From an uncultured Alphaproteobacteria bacterium (lineage in GTDB: Bacteria > Pseudomonadota > Alphaproteobacteria > Micavibrionales > Micavibrionaceae), in the NCBI GenBank assembly GCA_900696495.1, contig CAADGI010000017.1, forward strand, positions 1 through 64,000: 64,000 nucleotides of DNA, given 5' to 3'. This document shows positions 1-64,000 of this stretch, in pieces. The notes beneath the pieces are model-generated. The model searched no databases and had not been told where the DNA came from. It saw only the letters and a program-made list of their open reading frames with translations. Within the stretch, counting starts at the first letter, position 1; the number at the start of each line of letters is the position of its first letter. The position numbers and the translations under genes were made by a program.

Positions 1-1
1 A

Positions 2-76
2 TGGCTGGGGCGCTAGGGATCGAACCTAGGAATGGCGGTACCAAAAACCGCTGCCTTACCGCTTGGCTACGCCCCA
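2..76 (-). tRNA. tRNA-Gln (anticodon UUG)
   Basis: Read on the minus strand this 75-base stretch folds as a full cloverleaf. The acceptor stem TGGGGCG pairs with CGCCCCA, the discriminator is G and the 3' CCA is encoded. The anticodon stem GCGGT/ACCGC holds the 7-base loop TTTTGGT, giving anticodon TTG. The T-arm contains GGTTCGATCC. The weak U1-A72 pair is typical of tRNA-Gln. It lies 70 bases downstream of pstB on the same strand, so it could be read from that operon or from its own promoter; neither is decided by the sequence. Confidence 0.95.
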
Positions 77-84
77 ATCCGTGG

Positions 85-110
85 AATTGGTGCCAGAAAC
101 TACACCAATT
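85..110. other. Inverted repeat between pstB and tRNA-Gln
   Basis: AATTGGTG at 85-92 is matched by CACCAATT at 103-110 around a 10-base loop. It sits in the 70-base gap between the end of pstB and the tRNA gene. No run of T follows on either strand, so it is not a standard intrinsic terminator. It may be a processing or 3'-end stabilising hairpin. The perfect 8-base arms are seen; any role is inference. Confidence 0.3.
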
Positions 111-146
111 ATAAAGGCTTGCGCAAGGGTTTTACATACCCCGGAC

Positions 147-932
147 TTAGCCGAATTTACCCTCGATATAGTCCCTGGTCTGCTGCTGGAGGGGGTTATT
201 GAAGATCTGGGCGGTCGGCCCGGCTTCGATGATTTTACCCATGTGAAAGAAGGCCGTTTCGTCTGACAGACGCTCGGCCTGCTGCATGGAATGGGTGACT
301 ATGACAATAGTAAATTTCTTCTCCAGTTCACGGATCAATTCCTCGATACGCGCAGTGGCGATCGGGTCGAGCGCCGAGCACGGTTCATCCATCAAAATCA
401 CCTCCGGCTCGGTGGCAATCGCGCGCGCAATGCAAAGGCGTTGTTGCTGACCGCCTGAAAGAGACGTTCCCGGAGCGGCCAGCCTGTCTTTGACCTCTTC
501 CCACAATCCGACACGCTCAAGCGTGCCCTGCACGAGGGCATCGAGTTCATCGCGCCCGGCGACGAGACGGTGAATGCGCGGGCCGTACGCTACGTTCTCA
601 TAGATTGATTTGGGGAAGGGATTGGGTTTCTGGAACACCATGCCAATTTTCTGGCGGAGCAGGATTACATCGACCGAGCGTTCGTAGATGTCATGACCGT
701 CGAGGAAAATTTCGCCGGTGACGCGGCAATTTTCGACAACGTCGTTCATGCGGTTCAGGCAGCGTATGAAGGTGGATTTTCCGCAGCCCGAGGGGCCGAT
801 AAGGGCCGTGACCTTGTTGACCGGGATATCGAGATTGATGTCGAACAGCGCCTGTTTCGTGCCGTAAAAGGTGCTGACCCCCCTCGCCGCCATGCGGATG
901 TCTTCGTGATTTTGTCTCTGCTGCGCTTTCAT
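147..932 (-). CDS. pstB: Phosphate ABC transporter ATP-binding protein PstB
   Basis: This is the cytoplasmic ATPase that drives high-affinity phosphate import with PstA and PstC. The 261-residue length is normal for the family. Walker [10 protein letters not shown] is at about residues 46-54, the ABC signature LSGGQ at 158-162, Walker B VILMDEP at 178-184 and the switch histidine near 214, so all catalytic elements are present. It is the last gene of the leftward pst operon, 7 bases after pstA. The phoU gene that often follows pstB is absent; a tRNA-Gln gene follows instead. Confidence 0.97.
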
Positions 933-939
933 GTTTTAC

Positions 940-2292
940 CTACCATTTGATTTCAAAACGCTGGCGCACCCATGCCGCCAGCGCATTAATGACTACAAGA
1001 ACAAAAAGCAAAACGATGATCGCTGCGGCGGTGTTTTCCACGAAGCCGAATTCGGGATTATTGGTCCAGAGATAGACCTGCACGGGCAAAGTGGTCGCGG
1101 GATCGGTGATGGTTTTTGGGATATCTGTCAGAAACGCGACCATGCCGATGAGAAGCAAAGGCGAAGTTTCGCCGAGCGCGCGGGCGATGCTGAGGATCAC
1201 GCCTGTCATGATACCCGGCAACGCGTAGATGAATGTGTGGTGCATGGCGACCTGCACAGGGTTGGCGCCCATTGCCAGCGCCGCATAGCGCACCGAGTGC
1301 GGCACCGCGCGCAAGGCGTTACGTGTCGCAATCACGATGACGGGCATGACGAGCAACGCCAGAACAAGGCCGCCGACCAGCGTGGAAGAGCGCGGCATGC
1401 CAAGGATATTGATATAAATGGAAAGCCCGAGAAGACCGTAAATAATGGACGGGACGGCGGCAAGATTGTTGATATTGATCTCGATCAGGTCGGTCAGCCA
1501 GTTTTCCTTCGCGAATTCCTCCAGATACAGGGCCGTGGCAACGCCGAGAGGAAAGGCCACGGCGATGCAGACAAAGATGGTGAAGAGCGAACCGATGAAG
1601 CTGCCGAGAATTCCCGCCTGCTCCGGTTCCTGTGAATCGCCACCGGTGAAAAACTGCCTGTTAAAGACTTTTCTGAGTCTTTCCTTGTCGATCAGTTCCT
1701 TGAGCATGGAGAATTGCCTGGTGCTGACCTTGTAATGGCTGATGCCGATTTCAGATTTCAGCGAATGGCGCTTGATGAACATATCGACATTGCTGGCGGC
1801 GGGAAGCCATAGCTCCCCTCTTCTACCGACGAGCGACGGGTCATTTATAACCATTTCACACAGTTGATAATACCCGGCCTTGCTGACCAGTGCATACAGT
1901 TCAAATTTCTGCGCACGCGGCATGTCGGCAGGAAAAAGATATAAAAGGCCGTTTCGAACCAGCTTTCTGTAATCGGCTTTTGACAATACGGCGGGATCGT
2001 TCGTGCCTTCCGGGTCAAGAATTTCCTTTGAAAATTCGATCGGGATGTAAAGCTGGACCCGCGTGAAGGCGCTATATCCATTGCCCAGAATGTTCAGGAT
2101 AAGGCTACCAAGAAACAGCGCGGATAACGCAATCGATATGAATCCGAAGAATTTGAATTGCTTTTCTCTGCGCTTTCTTCCGGCGATCCATTTTTGCGCG
2201 GGTGTTACGCCATAAGAAAAGACAAAAGGGTTCTTGTTTTTCTGGATACGGCGCAAAACGAGGCGCGCCTGTCTTCCCGTTCGTTTAAGCAT
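940..2292 (-). CDS. pstA: Phosphate ABC transporter permease PstA (long N-terminal form)
   Basis: This is one of the two inner-membrane permeases of the Pst phosphate importer. The first ~200 residues are an extension with one membrane helix and a soluble region, matching the DUF3333-type N-terminus common in alphaproteobacterial PstA. The C-terminal ~250 residues carry the ABC permease fold with the coupling motif around ALAMGANPVQVAMHHTF. A start at 2316 is open in frame, but the ATG at 2292 overlaps the pstC stop in ATGCTTAA. That 8-base overlap is a typical translational-coupling arrangement, so I prefer 2292 (450 residues). Confidence 0.93.
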   Translation of the reverse strand: MLKRTGRQARLVLRRIQKNKNPFVFSYGVTPAQKWIAGRKRREKQFKFFGFISIALSALFLGSLILNILGNGYSAFTRVQLYIPIEFSKEILDPEGTNDPAVLSKADYRKLVRNGLLYLFPADMPRAQKFELYALVSKAGYYQLCEMVINDPSLVGRRGELWLPAASNVDMFIKRHSLKSEIGISHYKVSTRQFSMLKELIDKERLRKVFNRQFFTGGDSQEPEQAGILGSFIGSLFTIFVCIAVAFPLGVATALYLEEFAKENWLTDLIEININNLAAVPSIIYGLLGLSIYINILGMPRSSTLVGGLVLALLVMPVIVIATRNALRAVPHSVRYAALAMGANPVQVAMHHTFIYALPGIMTGVILSIARALGETSPLLLIGMVAFLTDIPKTITDPATTLPVQVYLWTNNPEFGFVENTAAAIIVLLFVLVVINALAAWVRQRFEIKW

Positions 2293-3196
2293 TCTGCTGC
2301 CTGTAGCGTTTGACAATAATCTGTGCGGCCATGTTGAGCAGGAACGTCATGATGAAAAGCGCAAAACCCAGCGCAAAGGCGGCAAGGGTTTTGGGGCTGT
2401 CGAATTCATGATCGCCGACGAGCAGCGTGACGATCTGCACCGTGGCCGTGGTTACTGCCTCCAGCGGATTGACCGTTAGTTTGGCGCTCAAGCCCGCTGC
2501 CATGACGACAATCATGGTTTCGCCGATGCCGCGGGAAATGCCGAGCAAAACCGCGCCGATGATACCTGAAAAAGCGGCGGGAATAATGACATGACGGACA
2601 GTTTCGTAAGGCGTGGCGCCCATGGCGAAAGAGCCGTAAATGAGGCTTTTCGGCACAGCGCTGATGACATCTTCAGAAAGCGACATGATGAAGGGCGTGA
2701 TCATGATGCCCATGACGACGCCCGCCGCGAGCGCACTTTCGGAAGCCACCTCCAAGCCTAAATAATCACCCGCGCTTCGTATCAGAGGCGCGAAGGCGAC
2801 CACGGCGAAATAGCCGTAAACGACCGTAGGAATACCTGCCAGGATTTCAAGAACAGGCTTCGCGGCGTTCCTGAAGCGTGGCGTGGCGTAAACGGAAAGA
2901 TAGATGGCGGCCAGCAAGCCGAGCGGCGTGGCGACCGCCATGGCGATGGCGGCGATCATCACCGTTCCGACAAAAATCGGAACCGCGCCGAAGGAACCGG
3001 AACTGCCGGCCTGATCGGCGCGGATGGCGGTCTGGGGGCTCCATTCCGTGCCGAAGAAGAAATTAAGCGGCGAAACATGCGAGAAAAACCGCATGGTCTC
3101 CGAGAACACGGAAAGCACGATCAGCACCGTGATCAGGACAGAGAGCACGGTGCTGAGTTGAAGAAATGCTTTAATGATGCGGTCGGACGTTCTCAA
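2285..3196 (-). CDS. pstC: Phosphate ABC transporter permease PstC
   Basis: This is the second inner-membrane permease of the phosphate importer. It has 303 residues with about six membrane helices and the permease coupling loop around SFAMGATPYETVRH. The only start that keeps the first helix is a TTG at 3196. It lies immediately after the TAG stop of the porin and in the same frame, with only a weak GTGGGA upstream. Translation is therefore probably coupled to termination of the porin. The length resembles the short enterobacterial PstC rather than the longer forms of many alphaproteobacteria. Confidence 0.92.
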   Translation of the reverse strand: MRTSDRIIKAFLQLSTVLSVLITVLIVLSVFSETMRFFSHVSPLNFFFGTEWSPQTAIRADQAGSSGSFGAVPIFVGTVMIAAIAMAVATPLGLLAAIYLSVYATPRFRNAAKPVLEILAGIPTVVYGYFAVVAFAPLIRSAGDYLGLEVASESALAAGVVMGIMITPFIMSLSEDVISAVPKSLIYGSFAMGATPYETVRHVIIPAAFSGIIGAVLLGISRGIGETMIVVMAAGLSAKLTVNPLEAVTTATVQIVTLLVGDHEFDSPKTLAAFALGFALFIMTFLLNMAAQIIVKRYRQQNA

Positions 3197-4555
3197 CTAG
3201 AAATCCCACTGCGTGCGAAGGGTCATGACCTGCGGATCGTCATCGGCCACGATCGCTTCGTCGTCCGTGTTCACATCGACATAATTGAACATCATGCGGA
3301 TGTTATCGCGGAGATACCAGTTGACGCCGAACGTGTAGTTATTCATTTCGCCGCCTGTCACGCCTGCGCCCTCATCGTTCAGATCAAGATTGTCGGCGCG
3401 GGCGAGGCTTTCCCACGCACCCCAGTTGCCCTCCTTGACATCGAAAGGCTTGTCGGGTTTGACGCGGTCGAAATTGCCGACATCGCCCTTGTAAGGTCTG
3501 CTTTCGCCGGTCAGGAAGTAGCTTGCCTGGGCGTACCAGCCATCGAATGACGGATCCGAGCCAGACGAACGTTCGATGTCGTAGCGCAGATATTCACCCT
3601 GCACCGAGAACGGGCCGAACACGCCAGCCGCCTCGACGCCGCCGACCATAACGCTGTCGACATTCGTGATGGCGCCGGTCGTGATCATGTTACTGCCGGT
3701 TCCAGCGGGCTTGCCCGAAAGCGTGACGGCTTCCGTTGTCGCGTTGGGCGCACGGTAGCTGCCGCCGAGACCCAGATGGAGCACGTTGGGGCTGTCCTGC
3801 AGCAGGTCGACGGAGCCGCGCGCGTCGAACGACCAGCTTTCGTCGTCTGTCGTATTCGCGCTTGCGTCTTCGTTGAAAATGCCGCCCGCGAGCGACCAGT
3901 TTTCACCGCCGCCCTTCGCCGCGAACCCAATGATTTCATCACGGGTGAAAGCCGTGGTGACGGGCGCCTGCTCGACGAACTCCATGTAGTTGCTGCTGGT
4001 GTTCTGCTCGAGACCTAGCGGCGGCTTAAAGTTCCCAAGCCAGAAATCGGTGACTTCAAAGCCGGTGTAGGCCAAGTAAACTTCCTTGAAGTTGACGGCC
4101 TCGCCGCCGAAATCGAGCTCGGCCTTGTAGTTAAAGTCCTCGCCGAGATCGCCGCGGAAACCAAGACGGGCGCGGCGGAAATTCGCCCCGTCCGGATGGT
4201 CTTTTTTGTCATCCTGAAAGTGCGTGAAATCAAGATGCACACGGCCCAGCGGCTGGAAGGAATATTTGCCGTCAGCCGACTCGATCTTCAGGTTTTTACC
4301 CATCTTGATCTTGACTTCATCATCTCCACCCGCAGCAGGTGAAATCGAAGCCAGTTTCGCATCCTGGGATTCGATCCGGGTTTTCTGCGCCTCGATGATC
4401 TGGTTCTGGCTTTGCACCGTGGCACTCAGCTCTTCAACCTTGCCGGAGAGCTTTTCGAGCGCCGCCTGCATTTCTTCCATACTCATCTGCTTGCCGGCGT
4501 AGGCGGGTGTGCTGGCGAGCATCACCATCGCCGAAGTTAAGAGAAGTTTTTTCAT
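3197..4555 (-). CDS. Phosphate-selective porin O/P family outer-membrane protein
   Basis: This is an outer-membrane beta-barrel expected to pass phosphate or other anions to the PstS binding protein. From the ATG at 4555 it has a clear 20-residue signal peptide ending in TPAYA, then a coiled-coil segment of about 50 residues (MEEMQAALEKLSGKVEEL and following), then a barrel ending in the aromatic residue F. These are hallmarks of the OprO/OprP family. AGGAAAACGCAT just upstream supplies a ribosome site for 4555; a start at 4570 would add five residues before the signal peptide. It lies between pstS and pstC, which ties it to phosphate uptake. Confidence 0.88.
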   Translation of the reverse strand: MKKLLLTSAMVMLASTPAYAGKQMSMEEMQAALEKLSGKVEELSATVQSQNQIIEAQKTRIESQDAKLASISPAAGGDDEVKIKMGKNLKIESADGKYSFQPLGRVHLDFTHFQDDKKDHPDGANFRRARLGFRGDLGEDFNYKAELDFGGEAVNFKEVYLAYTGFEVTDFWLGNFKPPLGLEQNTSSNYMEFVEQAPVTTAFTRDEIIGFAAKGGGENWSLAGGIFNEDASANTTDDESWSFDARGSVDLLQDSPNVLHLGLGGSYRAPNATTEAVTLSGKPAGTGSNMITTGAITNVDSVMVGGVEAAGVFGPFSVQGEYLRYDIERSSGSDPSFDGWYAQASYFLTGESRPYKGDVGNFDRVKPDKPFDVKEGNWGAWESLARADNLDLNDEGAGVTGGEMNNYTFGVNWYLRDNIRMMFNYVDVNTDDEAIVADDDPQVMTLRTQWDF

Positions 4556-4595
4556 ATGCGTTTTCCTCATAAAATCGATTCCATTGAATTATAGG

Positions 4596-5690
4596 CTAGT
4601 TGGACTTGGCCGCAGAGGATAAAGCAGCCACCCGCTTTTCCATTTCGACCAGTTCCGCTTTCGGCAGAGAAATCAGCCCTTTCACAGCCAGGTAGCCTTC
4701 ATCGCCGGCGGCTTTTTCGCTGACGAACTCCTCGGCAAATTCCGCAAGACCCGGAACACTGCCAATATGCGCGTTTTTCACGTAGATGAATAACGGACGG
4801 GAGATGCTGTAGCTGCCGTCGGCGATGGCCGCGTAAGCCGGGGCCACGCCCGAGATTTTCGCCCCATGCACTGCGTCGGCGTTCTGCTCGAGGAAGCTGT
4901 ATCCGAATATTCCGAGAGCGTGCTCGTTGCTGCGAAGCTTTTGCACGATCAGGTTATCGTTTTCGCCTGCCTCGATGTAATGACCATCTTCACGAATGAG
5001 ATGGCATTCTTTTTTCCGGGCGTCATCGTCCGGGAAGGCGGCTTTGAATTCAGCGAGGCCGACACATGCTTTTTCCATGACCAGCTCGACGAAAGCATCG
5101 CGCGTTCCCGAAGTTGTCGGCGGACCGTAGACTTCGATTTTTTCAGCGGGAAGAGACGGATCGATTTCGTTCCAGTTCTTGTAAGGGTTGGCCACAAGCG
5201 CGCCGTCCTTGACGACTTTTTTGGCCAGAGCATTGAAAATCTGCTCTTTGGTCAGATCGAACTGGAAGGATTTTTTGGCGTTCGCCAGAACGATGCCGTC
5301 ATAACCGATCTTGATCTCGGTGACGTCCTTGACGCCGTTCTTTTCGCATTGCCCGCGCTCGGAATCCTTGATAGCGCGCGATGCATTGGCGATATCGGGG
5401 AAATCGTCGCCGACACCGGAGCAGAACAGTTTCAGACCGCCGCCAGTGCCGGAAGACTCAACGATTGGCGAAGCAAAATCAGTGGTATTGCCGAATTCCT
5501 CGGCGACCGTGGTTGCGAACGGATAGACCGTGGAAGAGCCGACAATGTGGATTTTATCGCGCGCATGGGCAATTCCAGGCATAAAAAAAACCGCCAAAGC
5601 GGTTACGGATAACATTAAAAACGAGCCGGACACGGGCGGCCTGTTGATGGACGGACCGGTGTTGGGCGGACTGACAGGTGTGAATTTCAT
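4596..5690 (-). CDS. pstS: Periplasmic phosphate-binding protein PstS
   Basis: This protein captures phosphate in the periplasm and hands it to PstCA. It has 364 residues with a long signal region ending near AHA at residue 43. The phosphate-site motif GSSTVYPF follows at about 51-58, and the SSGTGGG and SGTRDAF motifs further on bind the oxyanion. The ribosome site AAGGAGGG stands directly before the start, the strongest in the operon. It is the first gene of pstS-porin-pstC-pstA-pstB. I looked for a Pho box upstream and found none I would defend; a perfect hairpin at 5827-5844 is the only marked element. Confidence 0.96.
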   Translation of the reverse strand: MKFTPVSPPNTGPSINRPPVSGSFLMLSVTALAVFFMPGIAHARDKIHIVGSSTVYPFATTVAEEFGNTTDFASPIVESSGTGGGLKLFCSGVGDDFPDIANASRAIKDSERGQCEKNGVKDVTEIKIGYDGIVLANAKKSFQFDLTKEQIFNALAKKVVKDGALVANPYKNWNEIDPSLPAEKIEVYGPPTTSGTRDAFVELVMEKACVGLAEFKAAFPDDDARKKECHLIREDGHYIEAGENDNLIVQKLRSNEHALGIFGYSFLEQNADAVHGAKISGVAPAYAAIADGSYSISRPLFIYVKNAHIGSVPGLAEFAEEFVSEKAAGDEGYLAVKGLISLPKAELVEMEKRVAALSSAAKSN

Positions 5691-5826
5691 ATACCCTCCT
5701 TAAGAGCTTTGATCACAACTGTGCGGGAGTTTGCAAAAAGCGGAATGGAGAACAAGTCTTGTTTTTTAAAAATTTTTGTGCTATGCAATATATCTTCAAA
5801 TCGCAGAAAATTTTCCGACTGATTTC

Positions 5827-5844
5827 ATTGGGACATTTCCCAAT
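5827..5844. promoter_or_regulatory. Perfect inverted repeat upstream of pstS
   Basis: ATTGGGA, a 4-base spacer, then TCCCAAT form an exact 7-base dyad about 137 bases upstream of pstS and 52 bases after the end of the leftward gene at 5896. No T-run follows, so it is not a standard terminator. It could be an operator for the pst operon or a 3' hairpin of the upstream operon. The dyad is seen; its function is inference. Confidence 0.35.
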
Positions 5845-5895
5845 TCATCTTCCCATGATTGTTTTTTGTTAAAACCACAGCCGCAGTGAATGGCT

Positions 5896-6171
5896 TTAAT
5901 TTCTCTCGCCGATTCGCCTGATTCGGTTTTTGTCGATGATTGCGAACAGAATGACGAGGAAGGAGAACAGGCGGATGAGATAGAAAAACGGCTCCTCCTC
6001 GCCGGAATAATTGATCACGCCGAGCAATACGCGCCCTACGCCCTCAATGAAAAACGCCAGCGAGAAGAACAGGAAAAACCGGTCGCGCGTCGTCTTCCAG
6101 AAGCGCAGGAAAAACAGGCTGGCGATAAAACAGGAAAGCGCGACGGCGCCGAGCATCATGTAATTAATCAT
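5896..6171 (-). CDS. Small membrane protein, DUF5985-like (third gene of stress operon)
   Basis: This 91-residue protein has three hydrophobic segments (about residues 5-23, 31-51 and 62-80) and a basic C-terminus (KNRIRRIGERN). It resembles the small DUF5985 membrane proteins, a family of unknown function. The preceding gene at 6175 is similar in size and topology, so the two look like a related pair that may form a complex. The gene lies 3 bases after 6175-6432 and ends the leftward three-gene operon that starts at 6819. The family assignment is from memory of its look; the function is unknown. Confidence 0.7.
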   Translation of the reverse strand: MINYMMLGAVALSCFIASLFFLRFWKTTRDRFFLFFSLAFFIEGVGRVLLGVINYSGEEEPFFYLIRLFSFLVILFAIIDKNRIRRIGERN

Positions 6172-6174
6172 TGT

Positions 6175-6432
6175 CTACTCCGTATCCCATATAAGACCAT
6201 ATAAAAGCACGCACATGGAAACCAACGCCGTCGCCACACGCCAGATCGACAGATCAATCGTCGAAAAAATAAGTTCGTCGCCGATTACCAGGATATTGTT
6301 AAGCGTCAGGCCGACAAAGCAGAGGCCGCCCCAAAGCAGCAGTTTATAATGGCTCTGCTTGTAGGCCTGCAGTAAAAAGCAGGCGCATAAAAATGCCGTC
6401 AGCGCACACAGTCCGTATATAACGCCTGCCAT
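6175..6432 (-). CDS. Small membrane protein, DUF5985-like (second gene of stress operon)
   Basis: This 85-residue protein has three hydrophobic segments (about residues 5-22, 29-50 and 62-82) and few charged residues. It starts with the ATG directly after the stop of the gene at 6433-6819, so the two are surely co-transcribed and probably coupled. With its neighbour at 5896 it forms a tandem pair of small integral membrane proteins of the DUF5985 type. No catalytic motif is visible. Placement beside two hybrid histidine kinases suggests a signalling or envelope-stress role, which is inference. Confidence 0.7.
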   Translation of the reverse strand: MAGVIYGLCALTAFLCACFLLQAYKQSHYKLLLWGGLCFVGLTLNNILVIGDELIFSTIDLSIWRVATALVSMCVLLYGLIWDTE

Positions 6433-6819
6433 TTAATCCTTGTCCTTCCTGATCCTGAATGCGTTCGCGAATTCCTGGACCCTGGATTTAGATTTAGAAT
6501 GTATAAAATGAGTGACTGCCAGCAAGTAACGGCTGTAAATATCAGCGAGTTTCTCAACCATGGTTAGCAGTTCGGCTGACTGTGGCTGATAAAAATATTC
6601 AGATGATTCGTTTTTTGCGATCAATCCATTCTCCTGCAAATCATGAAGAAGCCATTCAGACTCTTCGTTACTGATGTACAGACGCTCGGCGATCGTGCGT
6701 ACATTATATTGTACGGCTGGATTGGCGCGCAGGAGAAGAAGCCCTTCGAGCTGGGCGATGGAGTCTATATTTTTGGAGATGAATCCACGCACATCTTCCG
6801 GTATCACGCTATCAGGCAT
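6433..6819 (-). CDS. Winged-helix-like regulatory protein (first gene of stress operon)
   Basis: This is a 128-residue soluble protein. Residues about 38-75 (YNVRTIAERLYISNEESEW and the LQENGLI segment after it) look like the helix-turn-helix and following strand of a winged-helix domain: an AERL-type first helix, a recognition-type helix, then a wing with a YFYQP strand. The C-terminal third is helical and ends in basic residues. It may be a transcription regulator or an adaptor. It is the first gene of a leftward three-gene operon with an EcfG-type promoter sequence 110 bases upstream. I do not recognise a named family. Confidence 0.65.
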   Translation of the reverse strand: MPDSVIPEDVRGFISKNIDSIAQLEGLLLLRANPAVQYNVRTIAERLYISNEESEWLLHDLQENGLIAKNESSEYFYQPQSAELLTMVEKLADIYSRYLLAVTHFIHSKSKSRVQEFANAFRIRKDKD

Positions 6820-6928
6820 TTTCCGCTCTTTTTCTTTTTAAGGAATTCACCTTATGTAAGAGCTTTCGCCATGGCAACCCAAAATGCCCTCTTTTTTAAC
6901 CCCTGCCCCAAGCAACGCGAAAAACCAA

Positions 6929-6954
6929 AACGCCCGAAACAGGCACTTGGTTCC
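6929..6954 (-). promoter_or_regulatory. EcfG-type (general stress) promoter candidate
   Basis: On the minus strand GGAAC (6954-6950) is followed after exactly 17 bases by CGTT (6932-6929). This is the alphaproteobacterial EcfG sigma-factor consensus. It faces the leftward operon starting at 6819 and would give a leader of about 100 bases. A second exact match is found before the SYLF gene at 41318. Chance matches of nine fixed bases in a short intergenic region are unlikely, but expression data are needed to prove use. Confidence 0.55.
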
Positions 6955-7042
6955 TTATAAAATAAAAAATATTTCTATTTACTTACAAAGGGTTGCTGCG
7001 AAAATATTCCTGTCTACAAAAAATATTTGAACAGGGATTTAA

Positions 7043-10000
7043 ATGGCAAACGTCGCGCTTCTTGAGAAGAACGTCGCCGATCACGACAGCGAAATGAGCG
7101 TGCTTTTGAACGCGCTCATCGCCATGAAAAAAGGCCAACATGGCGTACGCCTGCCTGTAGAATGGGAAGGCGTCGCGGGGAAAGTTGCGGATGCGTTCAA
7201 TGAAGTGATCGAGATTAACGAGCGCATGGCAAACGAACTTGCCCGCCTCAGCCGCACAGTCGGTAAAGAAGGAAAGCTCAGCCAAAGATTATCGCTGCCG
7301 AATGTCGAAGGCTTCTGGCGCGATTCAACTGAATGCGTCAACGAGCTTATCGAAGACCTTGTTCACCCCATTTCAGAAACAGCGCGGGTTATCGGATCGG
7401 TTGCGCAAGGTAACCTGTCGCAGACCATGGCGCTTGAGATTGACGACCGTCCGTTGCAAGGCGAATTCCTGCGCACTGCGAAAACAATCAACACGATGGT
7501 GGCGCAACTGGGATCGTTCGCTTCCGAAGTGACGCGGGTTGCGCGGGAAGTTGGCACCGAAGGAAAGCTCGGCGGACAGGCGAAAGTCAAGGGCGTTGCC
7601 GGCACATGGAAAGACCTGACAGATTCGGTGAACATGATGGCCGGTAATCTTACGGGCCAGGTGCGGAACATCGCCGAGGTCGCCACGGCCGTCGCCGGCG
7701 GCGACCTGTCGAAGAAAGTCGACGTCGACGTCAAAGGCGAGATTCTCGAACTTAAAAACACGATCAACACGATGGTGGACCAGCTCCGTTCCTTCGCGTC
7801 GGAAGTGACGCGGGTCGCGCGGGAGGTCGGCACCGAGGGAAAACTCGGCGGACAGGCGAACGTGGAAGGCGTAGCCGGTACGTGGAAAGACCTGACGGAT
7901 TCCGTGAATTCCATGGCTGGAAACCTTACAGCCCAGGTGCGAAACATCGCGGACGTTACAACGGCGGTCGCGAACGGCGACCTTTCGAAGAAAATCACGG
8001 TCGACGTGCAGGGCGAAATTCTCGAATTGAAAGCCACGATCAACACGATGGTGGACCAGCTCTCCTCCTTCGCGTCGGAAGTGACGCGGGTCGCGCGGGA
8101 GGTCGGCACCGAAGGAAAACTCGGCGGACAGGCGAACGTGGAAGGCGTCGCGGGTACATGGAAAGACCTCACGGATTCCGTGAACATGATGGCCGGTAAC
8201 CTGACGGGCCAGGTGCGGAACATCGCCGAAGTCGGCACGGCTATCGCCAACGGAGACCTATCGCGCAAGATTACGGTCGACGTGCAGGGCGAAATTCTCG
8301 AACTTAAAAATACGGTCAATACGATGGTCGACCAGCTCCGCTCCTTCGCCGCCGAGGTGACGCGCGTGGCGCGGGAGGTCGGCACCGAAGGAAAACTCGG
8401 CGGACAAGCGAACGTGGCGGGCGTTGCCGGAACATGGAAAGACCTTACGGAATCAGTTAACTCCATGGCCGGTAACCTCACCGGCCAGGTGCGGAACATC
8501 GCGGACGTTACGAAAGCCGTTGCCGCGGGCGACCTGTCGAAAAAAATCACCATCGACGTCAAAGGCGAAATCCTTGAACTTAAAAATACAATCAACACGA
8601 TGGTCGACCAGCTCAACTCTTTCGCCGCCGAGGTGACGCGCGTCGCGCGGGAGGTCGGCACCGAAGGAAAGCTCGGCGGTCAGGCCCGAATCGAGGGCGT
8701 CTCCGGCACATGGAAAGACCTGACGGACTCGGTCAACATGATGGCCGACAACCTCACCGGCCAGGTGCGCGGTATCGCGAAAGTCGTGACCTCGGTCGCG
8801 AACGGCGACCTGAAACGCAAACTGACCGTGGAAGCGAAAGGCGAAATCGCCGAGCTTGCCGACACGATTAACTCGATGATCGACACGCTAACGACGTTTG
8901 CCGACCAGGTGACGACCGTTGCCCGCGAAGTCGGTGTCGAAGGACAGCTGGGCGGTCAGGCGAAAGTGCCAGGTGCCTCGGGCACATGGAAAGGCCTCAC
9001 GGAAAACGTCAACCAGCTCGCCGCGAATCTGACGACCCAGGTCCGCGCCATCGCCGAGGTCGCCATTTCGGTTACGAAAGGCGACCTGACGCGATCGATC
9101 ACTGTCGGCGCGCAGGGTGAAGTCGCCGTTCTTAAAGACACGATCAACGAGATGATCCGCAACCTGCGTGACACGACGCAGAAAAACATGGAGCAGGACT
9201 GGCTGAAAACAAATCTCGCCAAGTTTTCGCGGATGCTTCAGGGTCAGCGCGATCTGACGAACGTCGGGCGTACTGTTTTGTCCGAGCTTTGCCCGGTGGT
9301 GTCGGCACAACAGGCAGAATTCTATGTTCTTGAAGGGCCGGAAGAAAATCGCTATCTCAAGCTGCTCGCCAGCTTCGCCTCGGAAGGCAAGGAGCAGATC
9401 GGCAAGCAGATCGGCATGGGCGAAGGCATCATCGGCCAGTGCGCGCTTGAGAAAAGAAAAATCGTTCTCGATAACGTGCCCAAAGGCTATATCAAGATCG
9501 CTTCCGGCCTTGGCAAGGCAAATCCGCGCAGCGTTCTCGTCCTGCCGCTGATTTTCGAAGGCCAGGTGAAGGGCGTTCTGGAACTGGCTTCGTTCGAAGG
9601 ATTCAACCCATCGCACCAGGCCCTGCTCGACCAGCTTACAGATTCCATCGGTATCGTTCTTCACACGATCGAAGCGAACATGAGAACGGAAGGTCTGTTG
9701 ACGCAATCGCAATCCCTTGCCCAGCAGCTCCAGACCCGCCAGGAAGAATTGCAACAGACAAACGAAGAATTGAAGGAAAAAGCGCACCTGCTGGCCGAAC
9801 AAAACCAGGAAGTGGAACGCAAGAACTTCGAAGTGGAACAGGCCCGTCAGGAACTTGAAGAAAAAGCAAAGCAGCTCGCCCTCACATCGAAATACAAGTC
9901 GGAATTCCTTGCCAACATGTCGCACGAATTGCGTACGCCGCTGAACAGCCTGCTCATCCTTTCCGATCAGCTCAGCAAAAACCCGGAAGGCAACCTGACG

Positions 10001-11983
10001 CCGAAGCAAACGGATTTCTCGAAGACCATTCACAGCTCGGGCAACGACCTGCTGATGCTGATCAACGACATTCTCGACCTTTCAAAAATAGAATCCGGCA
10101 CGGTAGTGGTGGAAAGCAGCGAACTGCAGCTCGAAGACCTCCAGAGCTATGTCGCGCGTACATTCAAACACGTTGCGGAATCGAAAAACGTCGACTTCCT
10201 GCTTCATTTTGCCCCGGATCTGCCCCAATTCATGGTTACGGACGCCAAGAGGCTGCAGCAAATTATTAAAAACCTGCTCTCGAACGCCTTCAAATTCACA
10301 CATCAGGGCCAGGTTACGCTTACGGTGGAAACAGCCCATGAAGGATGGAGCACGGATAACGAAGACCTCAAACGCGCCAGTGACGTTCTCGCCTTCTCGG
10401 TTGCAGATACCGGAATCGGCATTGCCGCTGACAAACAGCGCATTATTTTCGAAGCCTTCCAGCAGGCGGACGGCTCAACAAGCCGCAAATATGGAGGCAC
10501 GGGCCTCGGCCTTGCCATCAGCCGCGAGCTTTCACGCCTTCTGGGCGGCGAAATCAAGCTGGTATCACGGCCGGGCGGCGGCAGCACGTTCACATTATAT
10601 CTTCCCGTTACGTACTCCCCCCGCCGCAAGAATGTTGCCGGCGACGCGCAGATCATCCGCACTATCGAACAAAATAAAATTCCAGCGAAGGCTCCGACAG
10701 CAGAAGAAACAAACGACAGCGATGTGCTGGATACCATTTTCTCCAATCCTGAAACGGGTTCGCTGGTTAATGAGGTCGGAGATGACCGCGATTTCATACA
10801 ATCGGATGACCGCGTCCTGTTGATCGTTGAGAATGATCTTGGCTTTGCGCGTTTCATGATGGATACGGCAAGGGCCCAAGGATACAAAGTCCTGGTAACA
10901 TCGCTTGGCGCGGCGGCGCTGGCCATGACCCAAGATTACAAGCCCGACGCCATCCTGCTCGATATCTACCTGACCGATATGCAGGGATGGCGCGTGCTTG
11001 AACGCCTGAAAAACGATACCAATACGCGTCATATACCGATCTGCATTATTTCAACCGATGAATCGCGCGACCGCGCCCTTGATTCCGGCGCGCTGACTTT
11101 TGTTACAAAGCCACTGCAAAGTTCGGACCTGCTGGGAGATCTTTTGAGAAAGATTGCCGATTTCGGAACGAAGGAAAGAAAAATCCTGGTCATTGAATCC
11201 GACGAGAGCACACGGCGCGAGATCGAAGACAGCATTGCGGATAGTGAAACGAAAATCACCGTAGCCAAGAATCTCCGCTCGGCGCGTAAAGCGCTTAAGA
11301 CCGATGATTTCGATTGCATCGTCACGGGCACGGATATGGCCGATGTGGTTGAAAAAATAAATGACACGAAAGATACAGAGAATTCATCCGATGGCGCTCT
11401 CAGCACGCGCACACCCATTATCGTGTACGGAAGTGATGATATTGACGCTAAAGCGTGGGCACATATCGGTGAAAAACGCCCGATCCGCCGCGTTCATTCT
11501 CCTGAAAGGCTCCTGGATACAGTCACCCTTCACTTGCATCAGAAGGTGGCAAATATGCCGCAGGCGGCACGCAACAAAATTCTCGATTTACACCAGTCAG
11601 GCAAAGTCCTGGCCAACAAAAAGCTTCTCGTGGTCGACGATGACGCCCGTAATATTTTTGCGCTGAGCAGCGTCCTTGAAGAACACAACATGAATATATT
11701 GTCCGCTGACAGCGGGCGCGAGGCGATACGGGTATTGCAAGACGATCCCGATGTCGATATCGTTCTTATGGATATCATGATGCCGGAAATGGATGGTATG
11801 GAAACCATCCGTGAAATCAGGAAGATTTCAAGGTTGAAGAATCTGCCGATTGTCGCCGTCACGGCAAAAGCCATGAAAGGCGACCGCGAGAAATGCATTG
11901 AAGCCGGCGCATGGGACTATCTTTCCAAGCCCGTCGATATCGACCAGATGATGACAGTGCTTCGCGCATGGCTGCATCGTTAA
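7043..11983 (+). CDS. Soluble hybrid histidine kinase with tandem HAMP domains
   Basis: This 1646-residue cytoplasmic sensor kinase has no membrane segment. In order: a diverged HAMP-like start; six HAMP units of 92 residues from about residue 159 to 710; a GAF domain (about 733-880); a coiled coil; HisKA with phospho-acceptor H961 in SHELRTPL; an HATPase domain (about 1066-1190) with the DTGIGI and GTGLGL boxes; a receiver with D1307; a degenerate receiver-like segment; and a final receiver with D1577 in [12 protein letters not shown]. The layout resembles the fungal group III (Nik1/Os-1) osmosensing kinases and their bacterial relatives. It is divergent from the small operon at 6819 and 10 bases ahead of a second hybrid kinase, probably its partner. 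Confidence 0.93.
7517..9172 (+). repeat. Six tandem 276-bp HAMP-coding repeats
   Basis: The motif coding [13 protein letters not shown] (with small variations) recurs at 7517, 7793, 8069, 8345, 8621 and 8897, each exactly 276 bases (92 codons) apart. Units one to five are nearly identical over long stretches even at silent positions, for example the GTCGGCACCGA blocks. The sixth and the segment before the first are more diverged. High DNA identity points to recent duplication or gene conversion and implies that unit number could vary by recombination. The repeats stay in frame throughout. Confidence 0.93.
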
Positions 11984-11993
11984 AGGAAACGCG

Positions 11994-13586
11994 ATGGTAC
12001 AAGCGGTAAAATACAACGAACAAACCGCAAGCTCTAAAGAGACCGCGATAGATCCTAACGCGGTGAATATCCTGATTGTCGACGACTTGCCGGAAAAAAT
12101 TCTGGTTTACCGGACAATTCTTGAAGACTTACAGCATAATCTGATTGTCGCGCAATCAGGTGAAGAAGCACTCAAGCTGGTTTTAAAGCATGAATTCGCC
12201 GTCATTCTCCTGGACGTTAACATGCCCGGCGTCGACGGATTTGAAACGGCAACGCTTATTCGAAGCCGCAAGAAGTCCGCGAAGACGCCGATTATCTTCC
12301 TGACTGCCTTTAATGACGAGTTCAATATCGCGCAAGGCTATGCGAGCGGCGCAGTGGATTATCTGCCCACACCCGTGGTCCCGGAAGTGCTCAAGGCTAA
12401 AGTCAAGATTTTCATTGAACTTTTCCAGATGCGTCAGCAGGCGGCGGCACAGGCTGAAGAGCGTGCAAAACGCGAAGCAGCGGAGGAATCCGACCGGCGC
12501 AAGGATGAATTTCTTGCCATTTTGGCGCATGAACTGCGCAACCCCCTCGCCCCGCTTCAAAACGCATTAAACCTGTTAAAAATTTCGGATTTGAAGCCGG
12601 ATATGGCGGCAATGGCTCACAAGATGATGAACCGGCAATTGCAGCATATGGTCAGGCTCGTCGATGACCTGATGGATGTATCCCGTATCACCCGCGGCAA
12701 AATAGACCTGCATATGGAGAATGTTTCGCTTACGGATGTGATCGAAAGCGCCGTCGAGACGGCCCGGCCGCTCATCAATGAGAAAAATCATACAATTGAA
12801 ATTGAAGCGACAGGCAAACCAGTTCTTGTCAGGGCGGATTTCGTAAGACTTTCGCAGGTATTTTCCAATCTTCTCAATAATGCTGCGAAATACATGGATC
12901 ATAACGGACTTATTACCGTGGCGATCGAACCATCGAATAATTACGTTCTTGTTCATATTAAAGATACGGGCATCGGCATCGCGCCGGAGAAGTTGCCGAC
13001 GGTATTCGATCTTTTTACACAAGTGGACAGTTCCCTGACGCGCAGCGAAGGCGGGCTTGGCATCGGACTCACGCTTGTTAAAAGTCTTGTTGAAATGCAA
13101 AAAGGCATTGTAGAGGCCAGGAGCGACGGGTTGAATTCAGGCAGCACCTTTACAGTGACGCTTCCGATCACGAAGCAGAAAAATAACGTCACACCATTTA
13201 AAGGCCATGCCGCTACACAGACTAAAAAGCCTCTGCGCATTCTGATTGTCGATGACAATCAGGATTCCGCCCAAACTCTGGGCTGGATGCTGGAGATGGA
13301 AGGACATCAGGTTTATTTAAAATTTAACGGGCCGGATGCCATAGAGATGGCGCGCCAGATCAGCCCGGAAGTCGTATTGCTGGATATCGGATTGCCGGAC
13401 ATGAACGGTTATGAGGTCTGCAGGATCATGCAGGAACAGCTTCATTTAACCGAAGCGGTTTTTATCGCGCAGACGGGCTGGGGTCAGGAAGAGCACAGGC
13501 GGCGTTCAAAAGAGGCAGGTTTTCATCATCACCTGGTGAAGCCGGTTGCCGCGACAGACCTCTATGCCATTGTGAATGCCCGCTAA
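11994..13586 (+). CDS. Hybrid histidine kinase (REC-HisKA-HATPase-REC)
   Basis: This is a 530-residue soluble kinase. An N-terminal receiver has phospho-acceptor D74 in LLDVNMPGVDG. Its usual conserved lysine is replaced by the YLPTPVVPEVL segment, a variant I recall from similar sensor proteins. A coiled-coil linker leads to HisKA with H179 (LAHELRNPL), an HATPase domain with DTGIGI and the G-rich lid, and a C-terminal receiver with D464 (LLDIGLPDMNG). The start has a good ribosome site (AAAGGAAACGCG). It follows the HAMP-repeat kinase by 10 bases, so the two probably work as a phosphorelay pair. Confidence 0.92.
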   Translation: MVQAVKYNEQTASSKETAIDPNAVNILIVDDLPEKILVYRTILEDLQHNLIVAQSGEEALKLVLKHEFAVILLDVNMPGVDGFETATLIRSRKKSAKTPIIFLTAFNDEFNIAQGYASGAVDYLPTPVVPEVLKAKVKIFIELFQMRQQAAAQAEERAKREAAEESDRRKDEFLAILAHELRNPLAPLQNALNLLKISDLKPDMAAMAHKMMNRQLQHMVRLVDDLMDVSRITRGKIDLHMENVSLTDVIESAVETARPLINEKNHTIEIEATGKPVLVRADFVRLSQVFSNLLNNAAKYMDHNGLITVAIEPSNNYVLVHIKDTGIGIAPEKLPTVFDLFTQVDSSLTRSEGGLGIGLTLVKSLVEMQKGIVEARSDGLNSGSTFTVTLPITKQKNNVTPFKGHAATQTKKPLRILIVDDNQDSAQTLGWMLEMEGHQVYLKFNGPDAIEMARQISPEVVLLDIGLPDMNGYEVCRIMQEQLHLTEAVFIAQTGWGQEEHRRRSKEAGFHHHLVKPVAATDLYAIVNAR

Positions 13587-13699
13587 GTCAGCGCGTTATA
13601 TTTTTCATAATATATAAACTGGTTGGCCGCGGTTATTGACAGAGGCTGGCGTTATGGACACTCTGTGAGCCCGAATTCACCCTTTTGCGAGCGTCCGTT

Positions 13700-14722
13700 A
13701 TGAATGCGCCCCTGCAAATCGTTTCAACCTATCACCCGACCGATATGCCCTGGGGCGGCGGAAATAATTTCTGGCGCGCTTTGCTTAATCAATTGTCCGA
13801 ACAAGACGATATGGTTTTCAGACCGCTCAAAGACGAGCCAAAAGACAATCCGCCGCATGCCGATATTATTTTTTTCAACCAGGTAAATTCCGGTCCCGCA
13901 GAAAACAGCCGCATTTACACGATTCAGGATTTTCAAAAAATCAAACGGCTTTACCCCCATGCCAAAACTCTGGTGCGCGCCATCAACCTGCGCAAGCATT
14001 CGAGATATAAAGCCAAGCTCCCTTACTTTCTGGATTGGCCGGACCGGACGAAAGACAATATTGTCAAATACCGCGTCAATACCGCTGACTTCGTCATATA
14101 TCAAAGTGAGTATCAAAAGAATTTCTTTGAAGAGTTCTGCGGCCCTACACAAAGCAGTGCAATTATTTATAACGGCGCACCATTATTATTTGCCGAGAAA
14201 GGCAAGCAGGCGCCGCGCAGAGCATTATCGGCGGATCAGCCGATCCGTTTTCTTGCCACCTCTTTTTCAGGCAACCCCAGTAAAAGACTGGGACTTATCG
14301 CGCAGCTTTCGGAATTGCCAGGCGTGGAAGTTGTTCACGCCGGCCTATGGCATAAAAATGTAGATAAACGTAAAGTCAAAACGCTCGGGACTATTTCGCA
14401 TGAAGAAATTACGAATTATATGCGCGATGCCGATTATTACCTGAAGCTTTCAGAAAACGATATCTGCCCCAATGCCCTCATCGAGGCGCTGGCTTACGGC
14501 CTGCCGGTTATTTATGACGTTGACGGCGGCGGCGCGGCTGAAATCGGCAGGCCGTTTGGTGTTGCCTTCGATCCGGCGAATATGAATGGCATGCTTGACG
14601 TTTTGAGACAACGTCATCATGAACTGGCGGAGAAAATCGCCCGCAACCGGGAGCGTTTTTTGATTACGCATGCCGCCAATGCCTATAAAAATGTTTTTAA
14701 GAAAATTTCCGGGCTTACGTGA
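13700..14722 (+). CDS. Glycosyltransferase, GT-B fold (GT1/GT4-like)
   Basis: This 340-residue protein begins with a glycine-rich donor-binding loop (WGGGNNFWRAL) and ends with the GT4-type motif NALIEALAYGLPVIYDVDGG near residue 265-285, the EX7E-like nucleotide-sugar site. It probably adds a sugar to a lipid- or polymer-linked glycan in the cytoplasm. A TTG 15 bases upstream is also open; I prefer the ATG at 13700, though neither has a good ribosome site. It is the first gene of a rightward glycan group and its stop overlaps the GTG start of the next gene. Confidence 0.8.
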   Translation: MNAPLQIVSTYHPTDMPWGGGNNFWRALLNQLSEQDDMVFRPLKDEPKDNPPHADIIFFNQVNSGPAENSRIYTIQDFQKIKRLYPHAKTLVRAINLRKHSRYKAKLPYFLDWPDRTKDNIVKYRVNTADFVIYQSEYQKNFFEEFCGPTQSSAIIYNGAPLLFAEKGKQAPRRALSADQPIRFLATSFSGNPSKRLGLIAQLSELPGVEVVHAGLWHKNVDKRKVKTLGTISHEEITNYMRDADYYLKLSENDICPNALIEALAYGLPVIYDVDGGGAAEIGRPFGVAFDPANMNGMLDVLRQRHHELAEKIARNRERFLITHAANAYKNVFKKISGLT

Positions 14723-15498
14723 TTTTGTCCATAAAAAGCGTTGCACGTAAATTATGGGCTTTTGGGCTTTATCCAAAATCCGGCATAGCCAGTTTTTTAA
14801 GCAAGTGCGGCCGCCTGCCCCTGTGCCATTATGAAGAAAAACGGCTTGGCGACGCCGTCCGGGAAAAAATAGAACGGCGCGAGCAGAATCTCTCCGTGGG
14901 CTGGGCCAAATTCGGAAAAGTCGTACGTTTTAAATTTTGTGGCGTATCCCTGATCGGCTTTTCCCTTTCGGAAGAGGAAATTAATGTTCAGCAGTTTTAT
15001 TTTTATCGCAGCGCGCAGCTGTTGCGCGAGTATCTCAATGAGTTGAAAGCGCTTAATTTTCAGGTACCTACCAAGAAAGGTTTTAGCGTTTTCGAACCGG
15101 GATGCAATTGCGGCGGGTTGTTATTCAATTTTGCAGATCATTACGGCGCGAAAATCCATGGCGCAGATATATATGCTCCTGCCATAAAAAGCGCAAAAAG
15201 ACTTGATTATCTGAAGGAAGCTGATTTTGAATGCGCGGATGTCATCCAATCCCAGTATCTGAAAAAATTTTCAGACCGGCATTTTGATATTGTTTTTGTC
15301 AGCAGCCATTTCACGCATATTATGCATGTTGTCGAGCTTGAAAATTATATTAGCGAGCTCAAGCGGATTTCCTCCACTATCATCTGCGTGGAAATAGAAG
15401 AATTTGCCGGGCGAGCGCCTATGAGTTTTTATCTCAAGGCATGGGGATTTGACTGCTCGGTTAAAGACGACATAACGTATGGGCATTTTTCGCATTAA
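14719..15498 (+). CDS. Class I SAM-dependent methyltransferase
   Basis: This 259-residue protein carries the nucleotide-binding motif I in FEPGCNCGGLLFNFA near residue 125, followed by an acidic residue in the GADIYAP strand that would hold the ribose of S-adenosylmethionine. It begins at a GTG that overlaps the TGA of the preceding glycosyltransferase (GTGA). It probably methylates a sugar or another group of the glycan built by this cluster; the substrate cannot be read from the sequence. Confidence 0.78.
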   Translation: MILSIKSVARKLWAFGLYPKSGIASFLSKCGRLPLCHYEEKRLGDAVREKIERREQNLSVGWAKFGKVVRFKFCGVSLIGFSLSEEEINVQQFYFYRSAQLLREYLNELKALNFQVPTKKGFSVFEPGCNCGGLLFNFADHYGAKIHGADIYAPAIKSAKRLDYLKEADFECADVIQSQYLKKFSDRHFDIVFVSSHFTHIMHVVELENYISELKRISSTIICVEIEEFAGRAPMSFYLKAWGFDCSVKDDITYGHFSH

Positions 15499-15502
15499 AA
15501 TC

Positions 15503-16939
15503 ATGCAAAAAAAGAAGATTCTTATATTCTGTTACCGCTTTTATGATTTCCGCCTCTGGCTGATGACGGGATTGCTGGCATCGCTCGCGCAAAAATATGA
15601 TGTGTCCATTCTGTGCCCGGGAAATCTGACTGAGACACTCAAGAATCATTTAGGTGAAAATGCCGCGATCCTGAGTTACCGGGAAAACGAGGTTTATTTT
15701 ACTTCAAAAATCCGCGAAAAAATCCATGGTTTTTGTGTTCATATCTTCAGCATGACCTATGCCAGCAAAGGATCCCACATCAACCGCTCGGCCTCTTTTC
15801 ATCGTAGCGCATTTATAAAGAAGGCCCGGGAACAAGGCATAAAGGAATCTTTGCCACGTTTTATTATCGTGTGGTTTTCACAGATCGCCTCTCTGTTCCC
15901 GCCCCTTCGGAAACTGATCGCTTGGATTTACATGCTGACGAAGCCGGAAAATCCTTTTGGCAAAATTTTGAGAGATGTAAAACCCGATTTGACCATAGCA
16001 GCCACGTTCGGACAGGAGCAGGATGGCATTTTTCTGACGGAAGCACGCGAAAATAATATTAAGACGCTTGTAGCAATACAGAGCTGGGATAAAACATCGT
16101 CAAAAGGATATCCGTTTTTATTTTCCGATCACATGATCGTATGGAACGAACCATCGCGCCAGGAAGCGATCGATTTTCTGGGTTTTCCATCAAACCGCGT
16201 ATGGGCCGAAGGCTCGCCGGTGTGGGACAATTTTTTCTCCAAAGATTATATCTTCACCAAGGAACAGTTTCTTCAGGAAATGGGCCTGAAAGCAGGTTAC
16301 AAAACTGTTTTTGTTGCCCTTAATTCCTGGAGCTATCATGAAGGGAATAAAAATCTTATAGCTCTTCTTGCAGACAGTTTGAAAAACCGGAAATTTGATG
16401 TCCCCGTTCAAATTCTTATCCGCCAACACCCTTCTTATGACGGCGAACAGTTGAAGAAAGACGATCTCGAAAAATTCATTGCACCGTTCCGTTCTGTTCC
16501 AGGGTTGCATTTCAGCAAACCGGAAACCATGTATCAGGAGCAAAATTTTCTTTATCATGAATCCGACAGCCGCCTGCAGGCTTCATGCTTTGCGCATTGC
16601 GATGTAACGCTTTCCAGCGTGTCCACTTTTATGATCGAATCCGCCATCTTTGACCGGCCGGCGATAAATATTGAATATGGCCGCTGGGTTAATGACACTT
16701 ATGATTTTGATATTTCGGAATACAAAGCCGAGCATATTTTGCGGATATATGATTACGGGGCGACATACCGCGCCTTCAATGCCGATCAGCTCATCCAGTT
16801 CATCAACCATGCGCTTAAAAACCCGGATGAAAAGCGGAGAGAGCGCGCGCAGCTGGTGGAACAGGAAGCGGGCATTAATAAAGGGGCGAGCGGACAGGCC
16901 TATCTGAACCGTATCAACAACATTCTGGATGTCGGGTAA
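15503..16939 (+). CDS. Predicted GT-B-fold glycan transferase (CDP-glycerol-transferase-like)
   Basis: This 478-residue protein has no membrane helix. The N-terminal ~60 residues form a Rossmann-like start (KKILIFCYRFYDF). The C-terminal half carries a run typical of the glycerophosphotransferase/polysialyltransferase-like GT-B group: a helix-capping RQHPSYDG, then SSVSTFMIESAIFDRPAIN near residue 375-395. It most likely joins sugars or polyol phosphates on the surface glycan. An ATG at 15479 overlaps the previous gene; I prefer 15503, 4 bases after that stop. The family is suggested by motif layout, not proven. Confidence 0.65.
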   Translation: MQKKKILIFCYRFYDFRLWLMTGLLASLAQKYDVSILCPGNLTETLKNHLGENAAILSYRENEVYFTSKIREKIHGFCVHIFSMTYASKGSHINRSASFHRSAFIKKAREQGIKESLPRFIIVWFSQIASLFPPLRKLIAWIYMLTKPENPFGKILRDVKPDLTIAATFGQEQDGIFLTEARENNIKTLVAIQSWDKTSSKGYPFLFSDHMIVWNEPSRQEAIDFLGFPSNRVWAEGSPVWDNFFSKDYIFTKEQFLQEMGLKAGYKTVFVALNSWSYHEGNKNLIALLADSLKNRKFDVPVQILIRQHPSYDGEQLKKDDLEKFIAPFRSVPGLHFSKPETMYQEQNFLYHESDSRLQASCFAHCDVTLSSVSTFMIESAIFDRPAINIEYGRWVNDTYDFDISEYKAEHILRIYDYGATYRAFNADQLIQFINHALKNPDEKRRERAQLVEQEAGINKGASGQAYLNRINNILDVG

Positions 16940-16942
16940 TTT

Positions 16943-16994
16943 ATATTGATAATTATTTAATTCAATCAATATCTTAACTGGGATCAATATTTTT
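16943..16994. repeat. AT-rich dyad and repeats before the tylF-like gene
   Basis: ATATTGAT (16943-16950) is mirrored by ATCAATAT (16965-16972), and ATCAATAT recurs at 16983-16990 followed by a short T-run. All lie in the 149-base AT-rich gap between 16939 and 17089. The arrangement could be an operator, or a weak terminator for the upstream glycosyltransferase group. Only the repeats are seen; the role is inference. Confidence 0.35.
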
Positions 16995-17088
16995 GGTTTC
17001 GATGTTTTTTATCACGGATTGCCTTGTTATTATGCGGCTTCCGTGTCATTAAATATTGAAATTTCAGCATTAGAAACGAAGAATTTTT

Positions 17089-17847
17089 ATGAAGATTACG
17101 AAAGATTGGGAATTCGGCGTATTGGGCCTTTATAACTATAACCGCCCCGGCCCGTTTGAAACTTATTTCGATTTCATCCGCGAAAATCACAAACGCATGG
17201 ATGGCGATTTCGTCGAAGCCGGTGTCTTTCGCGGCCGTAGCGCGCTGGCGCTGGCCCTGTTTCTGAAGGAATTGGGCTCTGATAAGAAAGTTTATGGTTT
17301 TGATACGTTCTCAGGTTTCGTGCCGGAGAAAAATCCAAAGGATGATTTCAAGAATTTCGACAGGCTTTTCCAGGAAAAGCGCATAACTGCCGAACATTAC
17401 GGTGATGTAAAAAAGAATATTGCGTGGCGGGAGGCCCTATTGGGTCAGAGCGTAACGCCAAAAAATATTTCCACGTCGGGGGATTTTTCAGACACCAGCC
17501 TGCAAAGCATCCAACAGAAAGCTAAAATTTTAGGACTGGATAATCTTATCCTGATGCAAGGCCCGTTTTCAGAGACCATGACAGCCAGCCAGAAAAAACC
17601 GGAAAAAATCATGGGTGTGATGCTGGATTGCGATTTATATGACGGCTATATGCAGACGTTTGGATTTTGCTGGCCGCGGATGGTATCCGGCGCCATGGTT
17701 TTCCTGGATGAATATTTCTCGCTGAAATTTCCGGGCGCGCGCCTTGCAACGGATCAGTTCCTGTCGGACAAACAAGAAAAACCCACGCTTCTTTCCGCAC
17801 ATGAAGGCGATTTTGAACGCTGGGGCATATTCAAAAGCGCGGCGTAG
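17089..17847 (+). CDS. TylF/MycF-type O-methyltransferase
   Basis: This 252-residue protein matches the macrocin-O-methyltransferase (TylF) family. It has the SAM-binding motif DFVEAGVFRGRSALALALF near residue 43-61, then YGFDTFSGF with the acidic ribose ligand, and MLDCDLYDGYM with the paired aspartates that bind the metal in this family. Members methylate sugar hydroxyls, here probably on the surface glycan. It is followed 2 bases later by the gene at 17850, so they form one unit, and it is preceded by an AT-rich gap that may hold its promoter. Confidence 0.86.
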   Translation: MKITKDWEFGVLGLYNYNRPGPFETYFDFIRENHKRMDGDFVEAGVFRGRSALALALFLKELGSDKKVYGFDTFSGFVPEKNPKDDFKNFDRLFQEKRITAEHYGDVKKNIAWREALLGQSVTPKNISTSGDFSDTSLQSIQQKAKILGLDNLILMQGPFSETMTASQKKPEKIMGVMLDCDLYDGYMQTFGFCWPRMVSGAMVFLDEYFSLKFPGARLATDQFLSDKQEKPTLLSAHEGDFERWGIFKSAA

Positions 17848-17849
17848 CG

Positions 17850-19400
17850 ATGAACGTCATATTCTCGACGCAGGGTTCAAATTTAAAATTTTTCCTAGAT
17901 ATATTGCAACTTATGCCGGATGCTTTTGAGCATGCCGGCTTTTATACTTCTCATGCGCGTTCATTTAAGGCTATCAGCAAACAATTTCCGTTCCTTCGTT
18001 TTGCCCCTGTTTTAAAAGAGTGGGAGATTGTAGATCTTGCGCGCAAGAATCCGGCGCCTGTTTCATATGGTGATTTCAACCGCGAAGCCGCTATCGCCGA
18101 CCGGCGTCTGACCTTCGGATGGAAATGCACCTATACCGACGACCCCGAGCCGCGGTTTGATGAAGTCTTCATTCAATCCATCCTCAGCACCGCGCAGAAA
18201 GAAATTGAATCTTTCTGGAATAAGCTCAAACCCGACCTTCTTGTCGGGTTCGTTCCCGTTACTTTCGGGGAATATTTGCTGTTCAAGCAGGCGGAGAAAA
18301 CGGGTGTCCCCACTCTCATTTTACGATCTGTACGGATTGAAAACTACCAGGCCCTGCATGACAGACTTCTGGGATTATCGGATCATTTCAGGGCGCTTTA
18401 CACGAATGGAAAATTCGATGATAAGACATTGGCAAAAGCCAGAGCCATACTGGAAACCATTCAGAAACAGGGCCTTGTTTATGAAGGCACCCTGAAAAGA
18501 AAAGAAAAATCCTTTAATTTTGAGAAAATCAAAAAAAATTCATTACGTTTCATAAAAGAGACCATTTATGCACTCAAGGTCGAGATTGAAAATTTGTTCA
18601 ATCCAGTGTTTCGTAACGATCATCACGATCCTTCCGGCGTGGTTATGTGGTTTTATGCATGGATCAGAACGCCGCTGCGCGGGTTAATCCAGAATAATAA
18701 GCTTAAAAAAAATTCCAGATATGCGGACAGGCTGGATAAAATATCTCCGCCATTCGCCTTTTTTCCGTTGCATTTTGAGCCGGAAGTGGCGTTGCAGGTT
18801 TATGCGCAAAACTACGTTAAAAAGCAACTCAGCCTTATACGTCAGATAGCGGCAAGCCTTCCGCCGGGCATGCGTTTGGTTGTGAAAGACCACCCGCGCG
18901 CGGCGGGTTATCGTCATTACTCCTTCTATGACGAGCTTTTGAATATTCCAAATGTCATTTTGGCGGATGCCGCCCTGCGCGCCGCGTCGATTATCCAGAA
19001 AGCTGATTTGATTGCCATCATTTCGGGCACAATCGGGCTGGAGGCCGCTCTTTGCGGAAAACCGGTTATCACTTTCGGCCACACGGAATATGCCGCCCTG
19101 CCCGATCACATGGTGCGTTTCTGCGCCAATCCGCTCGACCTGCCAGGCTTCATTCAAAATCATCTACAGAATTACCGTTACGATGAGAAGTCCTGCCTTG
19201 ATTATATTTCAGCTCTGATCAAAGGCTCTATGCGGATGGATTATTATTCTCTGATGCTGAAAAAGCCCGGACGTAATAATTTTGTCAATGATGATCACGA
19301 AAAGGCTCGCCTTTCGCAGCTTGGTGATTTCACTTCCTATTTTCGTGAGAGAATTAGCCAGGTAAAAGGCGCGCAGGGCAAATCAGCCAAAGCGAAATAA
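17850..19400 (+). CDS. Capsule-type polysaccharide transferase-like protein
   Basis: This 516-residue soluble protein has a C-terminal half that resembles capsule polysaccharide synthesis (KpsS/KpsC-like) enzymes: VVKDHPRAAGY near residue 350, then ADLIAIISGTIGLEAALCGKPVI (in two parts, about residues 387-410), a GT-B-type nucleotide-sugar site. The N-terminal half is less conserved. It probably acts in making or capping a surface polysaccharide. It ends at 19400, and the leftward operon of the next feature ends at 19401 with no base between them. Confidence 0.66.
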   Translation: MNVIFSTQGSNLKFFLDILQLMPDAFEHAGFYTSHARSFKAISKQFPFLRFAPVLKEWEIVDLARKNPAPVSYGDFNREAAIADRRLTFGWKCTYTDDPEPRFDEVFIQSILSTAQKEIESFWNKLKPDLLVGFVPVTFGEYLLFKQAEKTGVPTLILRSVRIENYQALHDRLLGLSDHFRALYTNGKFDDKTLAKARAILETIQKQGLVYEGTLKRKEKSFNFEKIKKNSLRFIKETIYALKVEIENLFNPVFRNDHHDPSGVVMWFYAWIRTPLRGLIQNNKLKKNSRYADRLDKISPPFAFFPLHFEPEVALQVYAQNYVKKQLSLIRQIAASLPPGMRLVVKDHPRAAGYRHYSFYDELLNIPNVILADAALRAASIIQKADLIAIISGTIGLEAALCGKPVITFGHTEYAALPDHMVRFCANPLDLPGFIQNHLQNYRYDEKSCLDYISALIKGSMRMDYYSLMLKKPGRNNFVNDDHEKARLSQLGDFTSYFRERISQVKGAQGKSAKAK

Positions 19401-20360
19401 TCAGTCTTTTCGCTGCATCAATTCGCTGCGAATGCGCCAGAGGTCGCGTTGAATAAGCTGGTTCTGGTAGCTTAGCATTCCAATCGCAAAGGCCACAAAG
19501 CCAATCAGAAACAGCATCATGCCCGTAATCAAAACAAGCGCTGAAGGCTGACCGGTCAGAAGGTTAACAATCGCCCAGATTCCGAAAGGAATGGAAATGC
19601 CGATCATCCCGAGGCTGAGCGGCAAAATATAACGGAATGGCGCGGCAGCGGCGGCGAAAACCATATGCGTGCGGATCAACTTCTGGATTTTGCTTGAACT
19701 TTTGCGCTGTGCAGCGCCAGGGCGTGAAAGTTTTTCGTCTTTCCATTCAAGAATGCAGGGAATTTCATAGATTTTAAAATTAAAAGCTTGCGCCTTCTGG
19801 GCGACCTCAAGATGGAATTCCTTTTCATCCTCGTCTATTGGAAGGCTGAGAAACGCCTCGCGTTTGTACGCGCGTGTCATACCTGTATACATCGTCATTT
19901 CGCGGCCCTGGCCGATACGGATGATCATATTGCCCATGCGGGAAATAAGAACACGTTTCAAGGGCACATTCCGGTAACCGCCGCCGGGCAGATTGGGCGA
20001 GGCCACAATCATGTCGGCGTCAGGATGTTTTTCAAAAGCTTCCGTCAGACGATGAACGATATCCTCCCCCCAGGAAAGATCGATTTCAGTTGTCACGACG
20101 ATATCGCCATCAGCCAGGCCGATGCCGTGCCGTAAAGCATAACCTCGCCCGCGGTTTTGTTCATAGCCGGCGATTTTTATGCGGGGATTTTTTCCTGCAG
20201 CGCGGCGCACGAAATCCGCGCTTTGATCGCGTGATCCGTCATTGACCACGATCAATTCCCAATCATGCTGCAAGCTCGCAAGGCGCGCGGCCATGTTTTG
20301 AATCGCGGCTTCGATAATCGCTTCCTCATTATAAAACGGACATATGATTGAAATTTTCAT
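19401..20360 (-). CDS. Glycosyltransferase family 2 with C-terminal membrane helices (GtrB/ArnC-like)
   Basis: This 319-residue enzyme starts with the GT2 fold: ICPFYNEE, then VVNDGSRDQS with the DXD-type acidic residues, and RGRGYALRHG. Two hydrophobic segments of about 20 residues stand near the C-terminus, as in enzymes that make undecaprenyl-phosphate sugars (GtrB, ArnC, DPM1 type). The ATG at 20360 overlaps the stop of the upstream gene (TCATGA) and is preceded by GGAAAG; 20372 is a less likely start. It is the last gene of the ten-gene leftward operon. The lipid-carrier role is inference from topology. Confidence 0.82.
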   Translation of the reverse strand: MKISIICPFYNEEAIIEAAIQNMAARLASLQHDWELIVVNDGSRDQSADFVRRAAGKNPRIKIAGYEQNRGRGYALRHGIGLADGDIVVTTEIDLSWGEDIVHRLTEAFEKHPDADMIVASPNLPGGGYRNVPLKRVLISRMGNMIIRIGQGREMTMYTGMTRAYKREAFLSLPIDEDEKEFHLEVAQKAQAFNFKIYEIPCILEWKDEKLSRPGAAQRKSSSKIQKLIRTHMVFAAAAAPFRYILPLSLGMIGISIPFGIWAIVNLLTGQPSALVLITGMMLFLIGFVAFAIGMLSYQNQLIQRDLWRIRSELMQRKD

Positions 20361-21958
20361 GAAGCTTTCCATGTAAATTTGCGGCTATCGCCTTCGGGCG
20401 GCGCAAGCGCCGGAGGCTCAAGTTCGTCGGGCTGATAATAACGCGCCGATCCCATATGAATAGTTGAAAATTTTGAATCCAGATGAAAAACTGGTTTTTT
20501 CATGCTACTTCCGTGATTTAGCCTGTCTTCTATCGTTACGGATGACGCGGAAAAACTGACCTTGCGCTCAAGCGTGATATCGACAGCCTTGCGTTTTTTC
20601 ACGAGCGTTTTGACAAGAAGATTTTTAATGAACAATGCAAGATTTTTCTGCCGGCCGATTGTGATCATAAAACCACGGAAACCAAGAAACAAAAACGGCG
20701 ACATGATTTTCTGATTCATACGGACAAAATCAGCTTTCACGGAGATGTTATCGACTCCGTATTCAACCGGATTTTCGAGTGAAAAACTCTGGCTGCTGAC
20801 GACGCGGTTATCGATACGGCTCCAATATCCGCAATCGCTGAAGACGAGGCGTTTCGATTTTATATCGTAAATTTTCAGGACGCCGCCCTTAGAGGGCGCA
20901 AAAATGGCCTGATAATCATTCGTAACATGCGCAACCAAACCTGCCTTTGGAAAAATATGATGCCCCGGCGAATTGAACGGCAGAGGCATGGCTTTCAGTT
21001 CACTGGCGGCATCATACGCGAAAAGATAATTGTTCAACAACGGACAAAAATTATAGGCATCCATCATGGCAAGGCCAGCAGCACTCTGTCCGGCAACGGA
21101 ACTCCTCATAAACACAGCTATGGCTGCGGCCTCCGGGCAATGCAGCGATAAAATCTCAAAACCGGCCGGAAAATAAAAACTCGTGTTACGGCTTCCATAT
21201 TCACCGCCCAGCGTTCCGTTAGGGTGAATGAAATGGGATATGAATTTTATAGATTTTTTGAGGCTTTCAAGCAGACGGGCGTCCTGTGTAAGTTGCCAGT
21301 AACGCGCGAGATAAAATGTTCCATGTGTCTGGTAGCCGAAATCCACGCCGCCATATTCCTCATACCAACCTTCACTCGACTGACATGATAAAATGCGGCT
21401 AATGAAATATTTTGCGCGCTCGGAAAAACGTCTTTCACCCGCGATACGCGCAATGATTTCAAGCGCGGCGGCGGCGGCGGCCAAGTGATTTGAAAGAACG
21501 CCGTGATGCTCGTCATTTTTGCAAAGCCAGTCGCCCGCCTTCAAAAAAGTTTTATGGATGGAGTTGCATTCTTCAGCAGACAAGGAATCGCTCAACTTGA
21601 AAAATGCTTCACCCAGATAGAAACTGGTAAATGCCGTAGCAGCAAGACTGCGCTCATATGGATAGGCTTCGTCAAAAGAACCATCAGCATGTTGCAGCGA
21701 TTGCCAATATTTGAAACCTGCGATTATCCATTCACGTATACGTTCATTATCGTTATAGATGTTTCCGGGAAACGGGGTCGTATAAAACCAAGTCAGTGCG
21801 CAGAGGGCCTCCTGAAATCGTGAACCCGCAAAATCCGTGAATTTCCAGCTCCAGTATGTACGGTCGAATGCGCCATAGGTTTTTGACGGCGCCTCGCGAT
21901 CCATACGCGACAGGAGACGCGGCATTTGTGCATAGGCATGACTCAGGTAAACATTCAT
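20357..21958 (-). CDS. Hypothetical alpha/alpha-toroid-like protein of glycan operon
   Basis: This 533-residue protein shows repeating helical pairs in its first ~300 residues (YWQSLQHADGSFDEAYPYER, EGWYEEYGG, PNGTLGGEYG). That pattern recalls the alpha/alpha barrel of glucuronyl-epimerase, heparinase or terpene-cyclase-like enzymes. The last ~200 residues look beta-rich, as in heparinase-type C-terminal domains. No signal peptide is evident. It could be a C5-epimerase-like or lyase-like enzyme acting on the glycan. Its ATG at 21958 overlaps the previous stop (ATGA). I do not recognise a named family. Confidence 0.6.
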   Translation of the reverse strand: MNVYLSHAYAQMPRLLSRMDREAPSKTYGAFDRTYWSWKFTDFAGSRFQEALCALTWFYTTPFPGNIYNDNERIREWIIAGFKYWQSLQHADGSFDEAYPYERSLAATAFTSFYLGEAFFKLSDSLSAEECNSIHKTFLKAGDWLCKNDEHHGVLSNHLAAAAAALEIIARIAGERRFSERAKYFISRILSCQSSEGWYEEYGGVDFGYQTHGTFYLARYWQLTQDARLLESLKKSIKFISHFIHPNGTLGGEYGSRNTSFYFPAGFEILSLHCPEAAAIAVFMRSSVAGQSAAGLAMMDAYNFCPLLNNYLFAYDAASELKAMPLPFNSPGHHIFPKAGLVAHVTNDYQAIFAPSKGGVLKIYDIKSKRLVFSDCGYWSRIDNRVVSSQSFSLENPVEYGVDNISVKADFVRMNQKIMSPFLFLGFRGFMITIGRQKNLALFIKNLLVKTLVKKRKAVDITLERKVSFSASSVTIEDRLNHGSSMKKPVFHLDSKFSTIHMGSARYYQPDELEPPALAPPEGDSRKFTWKAS

Positions 21959-22299
21959 GACAGCAGCCATACACCGCCGATGATCAACGCATAGGCGATT
22001 GCTTTATTGACCGTTATGGCTTCGGAAAAAACCAGAATGGAAAAAATAGAAACGGTAACCAGATACGTGCCTAGGAGAGAAGGAACGGCTGACGAAACTT
22101 CATACCGATTAAGGATTACAAGAAAAACCAGGAATGCCAAGCCGTAGAGAAAAGTTCCGACCCACAAATCGGGCTGGAGCATGAAGCGTCCAATGTGCGT
22201 TAATGTTATATCCGAGAGTTCGGGGAATGTTATCCGGCGAAGAAAATATATACCGGCACAGGCAAACAGAGAGCCTGCTAAAAATAATAGGAATTTCAT
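21955..22299 (-). CDS. 4-TM DMT/SMR-like membrane protein (candidate lipid-sugar flippase)
   Basis: This 114-residue protein is almost all membrane helix: four segments at about residues 3-21, 46-65, 71-93 and 97-114. This is the topology of EmrE-like small multidrug transporters and of ArnE/ArnF or GtrA-type carriers that move undecaprenyl-phosphate sugars. It overlaps both neighbours by 4 bases (ATGA). With the GT2 at 19401 and the polytopic protein at 28881 it suggests a lipid-sugar flipping step; that role is inference from context. Confidence 0.68.
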   Translation of the reverse strand: MKFLLFLAGSLFACAGIYFLRRITFPELSDITLTHIGRFMLQPDLWVGTFLYGLAFLVFLVILNRYEVSSAVPSLLGTYLVTVSIFSILVFSEAITVNKAIAYALIIGGVWLLS

Positions 22300-23192
22300 T
22301 GCCCTGCCTCGAGTACGTAATCCAATATCGCCGTGCGTTTTGGCACGAGCGCCTTTTCCATGATATTGATCGCCATGCCGCCCATCGCGAGAAAACCGTA
22401 AATGGGCAAGCGGCCGCGACGCTTTGATTTGGTTGCTGTTTTGAGGATATTTTCAAGGCTCATGGACCAGCCGGTAGGCATGGCGCTGCCCTGCACAGAT
22501 GAGACGCGTAAGCTCCAGCGTGCAGCGCCTGCCTTCATGCCTTCCGGAGTGAATAAAACCGTGTGATAAGGATAGTGCAGCGCGCCCCAGAATTTTTTGA
22601 ATATCTTACGTGTCAGCGTGTCGGGGTTTGGCGTCTGAACAAGAATTTTTCCGCCCGGGGCCAGGAGATTTGCCAAGGAGCGCATTGTATCGTCGACACT
22701 GGAGAGATGCTCAATAACGTGATTCATACGGATGATGTCAAAGCTTTTATCCTGTATGGCAGGCAGATCGGTTGCCAAAACATAGCCTGCGTTTGAATAG
22801 ACGCCGTCGCCGCGCATGTGAGGTTCGTATCCCACCAGGTCTTTGAGTCCTTCTTCATGCAGGGATTGCAAAAAACGGCCATCGCCACACCCAAAATCAA
22901 GAACGGATATATTTTGACCGAAGGTTTTGACAAAATTGCGGGCGACGGCACGGTTCTGCATGTCGACAAATCTGGATAAAAGCGCGATATCCTTGCGTGT
23001 ATAGTTTTGATAATCCTCGGGATAGAGCGTTCCCAGCTCCTCTGCACTCGGCCATGGATGTTGAAACAACGAGGCACAGCGATTGCATTTCATGAATGAG
23101 GAATCGACCTTACGTTCCGAAAAATATTCCACGTCCTTTGGATTTTTGACTTCCAGACTGGAAGAATTGCTATGGCATGCAGGACAAATCAT
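22296..23192 (-). CDS. SAM-dependent methyltransferase with N-terminal zinc-ribbon
   Basis: This 298-residue protein opens with a putative zinc ribbon: CPACHS, and CNRCASL about 30 residues later. A class I methyltransferase core follows, with SAM motif I VLDFGCGDGRFLQSL near residue 96-110 and the later MNHVIEHL segment. The arrangement is common among sugar- and polysaccharide-modifying methyltransferases. It overlaps the upstream desaturase and downstream membrane gene by 4 bases each, within the leftward glycan operon. Confidence 0.8.
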   Translation of the reverse strand: MICPACHSNSSSLEVKNPKDVEYFSERKVDSSFMKCNRCASLFQHPWPSAEELGTLYPEDYQNYTRKDIALLSRFVDMQNRAVARNFVKTFGQNISVLDFGCGDGRFLQSLHEEGLKDLVGYEPHMRGDGVYSNAGYVLATDLPAIQDKSFDIIRMNHVIEHLSSVDDTMRSLANLLAPGGKILVQTPNPDTLTRKIFKKFWGALHYPYHTVLFTPEGMKAGAARWSLRVSSVQGSAMPTGWSMSLENILKTATKSKRRGRLPIYGFLAMGGMAINIMEKALVPKRTAILDYVLEAGQ

Positions 23193-24145
23193 AGGGCCCT
23201 GATTCCTTTGGCCAAAGCCTTGAAAATTACGAAATGAGACCTGGCATAGCGATTATGATTGCCGGGAACAGGTTTATTAATGTGATGCAACGCCCGGTAA
23301 GGCAAATTAGGCCATTCATGATGTTCATAATGATATTGCATCAGGCGGGACATGAAGACCATTCTCTCGGGCAGGCTGGCATCGAGAGTTCTCGTCGTGC
23401 CGCTTCCCCTCAGCACCGCATGGCCTTCCGGATTAATTTCAAGATGCTGCGCATAAAGTCGCAAACGGCTAAGAACCGGGTAAACCGTTACGAGAGCCAC
23501 GTAATACAGAAACCATGCATAAAAATGGCCCGTGAAAAAGGCGACAGTTACCAAAATCAATTGCACGGACAAGACAGGCGTATAAGTGCGTAACGTCGAT
23601 GCAATCCAGGACTGACCGGGCGCTTTCGGCTCGCCGGTTTCTTTCAAACGAGTTACGATAACACTCGTATAGGCTTTCATCGCGGTCAGGCCGCACAGAT
23701 CAGATAAAAATCCCAGGAAGACCGAGCCATACGGATGGATCGCGGCGTATTCGGTATCTATATCGCCGTTATCAAAAAAATTTTCGGCTGCGTGGTGAGA
23801 GAAATGCGCCTTGCGCATAGAGCCCAGCGGCAGGCCGAAAAACGCGGCCAAAAGCCATGTGGAAACAAATTCATTAACGCTCCTCGAAGGGTGAATGTTG
23901 TAATGAACACCTTCATGCAGCCATTCAGACAACTGGCGCTGCTGTATGGCGCACATCACAAGCGTCAGGGGAATAAAGAGCCAAAAAGACAGCAAATTAA
24001 CGCCCAAAATCATCCAGAGAATTACGGCTGCGTGGAGAAGGATAATGTCAGCGATATTCCGGCGGCCATGGGCAACGCTCAGGAAATCATTTCTTCGGAC
24101 ACCGGAAGATTGTTTTTTTTCAATATCCATGATGACCTCTGTCAT
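23189..24145 (-). CDS. Membrane fatty acid desaturase family protein
   Basis: This 318-residue membrane protein has the di-iron histidine boxes of the membrane desaturase/hydroxylase superfamily: HEGVHYNIH near residue 76, HFSHH near 113 and HYEHHEWP near 275, with hydrophobic helices around them. It would introduce a double bond or hydroxyl group into an acyl or carotenoid-like chain. Its place inside a glycan operon suggests it modifies the lipid part of a glycolipid, which is inference. Its start overlaps the upstream stop (ATGA); a start at 24130 is also possible. Confidence 0.85.
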   Translation of the reverse strand: MTEVIMDIEKKQSSGVRRNDFLSVAHGRRNIADIILLHAAVILWMILGVNLLSFWLFIPLTLVMCAIQQRQLSEWLHEGVHYNIHPSRSVNEFVSTWLLAAFFGLPLGSMRKAHFSHHAAENFFDNGDIDTEYAAIHPYGSVFLGFLSDLCGLTAMKAYTSVIVTRLKETGEPKAPGQSWIASTLRTYTPVLSVQLILVTVAFFTGHFYAWFLYYVALVTVYPVLSRLRLYAQHLEINPEGHAVLRGSGTTRTLDASLPERMVFMSRLMQYHYEHHEWPNLPYRALHHINKPVPGNHNRYARSHFVIFKALAKGIRAL

Positions 24146-26301
24146 ATGCCTACCTGAACTTCACCGCCCTCACGCAGAGATTTCTGGATGGCAAAAGTTG
24201 CCTTGGTCGTCAGCACCTGGCTTTCGAAGCTGATTGCAGGCTTGCCTTTTTTTATGCTCTCAATGAATGCCGCCATTTCCTGTGCGTGGCCTTTTTCCGC
24301 CTGCAGCCAGCAGCGTTGCCTGATTTTTTTGCCGTGGCCCTGAATGAGCAACCGGCGCCAGTTGTCGATGACGCCGGTTTTACCGCCGCCGTAAACTTCC
24401 ACCCTTTCCTTGGGGAAGGCAGGGTCGCCGGAAGCGATATAACTGATTGCTCCAACCGAACCGTCTGAGAAGGCGATACTTACTACAATATTATCGGGAT
24501 CGGACGGGGAATTGCCGCCGGTTATCGCTTTCACTGAAAGATTAACAGGATCAGCGCCGCAAATGAACTGCATGATGTCGATGAAATGGCATACTTCGCC
24601 GATGATCCGGCCACCGCCAGACTCCATGTCCTGATGCCAGTGCGAACCGGGAATGAAACCGGCATTGATACGGTATTGCATGACCAATCGATTGCCATTC
24701 ATTTCCTTACGCAGGCGAACGGCCAGCGTAGAGAAACGCCGATTAAAGCCGGTTAGCACTATGCATCCGCTTTCTTTCTGCGCCTTCACCACTTCATCGA
24801 GCTCGACTTGAGCAATGGCCAGCGGTTTTTCGACGAAACAATGTTTCCCGGCGCGCAGGGCTGCACTGACGATCGATGCATGCGTATCATGGCGCGTGGC
24901 AATGAGAACGGCGTCGATGGATGGGTCATTCAGAATTTCATTGTAATCGGATGTGCAGTCTACCGCGCCGTATTTGCGGGCGACGTTGACGCTGGTCAGG
25001 CCGCTGCCGGTGGCGAATGAACGGAAATTGACGCCTTTCACCGATTTAAGTGCCGGGAGCAATACGCCCTGCGCGAACTGACCCGCGCCGATAATGCCGA
25101 GCGCGATGTCGCCTTCTTTTTTACGAGCAGCCTTGGATGATTTAACCTCGACACTCGCAGCTCTCGGTTTATTCGGATCGTAATCGAGCAATATGCCGAT
25201 ATAAGGCTCTTTGGTTTCGCCGAGCAGAAGGTCATAGGCTTTTTGCGCCTCGGCCACTTCGAAACGATGAGTTAGCAAAGGCTTGAGCTGTACGCGGCCA
25301 CGCGCAACGAGATCGAGGAAAGCCTCCATATTCCGGTTTTCCGTCCAGCGGACATAGCCGAGCGGATAATCACGGCCTTTTTCTTCATAATTCGGATCGT
25401 AGCGGCCGGGACCGTAGGAGCGTGATTGGCGAAGATCGATTTCTTTCTCGTAATAAGCGCGACGCGGAACATCATGTCCGACATCGCCGACAGCGACAAC
25501 ACGGGCGCGGTCGCGCGCGAGTTCCGGCGCCAGCGTGATTGGTGCGTTGCTTTTTGTGCCCGCGGTGATCAGGATTGCATCGGCGCCGCGGCCATTGGTG
25601 AAAGCCATAACGGCGCCCTTTAATGCGACAGTATCGCCGCCTGCAACACCGTCATCGGCGCCCAGCGTTCTGGCGAGATCGACTTTGGATTGATCAAGAT
25701 CGATGCAGAACACGCGGCAGCCGGACGCGGCGCAGATCTGCGCCGTAATCTGGCCAACAAGGCCCATGCCAATGATGACGACGGTTTCACCGAGCGTCAG
25801 TTCAGCCTGACGGACACCGTGCAAGGCAATTGCGCCGACAGTTACGAATGCCGCTTCTTCGAAAGAGACATTGTCCGGAATGGGAACTAGAAGATTGCGC
25901 GGGATATAAACTGTTTCCGCATGATTGGCGTAACCAAGCCCTGCACAGGCAACGCGCTGACCCGGCGCGACATCGGCGACGCGGCTGCCGGTCTGCGTTA
26001 CGATGCCGGCGCAGGAATAGCCCAGCGGCAAGGGCGCACTGACCAGATTCATCACGATGCGGCCCGTGGCGAGCAATCCTTCCTGCCCCGCCTTGGCCAA
26101 AACTTTTTTGACAAGGTCAGGCCGCGCGCGCGCCTTTTGCAGCGGGTTCATTTTGGCGAGTTCAATAATCGCTTTTTCCGTGCCTGCGGAAACCAGCGAT
26201 GCGACATTCGAAACCAAAACGCCGTCGGGCTTCAGGGTTGGCGGAGGAACATCCTCGACCGCCATATCGCCTGTTTTGAAATTTTGCAGGACGGCTTTCA
26301 T
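24142..26301 (-). CDS. Bi-domain oxidoreductase: zinc-type dehydrogenase fused to Gfo/Idh/MocA
   Basis: This 719-residue protein joins two enzymes. Residues about 1-370 are a medium-chain dehydrogenase with the nucleotide motif VVIIGMGLVGQITAQ near 173-187. Residues about 395-719 are a Gfo/Idh/MocA oxidoreductase with GIIGAGQFAQGVLLPALKS near 399-417 and the EKPLA motif. Such bi-domain proteins are known from polysaccharide loci and are thought to act on nucleotide sugars. It sits 4 bases after the methyltransferase at 26306 in the leftward operon. Confidence 0.87.
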   Translation of the reverse strand: MKAVLQNFKTGDMAVEDVPPPTLKPDGVLVSNVASLVSAGTEKAIIELAKMNPLQKARARPDLVKKVLAKAGQEGLLATGRIVMNLVSAPLPLGYSCAGIVTQTGSRVADVAPGQRVACAGLGYANHAETVYIPRNLLVPIPDNVSFEEAAFVTVGAIALHGVRQAELTLGETVVIIGMGLVGQITAQICAASGCRVFCIDLDQSKVDLARTLGADDGVAGGDTVALKGAVMAFTNGRGADAILITAGTKSNAPITLAPELARDRARVVAVGDVGHDVPRRAYYEKEIDLRQSRSYGPGRYDPNYEEKGRDYPLGYVRWTENRNMEAFLDLVARGRVQLKPLLTHRFEVAEAQKAYDLLLGETKEPYIGILLDYDPNKPRAASVEVKSSKAARKKEGDIALGIIGAGQFAQGVLLPALKSVKGVNFRSFATGSGLTSVNVARKYGAVDCTSDYNEILNDPSIDAVLIATRHDTHASIVSAALRAGKHCFVEKPLAIAQVELDEVVKAQKESGCIVLTGFNRRFSTLAVRLRKEMNGNRLVMQYRINAGFIPGSHWHQDMESGGGRIIGEVCHFIDIMQFICGADPVNLSVKAITGGNSPSDPDNIVVSIAFSDGSVGAISYIASGDPAFPKERVEVYGGGKTGVIDNWRRLLIQGHGKKIRQRCWLQAEKGHAQEMAAFIESIKKGKPAISFESQVLTTKATFAIQKSLREGGEVQVGI

Positions 26302-26305
26302 GAGA

Positions 26306-27001
26306 TTATTTCACCCTGATGTTGCAGCTATAGACCAGATTCAAATCCACCATCGGGATGCGCAGCGGGAAATATGTTTCCTGCACGTCGGAGAAATAAT
26401 GCCGTATCAGGGAAATCAGGTTGTAAGACGGGTTCACATGTTCGCGGGCGATAATATAATTGAGGTCCAAACCTTCGCGCGCGAACGCCCGGCGCGTTGT
26501 CAGGTAACGGCCCAAGCGCCATGCAATACCGCCATCCAATGGAATTGAAATGCTGATAATTCCACCGGGCTTCAGCACGCGGCGCCATTCGCGCAGCACG
26601 CGGTGAGGCTGGGGCAGGTGCTCGAGATTATAAACCGAGATCAGACGGTCAAATGAATTGTCAGGATATTTAAGGGCGGTCGCGTCCTGGATTTCATAGC
26701 CAACATTCTTGCGGTTTGCATGACGAACGCGCGCCTTGTCGAGAAGGTCGGCAGAAATGTCCGTCATCATATATTCGTTGAATGTGTGCTTGACCTGCTC
26801 CAGATGGAAGCCGGTGCCCGCGCCGACTTCGAGCACACGGTCGAAATGAACATCAGACCCGAACGATTTTTCAAGCAACCAATGTCCCGCGTTGTTGACC
26901 TTGCTGACCAGCGGGTTGCCGGAATAATAAATCCGGTCATAAATGCACGGGGCCGCTTCCTGCCACGAAACCCACATCTTGTCTTCTTCGACGCCGATCA
27001 T
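26306..27001 (-). CDS. Class I SAM-dependent methyltransferase
   Basis: This 231-residue methyltransferase has the SAM motif VLEVGAGTGFHLEQV near residue 55-69, then MMTDISADLLDKA, and ISVYNLEHLPQPHRVLREW, all in the order expected of the methyltransferase-11/UbiE-like group. It overlaps the stop of asnB (ATGA) and is followed 4 bases later by the bi-domain oxidoreductase. Substrate unknown; context points to the glycan or its lipid anchor. Confidence 0.8.
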   Translation of the reverse strand: MIGVEEDKMWVSWQEAAPCIYDRIYYSGNPLVSKVNNAGHWLLEKSFGSDVHFDRVLEVGAGTGFHLEQVKHTFNEYMMTDISADLLDKARVRHANRKNVGYEIQDATALKYPDNSFDRLISVYNLEHLPQPHRVLREWRRVLKPGGIISISIPLDGGIAWRLGRYLTTRRAFAREGLDLNYIIAREHVNPSYNLISLIRHYFSDVQETYFPLRIPMVDLNLVYSCNIRVK

Positions 27002-28893
27002 AACCAGCCTTGCTCCTCATCAATGAAAATCCGGTACCACAATTCCAACATCGCCAGCGAGAAAATCTGCTTGCCGAACAGGAAGCCGGGTTGATCGGCG
27101 GCCTGCCGCAAATTGCGGATCGCTTCCCAGCGGAAAAGGCCCCGCTTTTTAACCGCGCTTTCGGACAGCAGCTCCGCGACCATGCCCTTTAAAGGTTCCG
27201 AGTTAAGATACTGATTTATAGGGATATAGAAAGGTTTTTTCTTTCTTTTTGCCGTCCCGGAAGCCCGGGTTTTCGCTAAGTAATTGCGCAATAACAGCTT
27301 GTTTCCCTTAGGGCCAATCTTATAGCCCGGCGGCATAGACATAACAAGTTCCACAAATTTATGGTCCATATAGGGCACCCGCCCCTCGAGAGAGTGGGCC
27401 ATGGTCATTTTATCGAGCTTGCAGAGGATATCGTCGGGCAGCCAATGCTCGAACTGAAGCGCAAGCATATTGTTGAAATCGAGCAGCGCGCTTTCTTCAT
27501 TACGATGAGAGGCCAGTTGTTTACTGAACTCAGGCGTATAGAAAGATTGCTTGTCGGTTTCGCTAAAAAGGGAAATCAGGAAGCGGTATTGCTCAGCGGT
27601 TGAATTTTTACCGAGGATGGACAGAAATTCAAGAAGACGCTTTTTTCCCGCTTCTCCGAGCTCGCCGGGATAATCGAAAGCTTGATTCAGGAGAGATGCG
27701 GGCACGGCTTTGATCAGCGGCATGATCGCGCCTGACTGGATCAGTCCCGGCACATAGCGGGAATAGACGGACGCCCATTTGATGACGCGGTGCATGAAAT
27801 AGCCGCCCAGAATTTCATCGGCCCCCTCGCCGCTCTGAACGACTGTAACTTTTTCCGATGCCAGCCTGGAGAGAAGATACATTGGCAGGACGATGCCGTC
27901 GCCGATAGGCTCATCAAGATTCCAGATAATTTTTCCGAGCAACGATGTGTCTTCAGCACCGCAGATTATTTCATAATGGTCGGTGCGCAGGAATTTTGCA
28001 GTTGCAGCGGCATCTGATAATTCATCCCCTTCCCAGCCGAAACCAACGGCAAAAGTCTTCAGTTGCTGAGGAAATTGACCGGTCAGCGAGGAGGCTATGG
28101 CAGCCGAATCAAGGCCGCCTGATAAAAACGCGCCGACGGGACGTTCGCTGAGCATATGAATACGCGTGGCTTCATCAAATGCATGATCAAATGCTTCCTG
28201 CGCTTCGGCGCGGGTGCCGTTCCATGCAGGCTGGCTGCCGGGCGTCCAGTAACGCTTAAGGCTGCCCTGGCCCTTCCGCCAGACCATAAAATGCGCAGGA
28301 GGGAATTTTTTGATATGGCTGAATAAGGTCTGCGGACCCGGCACGTAGCGCAGGGATAAATATTCATCGATCGCAGCGGGATTGACATCGCGCGGCAGAT
28401 CGGGATGCTGCAAAAGGGATTTGATTTCCGAAGCAAAAATCAACTGGCCGTTAATTTGCGCATAATAAAGCGGTTTGATGCCGATCCGGTCGCGAGCGAT
28501 AAACAGACTTTCATCACGCTGGTTAAAAATCGCGAAGGCAAACATACCCCGCAACCGTGTCAGACAGTCCTCGCCCCAGATTTTATAACCCTGCAGGACG
28601 ACTTCGGTATCCGATTGCGTTTGAAAAACACATCCCTTCGCCTCGAGTTCGAGGCGGAGATCGGCGTGATTATAAATTTCGCCGTTAAAAACGATCGATA
28701 AATCGTCCAGCGTAATCGGCTGTTTGCCGTGAGCTATATCGATAATTGAAAGGCGGCGCATGCCGATGGCAGTATTTCCGGCGAGCAAAATACCTTCATC
28801 GTCGGGGCCGCGATGGGCGATGCGGTCTATCATGCGCGCGATAGTGCCGGCTGAATCTCCCTTAAAGCCGGAGAACCCGGCTATCCCGCACAC
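26998..28893 (-). CDS. Asparagine synthase (glutamine-hydrolysing), AsnB-type
   Basis: This 631-residue amidotransferase has catalytic Cys2 directly after the initiator Met (MCGIAGFSG) and the glutaminase-domain FNGEIYNH. The synthase domain has the PP-loop SGGLDS at about 258-263, and later GRVPYMDHKFVEL. In surface-glycan loci such enzymes often amidate a sugar carboxyl rather than make free asparagine, so either role is possible. Start chosen because Cys2 must be exposed. It overlaps the upstream membrane-protein gene by 13 bases. Confidence 0.92.
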   Translation of the reverse strand: MCGIAGFSGFKGDSAGTIARMIDRIAHRGPDDEGILLAGNTAIGMRRLSIIDIAHGKQPITLDDLSIVFNGEIYNHADLRLELEAKGCVFQTQSDTEVVLQGYKIWGEDCLTRLRGMFAFAIFNQRDESLFIARDRIGIKPLYYAQINGQLIFASEIKSLLQHPDLPRDVNPAAIDEYLSLRYVPGPQTLFSHIKKFPPAHFMVWRKGQGSLKRYWTPGSQPAWNGTRAEAQEAFDHAFDEATRIHMLSERPVGAFLSGGLDSAAIASSLTGQFPQQLKTFAVGFGWEGDELSDAAATAKFLRTDHYEIICGAEDTSLLGKIIWNLDEPIGDGIVLPMYLLSRLASEKVTVVQSGEGADEILGGYFMHRVIKWASVYSRYVPGLIQSGAIMPLIKAVPASLLNQAFDYPGELGEAGKKRLLEFLSILGKNSTAEQYRFLISLFSETDKQSFYTPEFSKQLASHRNEESALLDFNNMLALQFEHWLPDDILCKLDKMTMAHSLEGRVPYMDHKFVELVMSMPPGYKIGPKGNKLLLRNYLAKTRASGTAKRKKKPFYIPINQYLNSEPLKGMVAELLSESAVKKRGLFRWEAIRNLRQAADQPGFLFGKQIFSLAMLELWYRIFIDEEQGWL

Positions 28894-30848
28894 CGCGCCA
28901 CTCCTTTAATAGATACCAGTGCAAGGCTATTGGTACGTGCAATAATTTTGTCGCCATCACAGATCATTTGCTCAGGCATTAGCACATGCGAAAGCGAAGG
29001 AGCGATCGCGCGTATTTCTTTTATATTTTTGCGCCAGATTTGATTGTATTCCCCTGCTCTGGCTGCAAAATACTGGCGGCGGCACATTGTTTTCCAGAGC
29101 CATGCCGCGCAGGACGGGTCGTTCTCGACAGGCTGAACCCCTAATAAGGCAGCCCGCTTCCAGACTTCTTCGGCAAGCGGCGGGCTGTAAAAGAGATACT
29201 GGCTTTCGCCCCAACCAAGAAATGTTGCGCGCTCGGGCAGAATAAATTCACCCGTGAAATTACGAAACGGAAGAACAAGAACCATACCGTTCTGAGGGAC
29301 ATGTTCTTTTACCGTTGTTACCACATCGTTTACTTTTTCAACCCGCTCAAAATTCCAGGGATTACGCGTCAGCAGCATAAAAATCGTGCCTACCATCAAT
29401 AAACCGTAGATAACGATGTGCGTCACCGGAATTTTTGAAACCACGCTTGCAAGCCAGGCAGGCTTCCAATTCATAATTAAAATGAAGACAACGGCCAGAG
29501 ACCAGAGATGAAGGCCAAAAAATACAATTGAAAAAATTGTTGCCGATACAAGAACCTTCGTCCATTTCCTTTTATCTTTTTCCTGTAAGTGCGGCAGCCA
29601 CATCCACCATGCCAGCGCAGCAACAACAAGAGCGAGACTTGCGTGATTTACAATCTGGTCCTGGTAGAAAATATCGAGATCGATCAAAGGCGAGATGTTC
29701 GTCGGAATGCCTAGCAATGGCAGTTTCGAGGGCAATGCGGCTCCCATTGATCCGAGGATCAACAGCAAGCCGGTGAGCTTGTCTTTATCGTTGCCCTTAA
29801 CAAAGGCTTGATAAGAGCGCTCGGCGAGAAGAGCCGTTAACAGCAGCACGGCATAAGGAGTGGAGCGGGTAAGCGCCAGTTGTGTCAAAGGAATAGAGCG
29901 GAAAACTTCCGAAGCCAGGATCTGCACAAGCCACAAAGCCATCGTCACAATGATCACGGTCGACGCACGCGCGCTGATTTCGGGATCATGCGAACGTGCT
30001 CTCGCCCGCAGGGCAACAAGCCCGCATATAAGCGCCGCCATAATGGCAACAACAACCAGCAACCCATCCTGCAGAGGCGTCAGATTGCTTGATTTGTTAA
30101 AAACATAAGACCACCAGGCGGCATGATCGAAATCAGACTCTACCGGCAATCTGAGAAGTACAAACCATATAAAAGGCAAAAGCGCGGCAAGCGTGGCGGC
30201 GCCGAGCTTGAATAGGTCGTTAATCGCTTGCCTGCGCGTATACATTTCCCACAGCGCGTGCGTTCCCAACATGGACAGCAAAACGAAGCCGTGCGTTGGA
30301 TGATAGGCCGCGAGCAAAGCCGCGATTATCGCCGCCCCGTAACGCTTTCCCTGCAAATGAAGACCGAGAACCAAAAAACCCACGGCCAGCGCCATCCCGG
30401 AACTAACGATTTTAAAGCCGGCGGCGATAGCCAGATAACGGCCGAAGCCCGTGAACGCGGACAAATACGCAATCAGCACCGCCAAGAAAATAAATCCCGA
30501 ATTTCGCCCAAAGGCAGAAAAAAAGACCAGCAACCCGAGCGATAGAACCGCCATTTGTACGATGTATAAGATTAAAAATTGGATCTGCGGCGAAATTCCG
30601 GCATCATGCATCACCTTGCCGGGAAAAACCGCAAGCCCCATGTCCTTTGTAGACTGAATAAATTGGGCGCTGATTGACTCAGGCGGAAATGACGGATCAG
30701 ACATGATTTCAGAAAAAACAATCGTATCGTTCACGTCAATACTGACCGGCTCCCCCAAGCCTTCCGAACCGCGAATGGCTATTAAAAAAATGAGAATAAA
30801 AATCCATTGAAGAAACGGATTGTGCAAGTATTTCCTGACTGCTGACAT
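28881..30848 (-). CDS. Polytopic membrane protein of glycan operon (possible GT-C-like)
   Basis: This 655-residue protein has a first helix near residue 10-30, then an extracytoplasmic loop with acidic residues (VSIDVNDTIVFSEIM), then about ten further membrane helices. A soluble C-terminal domain of about 150 residues ends it. That layout resembles membrane glycosyltransferases of the GT-C kind, which use lipid-linked sugars, but I see no diagnostic motif. A start at 30944 overlaps the upstream epimerase gene; the ATG at 30848, five bases after that stop, is preferred. Confidence 0.6.
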   Translation of the reverse strand: MSAVRKYLHNPFLQWIFILIFLIAIRGSEGLGEPVSIDVNDTIVFSEIMSDPSFPPESISAQFIQSTKDMGLAVFPGKVMHDAGISPQIQFLILYIVQMAVLSLGLLVFFSAFGRNSGFIFLAVLIAYLSAFTGFGRYLAIAAGFKIVSSGMALAVGFLVLGLHLQGKRYGAAIIAALLAAYHPTHGFVLLSMLGTHALWEMYTRRQAINDLFKLGAATLAALLPFIWFVLLRLPVESDFDHAAWWSYVFNKSSNLTPLQDGLLVVVAIMAALICGLVALRARARSHDPEISARASTVIIVTMALWLVQILASEVFRSIPLTQLALTRSTPYAVLLLTALLAERSYQAFVKGNDKDKLTGLLLILGSMGAALPSKLPLLGIPTNISPLIDLDIFYQDQIVNHASLALVVAALAWWMWLPHLQEKDKRKWTKVLVSATIFSIVFFGLHLWSLAVVFILIMNWKPAWLASVVSKIPVTHIVIYGLLMVGTIFMLLTRNPWNFERVEKVNDVVTTVKEHVPQNGMVLVLPFRNFTGEFILPERATFLGWGESQYLFYSPPLAEEVWKRAALLGVQPVENDPSCAAWLWKTMCRRQYFAARAGEYNQIWRKNIKEIRAIAPSLSHVLMPEQMICDGDKIIARTNSLALVSIKGVARCAG

Positions 30849-30852
30849 TTTA

Positions 30853-31968
30853 TTATTCCGATAATTCTTTCTCGAGCACCGATATAATCCGGCGGCTGGC
30901 ATTGCCATCCCATAATTCCGGGCGAACGCCCTTTTTGGTGTCACCTTTTATAAACTTTTCGAACGATGAGAGCAAGGCTTGAGGCAACGTCCCAACCATG
31001 GTGTTGGTGCCTTGATTAACGGTAACCCAACGCTCTGTATTTTCGCGTAAAGTAAAGCAAGGCACGCCGAGAGCCGTGGTTTCCTCCTGCAAACCGCCGG
31101 AATCTGTCATAACGATTTTGGCCTCTTTCATAAGGCCCAGCATTGATAAATAAGATTGCGCGGGAACCAGGAAAATCCGGCCATCATCGAAATATTTACC
31201 CAGTGAAAAGCGCTTAATTGATTCTTTTGTGCGCGGGTGAGCCGGAAATACAACAGGCAGTCGTTCCCCAATTTTATACAATGCCCCCAACAAGCCTTTA
31301 AGTTTATCCGGATCGTCAACATTGGATGGCCTATGCAAAGTGAGAAGCGCATAATTTGAAGATGATATTTTTATTTCAAGCGTTGCAAACGTTTCCGCAG
31401 AACTGACAGCGCGTGCCAGATTGTATTCTAAACAATCGACCATAACGTTACCGACAAAATGAATTTTTTCCCGTGCAATTCCTTCCTTAAGAAGATTTTC
31501 ATCGGCTTCGCGCTCGGTCGTAAATAATAAATCAGAAATTTCATCGGTTAAGATGCGGTTTGTTTCCTCCGGCATCGTCCTGTCAAAGCTGCGCAATCCT
31601 GCCTCAACATGGATAACAGGAATTTTTTTCTTTGAAGCAACCAGCGCGCAGGCCAACGTTGAATTGACATCGCCGACAACCAACACCGCACGCGGGGATA
31701 TTTTATCGACAGTCTGCTCAAACCGGCGCATGATTTCCGCGATCTGCACCTCGCGCGCGGCGCTCCCCACGCCCAGATTTTCCTCAGGCTCCGGAATATC
31801 GAGTTCACGGAAAAAACTTCCGGACATGGAATCATCGTGATGCTGCCCTGTATGAATCAGCCGCCCGCGCAGGATCCGGCTGGGGGCCATCGCTCTCAGG
31901 ATCGGCGCTATTTTCATAAAATTAGGCCGCGCCCCGGCGACGACAAGAATATCCATTCGTTCAGGCAT
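30853..31968 (-). CDS. wecB: UDP-N-acetylglucosamine 2-epimerase (non-hydrolysing)
   Basis: This 371-residue enzyme interconverts UDP-GlcNAc and UDP-ManNAc, feeding a glycan with N-acetylmannosamine. Key motifs are GARPNFMKIAPI near the N-terminus, HVEAGLRSFDRTMPEETNR in the middle and TDSGGLQEET near residue 275, all standard for WecB/MnaA. A GTG at 32046 is open but adds an odd hydrophobic stretch; the ATG at 31968 has AGGA upstream and is preferred. It is the first gene of the ten-gene leftward operon and is divergent from the alginate remnant at 32159. Confidence 0.93.
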   Translation of the reverse strand: MPERMDILVVAGARPNFMKIAPILRAMAPSRILRGRLIHTGQHHDDSMSGSFFRELDIPEPEENLGVGSAAREVQIAEIMRRFEQTVDKISPRAVLVVGDVNSTLACALVASKKKIPVIHVEAGLRSFDRTMPEETNRILTDEISDLLFTTEREADENLLKEGIAREKIHFVGNVMVDCLEYNLARAVSSAETFATLEIKISSSNYALLTLHRPSNVDDPDKLKGLLGALYKIGERLPVVFPAHPRTKESIKRFSLGKYFDDGRIFLVPAQSYLSMLGLMKEAKIVMTDSGGLQEETTALGVPCFTLRENTERWVTVNQGTNTMVGTLPQALLSSFEKFIKGDTKKGVRPELWDGNASRRIISVLEKELSE

Positions 31969-32087
31969 TATCTGTGTTCCTGCGTTGACGCCACCTAAAA
32001 ACTTTATGCAGACGGTTACAAGAAAATAATGGCCTAAACGGCTCACCAGATTTATTTTTCATATAAAATAGAATGGGAACTTTTCGG

Positions 32088-32139
32088 CCTTTCTGACCAT
32101 TAGAAAGGTCTTCGAAAACTATGGTTTTCCGAGTTTTTT
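32088..32139 (+). promoter_or_regulatory. Two hairpins ahead of the algX remnant, second terminator-like
   Basis: CCTTTCT (32088-32094) pairs with AGAAAGG (32102-32108). Next, TCGAAAAC (32112-32119) pairs with GTTTTCCGA (32124-32132) with one bulged C, followed by TTTTTT (32134-32139). The second hairpin resembles an intrinsic terminator facing right, 20 bases before the GTG at 32159. It could be an attenuator of the alginate transcript. A GGAAC at 32076-32080 stands upstream, but its downstream box is CATT, not CGTT. Confidence 0.35.
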
Positions 32140-32158
32140 AAACTTCAGGATCAGACAG

Positions 32159-32584
32159 GTGAAACGAACCTCCACTGTAAAAAATATTCTGACTGGTGTT
32201 GCTATTTTCGCCTTAACGGGCACCGGCACGGCTGCTGCCTATTGGCTTACTACGCGTGAAAAGAATGCACCGAATGAACTGGGAAATTCCTTTTGTCCTG
32301 ATATGGCCAATGAAAAGGCTTACAAGGATAAGGGCGCACAGACTTACGCCACCCTCATTCCCGGCCAGGATGGCTGGATATTCCGCACAAAAAACGATTT
32401 CCGCAGCAACTGGACTATCAGCGAGGCCACGCAAGAGCGGCTTTTGGCATTGCAAGAAGCCATGCGCGCAAATAACGCGGAACTGGTTATTGTCATGCCC
32501 CCCGTGCGCGGCATGATTCATGCCAACGAGCTTTTACCAGTTGATCAAAAGATATATGGCGATGAAACATTGCAAAAATCATGA
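32159..32584 (+). pseudogene. algX: algX remnant (N-terminal part only)
   Basis: This 141-residue frame begins with a membrane anchor and then follows the start of AlgX, the SGNH-like alginate O-acetylation protein: SFCPDMANE, GWIFRTKNDFRSNW and ELVIVMPPVRGMIHANELLP fall in the family's order. AlgX is about 470 residues; here only the first quarter is present and the catalytic SGNH residues are gone. It stops at 32584 where an AlgE frame begins (TCATGA). It starts at a GTG with AGGA upstream. The loss looks like a large deletion running into algE. Confidence 0.72.
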
Positions 32585-33159
32585 CAGGCTCAACCAATCG
32601 CGACGTGCTGGGATGGGGGCTTGATGCCGCCGCCACCGTTGATCCGTTTCAGGAAGGTGGATTTGTATTTTCGCTCGGCTATGCGTTTGGCTCGGGCGAT
32701 GATGGATCATCCGGCACGGACAATGCCTTTCGCCAGACCGACATGCAGGGAAATTCCAGCCGCGTCGGCCTGGAGCGCCAGCAACAGAAAAATTACGGCG
32801 AAGTCCTGAGACCGGAACTTTCGAACATCCATGTGCTTAGCGCCGGCGCCGGTTACCCGGTCACAGAAGCGACGGATGTCAGTCTGACTTATTTTTATTA
32901 CCGGCTGGATGAAGAAGAAACAGGGCTGCGCAGCAGCGGCATTGGCGCGCCATTAAACGGAAATGACAAATCACTCGGCCAAGGGCTGGATTTTGCTCTC
33001 AATATGAATGTGGGCGAAGAATTCGGCATAAACGCCCCTTATGCGGACCGCACAGATTTCCGCTTTGTGGCTGGAACGTTCTTCCCGGGTGATGCGTATG
33101 ATCCTAGCAATGATAACGCAGCGCTCAGGCTATTTACGGAGCTACGCTTCAAATTTTAG
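32581..33159 (+). pseudogene. algE: algE remnant (C-terminal part of alginate export porin)
   Basis: This 192-residue frame matches the C-terminal part of AlgE, the outer-membrane alginate porin of about 490 residues. Segments LGYAFGSGDD, NAFRQTDMQGNSSR, ELSNIHVLSAGAGYPV and VSLTYFYYRLDEEE follow the AlgE order, and it ends in F as barrels do. It has no signal peptide and lacks the first half of the barrel, so it cannot be exported or folded as AlgE. The frame is open only from about 32566, which puts the junction with algX at 32566-32600. Confidence 0.75.
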
Positions 33160-34294
33160 AAATAACAGCGCCTTTTACAAACAGGCGCTGCGCGTCTCCC
33201 TGTGCGCTGTCTTCTTCGTGGCGGGATGCAGGGGAAATACGAGCGCCGATTATTCATCCCTGAATCCGCCTTATGCCTTAAGCGCCGCAGCGGCGCCTGT
33301 GATAGATCCGCGCGCCCTGCCCGCCTGCCCCAGGCCTATGCCGCCGGTTAAAGATCTTGTGCTTGGAGGCGTTTATAAAAAATCCGATCCGACGCGCTCT
33401 GAAATCGATGAGGATGCGCAAAAAATATACCAGGGACAGACGGCAAAACTGAACAGCTTTGAAAACAGGCTGAGCGCGCTTACCAATGATTATTTGAAGA
33501 CCAACAAGAAAGACGGCCGTTCGGCCTATTGTGCGTTGGACTGGCTATATACCTGGGCTGTAGGGGATGCCTTTCTCGGCGAGGTGAATGTCCAGGGCGG
33601 TTATGCGCGTCAGTGGAGCCTTGGAACTCTCTCCTCCTCCTACATGCAGGTCCGCGATTTTCCTTTTGATGAAAATAAAAAGGCTGTGATTGAGAACTGG
33701 CTGCTCAAAATTGCCGGACGGGTGATGAATGATTACGCCGATATCTCTACTTATGTCAGGAAACAAAACAACCATTTATATTGGGCGGCGTGGGCGATCG
33801 CCGAAACCGGCATCGCGACCGGACGCAAGGAGCTTTATGACTGGGGAGTCGGCAAAGTTAAATATGCGCTGCATGTCCAGATTCAAAATGACGGCACACT
33901 TCCGCTGGAACTCATCCGCGGTCAGAAGGCGCTGCAATACCATGTTTTTGCGCTGGCGCCCCTTGTCATGGTCAGCGAAGCCGCGATCAATAACGGCGAA
34001 GATTTATACGCGGTGAACGACGGCGCCTTGCATAAACTCGTTGCCGTGACTTTTGAAGGACTGGAAAATCCTGCCTATTTCGAAAAACTGACCAATCATA
34101 AACAGATTTCGAGCGCATCCATGTCAGATGGGCATTTTTCGTGGCTGGAAGCTTATAATGCACGCTTCCCTGCGCCGGAATATGAAGCGTTCCTGAAAAA
34201 ACATCGTCCCGTGATATCACGCCGTACAGGAGGAGACATGACTTTTCTCTATCGGAACGTCCAACGTAATCCTTCCCCCAAGCCTGCGCCTTAA
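33110..34294 (+). CDS. algL: Alginate lyase AlgL-type, poly(beta-D-mannuronate) lyase
   Basis: This periplasmic lyase cuts stray alginate during export. The sequence shows a lipobox-like VAGC after a hydrophobic stretch, then AlgL motifs: CALDWLYTWA, the signature NNHLYWAAWAI, DGTLPLELIRGQKALQYH with the catalytic residues, and HFSWLEAYNARF near the end. The lyase domain seems complete. The start is uncertain: the ATG at 33110 overlaps the algE remnant by 50 bases and leaves about 30 residues before the hydrophobic core; 33041 is also open. A lipoprotein AlgL would be unusual. It follows the broken algX and algE directly. Confidence 0.82.
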   Translation: MITQRSGYLRSYASNFRNNSAFYKQALRVSLCAVFFVAGCRGNTSADYSSLNPPYALSAAAAPVIDPRALPACPRPMPPVKDLVLGGVYKKSDPTRSEIDEDAQKIYQGQTAKLNSFENRLSALTNDYLKTNKKDGRSAYCALDWLYTWAVGDAFLGEVNVQGGYARQWSLGTLSSSYMQVRDFPFDENKKAVIENWLLKIAGRVMNDYADISTYVRKQNNHLYWAAWAIAETGIATGRKELYDWGVGKVKYALHVQIQNDGTLPLELIRGQKALQYHVFALAPLVMVSEAAINNGEDLYAVNDGALHKLVAVTFEGLENPAYFEKLTNHKQISSASMSDGHFSWLEAYNARFPAPEYEAFLKKHRPVISRRTGGDMTFLYRNVQRNPSPKPAP

Positions 34295-34300
34295 TTTTGC

Positions 34301-35518
34301 ATGGTGACGATCAAAAAAGATCTGCGTTCGGGTCAGTCTGTATGGACAGCATATCCAAGGCCGAAAATTTCGTATGAAAATCTAATAACCAACGTTCGCG
34401 CCGACATTCTTGTGATCGGCGCCGGCATTACAGGCGCGCTAATGGCAGAAAGCCTGACGGATGCGGGATTTTCAGTCATTATAATAGACCGGCGCATTCC
34501 ATTGACGGGCTCTACGCTGGCTACAACTGCCCTCATTCAAGCTGAAATCGATGTGCCGCTGACAAAACTCTCCAGACAAATCGGCTTTGGCAAATCGGCA
34601 CGCGCATGGCAGCGCTCAAAACTGGGATTGGACAGTCTCGCAGAAAAAACCCGGCTGCTCGGCATTTCTTGCAATCTGCGTCCGGAGCTTTCTCTTTATA
34701 TGGCGGGCGACGTGCTCGGTCCGGATGAGTTGAAGAAAGAGCATGAAGCCTTGCGGCAAATAGGTTTTGCTTCCGATTTTATTAGTCGAGAACAACTTGC
34801 AGAGCGTTATTCGATACATGCCGGATCCGCTCTTTTATCGTCAGGCAATTATTCCGCCAATCCTTACAAATTGGCGCATGGATATCTAAAAAATTCAACC
34901 AAGCGCGGCGCAAAAATATTCGCACCCGAAGAAATTCTGGATATAGAAACAAGCGCCCAAAGGGTTTACGCTTATACCAAGTCAGAATTCTGCGTCAGCG
35001 CACGTTATGCTGTTTTCACAACCGGCTACGAAGTTCCGGAACAATTGAAAAAGCAGAATTATAAAATTTTCTCAACCTGGGCCATGGCAACGGAAAAAGG
35101 TGCCGCCAGTGATATGCCCATGCTTTGGGAGGCGTCCGATCCTTATCTTTATGTGCGCCGCACGAAGGATGGCCGGGTTATTTGCGGCGGTGAAGACGAG
35201 GAATTTTCCGATGAGAAAAAGCGTGACGCCATGACGCCTAAAAAAATGAAAACGCTTCAGAAAAAAATGAAAAAACTACTGCCATCTGTCAACAACACGC
35301 CGGAATTCGCATGGACCGGTTCATTCGGCGTTACGCCCACGGGATTACCGCTGATCGGGCCGGTCCCCGGATTGAAGAACTGCTTTGCGGTTTTGGCTTT
35401 CGGCGGCAACGGGATTGTAAACGGCCGCATCGGCGCAGAAATAATTTGCAATTACCTGGCCGGGAAAGACGACCAAGATGCTGATATTTATAATTTTAAA
35501 TTGCCTTCCACCGTTTAA
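34301..35518 (+). CDS. FAD-dependent oxidoreductase (DAO family)
   Basis: This 405-residue flavoenzyme has the dinucleotide motif VIGAGITGALMAESL near residue 37-51 and the substrate domain of the D-amino-acid-oxidase/glycine-oxidase superfamily. LIGPVPGLKNCF, then FGGNGIVNGRIGAEI, form the C-terminal FAD contact. It oxidises an amine or amino-acid-like substrate; which one cannot be read. It starts 6 bases after algL, may be co-transcribed with it, and is followed 16 bases later by endonuclease V. No Rieske domain is present at the C-terminus. Confidence 0.83.
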   Translation: MVTIKKDLRSGQSVWTAYPRPKISYENLITNVRADILVIGAGITGALMAESLTDAGFSVIIIDRRIPLTGSTLATTALIQAEIDVPLTKLSRQIGFGKSARAWQRSKLGLDSLAEKTRLLGISCNLRPELSLYMAGDVLGPDELKKEHEALRQIGFASDFISREQLAERYSIHAGSALLSSGNYSANPYKLAHGYLKNSTKRGAKIFAPEEILDIETSAQRVYAYTKSEFCVSARYAVFTTGYEVPEQLKKQNYKIFSTWAMATEKGAASDMPMLWEASDPYLYVRRTKDGRVICGGEDEEFSDEKKRDAMTPKKMKTLQKKMKKLLPSVNNTPEFAWTGSFGVTPTGLPLIGPVPGLKNCFAVLAFGGNGIVNGRIGAEIICNYLAGKDDQDADIYNFKLPSTV

Positions 35519-35534
35519 ATCATAAATTAAAACC

Positions 35535-36215
35535 ATGGATCATATTCCCGCCTCTTTGACACGCACGCCTGAATCCGCACAGGACGCAGTCCTTATACAA
35601 TGGGAAATGAGGAAATATGTCCGCATCAATGACGATTTTGGAACCGTGAAAATGATTGCAGGCATTGATGTCGGATATGACTTGCAAAGCAATACCAGCA
35701 AGGCAGCGCTGGTTATCATGGATATCGACAGGCTAATGCCTCTTGAAACCGTTATTGCGACCGATCCCACGCCCTTTCCATACATTCCTGGCCTTCTTTC
35801 CTTTCGCGAAGCGCCCGTTATCATCAAAGCGCTTGAACAAGTGAAGAAAAAGCCGGATATGATTTTCATCGATGGCCAGGGCATTGCACACCCGCGCGGG
35901 CTGGGCATTGCCTCCCATATCGGTATATTGACGGGATACCCTTCGATCGGGGTGGCGAAATCGGTATTATGCGGGAATTACAAAGAACCCGGCGAGAAAA
36001 AAGGTCAATCCTCGCACCTTATATATAAGGGAAATAAAATCGGAACGGCGCTGCGGAGCCGTGATAATGTCAAACCTCTTTTTATTTCACCCGGCCATAA
36101 AATCAGCCATGAAAGCGCGGTTGATTTTGTGCAAAAGTGCCTGACACGTTACCGCCTGCCGGAACCCACGAGAATTGCTGACAAATTAAGCAAATTCGCC
36201 GACAAAAATATTTAA
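35535..36215 (+). CDS. nfi: Endonuclease V (deoxyinosine 3' endonuclease)
   Basis: This repair enzyme nicks DNA one phosphodiester beyond deoxyinosine. In 226 residues it shows the family's catalytic set: D45 in GIDVGY, E92 in LSFREAP and D113 in FIDGQGIAHPRGLG, plus the base-probing wedge PYIPG near 82-86. It is unrelated in function to the flanking genes and probably only shares a transcript with the oxidoreductase upstream. Its stop overlaps the stop of the convergent DUF748 gene in a TTAA. Confidence 0.94.
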   Translation: MDHIPASLTRTPESAQDAVLIQWEMRKYVRINDDFGTVKMIAGIDVGYDLQSNTSKAALVIMDIDRLMPLETVIATDPTPFPYIPGLLSFREAPVIIKALEQVKKKPDMIFIDGQGIAHPRGLGIASHIGILTGYPSIGVAKSVLCGNYKEPGEKKGQSSHLIYKGNKIGTALRSRDNVKPLFISPGHKISHESAVDFVQKCLTRYRLPEPTRIADKLSKFADKNI

Positions 36216-37288
36216 CCTTCGGATTTGGAAAATTCCACCGTGTCGTCGGTGTCCCTTATAAACGCGTTAAAGGTGTTTCTGAAAATTCCCACAATGGAAG
36301 ACCATGTGTCGGTTTCGGGATTATCGAGATCGCCCGTGAGCGGGATGCGTGTCGCAAGCTGATCTTCTTCATGATTTTTAAATATCTCGGTAAAAACCGA
36401 CACAACTGATTGCCAGAGAATGCTGATAGGGTTACGGTCTTCCTCAACGCTGACCATATTAATATCGGTTGCAATTGGTTTTATATAACCGGTCAATTTG
36501 CCATTGCGGGCCACGGCCTCGATATAAAGGCTTAGCACGCCGCTCTCAAAATCAACCGCGGCGATAGAGCGGCTATAATCATTGATAGCCGGCAAGGCGG
36601 CACCTTCAAGCTTTATATCCAGGTCGAAATCGGGAATATCGCGAATGATATTCATGGCGCCGTTGGCATTGACCTTTCCGCCGCCGATCGACTGGCCGCT
36701 AAGACGAATAGGAGAGGGAAGAGTCTGATTTTTATCTTCGACGTCTTTAAGATTTTTCACTTCAAGATCGATATTTTTCACAAAGATGTCAACCTTCGGG
36801 CTTGCGGAAAAATCCTGGAAGGAAATTTCTCCGCCGCGGATGTTAAGGCGGTTTATGTCGAGGGGCGACAATGCGTCTACGAATTTCGACCACGCGGCGC
36901 CTTCACCGGTCTGCACTTCGCCGCCGGCCTTGCCTACCGCGAAGTTGAGATCGGCATCGTATAAATCAATTTCGGCGACGATCGCGCCGTCGAAAAGCGC
37001 GCTCCATTGCACGGATAAATCCGAGGTTTTGATAGCGACAAAGGGCACGGGAATATCCGCATCGGTTTTGAAAATGCGCAGATCGTGGATTTGATAGGCC
37101 CCGCGCCAGAGATTGATATCAATATCGGCTATGGAGCCGCTATAGCCTTTTAATTCATTAATTTCTTTATTAACATAATCTTTGACCCAGTGGGGCAAGT
37201 AGATACGCGCTGCTATGAGGGCTATAAGCAGCGTCAGCCCTGTTCCTATTGCAACCCTGCCCCATAATCTTTTGGTTGCAGCTTTCAT
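36212..37288 (-). CDS. DUF748/AsmA-like membrane-anchored protein
   Basis: This 358-residue protein has one N-terminal membrane helix (about residues 12-28) and a periplasmic beta-rich body. The repeated pattern (VKDYVNKEINELKGYSG, INLWRGAYQIHDLRIFK, LNIRGGEISFQDFS) is typical of DUF748, a relative of AsmA/TamB. Such proteins are thought to aid lipid or protein traffic between the membranes. It is convergent with endonuclease V (4-base overlap). Confidence 0.84.
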   Translation of the reverse strand: MKAATKRLWGRVAIGTGLTLLIALIAARIYLPHWVKDYVNKEINELKGYSGSIADIDINLWRGAYQIHDLRIFKTDADIPVPFVAIKTSDLSVQWSALFDGAIVAEIDLYDADLNFAVGKAGGEVQTGEGAAWSKFVDALSPLDINRLNIRGGEISFQDFSASPKVDIFVKNIDLEVKNLKDVEDKNQTLPSPIRLSGQSIGGGKVNANGAMNIIRDIPDFDLDIKLEGAALPAINDYSRSIAAVDFESGVLSLYIEAVARNGKLTGYIKPIATDINMVSVEEDRNPISILWQSVVSVFTEIFKNHEEDQLATRIPLTGDLDNPETDTWSSIVGIFRNTFNAFIRDTDDTVEFSKSEG

Positions 37289-37355
37289 GCTTCAGCCAAC
37301 GCATAGCAAAAGGAACGGTTCACGACATTTAATTGAAAGTCCGGTTAAATGGGAA

Positions 37356-39593
37356 TTATTCCATTCTTTCCATTTGTGCATGGACACTGCGCAGGAATGT
37401 GAGATTTTCCTCTTCCAGTTCACCGAAGCGATGCCAGTCCGAAACCGCCCGTCCATAGGCCAGGAGCTGGTTGTCGTCGGTGATAATATTGCCGCCCTTC
37501 GTATAGATTTCCATTCCATCGGGCCCGAGAACCAGGGCCTGTTTTACTTCCTCCCGCGACATGTCGCGAGGAATGCCAGCGCGCATGAAGCCAGGCCAGT
37601 TTTTGCCGAAATCTGCTGTGCTTCCTGACGAACCCAGCAAAATCCCCGTACCGGAATATGGATCGACCCAGAGAATGGCGTCCGGAAAAATCTCGCGGAA
37701 TGTCCGCGCGATTGAAAGACTGGAATGCAGGCCCAGGATATGGAACGGCACCCATTGCGCGATCACACCACCGGGATTGAGGCGCGCACGCGCAAGCTGA
37801 TAAAACTCTTTCGCATAAAGCGCATTCACACCGGCAAAGGTCGGCGGCATCGGCTCCAGCGTAATAACATCATACATTTTTTCTGTGCGGCGCATATAGG
37901 CGCGGCCATCCATAATGATAGGCGTTACACGCGGATCATTCAGCACACCTTCATTTTCCGAGAAATTATGCGCCAACTTAAAGACGCGCGGATTTACATC
38001 GACGATATCAAGCGTTTCCGGATTTTCACGGCGCACGGCATTTGCCGTCTGGCCGGTGCCGAAACAAATCACCAGCGCGTTTTTCGGGTTTTCGTGCAAT
38101 AACATAGGCAGATGACCCATCCATGCCATGTAATGTTCAGCCCCGATTTTTCCTGCAGCGCTTAATTGCTGCGCGGCTGTGAAGCCGTCAATAATAATGG
38201 AACGCTGGCCATTTTCGTACTCGACGGCAGACACGGTTGCATCAGGGCCTTCATATGACTCAAGAACGCGGGCGGGCTTGACATCGATATCGACCTGCCA
38301 GCCTTGGGTGCGCGTGCGCCCGACTCCTGAATCCGATATAAATGCGATACAAAATGCCGCCAATGCATAGCCAATAAGTTTCGTTTTTCTTTTTGTATCT
38401 GCATTGAGAACAAAACCTGCAATCACAACAAAAACGCCAGCAAGCCAGGCTGTTTTCGCAAAGCCGATCGATGGCAGCAAAATCCACGCGGCGCATAAAG
38501 CACCCAATACAGACGCCAGCGCATTGAATGCATACAGCCCGCCCCAGCGCCGCGGCCTGTCCTGCTGCTCGAGTATCCACGGCAGCGAAATACCCAGCAA
38601 AAGAACCGGCGGGCCTATCACACAAAATGTAAGAAAAAACCATTTAGGCAGCAGGAACGCGGCCGAGAACATATTCACTGTGAGCAGGTCAAAACGCTCC
38701 ACCAATGGCGTCGCGAGCAGAATTAATATACCCGCCCAGCCGGTCAGAGTGCCTAAAGAGATATTGCGCTGCTTTAAATAAGGCACCAGTCGTGCTCCCA
38801 ATCCAAGCGCGATCAACACACAAGCGAGCATAATCGCGAACGCATCCGTCGTGCTGCGGAAAGCCGCAGTCAAGGAACGGAACCAAGCAACCTCAAGCGC
38901 GAAGGTTGCAAAGCCCGTAGCGAACACAGTGAACAACGCGGCGGGAATTTTTATGGCGGGACTGTAAATTTTTGAAGTGGAAGGAACGGCGGCACCGCTG
39001 TCAGATTTAAGTGTCCACGCTAAGGCGCCTACCGCCAAATTGAGTCCTGCGATTATTACGGCGCCCGAATTCATACCAAAAAATGGAATCAGCACGAATG
39101 CGGCAAGCAATGCCCCCGCTGCCGCGCCCAGGGTATTAAAACCATAGAGAATCGCCAGCGACAGATTCGACTGCCGCGCCATCAAACCAAGCACAGGCAG
39201 GGTCGCCCCCATACATATTGTGGGCACGCCGAGGGTCAGGATTATGCCCAGAAAATGCACGAGCGGGGCATTGTCGGGGGTGGCCTGCCAAGCCCATGTA
39301 TCGAGTCTTTCCACCACGGCAAACGCCGTTCCAAGACACAGCCCGGCAATACCTATGATGCATTCAAGAACTGCGTAAATTCTTATGGGCCGCACTATAT
39401 GCCTGTCCTTAAGAACATGGCCGATTACCAATGATCCCAGACACATACCACCCATTGTAATCGCCAAAGTGAGGGCCGTTCCCCATGCCGAAACGCCAAG
39501 CGCAAGACTGGATTTTACCTGCCACAAAACCTGCCATGACAGCGCAGCCATGCCGGATATGAGTACAAGAATGTGAACTGGAATGATCTTCAA
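37356..39593 (-). CDS. Membrane-spanning spermidine-synthase-like fusion protein
   Basis: This 745-residue protein has two parts. The first ~420 residues hold about 14 hydrophobic helices. The C-terminal ~300 residues resemble spermidine synthase, with the SAM-type pocket VICFGTGQTANAV near residue 515, a later aspartate-bearing VTPIIMDGRAYMRR, and LEPMPP. Such fusions are widespread but poorly understood; an aminopropyltransferase activity is not assured. The likely start is a TTG at 39593 (reading MKIIPVHILVL); an ATG at 39551 would cut the first helix. A gap of 67 bases separates it from the DUF748 gene. Confidence 0.8.
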   Translation of the reverse strand: MKIIPVHILVLISGMAALSWQVLWQVKSSLALGVSAWGTALTLAITMGGMCLGSLVIGHVLKDRHIVRPIRIYAVLECIIGIAGLCLGTAFAVVERLDTWAWQATPDNAPLVHFLGIILTLGVPTICMGATLPVLGLMARQSNLSLAILYGFNTLGAAAGALLAAFVLIPFFGMNSGAVIIAGLNLAVGALAWTLKSDSGAAVPSTSKIYSPAIKIPAALFTVFATGFATFALEVAWFRSLTAAFRSTTDAFAIMLACVLIALGLGARLVPYLKQRNISLGTLTGWAGILILLATPLVERFDLLTVNMFSAAFLLPKWFFLTFCVIGPPVLLLGISLPWILEQQDRPRRWGGLYAFNALASVLGALCAAWILLPSIGFAKTAWLAGVFVVIAGFVLNADTKRKTKLIGYALAAFCIAFISDSGVGRTRTQGWQVDIDVKPARVLESYEGPDATVSAVEYENGQRSIIIDGFTAAQQLSAAGKIGAEHYMAWMGHLPMLLHENPKNALVICFGTGQTANAVRRENPETLDIVDVNPRVFKLAHNFSENEGVLNDPRVTPIIMDGRAYMRRTEKMYDVITLEPMPPTFAGVNALYAKEFYQLARARLNPGGVIAQWVPFHILGLHSSLSIARTFREIFPDAILWVDPYSGTGILLGSSGSTADFGKNWPGFMRAGIPRDMSREEVKQALVLGPDGMEIYTKGGNIITDDNQLLAYGRAVSDWHRFGELEEENLTFLRSVHAQMERME

Positions 39594-39685
39594 AAAGGTG
39601 CTTTCCGAGCTAAGCCATCTGGTAACCCAATTTATACCCTATTTTTTCCATGTATATAACAGCTGTATATAATCGCAGAATCCGC

Positions 39686-39713
39686 TTGGTATTCCCGTGA
39701 AAATCGATACAAT
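39686..39713 (+). promoter_or_regulatory. Candidate sigma-70 promoter of the HU-like gene
   Basis: TTGGTA (39686-39691), a 16-base spacer and TACAAT (39708-39713) give close -35 and -10 boxes about 50 bases before the HU-like start. No EcfG-type pair is present here. The region 39594-39764 is otherwise free of genes and AT-rich, as expected for a promoter. Confidence 0.42.
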
Positions 39714-39764
39714 CGCCTCATCGTTCAATTTTAAAATTGTTACTTAACTGGAGATACACACATC

Positions 39765-40136
39765 ATGGCTAAAAAGAAATCCAAATCCAAACCCAAAGCG
39801 AAATCGGCAGTTATCCGCCCCGTGCGGAGCACGCTGTCCAAATCGGCGCTCATCGGCCGTCTCGCCGAGGAAAATGGTCTGACCCGCAAGCAAGCTTCCG
39901 GCGTATTTGACTCGCTGGAAGGCGCACTGCTGGGTTCGGTTCATCCGCAAGGCGCGGGCTCGTTCATCCTGCCCGGCCTGATGAAAGTCACACTGCGCAA
40001 GGTTCCGGCCCGTAAAGCCGGCACGCTCGTCCGCAACCCCGGCACGGGCGAAATGGTGAAAGCCGCCGCGCGTCCCGCAACGGTCCGCGTAAAAATTCGC
40101 CCGCTGAAGAAATTGAAATCAGCGGCCGCGAAATAA
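39765..40136 (+). CDS. HU/IHF-family DNA-binding protein with basic tail extensions
   Basis: This 123-residue protein carries an HU fold: STLSKSALIGRLAEENGLTR forms the dimerisation helices, and GAGSFILPGLMKVTLRKVP plus the arm segment RKAGTLVRNPGTGEM follow. HU is usually about 90 residues; the extra is a lysine-rich N-terminus (KKKSKSKPKAKS) and a basic C-terminus (RPLKKLKSAAAK). It would bend or compact DNA in the nucleoid. The ribosome site CTGGAG precedes the start. It may represent a variant HU with extra non-specific DNA contacts. Confidence 0.86.
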   Translation: MAKKKSKSKPKAKSAVIRPVRSTLSKSALIGRLAEENGLTRKQASGVFDSLEGALLGSVHPQGAGSFILPGLMKVTLRKVPARKAGTLVRNPGTGEMVKAAARPATVRVKIRPLKKLKSAAAK

Positions 40137-40152
40137 TCGACCACATATAAGG

Positions 40153-40221
40153 AGCCCCGGCCATGCTCAAGCAAAAGAATATCCTCGTATATTTGATTGC
40201 TGCCGCAGCCGGGGCTTTTTT
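40153..40221 (+). promoter_or_regulatory. Long-range hairpin with T-run over the EF-hand gene start
   Basis: AGCCCCGGC (40153-40161), which lies between the ribosome site and the ATG at 40163, is the exact reverse complement of GCCGGGGCT (40208-40216). Six Ts follow at 40216-40221. The 46-base loop is long for an intrinsic terminator. If it forms it would hide the translation start and could also end transcription coming from the HU gene. Arms and T-run are seen; function is inference, and part could be coding coincidence in the signal peptide. Confidence 0.35.
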
Positions 40222-40711
40222 ATGGCCCCAACCCGTGATGGCGGCAGGGCTCGACCTCGAAAATCAAACGCAGATGCCGATGGACGCGCTCGATCTTGAC
40301 GCCGATGGACGCATTACCCGGACCGAGGTCGCCAAGTACATGTTTTATTATTTCGACCGCGACGGCAATGAAAGCCTGACCAAAAATGAATATCATGCCG
40401 AACGTCCTATCGACGTCCTGCCAAAACAAAATCCCGCGATCACTTTCATTGACATCGACAATGACGGACAGGATGACGGCGTTGAATATAACAAGGATTC
40501 ATTTCTTGAAGCTGTAATGGTCGGAGAATATGCGCCCGGTTCCACCGAAATCAAGGCGCTGAATGTGCTGGATATTTATTTTCTCCGCGCGGACACGGAT
40601 GAAAGTCGCGCTATAGAACTGAGCGAATGGCAGAAGATCTATGCCAAGCATTCGGTGATAAAAGGAAATACTCCGCCGGAAGCAGCCAACCAGGACCATT
40701 ACGCCAAATAG
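40163..40711 (+). CDS. Secreted EF-hand calcium-binding protein
   Basis: This 182-residue protein has a signal peptide (about residues 1-27, ending VMA) and four EF-hand-like loops: DLDADGRITRTE, DRDGNESLTKNE, DIDNDGQDDGVE and ADTDESRAIELSE. The first two carry most calcium-liganding positions. It is likely a periplasmic calcium-binding protein; no enzyme domain is seen. It follows the HU-like gene by 26 bases with AAGGAG before the start, and it is closed by the terminator at 40725. Confidence 0.82.
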   Translation: MLKQKNILVYLIAAAAGAFLWPQPVMAAGLDLENQTQMPMDALDLDADGRITRTEVAKYMFYYFDRDGNESLTKNEYHAERPIDVLPKQNPAITFIDIDNDGQDDGVEYNKDSFLEAVMVGEYAPGSTEIKALNVLDIYFLRADTDESRAIELSEWQKIYAKHSVIKGNTPPEAANQDHYAK

Positions 40712-40724
40712 ATTTCAGGTATAA

Positions 40725-40749
40725 AAAAGCCCGCTGAACGCGGGCTTTT
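40725..40749. terminator. Bidirectional intrinsic terminator
   Basis: AAAAGCCCGC (40725-40734) and GCGGGCTTTT (40740-40749) form a perfect 10-base stem with a 5-base loop and a T-run in both directions. It lies between the convergent ends of the EF-hand gene (stop 40711) and the SYLF gene (stop 40752) and would serve both. Confidence 0.9.
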
Positions 40750-40751
40750 GA

Positions 40752-41318
40752 TTATTTGTTCAGTTCTTTATCCCGCCAGTATTTCGTACCTTGCAACATC
40801 ACTTGCGCGATCAGGCCTGCATCGGTCAACTGGTATATCCGCACGCCAGGCAATGCGTTTTCCGCGCCGCCGATCTGGTCGCCCTTCTCTCCGACCTTCG
40901 CCGCAGCGTCAGCCGTTCCGGTCAGATCAAGACCTTCGGTCGTGAAATCATAAAACGCTGCGGGATCGTGAAATACGAATACGGTGTTGTAATCTTTGGC
41001 ACCAAGCCCAAGGCCCACGCCCGCGCTGGCCATCTGCATATAGACATCAGCGCCGTTGCGGTTATCATGGGCAAGACCATGGCCATAGCCCCCGCTGACC
41101 CATATCAGGGCCAATGAACCGCTCGAAAACACGGCAAAGCCCACAGCACCCTCAATCTCACGCGCTGCATCCGGATTCATCTTATAAAGCCGCGCCAGCG
41201 TCTCGTCGGCCATTTTCTGAATTCCCGCCCGCTGCTCCGCAGGGGTGGATGATCCCGCCAGCGCAGGCTGGGCCACAAGACAGGCACAAAACGCAAGTAC
41301 AAGGGGCAGGTATTTCAT
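40752..41318 (-). CDS. SYLF (YSC84-like) domain secreted protein
   Basis: This 188-residue protein has a 21-residue signal peptide (ending QPALA) and a SYLF lipid-binding domain. GAVGFAVFSSGSLALIWVSGG and the AGVGLGLGAKDYNTVFVFHD region are the conserved glycine-rich strands. Members are often induced by stress and bind lipids. An exact EcfG-type promoter sits 23 bases upstream, which fits that. The start follows GAGGAG. It ends at the shared terminator. Confidence 0.87.
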   Translation of the reverse strand: MKYLPLVLAFCACLVAQPALAGSSTPAEQRAGIQKMADETLARLYKMNPDAAREIEGAVGFAVFSSGSLALIWVSGGYGHGLAHDNRNGADVYMQMASAGVGLGLGAKDYNTVFVFHDPAAFYDFTTEGLDLTGTADAAAKVGEKGDQIGGAENALPGVRIYQLTDAGLIAQVMLQGTKYWRDKELNK

Positions 41319-41340
41319 ATAAGGTCTCCTCTAACGCACA

Positions 41341-41366
41341 AACGTGCGTAAAATACGATCAGTTCC
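41341..41366 (-). promoter_or_regulatory. EcfG-type (general stress) promoter candidate of SYLF gene
   Basis: On the minus strand GGAAC (41366-41362) is separated by exactly 17 bases from CGTT (41344-41341). Transcription would start near 41333, giving a 15-base leader that contains the ribosome site GAGGAG. The dyad ACGCAC-AAAC-GTGCGT (41334-41349) overlaps the -10 and start point and could be an operator. The match and spacing are seen; use by an EcfG sigma factor is inference. Confidence 0.62.
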
Positions 41367-41470
41367 AGCAATAATATAGGCATGACGGGCAGCGGGGAAA
41401 TAGAATATTCTGTTACCTTGGATAAAAGGGAATCGTCATAAACTGCGTATATAAACAAATGGGGCTTTTT

Positions 41471-42592
41471 ATGAATATTTCGAAATCCGTGTTAGCCGCT
41501 GCAATCCTGATTCTGGCCTGTTCGGGTCCGGCGGCGGCACAGCCTAAAAAAGGCGGCGACCAGCCAGCCAATGTTATTATCGCCACGGCTAAAAAACAGG
41601 ATATATCGGACCGGGTCGAGGCGCTCGGCACCCTCCGCGCCAATGAATCCATCACCCTTACCACGACCGTAACCGAAACCGTGACGGCGGTGAATTTTAC
41701 CGACAACCAGCGCGTTGAAAAAGGCGATGTGCTGGTTGAAATGGCCAGCGGCGAGGAAAAGGCCCAGCTCGACCAGGCGCAGGCCGTGGTTTCTGAAGCG
41801 CGCCAACAGCTTGACCGTGTTAAAACCCTTGCAAAGGACGGCGTTGCGCCCAAGGCGACGCTCGACCAGCGCCAGCGCGATTATGATTCTGCGCAAGGAA
41901 GATTACGCGAAGTGCAGTCACGACTGAAAAATTATCTTATCACCGCGCCATTCAGCGGCGTGCTGGGCCTACGTAATATCAGTGTCGGCGCATTGGTGCA
42001 GCCCGGCACGAAAATCACCACACTGGATGATGACAGCGTGATGAAACTGGATTTTTCCGTTCCATCCATTTTCCTGGCTGACCTCAAGATCGGCACGCCA
42101 ATCACTGCGCACGCGCGCGAATTCGGCGAGCTTGAATTCAAGGGTGAAGTTGCAAGCCTCGACAGCCAGATCGATCCTGTCACGCGGGCCATCGTGGTGC
42201 GGGCCATTATCCCGAACGAAAATCACCTTCTGAAGCCCGGCTTGCTGATGAGCGTGGAGCTGTTCAGCAACGCGCGCAAATCGATCGTTGTGCCGGAAGA
42301 AAGTCTGATCCCCGAGGGCCGCGATAATTATGTGCTCGTTGTTAGCGGCGATGGAAAAATCGAAAAGCGCAAAATTACGGCTGGAGCGCGCCAGCCCGGT
42401 ACCGTTGAAATTTCTTCCGGCCTTAATGAAGGCGAGAAGATCGTTACACACGGCACAATGACCGCCCGCCCCGGCCAGACGGCGAATATCATCGGAGAGC
42501 AGGCTGATGGGCAAAGCATTTCAGATGTCCTGGGCCGGACATCCGATAAAGATGATGACGATGACGAGGACGAAGAAGAGGACAAGGATTGA
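41471..42592 (+). CDS. RND efflux periplasmic adaptor (membrane fusion protein)
   Basis: This 373-residue protein has a signal peptide (about residues 1-23, ending AAA), then a lipoyl/hairpin region (GEEKAQLDQAQAVVSEARQQ) and a beta-barrel (PGLLMSVELFSN), the layout of HlyD/AcrA adaptors. The C-terminus is an acidic run (KDDDDDEDEEEDKD). It couples the RND pump of the next gene to an outer-membrane channel; no such channel is encoded in this window. The ATG at 41471 is preferred over 41459 because the signal peptide begins there and GGGG precedes it. Confidence 0.92.
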   Translation: MNISKSVLAAAILILACSGPAAAQPKKGGDQPANVIIATAKKQDISDRVEALGTLRANESITLTTTVTETVTAVNFTDNQRVEKGDVLVEMASGEEKAQLDQAQAVVSEARQQLDRVKTLAKDGVAPKATLDQRQRDYDSAQGRLREVQSRLKNYLITAPFSGVLGLRNISVGALVQPGTKITTLDDDSVMKLDFSVPSIFLADLKIGTPITAHAREFGELEFKGEVASLDSQIDPVTRAIVVRAIIPNENHLLKPGLLMSVELFSNARKSIVVPEESLIPEGRDNYVLVVSGDGKIEKRKITAGARQPGTVEISSGLNEGEKIVTHGTMTARPGQTANIIGEQADGQSISDVLGRTSDKDDDDDEDEEEDKD

Positions 42593-45500
42593 TGGTTCTT
42601 TCTGACTTTTCAGTCACCCGCCCGGTCTTTGCCTCCGTTATTTCGCTGCTGCTGATCGCGTTTGGAATTGTTGCCTTCACGCGCCTCCCTTTGCGCGAAT
42701 ATCCGGATATCGACCCGCCCGTTGTAACAATCAACACATCTTATCCGGGCGCCTCGGCTTCCATTGTTGAAACGCGCGTGACGGAACTGATCGAAGACCG
42801 CATCGCGGGCATTGAAGGTATTAATTTTATTGAATCCTCAAGCTCGGACGGGCAATCCCGCGTCACGCTGGAATTCAACATCGACCGCGATATCGAGGCC
42901 GCCGCCAACGACGTGCGCGATCGAATCGCGGGCATTGTCGGCAACCTTCCCGAGGAAGCAGACCCGCCGGAAGTGCAGAAAGTCGACGCCAGTGACGACG
43001 TCATTATCTGGCTCAGCCTGATCAGCGCCAGCCGCACGACGATGGAGCTTACGGACTATGCCGAGCGTTACCTCGTCGATCGCTTTTCTATTCTGGACGG
43101 CGTGGCCAGTGTGCGTGTCGGTGGCGGGCAGAGTTACGCCATGCGCGTATGGATTGACCGCAGCCAGCTTGCCGCGCGCGGCCTGACGGTGGAAGATGTT
43201 GAAAATGCACTTCGTACGGAAAACGTGGAGCTCCCTGCCGGAAGCTTTGAATCCATCCAGCGCCAGTTCACGGTACGTATCGACCGCACATTCCGCAGCG
43301 AGGAAGATTTCAGAAAACTGGTCCTCGCCCGTGGCGAAAATGGCTATCTTGTCCGTCTAGGCGATGTCGCCCGCGTTGAAAAAAGCACGGTTGAAAACCG
43401 CGTGATGTACCGGGGTAACGGCTCTCCCCGTGTCGGCCTCGGCATTATCAAGCAATCAACCGGCAACACAATTGAAGTGGCAAGGCAGGCGCGCGAACAG
43501 GCGGAGCGGATTAATCAAACCTTGCCTGAAGATATGAAGATCGAAGTCAGTTATGACACCTCGGTTTTTATCGACAAGGCGGTACACGAGGTTTACGTGA
43601 CGCTCGGCATCGCGATGATACTTGTCGTTCTGGTTATTTACGCGTTTCTGGGCAGCCTGCGCGCAACGCTCGTGCCGGCGGTTGCCGTGCCGGTTTCACT
43701 CATCGCGACATTCATGGTGCTTTATGCGCTTGGCTTCACCATCAACCTGCTGACGCTTCTGGCGCTCGTACTGGCAATCGGCCTCGTGGTCGACGATGCC
43801 ATCGTAGTCCTTGAAAATGTCGTACGGCGCATGCGCGAGGAAAACGAGCCGCCCCTGCTCGCCGCCTATCGCGGTACAAGACAGGTGGGTTTTGCCGTTG
43901 TCGCAACGACGCTTGTCCTCGTCGCGGTGTTCGTTCCGATCACCTTCCTTGAGGGCGATGTTGGCCGTCTGTTTTCGGAATTTGCCGTAACGCTTGCGGC
44001 GGCCGTTTCGTTCTCGGGTCTTGTCGCGCTCACGCTTACACCCATGCTGGCCTCGAAAATCCTGCGCCAGAAGCAGAAAAACGAACATAAAAAAACCCTG
44101 GTCGACAGGATCGACGATGCCTTTATCAAAATCAGGCTGAAATATGTCGGCGTCCTCTCCCGCCTGATTGCGCACCCCCTGCTCGTCATCATCGTGTTTG
44201 GGGGAATTATTGCCAGCATAGTCTTTCTTTATTCTGCAGTGCCCGAAGAATACACGCCGCGCGAGGATCGAGGCGCCTTCACCATCAGCGTCAACGGCCC
44301 GGAAGGCGCGTCCTTTGCCTATATGAAAGATTATATGGATGAGATCGAAAGGCGCCTGCTGACCTATGTCGAGAGCGGCGAGATGGAAACGTTACTTGTC
44401 CGTGCGCCGGGCGGTTTTGGCGGCGGCGCGGGATTCAACAGCGGCACACTGATTTGCGTGCTGGCCGACTGGGGCAAGCGCCGCTCGGCATGGGATATCA
44501 TGGACGAGATCCGCAAAAAGCTCGGCGATCTGCCGGGCGTGCGCATTTCACCGGTCATGCGGCAGGGTTTCGCGGGCGGCGGCGGCAAACCGGTACAATT
44601 CGTGATTGGCGGCGGCACGTACCAGGAACTCACGCAGTGGCGTGACACACTGCTCGCAAAAATCAATGAGAATAACCCAGGCCTGCTCAGCGTCGACTGG
44701 AACTACAAGGAAACCAAGCCGCTTTACCAGATTTCCATCGATTATGACCGCGCGGCGGAACTCGGTGTGACGGTTGTGTCCATCGGCCGCACGCTGGAAA
44801 CCTTGCTCGGCTCGCGCCGCATCACGACCTATATCGACCAGGGCGAGGAATATGACGTGATCGTCGAGGGTGAACGCAGCGCCCAGCGTACCGCGACGAA
44901 CATGGAAAATATTTACGTGCGTTCGGAGCGCTCAGGCCAGTTGATCCCGCTCGCCAACCTCGTCCATATCGACCAGTTCGCGGATTCCCGTTCCTTAAGC
45001 CGCTATAACCGCGTACGCGCCATCACGATCGATGCCGATCTCGAACAGGGCTATACACTGGGCGAGGCGCTGAACTATCTTGAAACACTCGTGCGCGAAA
45101 ACCTGCCTGAGGATGTGATTATCGATTACAAAGGCCAGTCACAGGATTATAAATATTCCGGCGGATCCGTGTTTTTTGTGTTTATCCTCGGCATTCTTGT
45201 CATGTTCCTTGTCATGGCGGCGCAGTTCGAGAGCTATATCCACCCGTTCGTCATCATCCTCACTGTTCCGCTTGCGGTGGCGGGTGGATTGCTCGGCCTT
45301 TATGTCACCGGCAATACACTCAATTTGTTCAGCCAGATCGGCATGATCATGCTGGTGGGGCTGGCGGCCAAAAATGGGATTCTGATTGTTGAATTCGCCA
45401 ATCAGCTACGCGATGAAGGTGAGGAATTCAATACGGCCCTGCTGAAAGCCGCCGAGTTACGCCTGCGGCCCATTCTCATGACCTCGATTACCGCCGCGAT

Positions 45501-45711
45501 GGGCGCCGTGCCATTAATGTTATCGGGTGGCGCAGGATCGGAAACGCGCTCGGTCATCGCCACGGTCGTTTTGTCCGGCGTTTGCTTTGCCACTATATTC
45601 ACGCTGTTTATCGTACCGGTGGCGTACAAAATTCTCGCCCGCCACACGGGGTCGCCGGGCGATGTGCGCCGGGCGCTTGAAGGCCAGGAACGCGAAAATG
45701 AGCCGGTCTAG
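42592..45711 (+). CDS. RND multidrug efflux pump inner-membrane permease
   Basis: This 1039-residue pump of the HAE-1 (AcrB/MdtB) class uses proton flow to expel hydrophobic compounds. It has the first membrane helix (PVFASVISLLL), a large periplasmic loop, the helix-4 segment GLVVDDAIVVLENVVRRM with the two conserved aspartates, and a second repeat ending PVAYKILARH. Its ATG overlaps the adaptor stop in TGATG, so the two are translated together. It ends convergent with mtnA in a CTAG overlap. Confidence 0.95.
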   Translation: MVLSDFSVTRPVFASVISLLLIAFGIVAFTRLPLREYPDIDPPVVTINTSYPGASASIVETRVTELIEDRIAGIEGINFIESSSSDGQSRVTLEFNIDRDIEAAANDVRDRIAGIVGNLPEEADPPEVQKVDASDDVIIWLSLISASRTTMELTDYAERYLVDRFSILDGVASVRVGGGQSYAMRVWIDRSQLAARGLTVEDVENALRTENVELPAGSFESIQRQFTVRIDRTFRSEEDFRKLVLARGENGYLVRLGDVARVEKSTVENRVMYRGNGSPRVGLGIIKQSTGNTIEVARQAREQAERINQTLPEDMKIEVSYDTSVFIDKAVHEVYVTLGIAMILVVLVIYAFLGSLRATLVPAVAVPVSLIATFMVLYALGFTINLLTLLALVLAIGLVVDDAIVVLENVVRRMREENEPPLLAAYRGTRQVGFAVVATTLVLVAVFVPITFLEGDVGRLFSEFAVTLAAAVSFSGLVALTLTPMLASKILRQKQKNEHKKTLVDRIDDAFIKIRLKYVGVLSRLIAHPLLVIIVFGGIIASIVFLYSAVPEEYTPREDRGAFTISVNGPEGASFAYMKDYMDEIERRLLTYVESGEMETLLVRAPGGFGGGAGFNSGTLICVLADWGKRRSAWDIMDEIRKKLGDLPGVRISPVMRQGFAGGGGKPVQFVIGGGTYQELTQWRDTLLAKINENNPGLLSVDWNYKETKPLYQISIDYDRAAELGVTVVSIGRTLETLLGSRRITTYIDQGEEYDVIVEGERSAQRTATNMENIYVRSERSGQLIPLANLVHIDQFADSRSLSRYNRVRAITIDADLEQGYTLGEALNYLETLVRENLPEDVIIDYKGQSQDYKYSGGSVFFVFILGILVMFLVMAAQFESYIHPFVIILTVPLAVAGGLLGLYVTGNTLNLFSQIGMIMLVGLAAKNGILIVEFANQLRDEGEEFNTALLKAAELRLRPILMTSITAAMGAVPLMLSGGAGSETRSVIATVVLSGVCFATIFTLFIVPVAYKILARHTGSPGDVRRALEGQERENEPV

Positions 45712-46754
45712 GCGGCGTCGGAATATGCGGCGGATAAATTACTGAAGACGCCTTTTTCCGTGATGTAGCCAGTGACGAGCCTTGCAGGTGTGATATCAAA
45801 AGCCGGATTGGAAACAGGCGAGTCAGTGATTTGCGTTTTTCCGTCTTTTCCCTCTATGAAACGAACTTCATCGTAATTGCGCTCCTCAATCGGGATATCC
45901 ATCCCGCTTTCAAGCGAAGCATCAAATGTCGTGTAAGGCAGCGCCACGTAAAAAGGCACATTATTGTCATGCGCGGCCAGCGCCTTCAGGTAGGTCCCGA
46001 TCTTGTTCGCGACATCGCCATTGCGCGTGACACGGTCGGCGCCAACGAAAACGAGTTCGACCTTGCCCTGCTGCATCAGCAGGCCGCCGGCATTGTCGGT
46101 GATCACCGTATGCGGCACACCGTGCTGGGCCAGCTCATAGGCGGTTAAAGCGCCCTGGTTACGGGGCCGCGTCTCATCCACCCAGACATGAACTGCAATG
46201 CCCTCATCATGCGCGCGATAAATTGGCGAGGTGGCCGTGCCGTAATCGACGGTCGCCAGCCAGCCCGCGTTGCAATGAGTGAGGATATTTACGCTCTTAT
46301 TCTTTTTCGCAAGAGCCTTAATAAGCAGCAGGCCATGTTCGCCGATGGCGCTATTAATCGCCACATCCTCGTCGCATAGCTCTGCAGCGCGTTTATAAGC
46401 GGCCTCAATGCGGTCCTTGCCCTGAAATGGTTGTACCGCCGCCTTCATTTTATCGAGCGCCCAGCGCAGATTTATAGCTGTGGGCCGCGTTTCCAGCAGC
46501 TTTTTATAATTTTTCTCAAGTGAAGCATCGGATGCATCTTCGCGAAGGGCAAGACACAGGCCATATGCCGCCGTCATAGCTAAAAGTGGGGCGCCGCGGG
46601 TCCACATATCTTTTATTGCCGCCGCCGCCTGATCTGCGTTCGTTATTTCGACGATTTCAAGCTTCCACGGCAATTTGCGCTGGTCGAAAATATGAAATGA
46701 CCAGCCGTTTTCAGAAAGCCAGATGGAGCGGTGTGCGACGCCGTCGATTTTCAT
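45708..46754 (-). CDS. mtnA: S-methyl-5-thioribose-1-phosphate isomerase
   Basis: This enzyme turns methylthioribose-1-phosphate into methylthioribulose-1-phosphate in methionine salvage. The 348-residue protein is of normal family length. The catalytic cysteine lies in LTHCNAGWLATVDYG and the acid residue in VITDNAGG; MWTRGAPLLAMTAAYG near the N-terminus is also conserved. It is the last gene of a five-gene leftward operon, each gene overlapping the next by 4 bases. Confidence 0.95.
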   Translation of the reverse strand: MKIDGVAHRSIWLSENGWSFHIFDQRKLPWKLEIVEITNADQAAAAIKDMWTRGAPLLAMTAAYGLCLALREDASDASLEKNYKKLLETRPTAINLRWALDKMKAAVQPFQGKDRIEAAYKRAAELCDEDVAINSAIGEHGLLLIKALAKKNKSVNILTHCNAGWLATVDYGTATSPIYRAHDEGIAVHVWVDETRPRNQGALTAYELAQHGVPHTVITDNAGGLLMQQGKVELVFVGADRVTRNGDVANKIGTYLKALAAHDNNVPFYVALPYTTFDASLESGMDIPIEERNYDEVRFIEGKDGKTQITDSPVSNPAFDITPARLVTGYITEKGVFSNLSAAYSDAA

Positions 46755-48022
46755 TTAATCGCCTTCGTGACGTCGGAAATGGTTTTGAATTTTTCCCGGT
46801 TTACAAGCAGTTCACGGCCAAATTCCAGCGCCCTGCGCTCGCAGGCGGCGCGGATTTCCGTGTCTTCAATAGATTCAAAATCCTCCACATGCGCGAGGCC
46901 GAGAATGCGGCGGATCATCTTGCAGCCCGCAAAACCGAGCGTATCATCCCAGATTTTCTCCATGCGCCGAATGTAGGCATTGGCGGAAAGATCAGGCGAA
47001 TCTTCATAAAGACGCGGGTTCAGCACATCACCGCCCGGGTTCTTAGGGTTGCGTTTTGCGCTCAGAGCCGCGAATTCATCGGCAAAAATCTGCCAGAGCG
47101 TTTCCGCCTGCTGCAAAATCCATTTCGCGTACTTCTGGCGTTCACCGGGCGTTTTTTCATGGCCTTCCTGGGAAAAATACGCCAGGAAGAGGTTCGCCAG
47201 CACCGCACCAACATCGAAACCTATAGGTCCGTAGAACGCAAATTCCGGGTCAATGGCGCAAGTATCGTCTTCCGTCACCATGACCGAACCCGTATGCAGA
47301 TCGCCATGAAGCAAGGCCTCGGCATTATTCTGGAACCGCCATTTCATCTCCTGCACGGCGAGTTTCAATTCCGTATCGCGGCGAAATTCCAGCGCGATGT
47401 CATTCAGCTGCCCGGTATTTCGGTTCATCGGCGCATTGAAATAAGGTTCGTCAAAAATCAGGTCTTCGCTGATTTTGCACATCGCCGTATTGGTCAGGAA
47501 GGCAGCGATCTTTTGTTTCTTCTCCGCTGCCGGCAGGTGCAGATCAGATGTATGGAACAGCGTATGGGCAAGAAATTTTCCGAGATGCTCCGCCATTTTC
47601 GGGTAAGTGATGCCGCGGATCAGGCCCTTGCGCAGGATGATGTGCGGCGAGAGATATTCCATGACGGTCAACGCCATCACTTCGTCATGCGCGTAGATTT
47701 CGGGCACGTAATCCGCCGCCCATTTTGCCTGTTCCACCAGTGCCAGATGCTCGAAATGCGCACGCGCCAACGGCAACGGCCAGCTTTCGCCGACGAGACG
47801 GACATAAGGCAGCGCCTGCTTTACTATTACTGCGCCTTTTGGTCCTTCAATGATAAAAACAAGGTTGAGGTTGCCATCGCCGACTTCGCGGGATTGCCAC
47901 TCCGTTGGCTTTCCACCTAATTTTGCGGCGATTTTTTTGAACCCGGTCAGATAATCAACAACGCCCTCCGAGGTGAGAGCGTGATAACCTGTCGGTGTAG
48001 CGAGTTTAAGCTTCGCTGTCAT
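46751..48022 (-). CDS. mtnK: S-methyl-5-thioribose kinase
   Basis: This 423-residue kinase phosphorylates methylthioribose for MtnA. It has the protein-kinase-like fold: the lysine in GAVIVKQALPYVR, the catalytic loop LLHGDLHTGSVMV and the metal-binding IDPEFAFYGPIGFD. Its presence implies that methylthioadenosine is first hydrolysed to methylthioribose by an MtnN-type nucleosidase encoded elsewhere. It overlaps mtnC and mtnA by 4 bases each. Confidence 0.95.
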   Translation of the reverse strand: MTAKLKLATPTGYHALTSEGVVDYLTGFKKIAAKLGGKPTEWQSREVGDGNLNLVFIIEGPKGAVIVKQALPYVRLVGESWPLPLARAHFEHLALVEQAKWAADYVPEIYAHDEVMALTVMEYLSPHIILRKGLIRGITYPKMAEHLGKFLAHTLFHTSDLHLPAAEKKQKIAAFLTNTAMCKISEDLIFDEPYFNAPMNRNTGQLNDIALEFRRDTELKLAVQEMKWRFQNNAEALLHGDLHTGSVMVTEDDTCAIDPEFAFYGPIGFDVGAVLANLFLAYFSQEGHEKTPGERQKYAKWILQQAETLWQIFADEFAALSAKRNPKNPGGDVLNPRLYEDSPDLSANAYIRRMEKIWDDTLGFAGCKMIRRILGLAHVEDFESIEDTEIRAACERRALEFGRELLVNREKFKTISDVTKAIK

Positions 48023-48690
48023 GCGGCTTTCTCCTGCAGAGTTATTTCATCGAAATTTTTGACGGAATTCGGCGCCTTGCCGTCGCGGTCAACGAGAATG
48101 GTTTTCATTCCTGCCTTGGCGGCGGCGAAAATTTCCTGCGGATTGTCAGACAAGAATAAAATCGTGCTCGCTGGCGCACCGATTTGGCTGATGATTTTGT
48201 GATATGACTCCGCGTCCAGTTTCGGGCCGGTGGCGGTATCAAAATAACCCGAAAACAGCGGCGTCAGATCACCCTTCGGCGTATGACCGAAAAGCAATTT
48301 TTGCGCGGGAACGGAGCCCGATGAATAAACATATAATTTAATACCTGCCGCGTGCCAGCGCTGGAGACCTTCCAGCGCATCGTCATATATATGTCCCTTG
48401 AAATCGCCGACAGCGTAACCCTCCTGCCAGATCAGGCCCTGCAAGGCCTTAAGCGGTGTTATTTTCTGGTCCTCGTCGATCCAGCGCTGCAACGTTACGA
48501 TGATTTCATCGATCGACAGTTCAGGATTTTTTTCGATGATGCGTACTTCATCGAGCAACCTTACTACCTGCTTTTCATTCTTGCGCACGAAGGAGGGCAT
48601 TTCCTTGCGCGCATAGGGAAACAGCACATCTTTCACAAAGGAAATCGAACTGGTCGTACCTTCGATATCAGTGACAATCGCGCGTATCAT
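48019..48690 (-). CDS. mtnC: Acireductone synthase (enolase-phosphatase)
   Basis: This 223-residue HAD-family enzyme enolises and dephosphorylates the diketo intermediate of methionine salvage to acireductone. Motif I is VTDIEGTTSSISFVKDVLFP, where the nucleophile Asp and the family-specific extension are visible; VYSSGS and LFLSDNPQEI give motifs II and IV. It overlaps mtnD and mtnK by 4 bases. Confidence 0.95.
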   Translation of the reverse strand: MIRAIVTDIEGTTSSISFVKDVLFPYARKEMPSFVRKNEKQVVRLLDEVRIIEKNPELSIDEIIVTLQRWIDEDQKITPLKALQGLIWQEGYAVGDFKGHIYDDALEGLQRWHAAGIKLYVYSSGSVPAQKLLFGHTPKGDLTPLFSGYFDTATGPKLDAESYHKIISQIGAPASTILFLSDNPQEIFAAAKAGMKTILVDRDGKAPNSVKNFDEITLQEKAA

Positions 48691-49253
48691 GCAGCCTTTG
48701 TCTTGTAAGTTTTGTCGAATTTCGGGAATTCGTCAGCGATCTTGTCGCCGGTGAAATGCGGCACCCAACCTTCTTTATTATCAAAGAAGCGAATGGCGGT
48801 GATATCCGGCTCCGACCCCATATCGAACCAATGCGTTATTCCGGCAGGTACGCTGAGCAGGTCACCGCGCTCGCATAGCGTCATGTAAACCTTGCCGTTC
48901 ACGCGCAGGTAAAAAATGCCCGCGCCCTCGACAAAGAAACGCACCTCGTCCTCGCTATGCGTGTGCTCATTCAGGAACTTGGCGCGGATAGCGGGCTTGT
49001 CCGGCGTTGCGTCATTGACGCGCAGGATATCAACGGTCTGGTAACCGCCGATTTTCTTGATACGCTCGATATCATTATTATAGGCTTCGATCACTTCGGC
49101 ATCTGCCGCGTCTTTCGCGAACTGCTTCGACGCTTCCCAGCGCTCGAAAGTGACATTAATCGCATTCAGCGCCTCGCGCATTTTCGCTGCATCTGTCGTA
49201 TCGAGATCGGGTTTCGACGGATCATTATCCGGGTAAATCGTCAGCCTGCTCAT
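48687..49253 (-). CDS. mtnD: Acireductone dioxygenase
   Basis: This 188-residue cupin oxidises acireductone; with iron it yields the keto-acid precursor of methionine, with nickel an off-pathway product. The metal ligands lie in NEHTHSEDEVRFFVEG (H, H, E) and a later histidine in AGITHWFDMG. Length and motif order are standard. It overlaps mtnB and mtnC by 4 bases. Confidence 0.96.
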   Translation of the reverse strand: MSRLTIYPDNDPSKPDLDTTDAAKMREALNAINVTFERWEASKQFAKDAADAEVIEAYNNDIERIKKIGGYQTVDILRVNDATPDKPAIRAKFLNEHTHSEDEVRFFVEGAGIFYLRVNGKVYMTLCERGDLLSVPAGITHWFDMGSEPDITAIRFFDNKEGWVPHFTGDKIADEFPKFDKTYKTKAA

Positions 49254-49870
49254 GTTTTTGCTCCTGCCTTGATTTTCATGGTTTCCATTTCACACGCGAG
49301 AAGATATTCGAAACCCTCGGCGATACGCTCCGCCTCGGCCATATCCCTGCCCCAGACATAAAACCCGTGTTCACGGATTAAATAGGCCGGCACGCCTTTC
49401 CTGAACCTGTCTTCAAGCGCCTCGCTCAGCGCTTGAATGTCCTGTGAATTATCAACCACGGGCACACTGATACTCGCGTCATGCGTTTTGATGCCGGGCA
49501 TGACTTTCAGCATTTCATTACCCATCAGGATAATATCGTTCAGAGGGTTGAGGCGCGTCACCACTGTTCCCGGCACCGAGTGTACATGGAGAATTGCGCC
49601 CGCTTCTGGGTGCAGCCTGTAAATCTGGGAGTGAAGCACCGTTTCATCGGATGGCTTTTTATCTTCCAGCGGTTTGCCGGCGGCGTCCACCGTCATGATG
49701 TCGGCCTTCGTCAGCTTCCCCTTATGCCTGCCCGAAACCGTGATCGCGATGCGCCCGTCCGGCAGGCGGATGGAATAATTCCCGCTGGTCGCCGGGGCAA
49801 GCCCGCGCCCATCCAGGAACCTGCCTGCATTGATAATGTCCTGAGCGGCCTGATCATATACTGATAACAT
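49250..49870 (-). CDS. mtnB: Methylthioribulose-1-phosphate dehydratase
   Basis: This 206-residue class II aldolase-like enzyme dehydrates methylthioribulose-1-phosphate. LAPATSGNYSIRL and HVHSVPGT carry the phosphate and zinc sites, with the third histidine in REHGFYVWG. It is the first gene of the operon mtnB-mtnD-mtnC-mtnK-mtnA. A near-perfect dyad GGTTT-N9-AAACC lies directly before its start in place of a clear ribosome site; it could influence translation but I saw no known riboswitch. The final aminotransferase (mtnE) and the nucleosidase are not in the window. Confidence 0.94.
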   Translation of the reverse strand: MLSVYDQAAQDIINAGRFLDGRGLAPATSGNYSIRLPDGRIAITVSGRHKGKLTKADIMTVDAAGKPLEDKKPSDETVLHSQIYRLHPEAGAILHVHSVPGTVVTRLNPLNDIILMGNEMLKVMPGIKTHDASISVPVVDNSQDIQALSEALEDRFRKGVPAYLIREHGFYVWGRDMAEAERIAEGFEYLLACEMETMKIKAGAKT

Positions 49871-49959
49871 AGGTTTTTTATAAAGAAACCGGGGCTTTTT
49901 GGCAAATCGGCCCCCTTCTGAGTGGCCAAATCGCCCTTCCCCCTATATATAACGTCGCC

Positions 49960-51825
49960 ATGAGCGAGCTTATTCTTACAATTGAAGACGCGACGGTCCT
50001 GATCGGCGGCAAGCCGTTCTTCGAGAACCTGACCTTTCACATCCATAAGGGCCGGAAAATCGCCCTGGTGGGCAAGAATGGCGCGGGCAAGACGACTCTC
50101 ATGAACCTGATTACCGGCGACCGGGAAATCGACGATGGCCGCCGCTGGCTGTTCGCGGGCACAACGATCGGCTACATGCAGCAGCATATCGATCCCCTGC
50201 CCGGCCAGACGATCCGCGATTTCGTGTTCGCGGGGATGAAAAAGAGCACCGAGGAATGGGACCAGTCCTACAAGATCGAGATGATCGTCGAGCCGCTTGG
50301 CCTCCGGGCTGATGAGCGTATGGATAGTTTATCCGGTGGATTACTGCGCCGGGCGGCACTGGCAAGGGCATTGGTAGAGGAACCGGACATTTTGCTGCTG
50401 GACGAGCCTACCAACCATATGGACCTCGAGGTCATTCAATGGCTGGAAAGTTATTTGAAATACTACGCGGGCGCGGTGATCTGCGTTTCGCACGACCGCA
50501 CGTTTCTTGCCAATATTTCCGACAACGTGTTCTGGCTGGACCGCGGAAAGCTTCGCATCAGCCCGGAAGGATTTGGAAAATTCGATGAATGGTCCCAGTC
50601 TCTTTATGATCTTGAAGCGCGGCAGCTCCACAACCGCGAGCAGCGCGTGAAGCTTGAGCTTGAATGGGCCAACCGGGGCGTGAAAGCACGGGTTAAACGC
50701 AATGTACGCAGGCAATCCTTAGCGCGTGAAGCAGCAGCGCAGCTTGAGGCTGATCAGAAATCCTATAAAAAAGCGACGAGAGCGATTAAATTCCCGCCGC
50801 CGGACGTCGAGGAATCTTCCCTCAACGTGGCGGAGTTCATCAATGCGAGGAAATCCTTTATCAATCCCGACACTGGCCAGAAAAAAATGATACTGGATAA
50901 ATTCACGCTCAGGGTAAAACGCCGGGACCGCGTCGGGATACTGGGGCGGAACGGCTCCGGCAAGACGTCTTTCCTGAAGCTCCTGATCGGCGAATTGGAG
51001 GCTGACGGCGGCAAGGTCAAAATGGCCAAAGATCTGACTTTCAGCTATTTCGACCAAAAACGCTCGACGCTCGACAATACAAAAACGCTGCAGGAAACGC
51101 TATGTGTGAGTGGAAGTGATCACCTTGATGTGCGCGGCAAATACCGCCATGTCTGCGGCTATTTGAAAGACTTTTTATTCGAGCCGGAAGATGCATGGCG
51201 CAAGGTTTCGACATTGTCGGGCGGCCAGAAAAACCGCCTGATGCTGGCCAAGGTTCTTGCCAATCCAGGCAGCTTCCTTATTCTCGACGAACCCACAAAC
51301 GATCTCGACATGGATACGCTCGATATGCTTGAGAATATCCTGACATCCTTTGACGGGACGATTTTTGTAGTTTCCCACGACCGCGATTTCCTTGATCAAG
51401 TCGTCAATAAACTCCTCGTATTCGAAGGTGATGGAAAAATCGAAACAATTATCGGCGGTTATAGCGATTATCTTGAATATAAAAAGGGCGAGGAACCGCC
51501 TGCGCCGAAAATTGAAGTCAAAAACAAGAAAGAAGAGAAAAAACCAGTCGCAGATTCTACGCCAACGCCAAACAAAGTCGCTTCAAAACTATCCTACAAA
51601 CTACAATATGAACTCGACCGCCTGCCGCGCAAAATAAAGGAATATGAAACGGAATTTGCAGAGCTGCAGAAAACCATGGCCGACCCGGATCTTTATTCCC
51701 GCGATCCCGGGGTGTTCTATGACACAGCCAAACGCCACGCCGAGGTGAAAGAAGCGCTTGAGCTGGCCGAAAACCGCTGGCTGGAACTCGAGGATATGCG
51801 CATGAAGCTGGAGGACAAGGCTTGA
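49960..51825 (+). CDS. uup: ABC-F ATPase, Uup type
   Basis: This 621-residue soluble protein has two ABC domains: the first with GKNGAGKTT near residue 41 and LSGGLLRRAAL, the second with GRNGSGKTS near residue 329 and LSGGQKNRL. Both Walker B segments read LLDEPTNHMDL and LILDEPTNDLDM. An ABC-F linker lies between them. A C-terminal basic, coiled-coil domain of about 100 residues is the mark of Uup. ABC-F proteins act on ribosomes; Uup also links to DNA transposon excision. Its stop overlaps the TTG of the next gene. Confidence 0.9.
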   Translation: MSELILTIEDATVLIGGKPFFENLTFHIHKGRKIALVGKNGAGKTTLMNLITGDREIDDGRRWLFAGTTIGYMQQHIDPLPGQTIRDFVFAGMKKSTEEWDQSYKIEMIVEPLGLRADERMDSLSGGLLRRAALARALVEEPDILLLDEPTNHMDLEVIQWLESYLKYYAGAVICVSHDRTFLANISDNVFWLDRGKLRISPEGFGKFDEWSQSLYDLEARQLHNREQRVKLELEWANRGVKARVKRNVRRQSLAREAAAQLEADQKSYKKATRAIKFPPPDVEESSLNVAEFINARKSFINPDTGQKKMILDKFTLRVKRRDRVGILGRNGSGKTSFLKLLIGELEADGGKVKMAKDLTFSYFDQKRSTLDNTKTLQETLCVSGSDHLDVRGKYRHVCGYLKDFLFEPEDAWRKVSTLSGGQKNRLMLAKVLANPGSFLILDEPTNDLDMDTLDMLENILTSFDGTIFVVSHDRDFLDQVVNKLLVFEGDGKIETIIGGYSDYLEYKKGEEPPAPKIEVKNKKEEKKPVADSTPTPNKVASKLSYKLQYELDRLPRKIKEYETEFAELQKTMADPDLYSRDPGVFYDTAKRHAEVKEALELAENRWLELEDMRMKLEDKA

Positions 51826-52088
51826 GCTGGACCGTCTATATCCTGCAATGTGCCGATGGGACACTCTATACCGGCGTTACCAACGACCTCGACGCCCGCC
51901 TGAAAAAACATACCGACGGGACCGGGGCCAAATATACGCGTGGGCGCGGGCCTTTTAAACTTCTGCTGTCCGAAGCCTATCCTTCCCGAGGGGCGGCCCA
52001 GACACGGGAAGCAAAGATCAAAGCCCTCAAAAAAGAGCAGAAAATGGCCATAATCGCGCAAAAGCGGCGTAAAAAAGCAGTTCCCTAA
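51822..52088 (+). CDS. GIY-YIG nuclease-like protein (UPF0213)
   Basis: This 88-residue single-domain protein has the GIY-YIG core VYILQCADGTLYTGVTND, the arginine in LDARLKKH, TRGRGPFKLL and the glutamate in TREAKIKAL. It is typical of the small UPF0213 group. The start is a TTG that overlaps the ABC-F stop, with GGAGG upstream, so translation is coupled. Its biological substrate is not known. Confidence 0.88.
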   Translation: MSWTVYILQCADGTLYTGVTNDLDARLKKHTDGTGAKYTRGRGPFKLLLSEAYPSRGAAQTREAKIKALKKEQKMAIIAQKRRKKAVP

Positions 52089-52118
52089 ACCTAAAAAATG
52101 CCCTATTTTCAGGGCGCT

Positions 52119-53177
52119 ATGACTTCACAGATCAAAATCGGCAACCGCAAGATCGGCCAGGGCGAAAAATGTTTCGTCATCGCCGAGGTCGCGCAGGCGC
52201 ATGAGGGCTCGCTCGGCCAGGCGCATGCTTTCATAGATGCGGCGGCCGCAGCCGGGGCGGACGCAATCAAGTTCCAGACTCATATCGCCGCCGCCGAGAG
52301 CACCCGCGACGAGCAATTCCGTGTCCCCATGAGCGGACAGGACAAAACGCGCTATGATTACTGGAAGCGCATGGAGTTCACCCCTGAGCAGTGGGCCGCT
52401 CTGGCCGCGCATGCCAAAGAGGCAGGCCTGATCTTCTTAAGTTCGGCGTTTTCTGTCGAAGCCGTTGAGTTGCTCAAAAAAATCGGTATGCCGGCGTGGA
52501 AAATCGGCTCGGGCGAATTCCGCTCCGCCGAACTGATGGCGGCGATGGTGAAAACGAAAAAGCCGATTCTGCTCAGCACCGGCATGAGCCGTTATGACGA
52601 AGTCAAAGACGCGGTCAAAACTTTCCAGCAGGCAAAGGTGCCCTTTGCGCTTCTGCAATGTACCAGCAATTACCCGACTTCGCTTGAAGATGTGGGCCTC
52701 AACGTGATTGAGGAATACCGCACGCGCTATAAATGCCCTGTGGGCCTCTCCGACCACTCCGGCACATCTTATCCTTCGCTGGCGGCGATGGCGCAGGACG
52801 CGAATATCCTTGAACTGCATGTGACTTTCGACCATCTGGCCTATGGCCCGGATGTCCCGGCTTCCGTCACGTTCGACGAACTGGCCTTCATCTGCGATGC
52901 GCGCGATGCGTTCCATGTCATGGCAAAAAATCCTGTCGACAAGGACAAGATGGCCGTGAAAATGGAAAAAATGCGCGGCCTGTTCACCAAGAGCGTCGCG
53001 CTTGTGTCGCCGCAGAAAAAAGGCACCATCATCAGCGTCGAAATGCTCGCCCCGAAAAAACCTGGCACGGGCATTCCATTCACTGAAAAATATCAACTCG
53101 TTGGTTTGCGTCTTAAACGCGACGTTCCATCCGACAGGTTGCTGACATGGGAGGATATAGACCGTGCCCGGGCGTAA
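52119..53177 (+). CDS. neuB: Sialic-acid-type synthase (NeuB family)
   Basis: This 352-residue enzyme condenses phosphoenolpyruvate with an N-acetylmannosamine-type sugar to make a nonulosonic acid. The TIM-barrel part has CFVIAEVAQAHEGSL near the N-terminus, ADAIKFQTH, and later GLSDHSGTSYPSLAA; a C-terminal SAF (antifreeze-like) domain begins near GLFTKSVALV. The ATG at 52119 is chosen over 52098, which extends before the family start. It overlaps neuC by 14 bases, and together they imply a sialic- or legionaminic-type sugar. Confidence 0.92.
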   Translation: MTSQIKIGNRKIGQGEKCFVIAEVAQAHEGSLGQAHAFIDAAAAAGADAIKFQTHIAAAESTRDEQFRVPMSGQDKTRYDYWKRMEFTPEQWAALAAHAKEAGLIFLSSAFSVEAVELLKKIGMPAWKIGSGEFRSAELMAAMVKTKKPILLSTGMSRYDEVKDAVKTFQQAKVPFALLQCTSNYPTSLEDVGLNVIEEYRTRYKCPVGLSDHSGTSYPSLAAMAQDANILELHVTFDHLAYGPDVPASVTFDELAFICDARDAFHVMAKNPVDKDKMAVKMEKMRGLFTKSVALVSPQKKGTIISVEMLAPKKPGTGIPFTEKYQLVGLRLKRDVPSDRLLTWEDIDRARA

Positions 53178-54318
53178 GATCTGCGTCGTCCTGACGGCGC
53201 GCACCAGCTATGCGAAAATCCAGCCAATCCTGGAGGCGATCAAGGGCAATAAGGATCTTGAATTGCAGGTTGTCTGCGCAGCATCCGCCGTTCGGGAACG
53301 CTATGGCAATACCGACAAAATGGTCGAGCGCGATGGATTCACGATCAATGAGCGCGTTTATAATGTGCTTGAAGGCGAAACGCTGTTGACCTCGGCGAAA
53401 GCAACCGGGATCGGTATTGTTGAATTTTCCGGCACGTTTCACAGGCTCAAGCCTGATGCCGTGCTGGTCATGGCCGACCGCTACGAAATTCTCTCTGCCG
53501 CTATTGCCGCCGCCTATCTCAACATACCGCTCGTTCATGTGCAGGGCGGCGAAGTTTCCGGCAATATAGATGAAAAAGTGCGCCATGCGGTGACAAAACT
53601 GGCTGACATTCATTTCCCGGCAACGGAAAAGGCTGCCGAGAATATCGTGCGCATGGGCGAGAATCCGGAAAAAGTTTTCCATGTCGGCTGCCCGTCCATC
53701 GATCTCGCGAAGAAAGTCGTCGAAAACCCTACCCTTGATTTCGACATTTACAAAAAATACGGCGGTGTCGGTGAAACGCCTGATTTATCGGGTGGATATT
53801 ATATTGTTATGCAACACTCGGTGACGACGGAACCGGAAGACAGCCGCAAGCAAATCGAGCAGACCCTGCATGCCATGAACCGCGTCAAAAAACCGGTACT
53901 CTGGTTCTGGCCGAACGTCGATGCGGGCGGCGATGATGTTTCCAAAGGAATTCGCTCCTTCCGTGAAAATGAAAAACCCGATCATATGCACTTCATCAAA
54001 AATATGAGCCCGCCGGATTTCATGCGCGTGCTGCATGGCTCGCTCGGTATTATAGGCAATTCCAGCGTCGCTATCCGCGAGGCTTCATTCCTCGGAACGC
54101 CAGCCGTCAATGTCGGCTCGCGCCAGAACGCCCGTGAACGCGGCCCGAATGTCGTCGATGTCGGTTATAACGAGAACGAAATCTACAATGCCGTTATCAA
54201 GCATTGCGGCGGGAAATCCAAATCCTCGCCGCTTTACGGCGAAGGCAATGCCGGCCAAAAGATCGCGAATATCCTCGCGAAAACGCCGCTCAGTTTCACG
54301 AAAACCCTCAATTACTGA
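53164..54318 (+). CDS. neuC: UDP-GlcNAc 2-epimerase, hydrolysing (NeuC type)
   Basis: This 384-residue GT-B-fold enzyme releases N-acetylmannosamine (or a related amino sugar) from UDP-GlcNAc for the NeuB step. It begins KICVVLTARTSYAKIQPIL. VHVQGGEVSGNIDEKVRHA carries the catalytic segment, and GNSSVAIREASFLGTPAVNVG the UDP site. It starts at a GTG overlapping neuB by 14 bases and ends by running 11 bases into the convergent cytidylyltransferase gene. Confidence 0.9.
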   Translation: MPGRKICVVLTARTSYAKIQPILEAIKGNKDLELQVVCAASAVRERYGNTDKMVERDGFTINERVYNVLEGETLLTSAKATGIGIVEFSGTFHRLKPDAVLVMADRYEILSAAIAAAYLNIPLVHVQGGEVSGNIDEKVRHAVTKLADIHFPATEKAAENIVRMGENPEKVFHVGCPSIDLAKKVVENPTLDFDIYKKYGGVGETPDLSGGYYIVMQHSVTTEPEDSRKQIEQTLHAMNRVKKPVLWFWPNVDAGGDDVSKGIRSFRENEKPDHMHFIKNMSPPDFMRVLHGSLGIIGNSSVAIREASFLGTPAVNVGSRQNARERGPNVVDVGYNENEIYNAVIKHCGGKSKSSPLYGEGNAGQKIANILAKTPLSFTKTLNY

Positions 54319-55021
54319 TTTTATATTTCAGCCACGCTTCGGTGAGCTCGAAATCAAACGGCGTGTCGATGTTGAAGGCGCGCTCTTCCGGAACCTTATA
54401 ACCCCTGGCATCGTTTCCATACAAAGACCCGGCTTTTACAACAGATGTCCGCAAGGCGTAAACCGCGCCAGTGCGCCAGTACAAGGGTTCAAAATTCTGA
54501 CGCATCACGCCTGAGGTGTTTTTTTCTACATAAGGAGTGATCTTCTGATCACCTTCATGCATCTTGTACAGTGTCCTGGGATGGCGTCCGCCCACTTCCG
54601 TAACAGTAATGGCGCTGTCAGCACCAGAGGAAATCAGCAGGTCCAGCGTGCCGTCCACATCCTCGACAGAACGCAACGGGCAGGTGGGTTGAAGGATACA
54701 AACATAATCGTAACGTTCACCCATGCTCTCAAGAAATTTCAGCGCATGGTTAACTACGTCAATCTGTTTGGCAGTATCGGTCGCAAGCTCGGAAGGACGA
54801 ATAAAAGGCACGCTGGCGCCATGCTGTGTAGCAACGCGAGCGATTTCCTCGCTGTCGGTCGAGACCACAACCTTCTTGATCAGCTTGCTCTGGCGCGCGA
54901 CATCGACGCTCCAGCCGATCAGGGGCTTGCCATGGAGTAGCTTGATGTTCTTGCCCGGCACGCCCTTGGAGCCACCACGGGCGTTAATAAGGCAAAGTAT
55001 TGAATTATTTGATTTTTTCAC
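54308..55021 (-). CDS. neuA: CMP-nonulosonate cytidylyltransferase (NeuA-like)
   Basis: This 237-residue enzyme activates the nonulosonic acid with CTP. LCLINARGGSKGVPGKNIK near residue 9 is the CTP loop, and VVVSTDSEEIARVA with the ILQPTCPLRSVEDVDGT segment completes the family pattern. It is single-domain, of LegF/PtmB size, and so could make CMP-legionaminate as well as CMP-Neu5Ac. It starts at a GTG and is convergent with neuC, with 11 bases shared. Confidence 0.9.
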   Translation of the reverse strand: MKKSNNSILCLINARGGSKGVPGKNIKLLHGKPLIGWSVDVARQSKLIKKVVVSTDSEEIARVATQHGASVPFIRPSELATDTAKQIDVVNHALKFLESMGERYDYVCILQPTCPLRSVEDVDGTLDLLISSGADSAITVTEVGGRHPRTLYKMHEGDQKITPYVEKNTSGVMRQNFEPLYWRTGAVYALRTSVVKAGSLYGNDARGYKVPEERAFNIDTPFDFELTEAWLKYKISN

Positions 55022-55125
55022 AGGTTTAATCCATTGCTAAGCTGTCCCACACTACCCCAGCCTTCCTTGACAAAGCAATGAAATCCTGAGCAAATTTAGC
55101 GCCAAGCTGCAAGCCGTGATGCTGT

Positions 55126-56064
55126 ATGAAAATCCTGAATTTAGAGCCGCAAGATTACAGCGCCGAGGCCCATGCGCTCCTTGAAAGGGCCGGGACCGTG
55201 GATAACGGTCCCCTGAGCCGTGCCGCTCTCAAAAAAAATATCAAAAACTATCATGCCCTCATCGTCAGGCTTGGCCATAAAATCGACAAGGAAATCCTGT
55301 CTGTTGCGGGCAATCTGAAGGTTATTGTTACAGCAACGACCGGCCTGAACCATATCGATCTCGGCGAGGCGGAAAAACGCGGCATTGAAATTCTCAGCCT
55401 GAAAGGCGAGCGCGAATTCCTCGATAATATTCACGCCACGGCGGAACATAGTTTTGCGTTGTTGCTCTCGCTGATCCGGAAAATTCCGGCATCCGCCTGC
55501 GATGTTCATGATGGAAAATGGAACCGCGATGATTTTAAGGGTACGGAACTGAACGGCCGCACGATTGGAATCATAGGCTATGGCCGGATTGGCTCCAAGG
55601 TTGCAAAATATGCCGGGGCATTCGGAATGAATGTCATAGCGAACGACATTCTTGATATTCCCGGCGTCAATATTATTGATCTCAATTCCCTGCTGTCGCA
55701 ATCGGATATTGTTTCTCTACATGTGCCCTATTCCGAAAGCACGCATCACATGATCGACCGCCCTCGCTTCCGGCAAATAAAAAAAGGCGCGCTTTTTATT
55801 AACACCGCGCGCGGAGAAATCGTGGATGAAGCGGCTTTGCTTGAAGCCCTGAAATCAGGGCATATTGCTGGCGCAGCGCTGGACGTGCTGCAGGGAGAGA
55901 ATTCCGGCAAAAAATCTTGGCTCAAGAATGACCCGCTCTGGAAATATGCGCGGAAAAATTCCAACCTGCTTATAACGCCGCACACGGGCGGTGCGACATA
56001 TGATTCCATGGCCAAAACGGAAATTTTCATGGCCCATAAATTTCTTAAATGGCTGCGTGGCTAA
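55126..56064 (+). CDS. D-isomer-specific 2-hydroxyacid dehydrogenase
   Basis: This 312-residue enzyme of the PGDH/SerA-like family has the NAD-binding motif IGIIGYGRIGSKVAKYAGAF near residue 146-165. The catalytic arginine is in NTARGEIVDE, followed by the acidic partner and the histidine in ITPHTGGATYDSM. It reduces or oxidises a 2-hydroxyacid, possibly a precursor for a glycan substituent such as a lactyl or glyceryl group. It stands 104 bases from the divergent neuA-like gene. Confidence 0.87.
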   Translation: MKILNLEPQDYSAEAHALLERAGTVDNGPLSRAALKKNIKNYHALIVRLGHKIDKEILSVAGNLKVIVTATTGLNHIDLGEAEKRGIEILSLKGEREFLDNIHATAEHSFALLLSLIRKIPASACDVHDGKWNRDDFKGTELNGRTIGIIGYGRIGSKVAKYAGAFGMNVIANDILDIPGVNIIDLNSLLSQSDIVSLHVPYSESTHHMIDRPRFRQIKKGALFINTARGEIVDEAALLEALKSGHIAGAALDVLQGENSGKKSWLKNDPLWKYARKNSNLLITPHTGGATYDSMAKTEIFMAHKFLKWLRG

Positions 56065-57269
56065 TGGCCGCCGCCATGAAAAACATTCTCCAAAAAATAT
56101 TACCGGCCCCGGTAGTGGATTTTACCCGGACAAGCGCCCGGCTCGCTGGCGCCTGTTTTTCCTGCCATCCGCACGACGCGCAAGTATTCTCGGATCCTTC
56201 AGGCCAGATTTTTTTTGGTTATTACGATGTCAGCCCGCTGAATGGCAACAACAGTGTTCTGCTGGCTATGCGCGCGCCTGCGGAAAATATCAGCCCGCAC
56301 GAGGCCCATCCGGAACTGGAGGTTGGTTATTTTGACTTAACGCGAAATGATCCTGAGTTTCACGCATTGGGACACACAACGACATGGAACTGGCAGCAAG
56401 GCTGCCGCCTGCAATGGTTCGATGAAAAAGAAGAAACCGTTATTTATAATACGGCCCAAGGCGCCATCATTCAGAATATCCGTAATGCAAAAACTGTCGG
56501 AACATACGGCAGGCGGATTTATGCTCTTGATCATCAACGCCGCTTCGCCTTAGGCCTTGATTTCGCAAGACTGCATCAATTCCGACGCGGCTATGGCTAC
56601 AGTAATATTCCTTCAAGTAACGCGGGCATTACCCGGACTGATCTGAATGGCGGCGAAATCAAAGAAATTCTTACGCTCGATCAGATCAGAAATTTCAGCC
56701 CTTTACCTGAGATGAATGGTGCCTCGCACTATATCAATCACCTGGCTTTTAATCCCTCAGGCACCCGCTTTATGTTCTTCCATATCTGGACGGATGGAAA
56801 ATCGCGTTCTTTACGATTAATAACAGCCGCTCTGGATGGCAGCAATCTTAATTTCCCCTGCCCTGACATAAAGCCGTCGCATTACACATGGATGGATGAT
56901 GAGCAATTGCTGATTACGGGGACAAAAGATGGAAAAATCGTCTATGCCACCGTGCAGGATAAAAACAGTGCATATGAAATTATAGAATCCGCGCATCTCA
57001 ATCAGGATGGGCACCCATCCCTGCTTAAGAACGGAACGATTCTATCCGATACATATCCGGATATTTTCGGACGGCAAAAAGTTTTCCTGTATCGCCCCGA
57101 GAATGATAAAGCCGAAATGCTCGCTACGTTTCATAGTCCCAATAACTTCAGCGGCGAAATGCGCTGCGACCTGCACCCACGCCTTTCACTCGCGCAGGAC
57201 AAAATCTGCGTCGATATCGTCCGAAATGGCCGCCGGGCGATGTGCCTGATCTCTGCGAGGCGCACATGA
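56064..57269 (+). CDS. Hypothetical beta-propeller-like protein of glycan locus
   Basis: This 401-residue protein has repeated short beta blocks with aromatic and Asp pairs (VFSDPSGQIFFGYYDVSPL, QGCRLQWFDEKEETVIYN, FMFFHIWTDGKSRSLRL, HYTWMDDEQLLITGTKDGK). The pattern is like a WD40/oligogalacturonate-lyase-type propeller. No signal peptide or membrane helix is evident. It could be a sugar-binding or hydrolase-like protein. The ATG at 56064 overlaps the previous stop in TAATG; a start at 56049 would overlap by 16 bases. I do not recognise its family. Confidence 0.6.
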   Translation: MAAAMKNILQKILPAPVVDFTRTSARLAGACFSCHPHDAQVFSDPSGQIFFGYYDVSPLNGNNSVLLAMRAPAENISPHEAHPELEVGYFDLTRNDPEFHALGHTTTWNWQQGCRLQWFDEKEETVIYNTAQGAIIQNIRNAKTVGTYGRRIYALDHQRRFALGLDFARLHQFRRGYGYSNIPSSNAGITRTDLNGGEIKEILTLDQIRNFSPLPEMNGASHYINHLAFNPSGTRFMFFHIWTDGKSRSLRLITAALDGSNLNFPCPDIKPSHYTWMDDEQLLITGTKDGKIVYATVQDKNSAYEIIESAHLNQDGHPSLLKNGTILSDTYPDIFGRQKVFLYRPENDKAEMLATFHSPNNFSGEMRCDLHPRLSLAQDKICVDIVRNGRRAMCLISARRT

Positions 57270-58384
57270 AAATCGCCTATATCGCGCCGCAAGCCATTCC
57301 CTCGCAGGCCGCCAACAGCGTCCATATGATGAAAATGGCGCAGGCTATGGCTGAAAACGGACATGATATTACGTTGTTCGCCGCGCGCGGAAGCAATGAC
57401 AGCTCCGAAGATATTTTCAATTATTACGGCGTGAAGCAGAATTTTAAGCTCCAGCTTCAGCCACGCAGGCCGGGTAAAATGGGACTAATCGCCTATGGCT
57501 TCCGGAATGCCGCCGATGCACGCGCCATGAAGGCCGAGCTGGTCTTCAGCCGTTGTCTGATGAGCGGCTGGGCCTGCGCGATTGCAAATCTGCCTGTTTT
57601 ATATGAAATGCATGACTCGCCGGATACACTGAACAAGATTGCAAGCAGCATTTTCCGCCGCCTGATCCAACATAAAAATTTCCGTGGCATCGTTGTGATT
57701 TCCCAGGCGCTGAAAAATCATATGTCAGAAATTCATAAAATTCCGGCCGAAAAAATTATCGTTGCACATGATGGGGCCGATCCACTGCCGCCCGCACAGG
57801 GCGCACCATTTGAAAAAACGCCCGGGTCCTTTCATGCGGGCTACACAGGGCATCTTTACAGCGGCCGCGGGATCGAAATTATCGCGGGTATGGCCAAGAA
57901 TATTCCCGATGCAACCTTTCACATTGTCGGCGGCACGCCGGATGACCTCGCCCACTGGAAGAATGAGCTTAAATCCCTGAAAAATTTTATTTTTTACGGA
58001 CACGCACCACCGAGCCGCGTGCCTGATTTTCTACAGAATTTCGATGTCCTGCTGGCGCCCTACCAAAAAAAAGTCGCCGTGGCCGGCAACACCGGCGATA
58101 CGTCCGCATGGATGTCGCCGTTGAAAATTTTTGAATACATGGCTACAGGCAAGCCGATGATCTGCTCCGACATGCCTGTGCTGCGCGAAATTCTGAAAAA
58201 CGATGAGAATGCTCTTCTGCGCCCGCCGGAATCCATTACCGACTGGACAAAAGCACTGAAATTTCTCCGGGATAATCCCAAAGACGCGGCACGCATCGGT
58301 AAGACTGCGCAGGATGATTTCCTATCTCACCACACATGGAAAAAACGCGCAGAAGCAATATTTAATGCACTGAGCGAACGGTAA
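57266..58384 (+). CDS. Glycosyltransferase family 4
   Basis: This 372-residue GT-B enzyme starts MKIAYIAPQAIPSQAANSVH, has the glycine-rich donor loop GYTGHLYSGRGIEIIAGMA in the middle, and near residue 300 shows SPLKIFEYMATGKPMICSDM, the GT4 donor-binding motif. It transfers a sugar in glycan assembly. The ATG at 57266 overlaps the previous stop (ATGA); the earlier frame start at 57242 is not needed. Confidence 0.88.
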   Translation: MKIAYIAPQAIPSQAANSVHMMKMAQAMAENGHDITLFAARGSNDSSEDIFNYYGVKQNFKLQLQPRRPGKMGLIAYGFRNAADARAMKAELVFSRCLMSGWACAIANLPVLYEMHDSPDTLNKIASSIFRRLIQHKNFRGIVVISQALKNHMSEIHKIPAEKIIVAHDGADPLPPAQGAPFEKTPGSFHAGYTGHLYSGRGIEIIAGMAKNIPDATFHIVGGTPDDLAHWKNELKSLKNFIFYGHAPPSRVPDFLQNFDVLLAPYQKKVAVAGNTGDTSAWMSPLKIFEYMATGKPMICSDMPVLREILKNDENALLRPPESITDWTKALKFLRDNPKDAARIGKTAQDDFLSHHTWKKRAEAIFNALSER

Positions 58385-58386
58385 CC

Positions 58387-59892
58387 ATGTTGTTTAATTC
58401 TACCATTTTTATTTTCGGATTTTTACCAGTTGTTCTGCTGATTTACTGGGGATTGCATCGCGCGAAGAAAAGTCAGGCAGCCTTGAGTTTTTTGGTTCCA
58501 GCATCACTGGTTTTTTATGCCTACTGGAATCCGCCATTCGTTCTCCTCCTCATTGGCTCCATTTTATTTAACTTCATCTGCGGGAATTATATTGCGAATG
58601 GTGCTGGAAACAGAACCGCTCTTGCGGCAGCCATAACAATCAATTTGGCTCTTCTCTGCTGGTTCAAATATGCGGCAATGCTGGCGGAGACAATTAATGT
58701 AACGACAGGCACGGCACTTAATCCCGGCAACATATTCCTCCCGCTTGGCGTTTCTTTTTTTACCTTTCATCAAATCACGTATTTGATTGATGTTTATAAA
58801 GGAAAAATTTCCCCTGCCGGTTTTCGCAATTACGCGCTTTATGTCGGATTTTTTCCGCAGCTGATCGCAGGGCCGATCGTCCGCGCGTGGGAGATCGTTC
58901 CGCAATTCGAAAATTTTACAGGCCGGGAAAAATTCTGGCGTAATATGGCCCTTGGCACAGGATTTTTTATCGTTGGGCTGTTCAAGAAAGTTTTCATCGC
59001 TGACACACTCGCCCTTTATGCCGCGCCTGTTTTCGAAATGGCAAAACAAGGCAAGCCCATAACCTTTTTCGATGGCTGGAGCGGCGCGCTGGCTTATACC
59101 TTCCAACTCTATTTTGATTTTTCAGGCTATAGCGACATGGCAATAGGAATTGCATTAATGCTGGGTTTTGTTCTGCCGATCAATTTCCTGTCGCCCTACA
59201 AATCCACCAGCATCATTGAATTCTGGCGGCGGTGGCATATCACAATGTCGCGATTTTTTCGCGATTATTTATACATCCCGTTGGGCGGCAATCACGGGCC
59301 AGCATCACACAAAATATTCAACCTGACCGTGACGATGTTCCTGGCTGGCCTATGGCATGGCGCAGGGTGGACCTTCGCAGCGTGGGGCCTGTTGCATGGC
59401 GTTTACCTCGCCATCAATCATATTTTTACGACATGGAGAGAAAAACATTGGGCTAACGTGAATATGCATGCGACCGTTTATAAAATTCCTGCGCACATCC
59501 TGACGATACTGGCTGTTGTACTGGGATGGGTTTTATTTCGGGCAGAGAATTTTGATTCCGCCATGCGTATTTTCAAAGCCATGAGCGGCGCGGAGGGCAT
59601 GACATTGCCCCGGCGCTTTTCAGAATGGGTCGGCACGGACGGCTGGCTGCACGCCGCCGGAATCGGCGAACGTTGGATTGCCACATCTTCTGCAGCGTTT
59701 TTCTGGGTGGGCACCGCCTATATTCTCTGCCTGACACTGCCGGCCAGCGTTGAATATTTTGGCCTCAGCGAAAGCCAATCGAAATGCAAATTTACGCTTA
59801 ACAAGAGAACGGCAATCGCGTTGGGCGCCTTGGCCGTGATTGCGCTCTTTAGCATGCAACGCATATCCGAATTTTTATATTTTCAGTTTTAG
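58387..59892 (+). CDS. MBOAT O-acyltransferase, AlgI/DltB-like
   Basis: This 501-residue polytopic protein moves acyl (usually acetyl) groups across the membrane for O-acetylation of a polysaccharide. Motifs are FQLYFDFSGYSDMAIG, FWRRWHITMSRFFRDYLYIP and the catalytic histidine in GLWHGAGWTFAAWG. About 11 membrane helices surround them. It begins 2 bases after the previous stop and is followed 2 bases later by an SGNH-like partner. With algX broken at 32159, this pair may do the acetylation on a different glycan. Confidence 0.93.
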   Translation: MLFNSTIFIFGFLPVVLLIYWGLHRAKKSQAALSFLVPASLVFYAYWNPPFVLLLIGSILFNFICGNYIANGAGNRTALAAAITINLALLCWFKYAAMLAETINVTTGTALNPGNIFLPLGVSFFTFHQITYLIDVYKGKISPAGFRNYALYVGFFPQLIAGPIVRAWEIVPQFENFTGREKFWRNMALGTGFFIVGLFKKVFIADTLALYAAPVFEMAKQGKPITFFDGWSGALAYTFQLYFDFSGYSDMAIGIALMLGFVLPINFLSPYKSTSIIEFWRRWHITMSRFFRDYLYIPLGGNHGPASHKIFNLTVTMFLAGLWHGAGWTFAAWGLLHGVYLAINHIFTTWREKHWANVNMHATVYKIPAHILTILAVVLGWVLFRAENFDSAMRIFKAMSGAEGMTLPRRFSEWVGTDGWLHAAGIGERWIATSSAAFFWVGTAYILCLTLPASVEYFGLSESQSKCKFTLNKRTAIALGALAVIALFSMQRISEFLYFQF

Positions 59893-59894
59893 AG

Positions 59895-60992
59895 ATGTAT
59901 ATGACGGAGCAAAGCGCAAAATATTTTATCCTGTCTCTCTTTTCAGCCATGCTTATGTTGGCAGCTTTGGGAGCGGCATCTGCTTACATTCTCGATCCTT
60001 TCCAAATTTTTCATTCTTCATGGTTCATGAAAGATCGTTACGTCCCCAAGTATGAGCGGTTCCAGAATGCTGGGCTTATCAGGCGAATGTTAGAGCGGGA
60101 TGATTGCTGCGACATCGTCATTATCGGTACGTCACATTCACAAAATTTTTTGCCTTCTTACGTTTCTAAAACCTTCGGTGGTCATGGCACGTTGCAGCTC
60201 AGCTTGCCGGGTCCATTGATGACCGAACAGGCAATCATGCACAGAAAGGCTTCGGAAACAGGGGAAATAAGCCGCGTTATCTGGGACATTCATGACCCCC
60301 TCGCGGAAGACAAAGTGCGCCAGCCGAACGATCCGGATATTCTAAGCGCGAGCCCGGGTAAATCCTTCCCGCTTTATCTTTATGATGACAATAATTTAAA
60401 CGATTATCTTCTGCTGGCCTCGGCGGACATGCCCGCGCGTTTCATCGACCAACTTGTGCGTGGAAAACCGTATGAATCCTATCAATCATGGCATAAAAAT
60501 GCGAAGAAATTTTTCGGTAAAGGGCGCGAACTGGGTCAGGCCGATACGGCTTTTATAATCAAGAAAATTCCTGACTCACGCCATTACTCATTTCCAAATA
60601 TCGACGAGATTCTTATGCCCGCCATTGCCGATCACCCTGAACAGGAATTTTTTATCTTCTTCCCGCCTTATTCCAAGCATTTTTATGCTGTCATGACACA
60701 GGAGGAATTCAGCCAGCTTATGGCTATGCGGATAAAGCTGGCGAAGGACATTGAGGAATATCCCAACGCAAAGCTCTTTGCCTTCGACGACTGGGCGGTA
60801 ACAGAAGACCTGGACAATTACAAAGATCAGGATGGTCATTACAGCGAAGCAATCAGTAAACAAATCATTGATTCCATGGCTGCCGGGGACGGCAGGCTGC
60901 GCGCGTCCAGCGCTCAGGACAACATCCAAGAGCTGACAAAGGCCGTAAACGCCTATATTGACGGATTTGAGTCCGTGACGGGGAAAGAGTAG
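59895..60992 (+). CDS. SGNH/AlgX-like acyltransferase partner, membrane-anchored
   Basis: This 365-residue protein has one N-terminal membrane helix (about residues 10-33) and a periplasmic domain. The catalytic serine is likely in IVIIGTSHSQNFLPS near residue 76, and the Asp-His pair in DQDGHYSE near residue 317. These fit the SGNH fold of proteins such as AlgX/AlgJ and DltD that finish the acyl transfer begun by an MBOAT. The MBOAT is directly upstream (2 bases apart), which supports the pairing. Confidence 0.78.
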   Translation: MYMTEQSAKYFILSLFSAMLMLAALGAASAYILDPFQIFHSSWFMKDRYVPKYERFQNAGLIRRMLERDDCCDIVIIGTSHSQNFLPSYVSKTFGGHGTLQLSLPGPLMTEQAIMHRKASETGEISRVIWDIHDPLAEDKVRQPNDPDILSASPGKSFPLYLYDDNNLNDYLLLASADMPARFIDQLVRGKPYESYQSWHKNAKKFFGKGRELGQADTAFIIKKIPDSRHYSFPNIDEILMPAIADHPEQEFFIFFPPYSKHFYAVMTQEEFSQLMAMRIKLAKDIEEYPNAKLFAFDDWAVTEDLDNYKDQDGHYSEAISKQIIDSMAAGDGRLRASSAQDNIQELTKAVNAYIDGFESVTGKE

Positions 60993-61002
60993 AATCGCCT
61001 GC

Positions 61003-62079
61003 ATGACCCATAAACCCGTCATTGCCTTTATTCTTCCCGATCTTTCCGCCGGCGGTGCGGAAATGGTTCTTATCCGGCTTATGAATGCGCTGCCGCGTGA
61101 AAAATATGATCCCGTTCTTGTCACCGTGCGCAGCGATGGGGTCCTGAAAGATTTTATCGGGCCCGGTATTCCCTTTCACCCGCTTCATGCCTCGCATGTC
61201 ACGATGGCGCTGCCGAAACTTTATAAAAAACTGCGTGAAATAAACCCGGCTGTCGTTGTTTCAACGATGGCGCATATGAATTTTGCCACTCTCACTCTTC
61301 GCCCGTTTTTTAAAAATACGAAATTCATCGTGCGGGAATCGACTGTCCCCGATTGCACGCTCGAGGAGCGCGGCGCACTGGGCCCGGTTATCCGCATGCT
61401 TTATCCCATGCTTTACAGACTCGCTGATAAAATCATCGCACCGGCACAGATCATACTCGAAAAAATGAATTCGCAGCTTAAAATTCCGTCGAAAACCATG
61501 GGCATTTTGCCGAACCCGGTGGATATAAGCACGATCAATATATCCACGCCGCCCGCTGCAAATAATGGCACAATCCGTTTTATTGCCGCAGGCCGTCTGC
61601 ACCCGGAAAAAGGTTTCGACCGCCTGATCAAAGCGCTCAAGGATTACCATGGGACCGCATGGCATTTGACACTTCTGGGCGAAGGCGAGCAACGTGAACA
61701 ACTTGAGTATATGATCAAGGCACTGAAATTTGAGGACAAGGTTAGCCTGCCTGGTTTCCGGCGCGAGCCGTGGCAGGAATTCTCGGCAGCGGATTGTTTC
61801 TTGCTGCCCTCACGCTGGGAAGGATTGCCAAACGCCGCACTTGAAGCACTGGCCTGCGGTACGCCTGTAATCGCGATGCGTGATGCCGGGGGAATTGTCG
61901 AGATTGCCGCCGAAGCGCCCCAAGGCGCTGTCACCCTTGCACACACCATGCAGGATTTTCTGAAAGCTATGGAGAAAGTTGCGCCTGCGCAGCAGAAAAA
62001 ATCACTGATGCCAGAACGCTACGAAAAAAATAGGGTCAATGCGGATTTTGAAAAGCTTTTGCAGGAAATGCTGGCTTAA
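61003..62079 (+). CDS. Glycosyltransferase family 4
   Basis: This 358-residue GT-B enzyme shows the family start (IAFILPDLSAGGAEMVLIRL), the mid-protein GRLHPEKGFDRLIKAL donor loop, and PSRWEGLPNAALEALACGTP with the EX7E pair. It adds a sugar to the growing glycan. It is 10 bases after the SGNH-like gene and ends in a TTAA overlap with the convergent epimerase. Confidence 0.9.
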   Translation: MTHKPVIAFILPDLSAGGAEMVLIRLMNALPREKYDPVLVTVRSDGVLKDFIGPGIPFHPLHASHVTMALPKLYKKLREINPAVVVSTMAHMNFATLTLRPFFKNTKFIVRESTVPDCTLEERGALGPVIRMLYPMLYRLADKIIAPAQIILEKMNSQLKIPSKTMGILPNPVDISTINISTPPAANNGTIRFIAAGRLHPEKGFDRLIKALKDYHGTAWHLTLLGEGEQREQLEYMIKALKFEDKVSLPGFRREPWQEFSAADCFLLPSRWEGLPNAALEALACGTPVIAMRDAGGIVEIAAEAPQGAVTLAHTMQDFLKAMEKVAPAQQKKSLMPERYEKNRVNADFEKLLQEMLA

Positions 62080-63056
62080 ACTTTGTAGTAATCCTTGTAC
62101 CACGCGATGAAACGCGGCACGCCCTCGGTGATGGGTGTTTTGGGCCGGAAGCCGCTAACAGCCGTGGTTTCGGAGACATCGGCGTAGGTTTCCTTGACGT
62201 CGCCCGCCTGCATATCCTGCATGTCCATTTCGGCTTTTTTGCCGATTTCTTTTTCTATGATGCGGATAAAGTCCATGAGATTTTCACTGCGAGTGTTGCC
62301 TATATTCAGAATTCGATGCGGCACCGAATCTTTGGCCGGCGGATTATCCAGCGTCGCGAGAACGCCATCGACAATATCATCGACATAGGTGAAGTCGCGT
62401 TTCATGTTGCCGCTGTTGAAGACCGGAACTTTTTTTCCTTCCGAAATCGCCTTCGTGAAAATGAAAAGCGCCATGTCAGGACGCCCCCACGGGCCATAGA
62501 CGGTAAAAAATCTCAGGCCAGTTTGCGGAATTCCATACAAATTGGAATAGGCTTGGCTCATCAACTCATCGCTCCGCTTTGTCGCGGCGTACAGAGATAC
62601 CGGGTTATCGACCGGGTCCTTGACCGAAAAAGGGAGTTTCGTATTGCCGCCGTAAACCGAGGAGGAACTTGCATAAACGAGGTGCGTAAAGCCTTGCGTA
62701 TGACGGCACATTTCAAGAACCGTCAAATGACCCATGCAATTGCTGGTGATGTAGGCATAAGGATTTTGCAGCGAATAGCGCACGCCCGCCTGCGCCGCGA
62801 GATGCACGACGCGCTTGAATGATCCATGCCTGCTCCACAGCGCTTCCATGCCCGCCTTGTCGGCAATGTCCTGTTTGACGAATGTGAAACCGGTGAAATT
62901 CGCGAGTTGCTCGAGGCGCCCCTCTTTCAGGGAAACATCGTAATAATCATTCAGATTGTCGATGCCGACGACCTTCTCGCCGCGCTGCAGAAGACGCAGC
63001 GTTGTGTGAAATCCGATAAATCCTGCAGCGCCTGTGACAAGAACGGGATCGCTCAT
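62076..63056 (-). CDS. UDP-glucuronate 4-epimerase-type SDR epimerase
   Basis: This 326-residue NAD-dependent epimerase has the nucleotide motif TGAAGFIGFHTT, IDNLNDYYDVSLKEGRLEQL typical of UDP-glucuronate epimerases (CapI/LspL group), and the catalytic YAATK. It would supply UDP-galacturonate or a related sugar for the glycan locus. It lies 6 bases after the dehydrogenase at 63063, so the two likely form an operon that continues past the right edge. Confidence 0.9.
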   Translation of the reverse strand: MSDPVLVTGAAGFIGFHTTLRLLQRGEKVVGIDNLNDYYDVSLKEGRLEQLANFTGFTFVKQDIADKAGMEALWSRHGSFKRVVHLAAQAGVRYSLQNPYAYITSNCMGHLTVLEMCRHTQGFTHLVYASSSSVYGGNTKLPFSVKDPVDNPVSLYAATKRSDELMSQAYSNLYGIPQTGLRFFTVYGPWGRPDMALFIFTKAISEGKKVPVFNSGNMKRDFTYVDDIVDGVLATLDNPPAKDSVPHRILNIGNTRSENLMDFIRIIEKEIGKKAEMDMQDMQAGDVKETYADVSETTAVSGFRPKTPITEGVPRFIAWYKDYYKV

Positions 63057-63062
63057 GTGCCC

Positions 63063-64000
63063 CTACAAAGTCTGATAATCAGTGCCCGCGGAGAATTTAT
63101 GATCGCGCCACGCGCCCTTCAGATCATAAATAAATCCATCAGGTTTTAACAACGCCTCCAGAGTTTGAGGCTTCAATATCTTGTACTCATTGTGCGAAAC
63201 AGCAAGCGCAATACCATCATAATCGCCTTTAACGGGCAAATCGCCGACCAGCTTCATGCCGTATTCATGCTCGACATCCTCAGGGCGCGCATGCGGATCA
63301 TGAATATCGACATTGTGGCCAAGTTCTTGCAAACGCTTGATGATATCGACGACTTTCGTATTCCTGATGTCGTTGATGTTTTCCTTGAATGTGAAACCGA
63401 GCAGGAGCACGCGGCCCTTATCCTCGATTTTCGCCGCGATCTGGTCGGCGACAAACAGACCCATGCGGTCATTGATCTTGCGGCCTGCGAGAATGATTTC
63501 GGGATGATGACCGATATTCATGGCGCAATGCGCGAGATAATACGGGTCGACGCCGATGCAATGCCCGCCGACGAGCCCGGGCGTGAAGGGCAGAAAATTC
63601 CACTTCGTCCCTGCGGCTTGCAGTACGTCATAAGTGGAAAGACCGAGCTTGCTCAGCACCATGGTGATTTCATTAATGAAGGCGACATTGATATCGCGCT
63701 GCGCGTTTTCAATAGCCTTTGCGGCCTCGGCGGTGCGAATATCCCGCGCCTTGAAAATATTGTTGTTATTGATCGTGCCGTAAAGATTCGCAAGAAAATC
63801 GGCAACCTCCGGCGTCTGACCCGCGACGACCTTCGTGATTTTCTGCACCGTGTGCTCCGCGTCACCCGGATTGATACGCTCCGGCGAATAGCCGAGGAAG
63901 AAATCAACGCCGCATTTCAGGCCGCTGCCTTCTTCCAAAATCGGACCGCACACATCCTCGGTCACGCCCGGATAGACGGTGCTTTCATAAACGACGATGT
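63063..64000 (-). CDS. Nucleotide-sugar dehydrogenase (UDP-GlcNAc/ManNAc/GalNAc type), N-terminus cut off by window
   Basis: The C-terminal ~312 residues are present; the frame stays open to base 64000 and the start lies outside. Motifs are VYESTVYPG near the edge, GYSPERINPGD, the catalytic cysteine in GGHCIGVDPYYLA and the UDP-binding C-terminal VLLLGFTFKENINDIRNTKV. The order fits the WbpA/TviB-type 6-dehydrogenases that oxidise UDP-N-acetylhexosamines to uronic acids. It precedes the epimerase at 62076 in the leftward direction. Confidence 0.9.
   Translation of the reverse strand, partial: IVVYESTVYPGVTEDVCGPILEEGSGLKCGVDFFLGYSPERINPGDAEHTVQKITKVVAGQTPEVADFLANLYGTINNNNIFKARDIRTAEAAKAIENAQRDINVAFINEITMVLSKLGLSTYDVLQAAGTKWNFLPFTPGLVGGHCIGVDPYYLAHCAMNIGHHPEIILAGRKINDRMGLFVADQIAAKIEDKGRVLLLGFTFKENINDIRNTKVVDIIKRLQELGHNVDIHDPHARPEDVEHEYGMKLVGDLPVKGDYDGIALAVSHNEYKILKPQTLEALLKPDGFIYDLKGAWRDHKFSAGTDYQTL

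Follow-up and report, generated by a model that had tools for sequence, protein, structure and literature searches.

Loss of about 12.77 kb in one deletion through an ancestrally complete alginate cluster very probably (at a probability of roughly 0.86) accounts for the two truncated alginate genes that meet at one point in the stretch of DNA analysed here (64,000 nucleotides, G000:C17:1-64000; hereafter, the window). The source genome, G000, comprises 2.04 Mb in 25 contigs and is rated 100% complete with 0.28% contamination. An initial annotation had proposed a single large deletion as the simplest cause, and the comparative data support this proposal well: one block of ~12.77 kb is missing relative to congeners, its flanks are collinear, the block is absent elsewhere in the genome, and the uninterrupted gene order is common to another genus.

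Two gene remnants and the uninterrupted cluster in congeners

Frames for the start of AlgX, the end of AlgE and a following AlgL had been read from the sequence, and Pfam matches confirmed all three. The first frame (32159-32584, + strand; 141 aa from a GTG start) matches positions 2-62 of the 268 in the Pfam ALGX profile (E = 3.5e-7). Its homologous part, an N-terminal stub of about 140 of 495 residues (32159-32578), shares 84% identity with the N-terminal 141 residues of the proteins of both congeners and corresponds to residues 1-141 (28%) of the 495-aa AlgX-like protein in G002. The second frame (32581-33159, + strand; 192 aa, open from the ATG at 32581) matches positions 255-393 of 395 in the Pfam Alginate_exp profile (E = 8.3e-16) and holds a C-terminal stub of algE (32584-33159, residues ~290-483). 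By alignment, residues 289-483 (40%) of the 483-aa G002 AlgE remain in G000, at 96% identity, rather than a full-length exporter. Elsewhere in the genome, a 433-aa frame contains another, weak match to Alginate_exp (E = 3.5e-7) at G000:C14:36164-36622 (L002).

A search of relatives for an intact cluster, as the initial annotation had suggested, showed an uninterrupted alginate cluster, with an algX-like gene upstream of algE, at the corresponding position in both congeners compared (G001 and G002, both records being metagenome-assembled genomes, MAGs). In G002 the order is AlgX-like paralogue (+), AlgI-AlgF-AlgX-AlgJ (-) and AlgD-Alg8-Alg44-AlgA-AlgK-AlgE-AlgL (+). The left flank of the window (24152-32583) can be aligned with G002 as far as C10:26910, whereas the right flank (32579-34252) resumes, free of gaps, from C10:39677 onward, leaving a missing block of 12,771 bp relative to G002 (12,761 bp relative to G001). 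Genes on either side are collinear with the congeners, among them a UDP-GlcNAc 2-epimerase family gene (30853-32046, - strand) and an FAD-dependent oxidoreductase gene (34301-35518, + strand). The block contains nine whole genes (algI, algF, algX, algJ, algD, alg8, alg44, algA and algK) and cuts two more, leaving the algX-like gene without its 3' part and algE without its 5' part. The ALGX-domain start was correctly recognised, but it belongs to a second AlgX-like paralogue and not to the AlgX beside algJ and algF. The congener cluster (L017:1-13416) contains two AlgX-like genes besides AlgJ, and the match of the G002 paralogue to AlgX structures ends near residue 356 of its 495.

Among the G002 proteins, AlgF, AlgE and the ALGX-domain proteins were named by Pfam, AlgX and AlgE additionally by PDB matches. 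The remaining names combine place and order in the cluster with domain content: Alg8 (GT2 family), Alg44 (PilZ plus HlyD-like domains), AlgD (nucleotide-sugar dehydrogenase domain), AlgA (nucleotidyl transferase with a ManC-type helix), AlgK (Sel1 repeats, with a partial AlgK-model match far below cut-off) and AlgI (MBOAT likeness, 37% to a further MBOAT gene present in the window, with a DltB model below cut-off). In an NCBIfam scan of ten proteins, the sole model past cut-off was a general nucleotide-sugar-dehydrogenase model, for AlgD.

The alginate operon of Pseudomonas aeruginosa runs algD-alg8-alg44-algK-algE-algG-algX-algL-algI-algJ-algF-algA. The congeners share most of its components (Pfam and PDB matches), with algL directly following algE at the cluster end. 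They differ from it in that the acetylation genes are encoded on the other strand and there is a second AlgX-like gene. In addition, no AlgG epimerase was recognised among the congener cluster proteins scanned, in a scan without an AlgG-specific model; for this reason the polymer of the congeners might be polymannuronate. In the window, by comparison, nearly all of the operon is deleted.

The junction had been placed within 32566-32600, and aligning both halves to the congeners narrowed the break to 32579-32583, where left and right homology overlap. The window at the join reads TCATGACAGG; the left ends at the break are TCATGGG (G002) and TCGTGGG (G001), and the right ends are TCGTGACAGG (G002) and TCGTAACTGG (G001). 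Sequence common to both ends is certainly TG and at most TCNTG (2-5 bp), an overlap that can occur by chance. Within G002 the TCNTG overlap includes one transition, and an exact TCGTG is obtained only when the left end of G001 is paired with the right end of G002. The longest exact word common to both ends within 300 bases is 10 in G002 and 9 in G001. Both the stop codon of the first frame (32582-32584) and the ATG of the second were created at the join (ATGA, 32581-32584).

A second, smaller difference from the congeners follows at 34253-34300, where the window has 48 bp versus 1,394 bp with an HI0933-like flavoprotein gene in G002. This gene (L017:13351-14744) comes after algL in both congeners and is missing from the window; it is open in G001 and has one internal TAA in G002, and G000 has one full HI0933-like copy elsewhere, at 71% DNA identity to the congener copy. 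Further along, window 37325-37348 is without a counterpart of an aldehyde-dehydrogenase-family gene in G002 (L017:17764-19680), and window 21941-24151 has methyltransferase and fatty-acid desaturase genes versus one methyltransferase gene in G002 (L050:3225-4486).

Absence from the genome and distribution in the order

When the entire block, split into two queries, was searched against G000, no relocated copy came up, and relocation within the genome was rejected. The search matched only the surviving part of algE and a paralogous stretch of 222 bases at 69% identity, which falls in the MBOAT gene of the window at 58387-59892; the collinear flanks and the surviving algE part show that the method recovers matches at congener level. 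The DNA of Alg44 is absent from G000 and its protein from the window. The AlgD part of the block is likewise absent from G000, and the only match in the window, a partial one at 33%, lies at the window's far end. A second surface-polysaccharide region occupies window 52098-62079, with NeuB, 2-epimerase, cytidylyltransferase, glycosyltransferase and MBOAT acyltransferase genes.

Family searches covered 58 genomes of the order, G000 included, and returned matches in 13 genomes for AlgL, 15 for Alg8 and 12 for AlgE. Alg8 was absent from G000 and present in all 12 other genomes with an AlgL match, making G000 the sole AlgL-bearing genome without it; Alg8 also occurs in three genomes in which AlgL had no match (G009, G014 and G039). 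Some of these matches are imperfect: those to AlgL contain stops in G055 and G030 and are weak and partial in G008 and G028, where they may represent other lyases, and those to Alg8 have one stop each in G030 and G036. AlgE is represented by 195 residues in G000, and 10 of the 11 matches in other genomes span the whole protein or almost all of it, the exception being a partial match with an internal stop in G014. AlgX-like frames in other genomes measure at least 356 aa, apart from a 130-aa frame in G018 that is cut by the end of its contig.

A parallel outside the genus is G034, from another genus of the family, in which AlgL-AlgE-AlgK-AlgA-Alg44-Alg8-AlgD, AlgJ-AlgX-AlgF-AlgI and an AlgX-like gene share the order and relative orientation of the congeners at 40-69% identity (Alg44 29%), with ~10 kb of other DNA separating Alg44 from Alg8. 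Because this other genus has the same order, we took the uninterrupted state as ancestral. G019 has the congener gene order minus the AlgX-like gene; in G055 the alginate genes are rearranged and split over contigs, and in G018 three separate contigs carry Alg8, AlgL and an AlgX-type gene, respectively. Among the literature matches listed for Micavibrio with alginate, no title or abstract opening concerned this cluster, and a search for deletion of an alphaproteobacterial alginate operon found no paper.

The surviving lyase and the age of the probable loss

The longest algL frame (33041-34294, + strand; Pfam Alginate_lyase, E = 1.7e-38; structure relatives 7sa8 and 4ozv) had seemed complete, and its core is indeed intact, with 88% identity to the proteins of G001 and G002. 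Since the ATG at 33041 falls within algE, and since G001 carries a TAG among the first 16 codons of the matching stretch, translation probably begins further downstream. The C-terminal residues encoded after 34252 differ from those of the congeners, and in this part the two congeners are also unlike each other.

Residues 92-404 align to P. aeruginosa AlgL (7sa8, E = 7e-52) and, with equivalences counted off the alignment to the solved structure, the counterparts of H202, W205, R249 and Y256 are kept. With an alginate lyase domain and equivalents of the catalytic R249, Y256 and H202, the protein classes as an AlgL of family PL5. Across 13 other AlgL-like proteins aligned, the R249 and Y256 columns are kept in every one; the H202 column is L in three, and the W205 column is L in two and S in one, which may reflect misalignment. 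The window protein differs from P. aeruginosa AlgL in having V at the K66 and F at the Y259 equivalent. Because both congeners have the same residues, these differences are not due to the deletion. According to PMC8829089, mutating H202, R249 or Y256 in P. aeruginosa AlgL abolished detectable activity, and K66A and Y259F left ~1% and ~30% of catalytic efficiency, respectively, which makes the predicted lyase strength of the window protein uncertain. The same paper describes P. aeruginosa AlgL as removing alginate from the periplasm during synthesis; with no alginate synthesis that task would be gone, and the window AlgL has probably lost it.

Selection was compared across the locus by dN/dS against the two congeners, giving 0.044 and 0.022 for the algE stub, 0.086 and 0.116 for the algX stub, and 0.100 and 0.083 for algL. 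Nine flank genes gave 0.03-0.18, and G001 versus G002 over the same 12 pieces gave 0.015-0.157. Relaxation of selection was seen in neither stub. On the window lineage, the algE stub has three codons with non-synonymous changes and 37 synonymous changes; in a Poisson model, which like the lineage counts is rough owing to saturation and small counts, at most ~5% of the branch was free of selection (P = 0.03 at 5%, 0.001 at 10%). For algL, 21 amino-acid versus 60 silent codon changes fall on the window lineage (4:27 and 8:27 in the congeners), so that the window's share of amino-acid changes is slightly raised at most, if at all. The lack of relaxation in the algE stub therefore indicates a recent loss, a strain variant or an artefact: a true deletion would be recent compared with the species split, and all three would look alike in this selection test.

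Competing explanations and consequences

The leading alternative is an assembly join, in which the block is still present in the population but was passed over by the assembler or scaffolder. It draws support from the division of G000 into 25 contigs, from its probable status as a MAG like the congeners, and from stubs that show no decay, as an artefact or strain-level variant would. Nevertheless, the window contains no N, the junction lies 32.6 kb inside a 124-kb contig, and no other contig carries the block, in a genome whose completeness is rated 100%. Within one congener genome, the two ends match exactly over no more than 4 bases at the break, and the longest words near the ends (9-10, as measured in the congeners and not in this species) are too short for an ordinary k-mer misjoin. 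We regard such a join as unlikely.

A working role for the short proteins, for instance in an AlgL-centred degradation module, appears highly improbable. The algE stub and algL do look conserved (dN/dS 0.02-0.10), and the ATGA overlap of the two stub frames is suggestive of coupling; but conservation of the stub is explained by selection preceding the loss, and a search for relatives with the same short proteins did not find them among the 57 other genomes. Because such short forms are unseen in relatives, bar the partial AlgE of G014 and the contig-end frame of G018, the stubs are probably not working genes, judging from sequence.

Recombination between the two AlgX paralogues is rejected since, being mutually inverted, they would give an inversion and not a deletion. 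Excision of a mobile element is rejected too: in line with the initial annotation, no transposase or integrase was named among the main frames of 24142-37288 (frame 28881-30944 being without a Pfam match), and the ends have no long repeat.

Under the preferred reading, in which this block was deleted, end joining or slipped replication at the 2-5 bp of shared sequence would have removed the nine genes and truncated the algX-like gene on its 3' side and algE on its 5' side. The AlgE stub would then be without its N-terminus, hence presumably its signal peptide, and without most of the barrel, and both stubs would be non-functional. The organism would no longer make or export alginate, and algL would survive without an endogenous substrate, placed downstream of the region upstream of the algX-like gene and no longer of algD. 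Promoter and terminator predictions over 32000-34400 were unusable because their counts were near those of shuffled sequence (three promoter-like sites versus 2.6; five terminator-like sites versus 3.3, sd 1.6). It is doubtful, and in our view quite unlikely, that a non-producer profitably keeps AlgL to cut alginate from neighbours or prey, which would turn a producer into a consumer in one step.

Full alginate clusters appear to occur patchily in several Micavibrio-like genera (Alg8 in 15 of the 58 genomes of the order). The window would add a clean case in which the pathway for a biofilm polymer was lost in one step, both breakpoints being known and two near neighbours keeping the ancestral state; it would otherwise be an ordinary gene loss, with unusually clear breakpoints, caught early.
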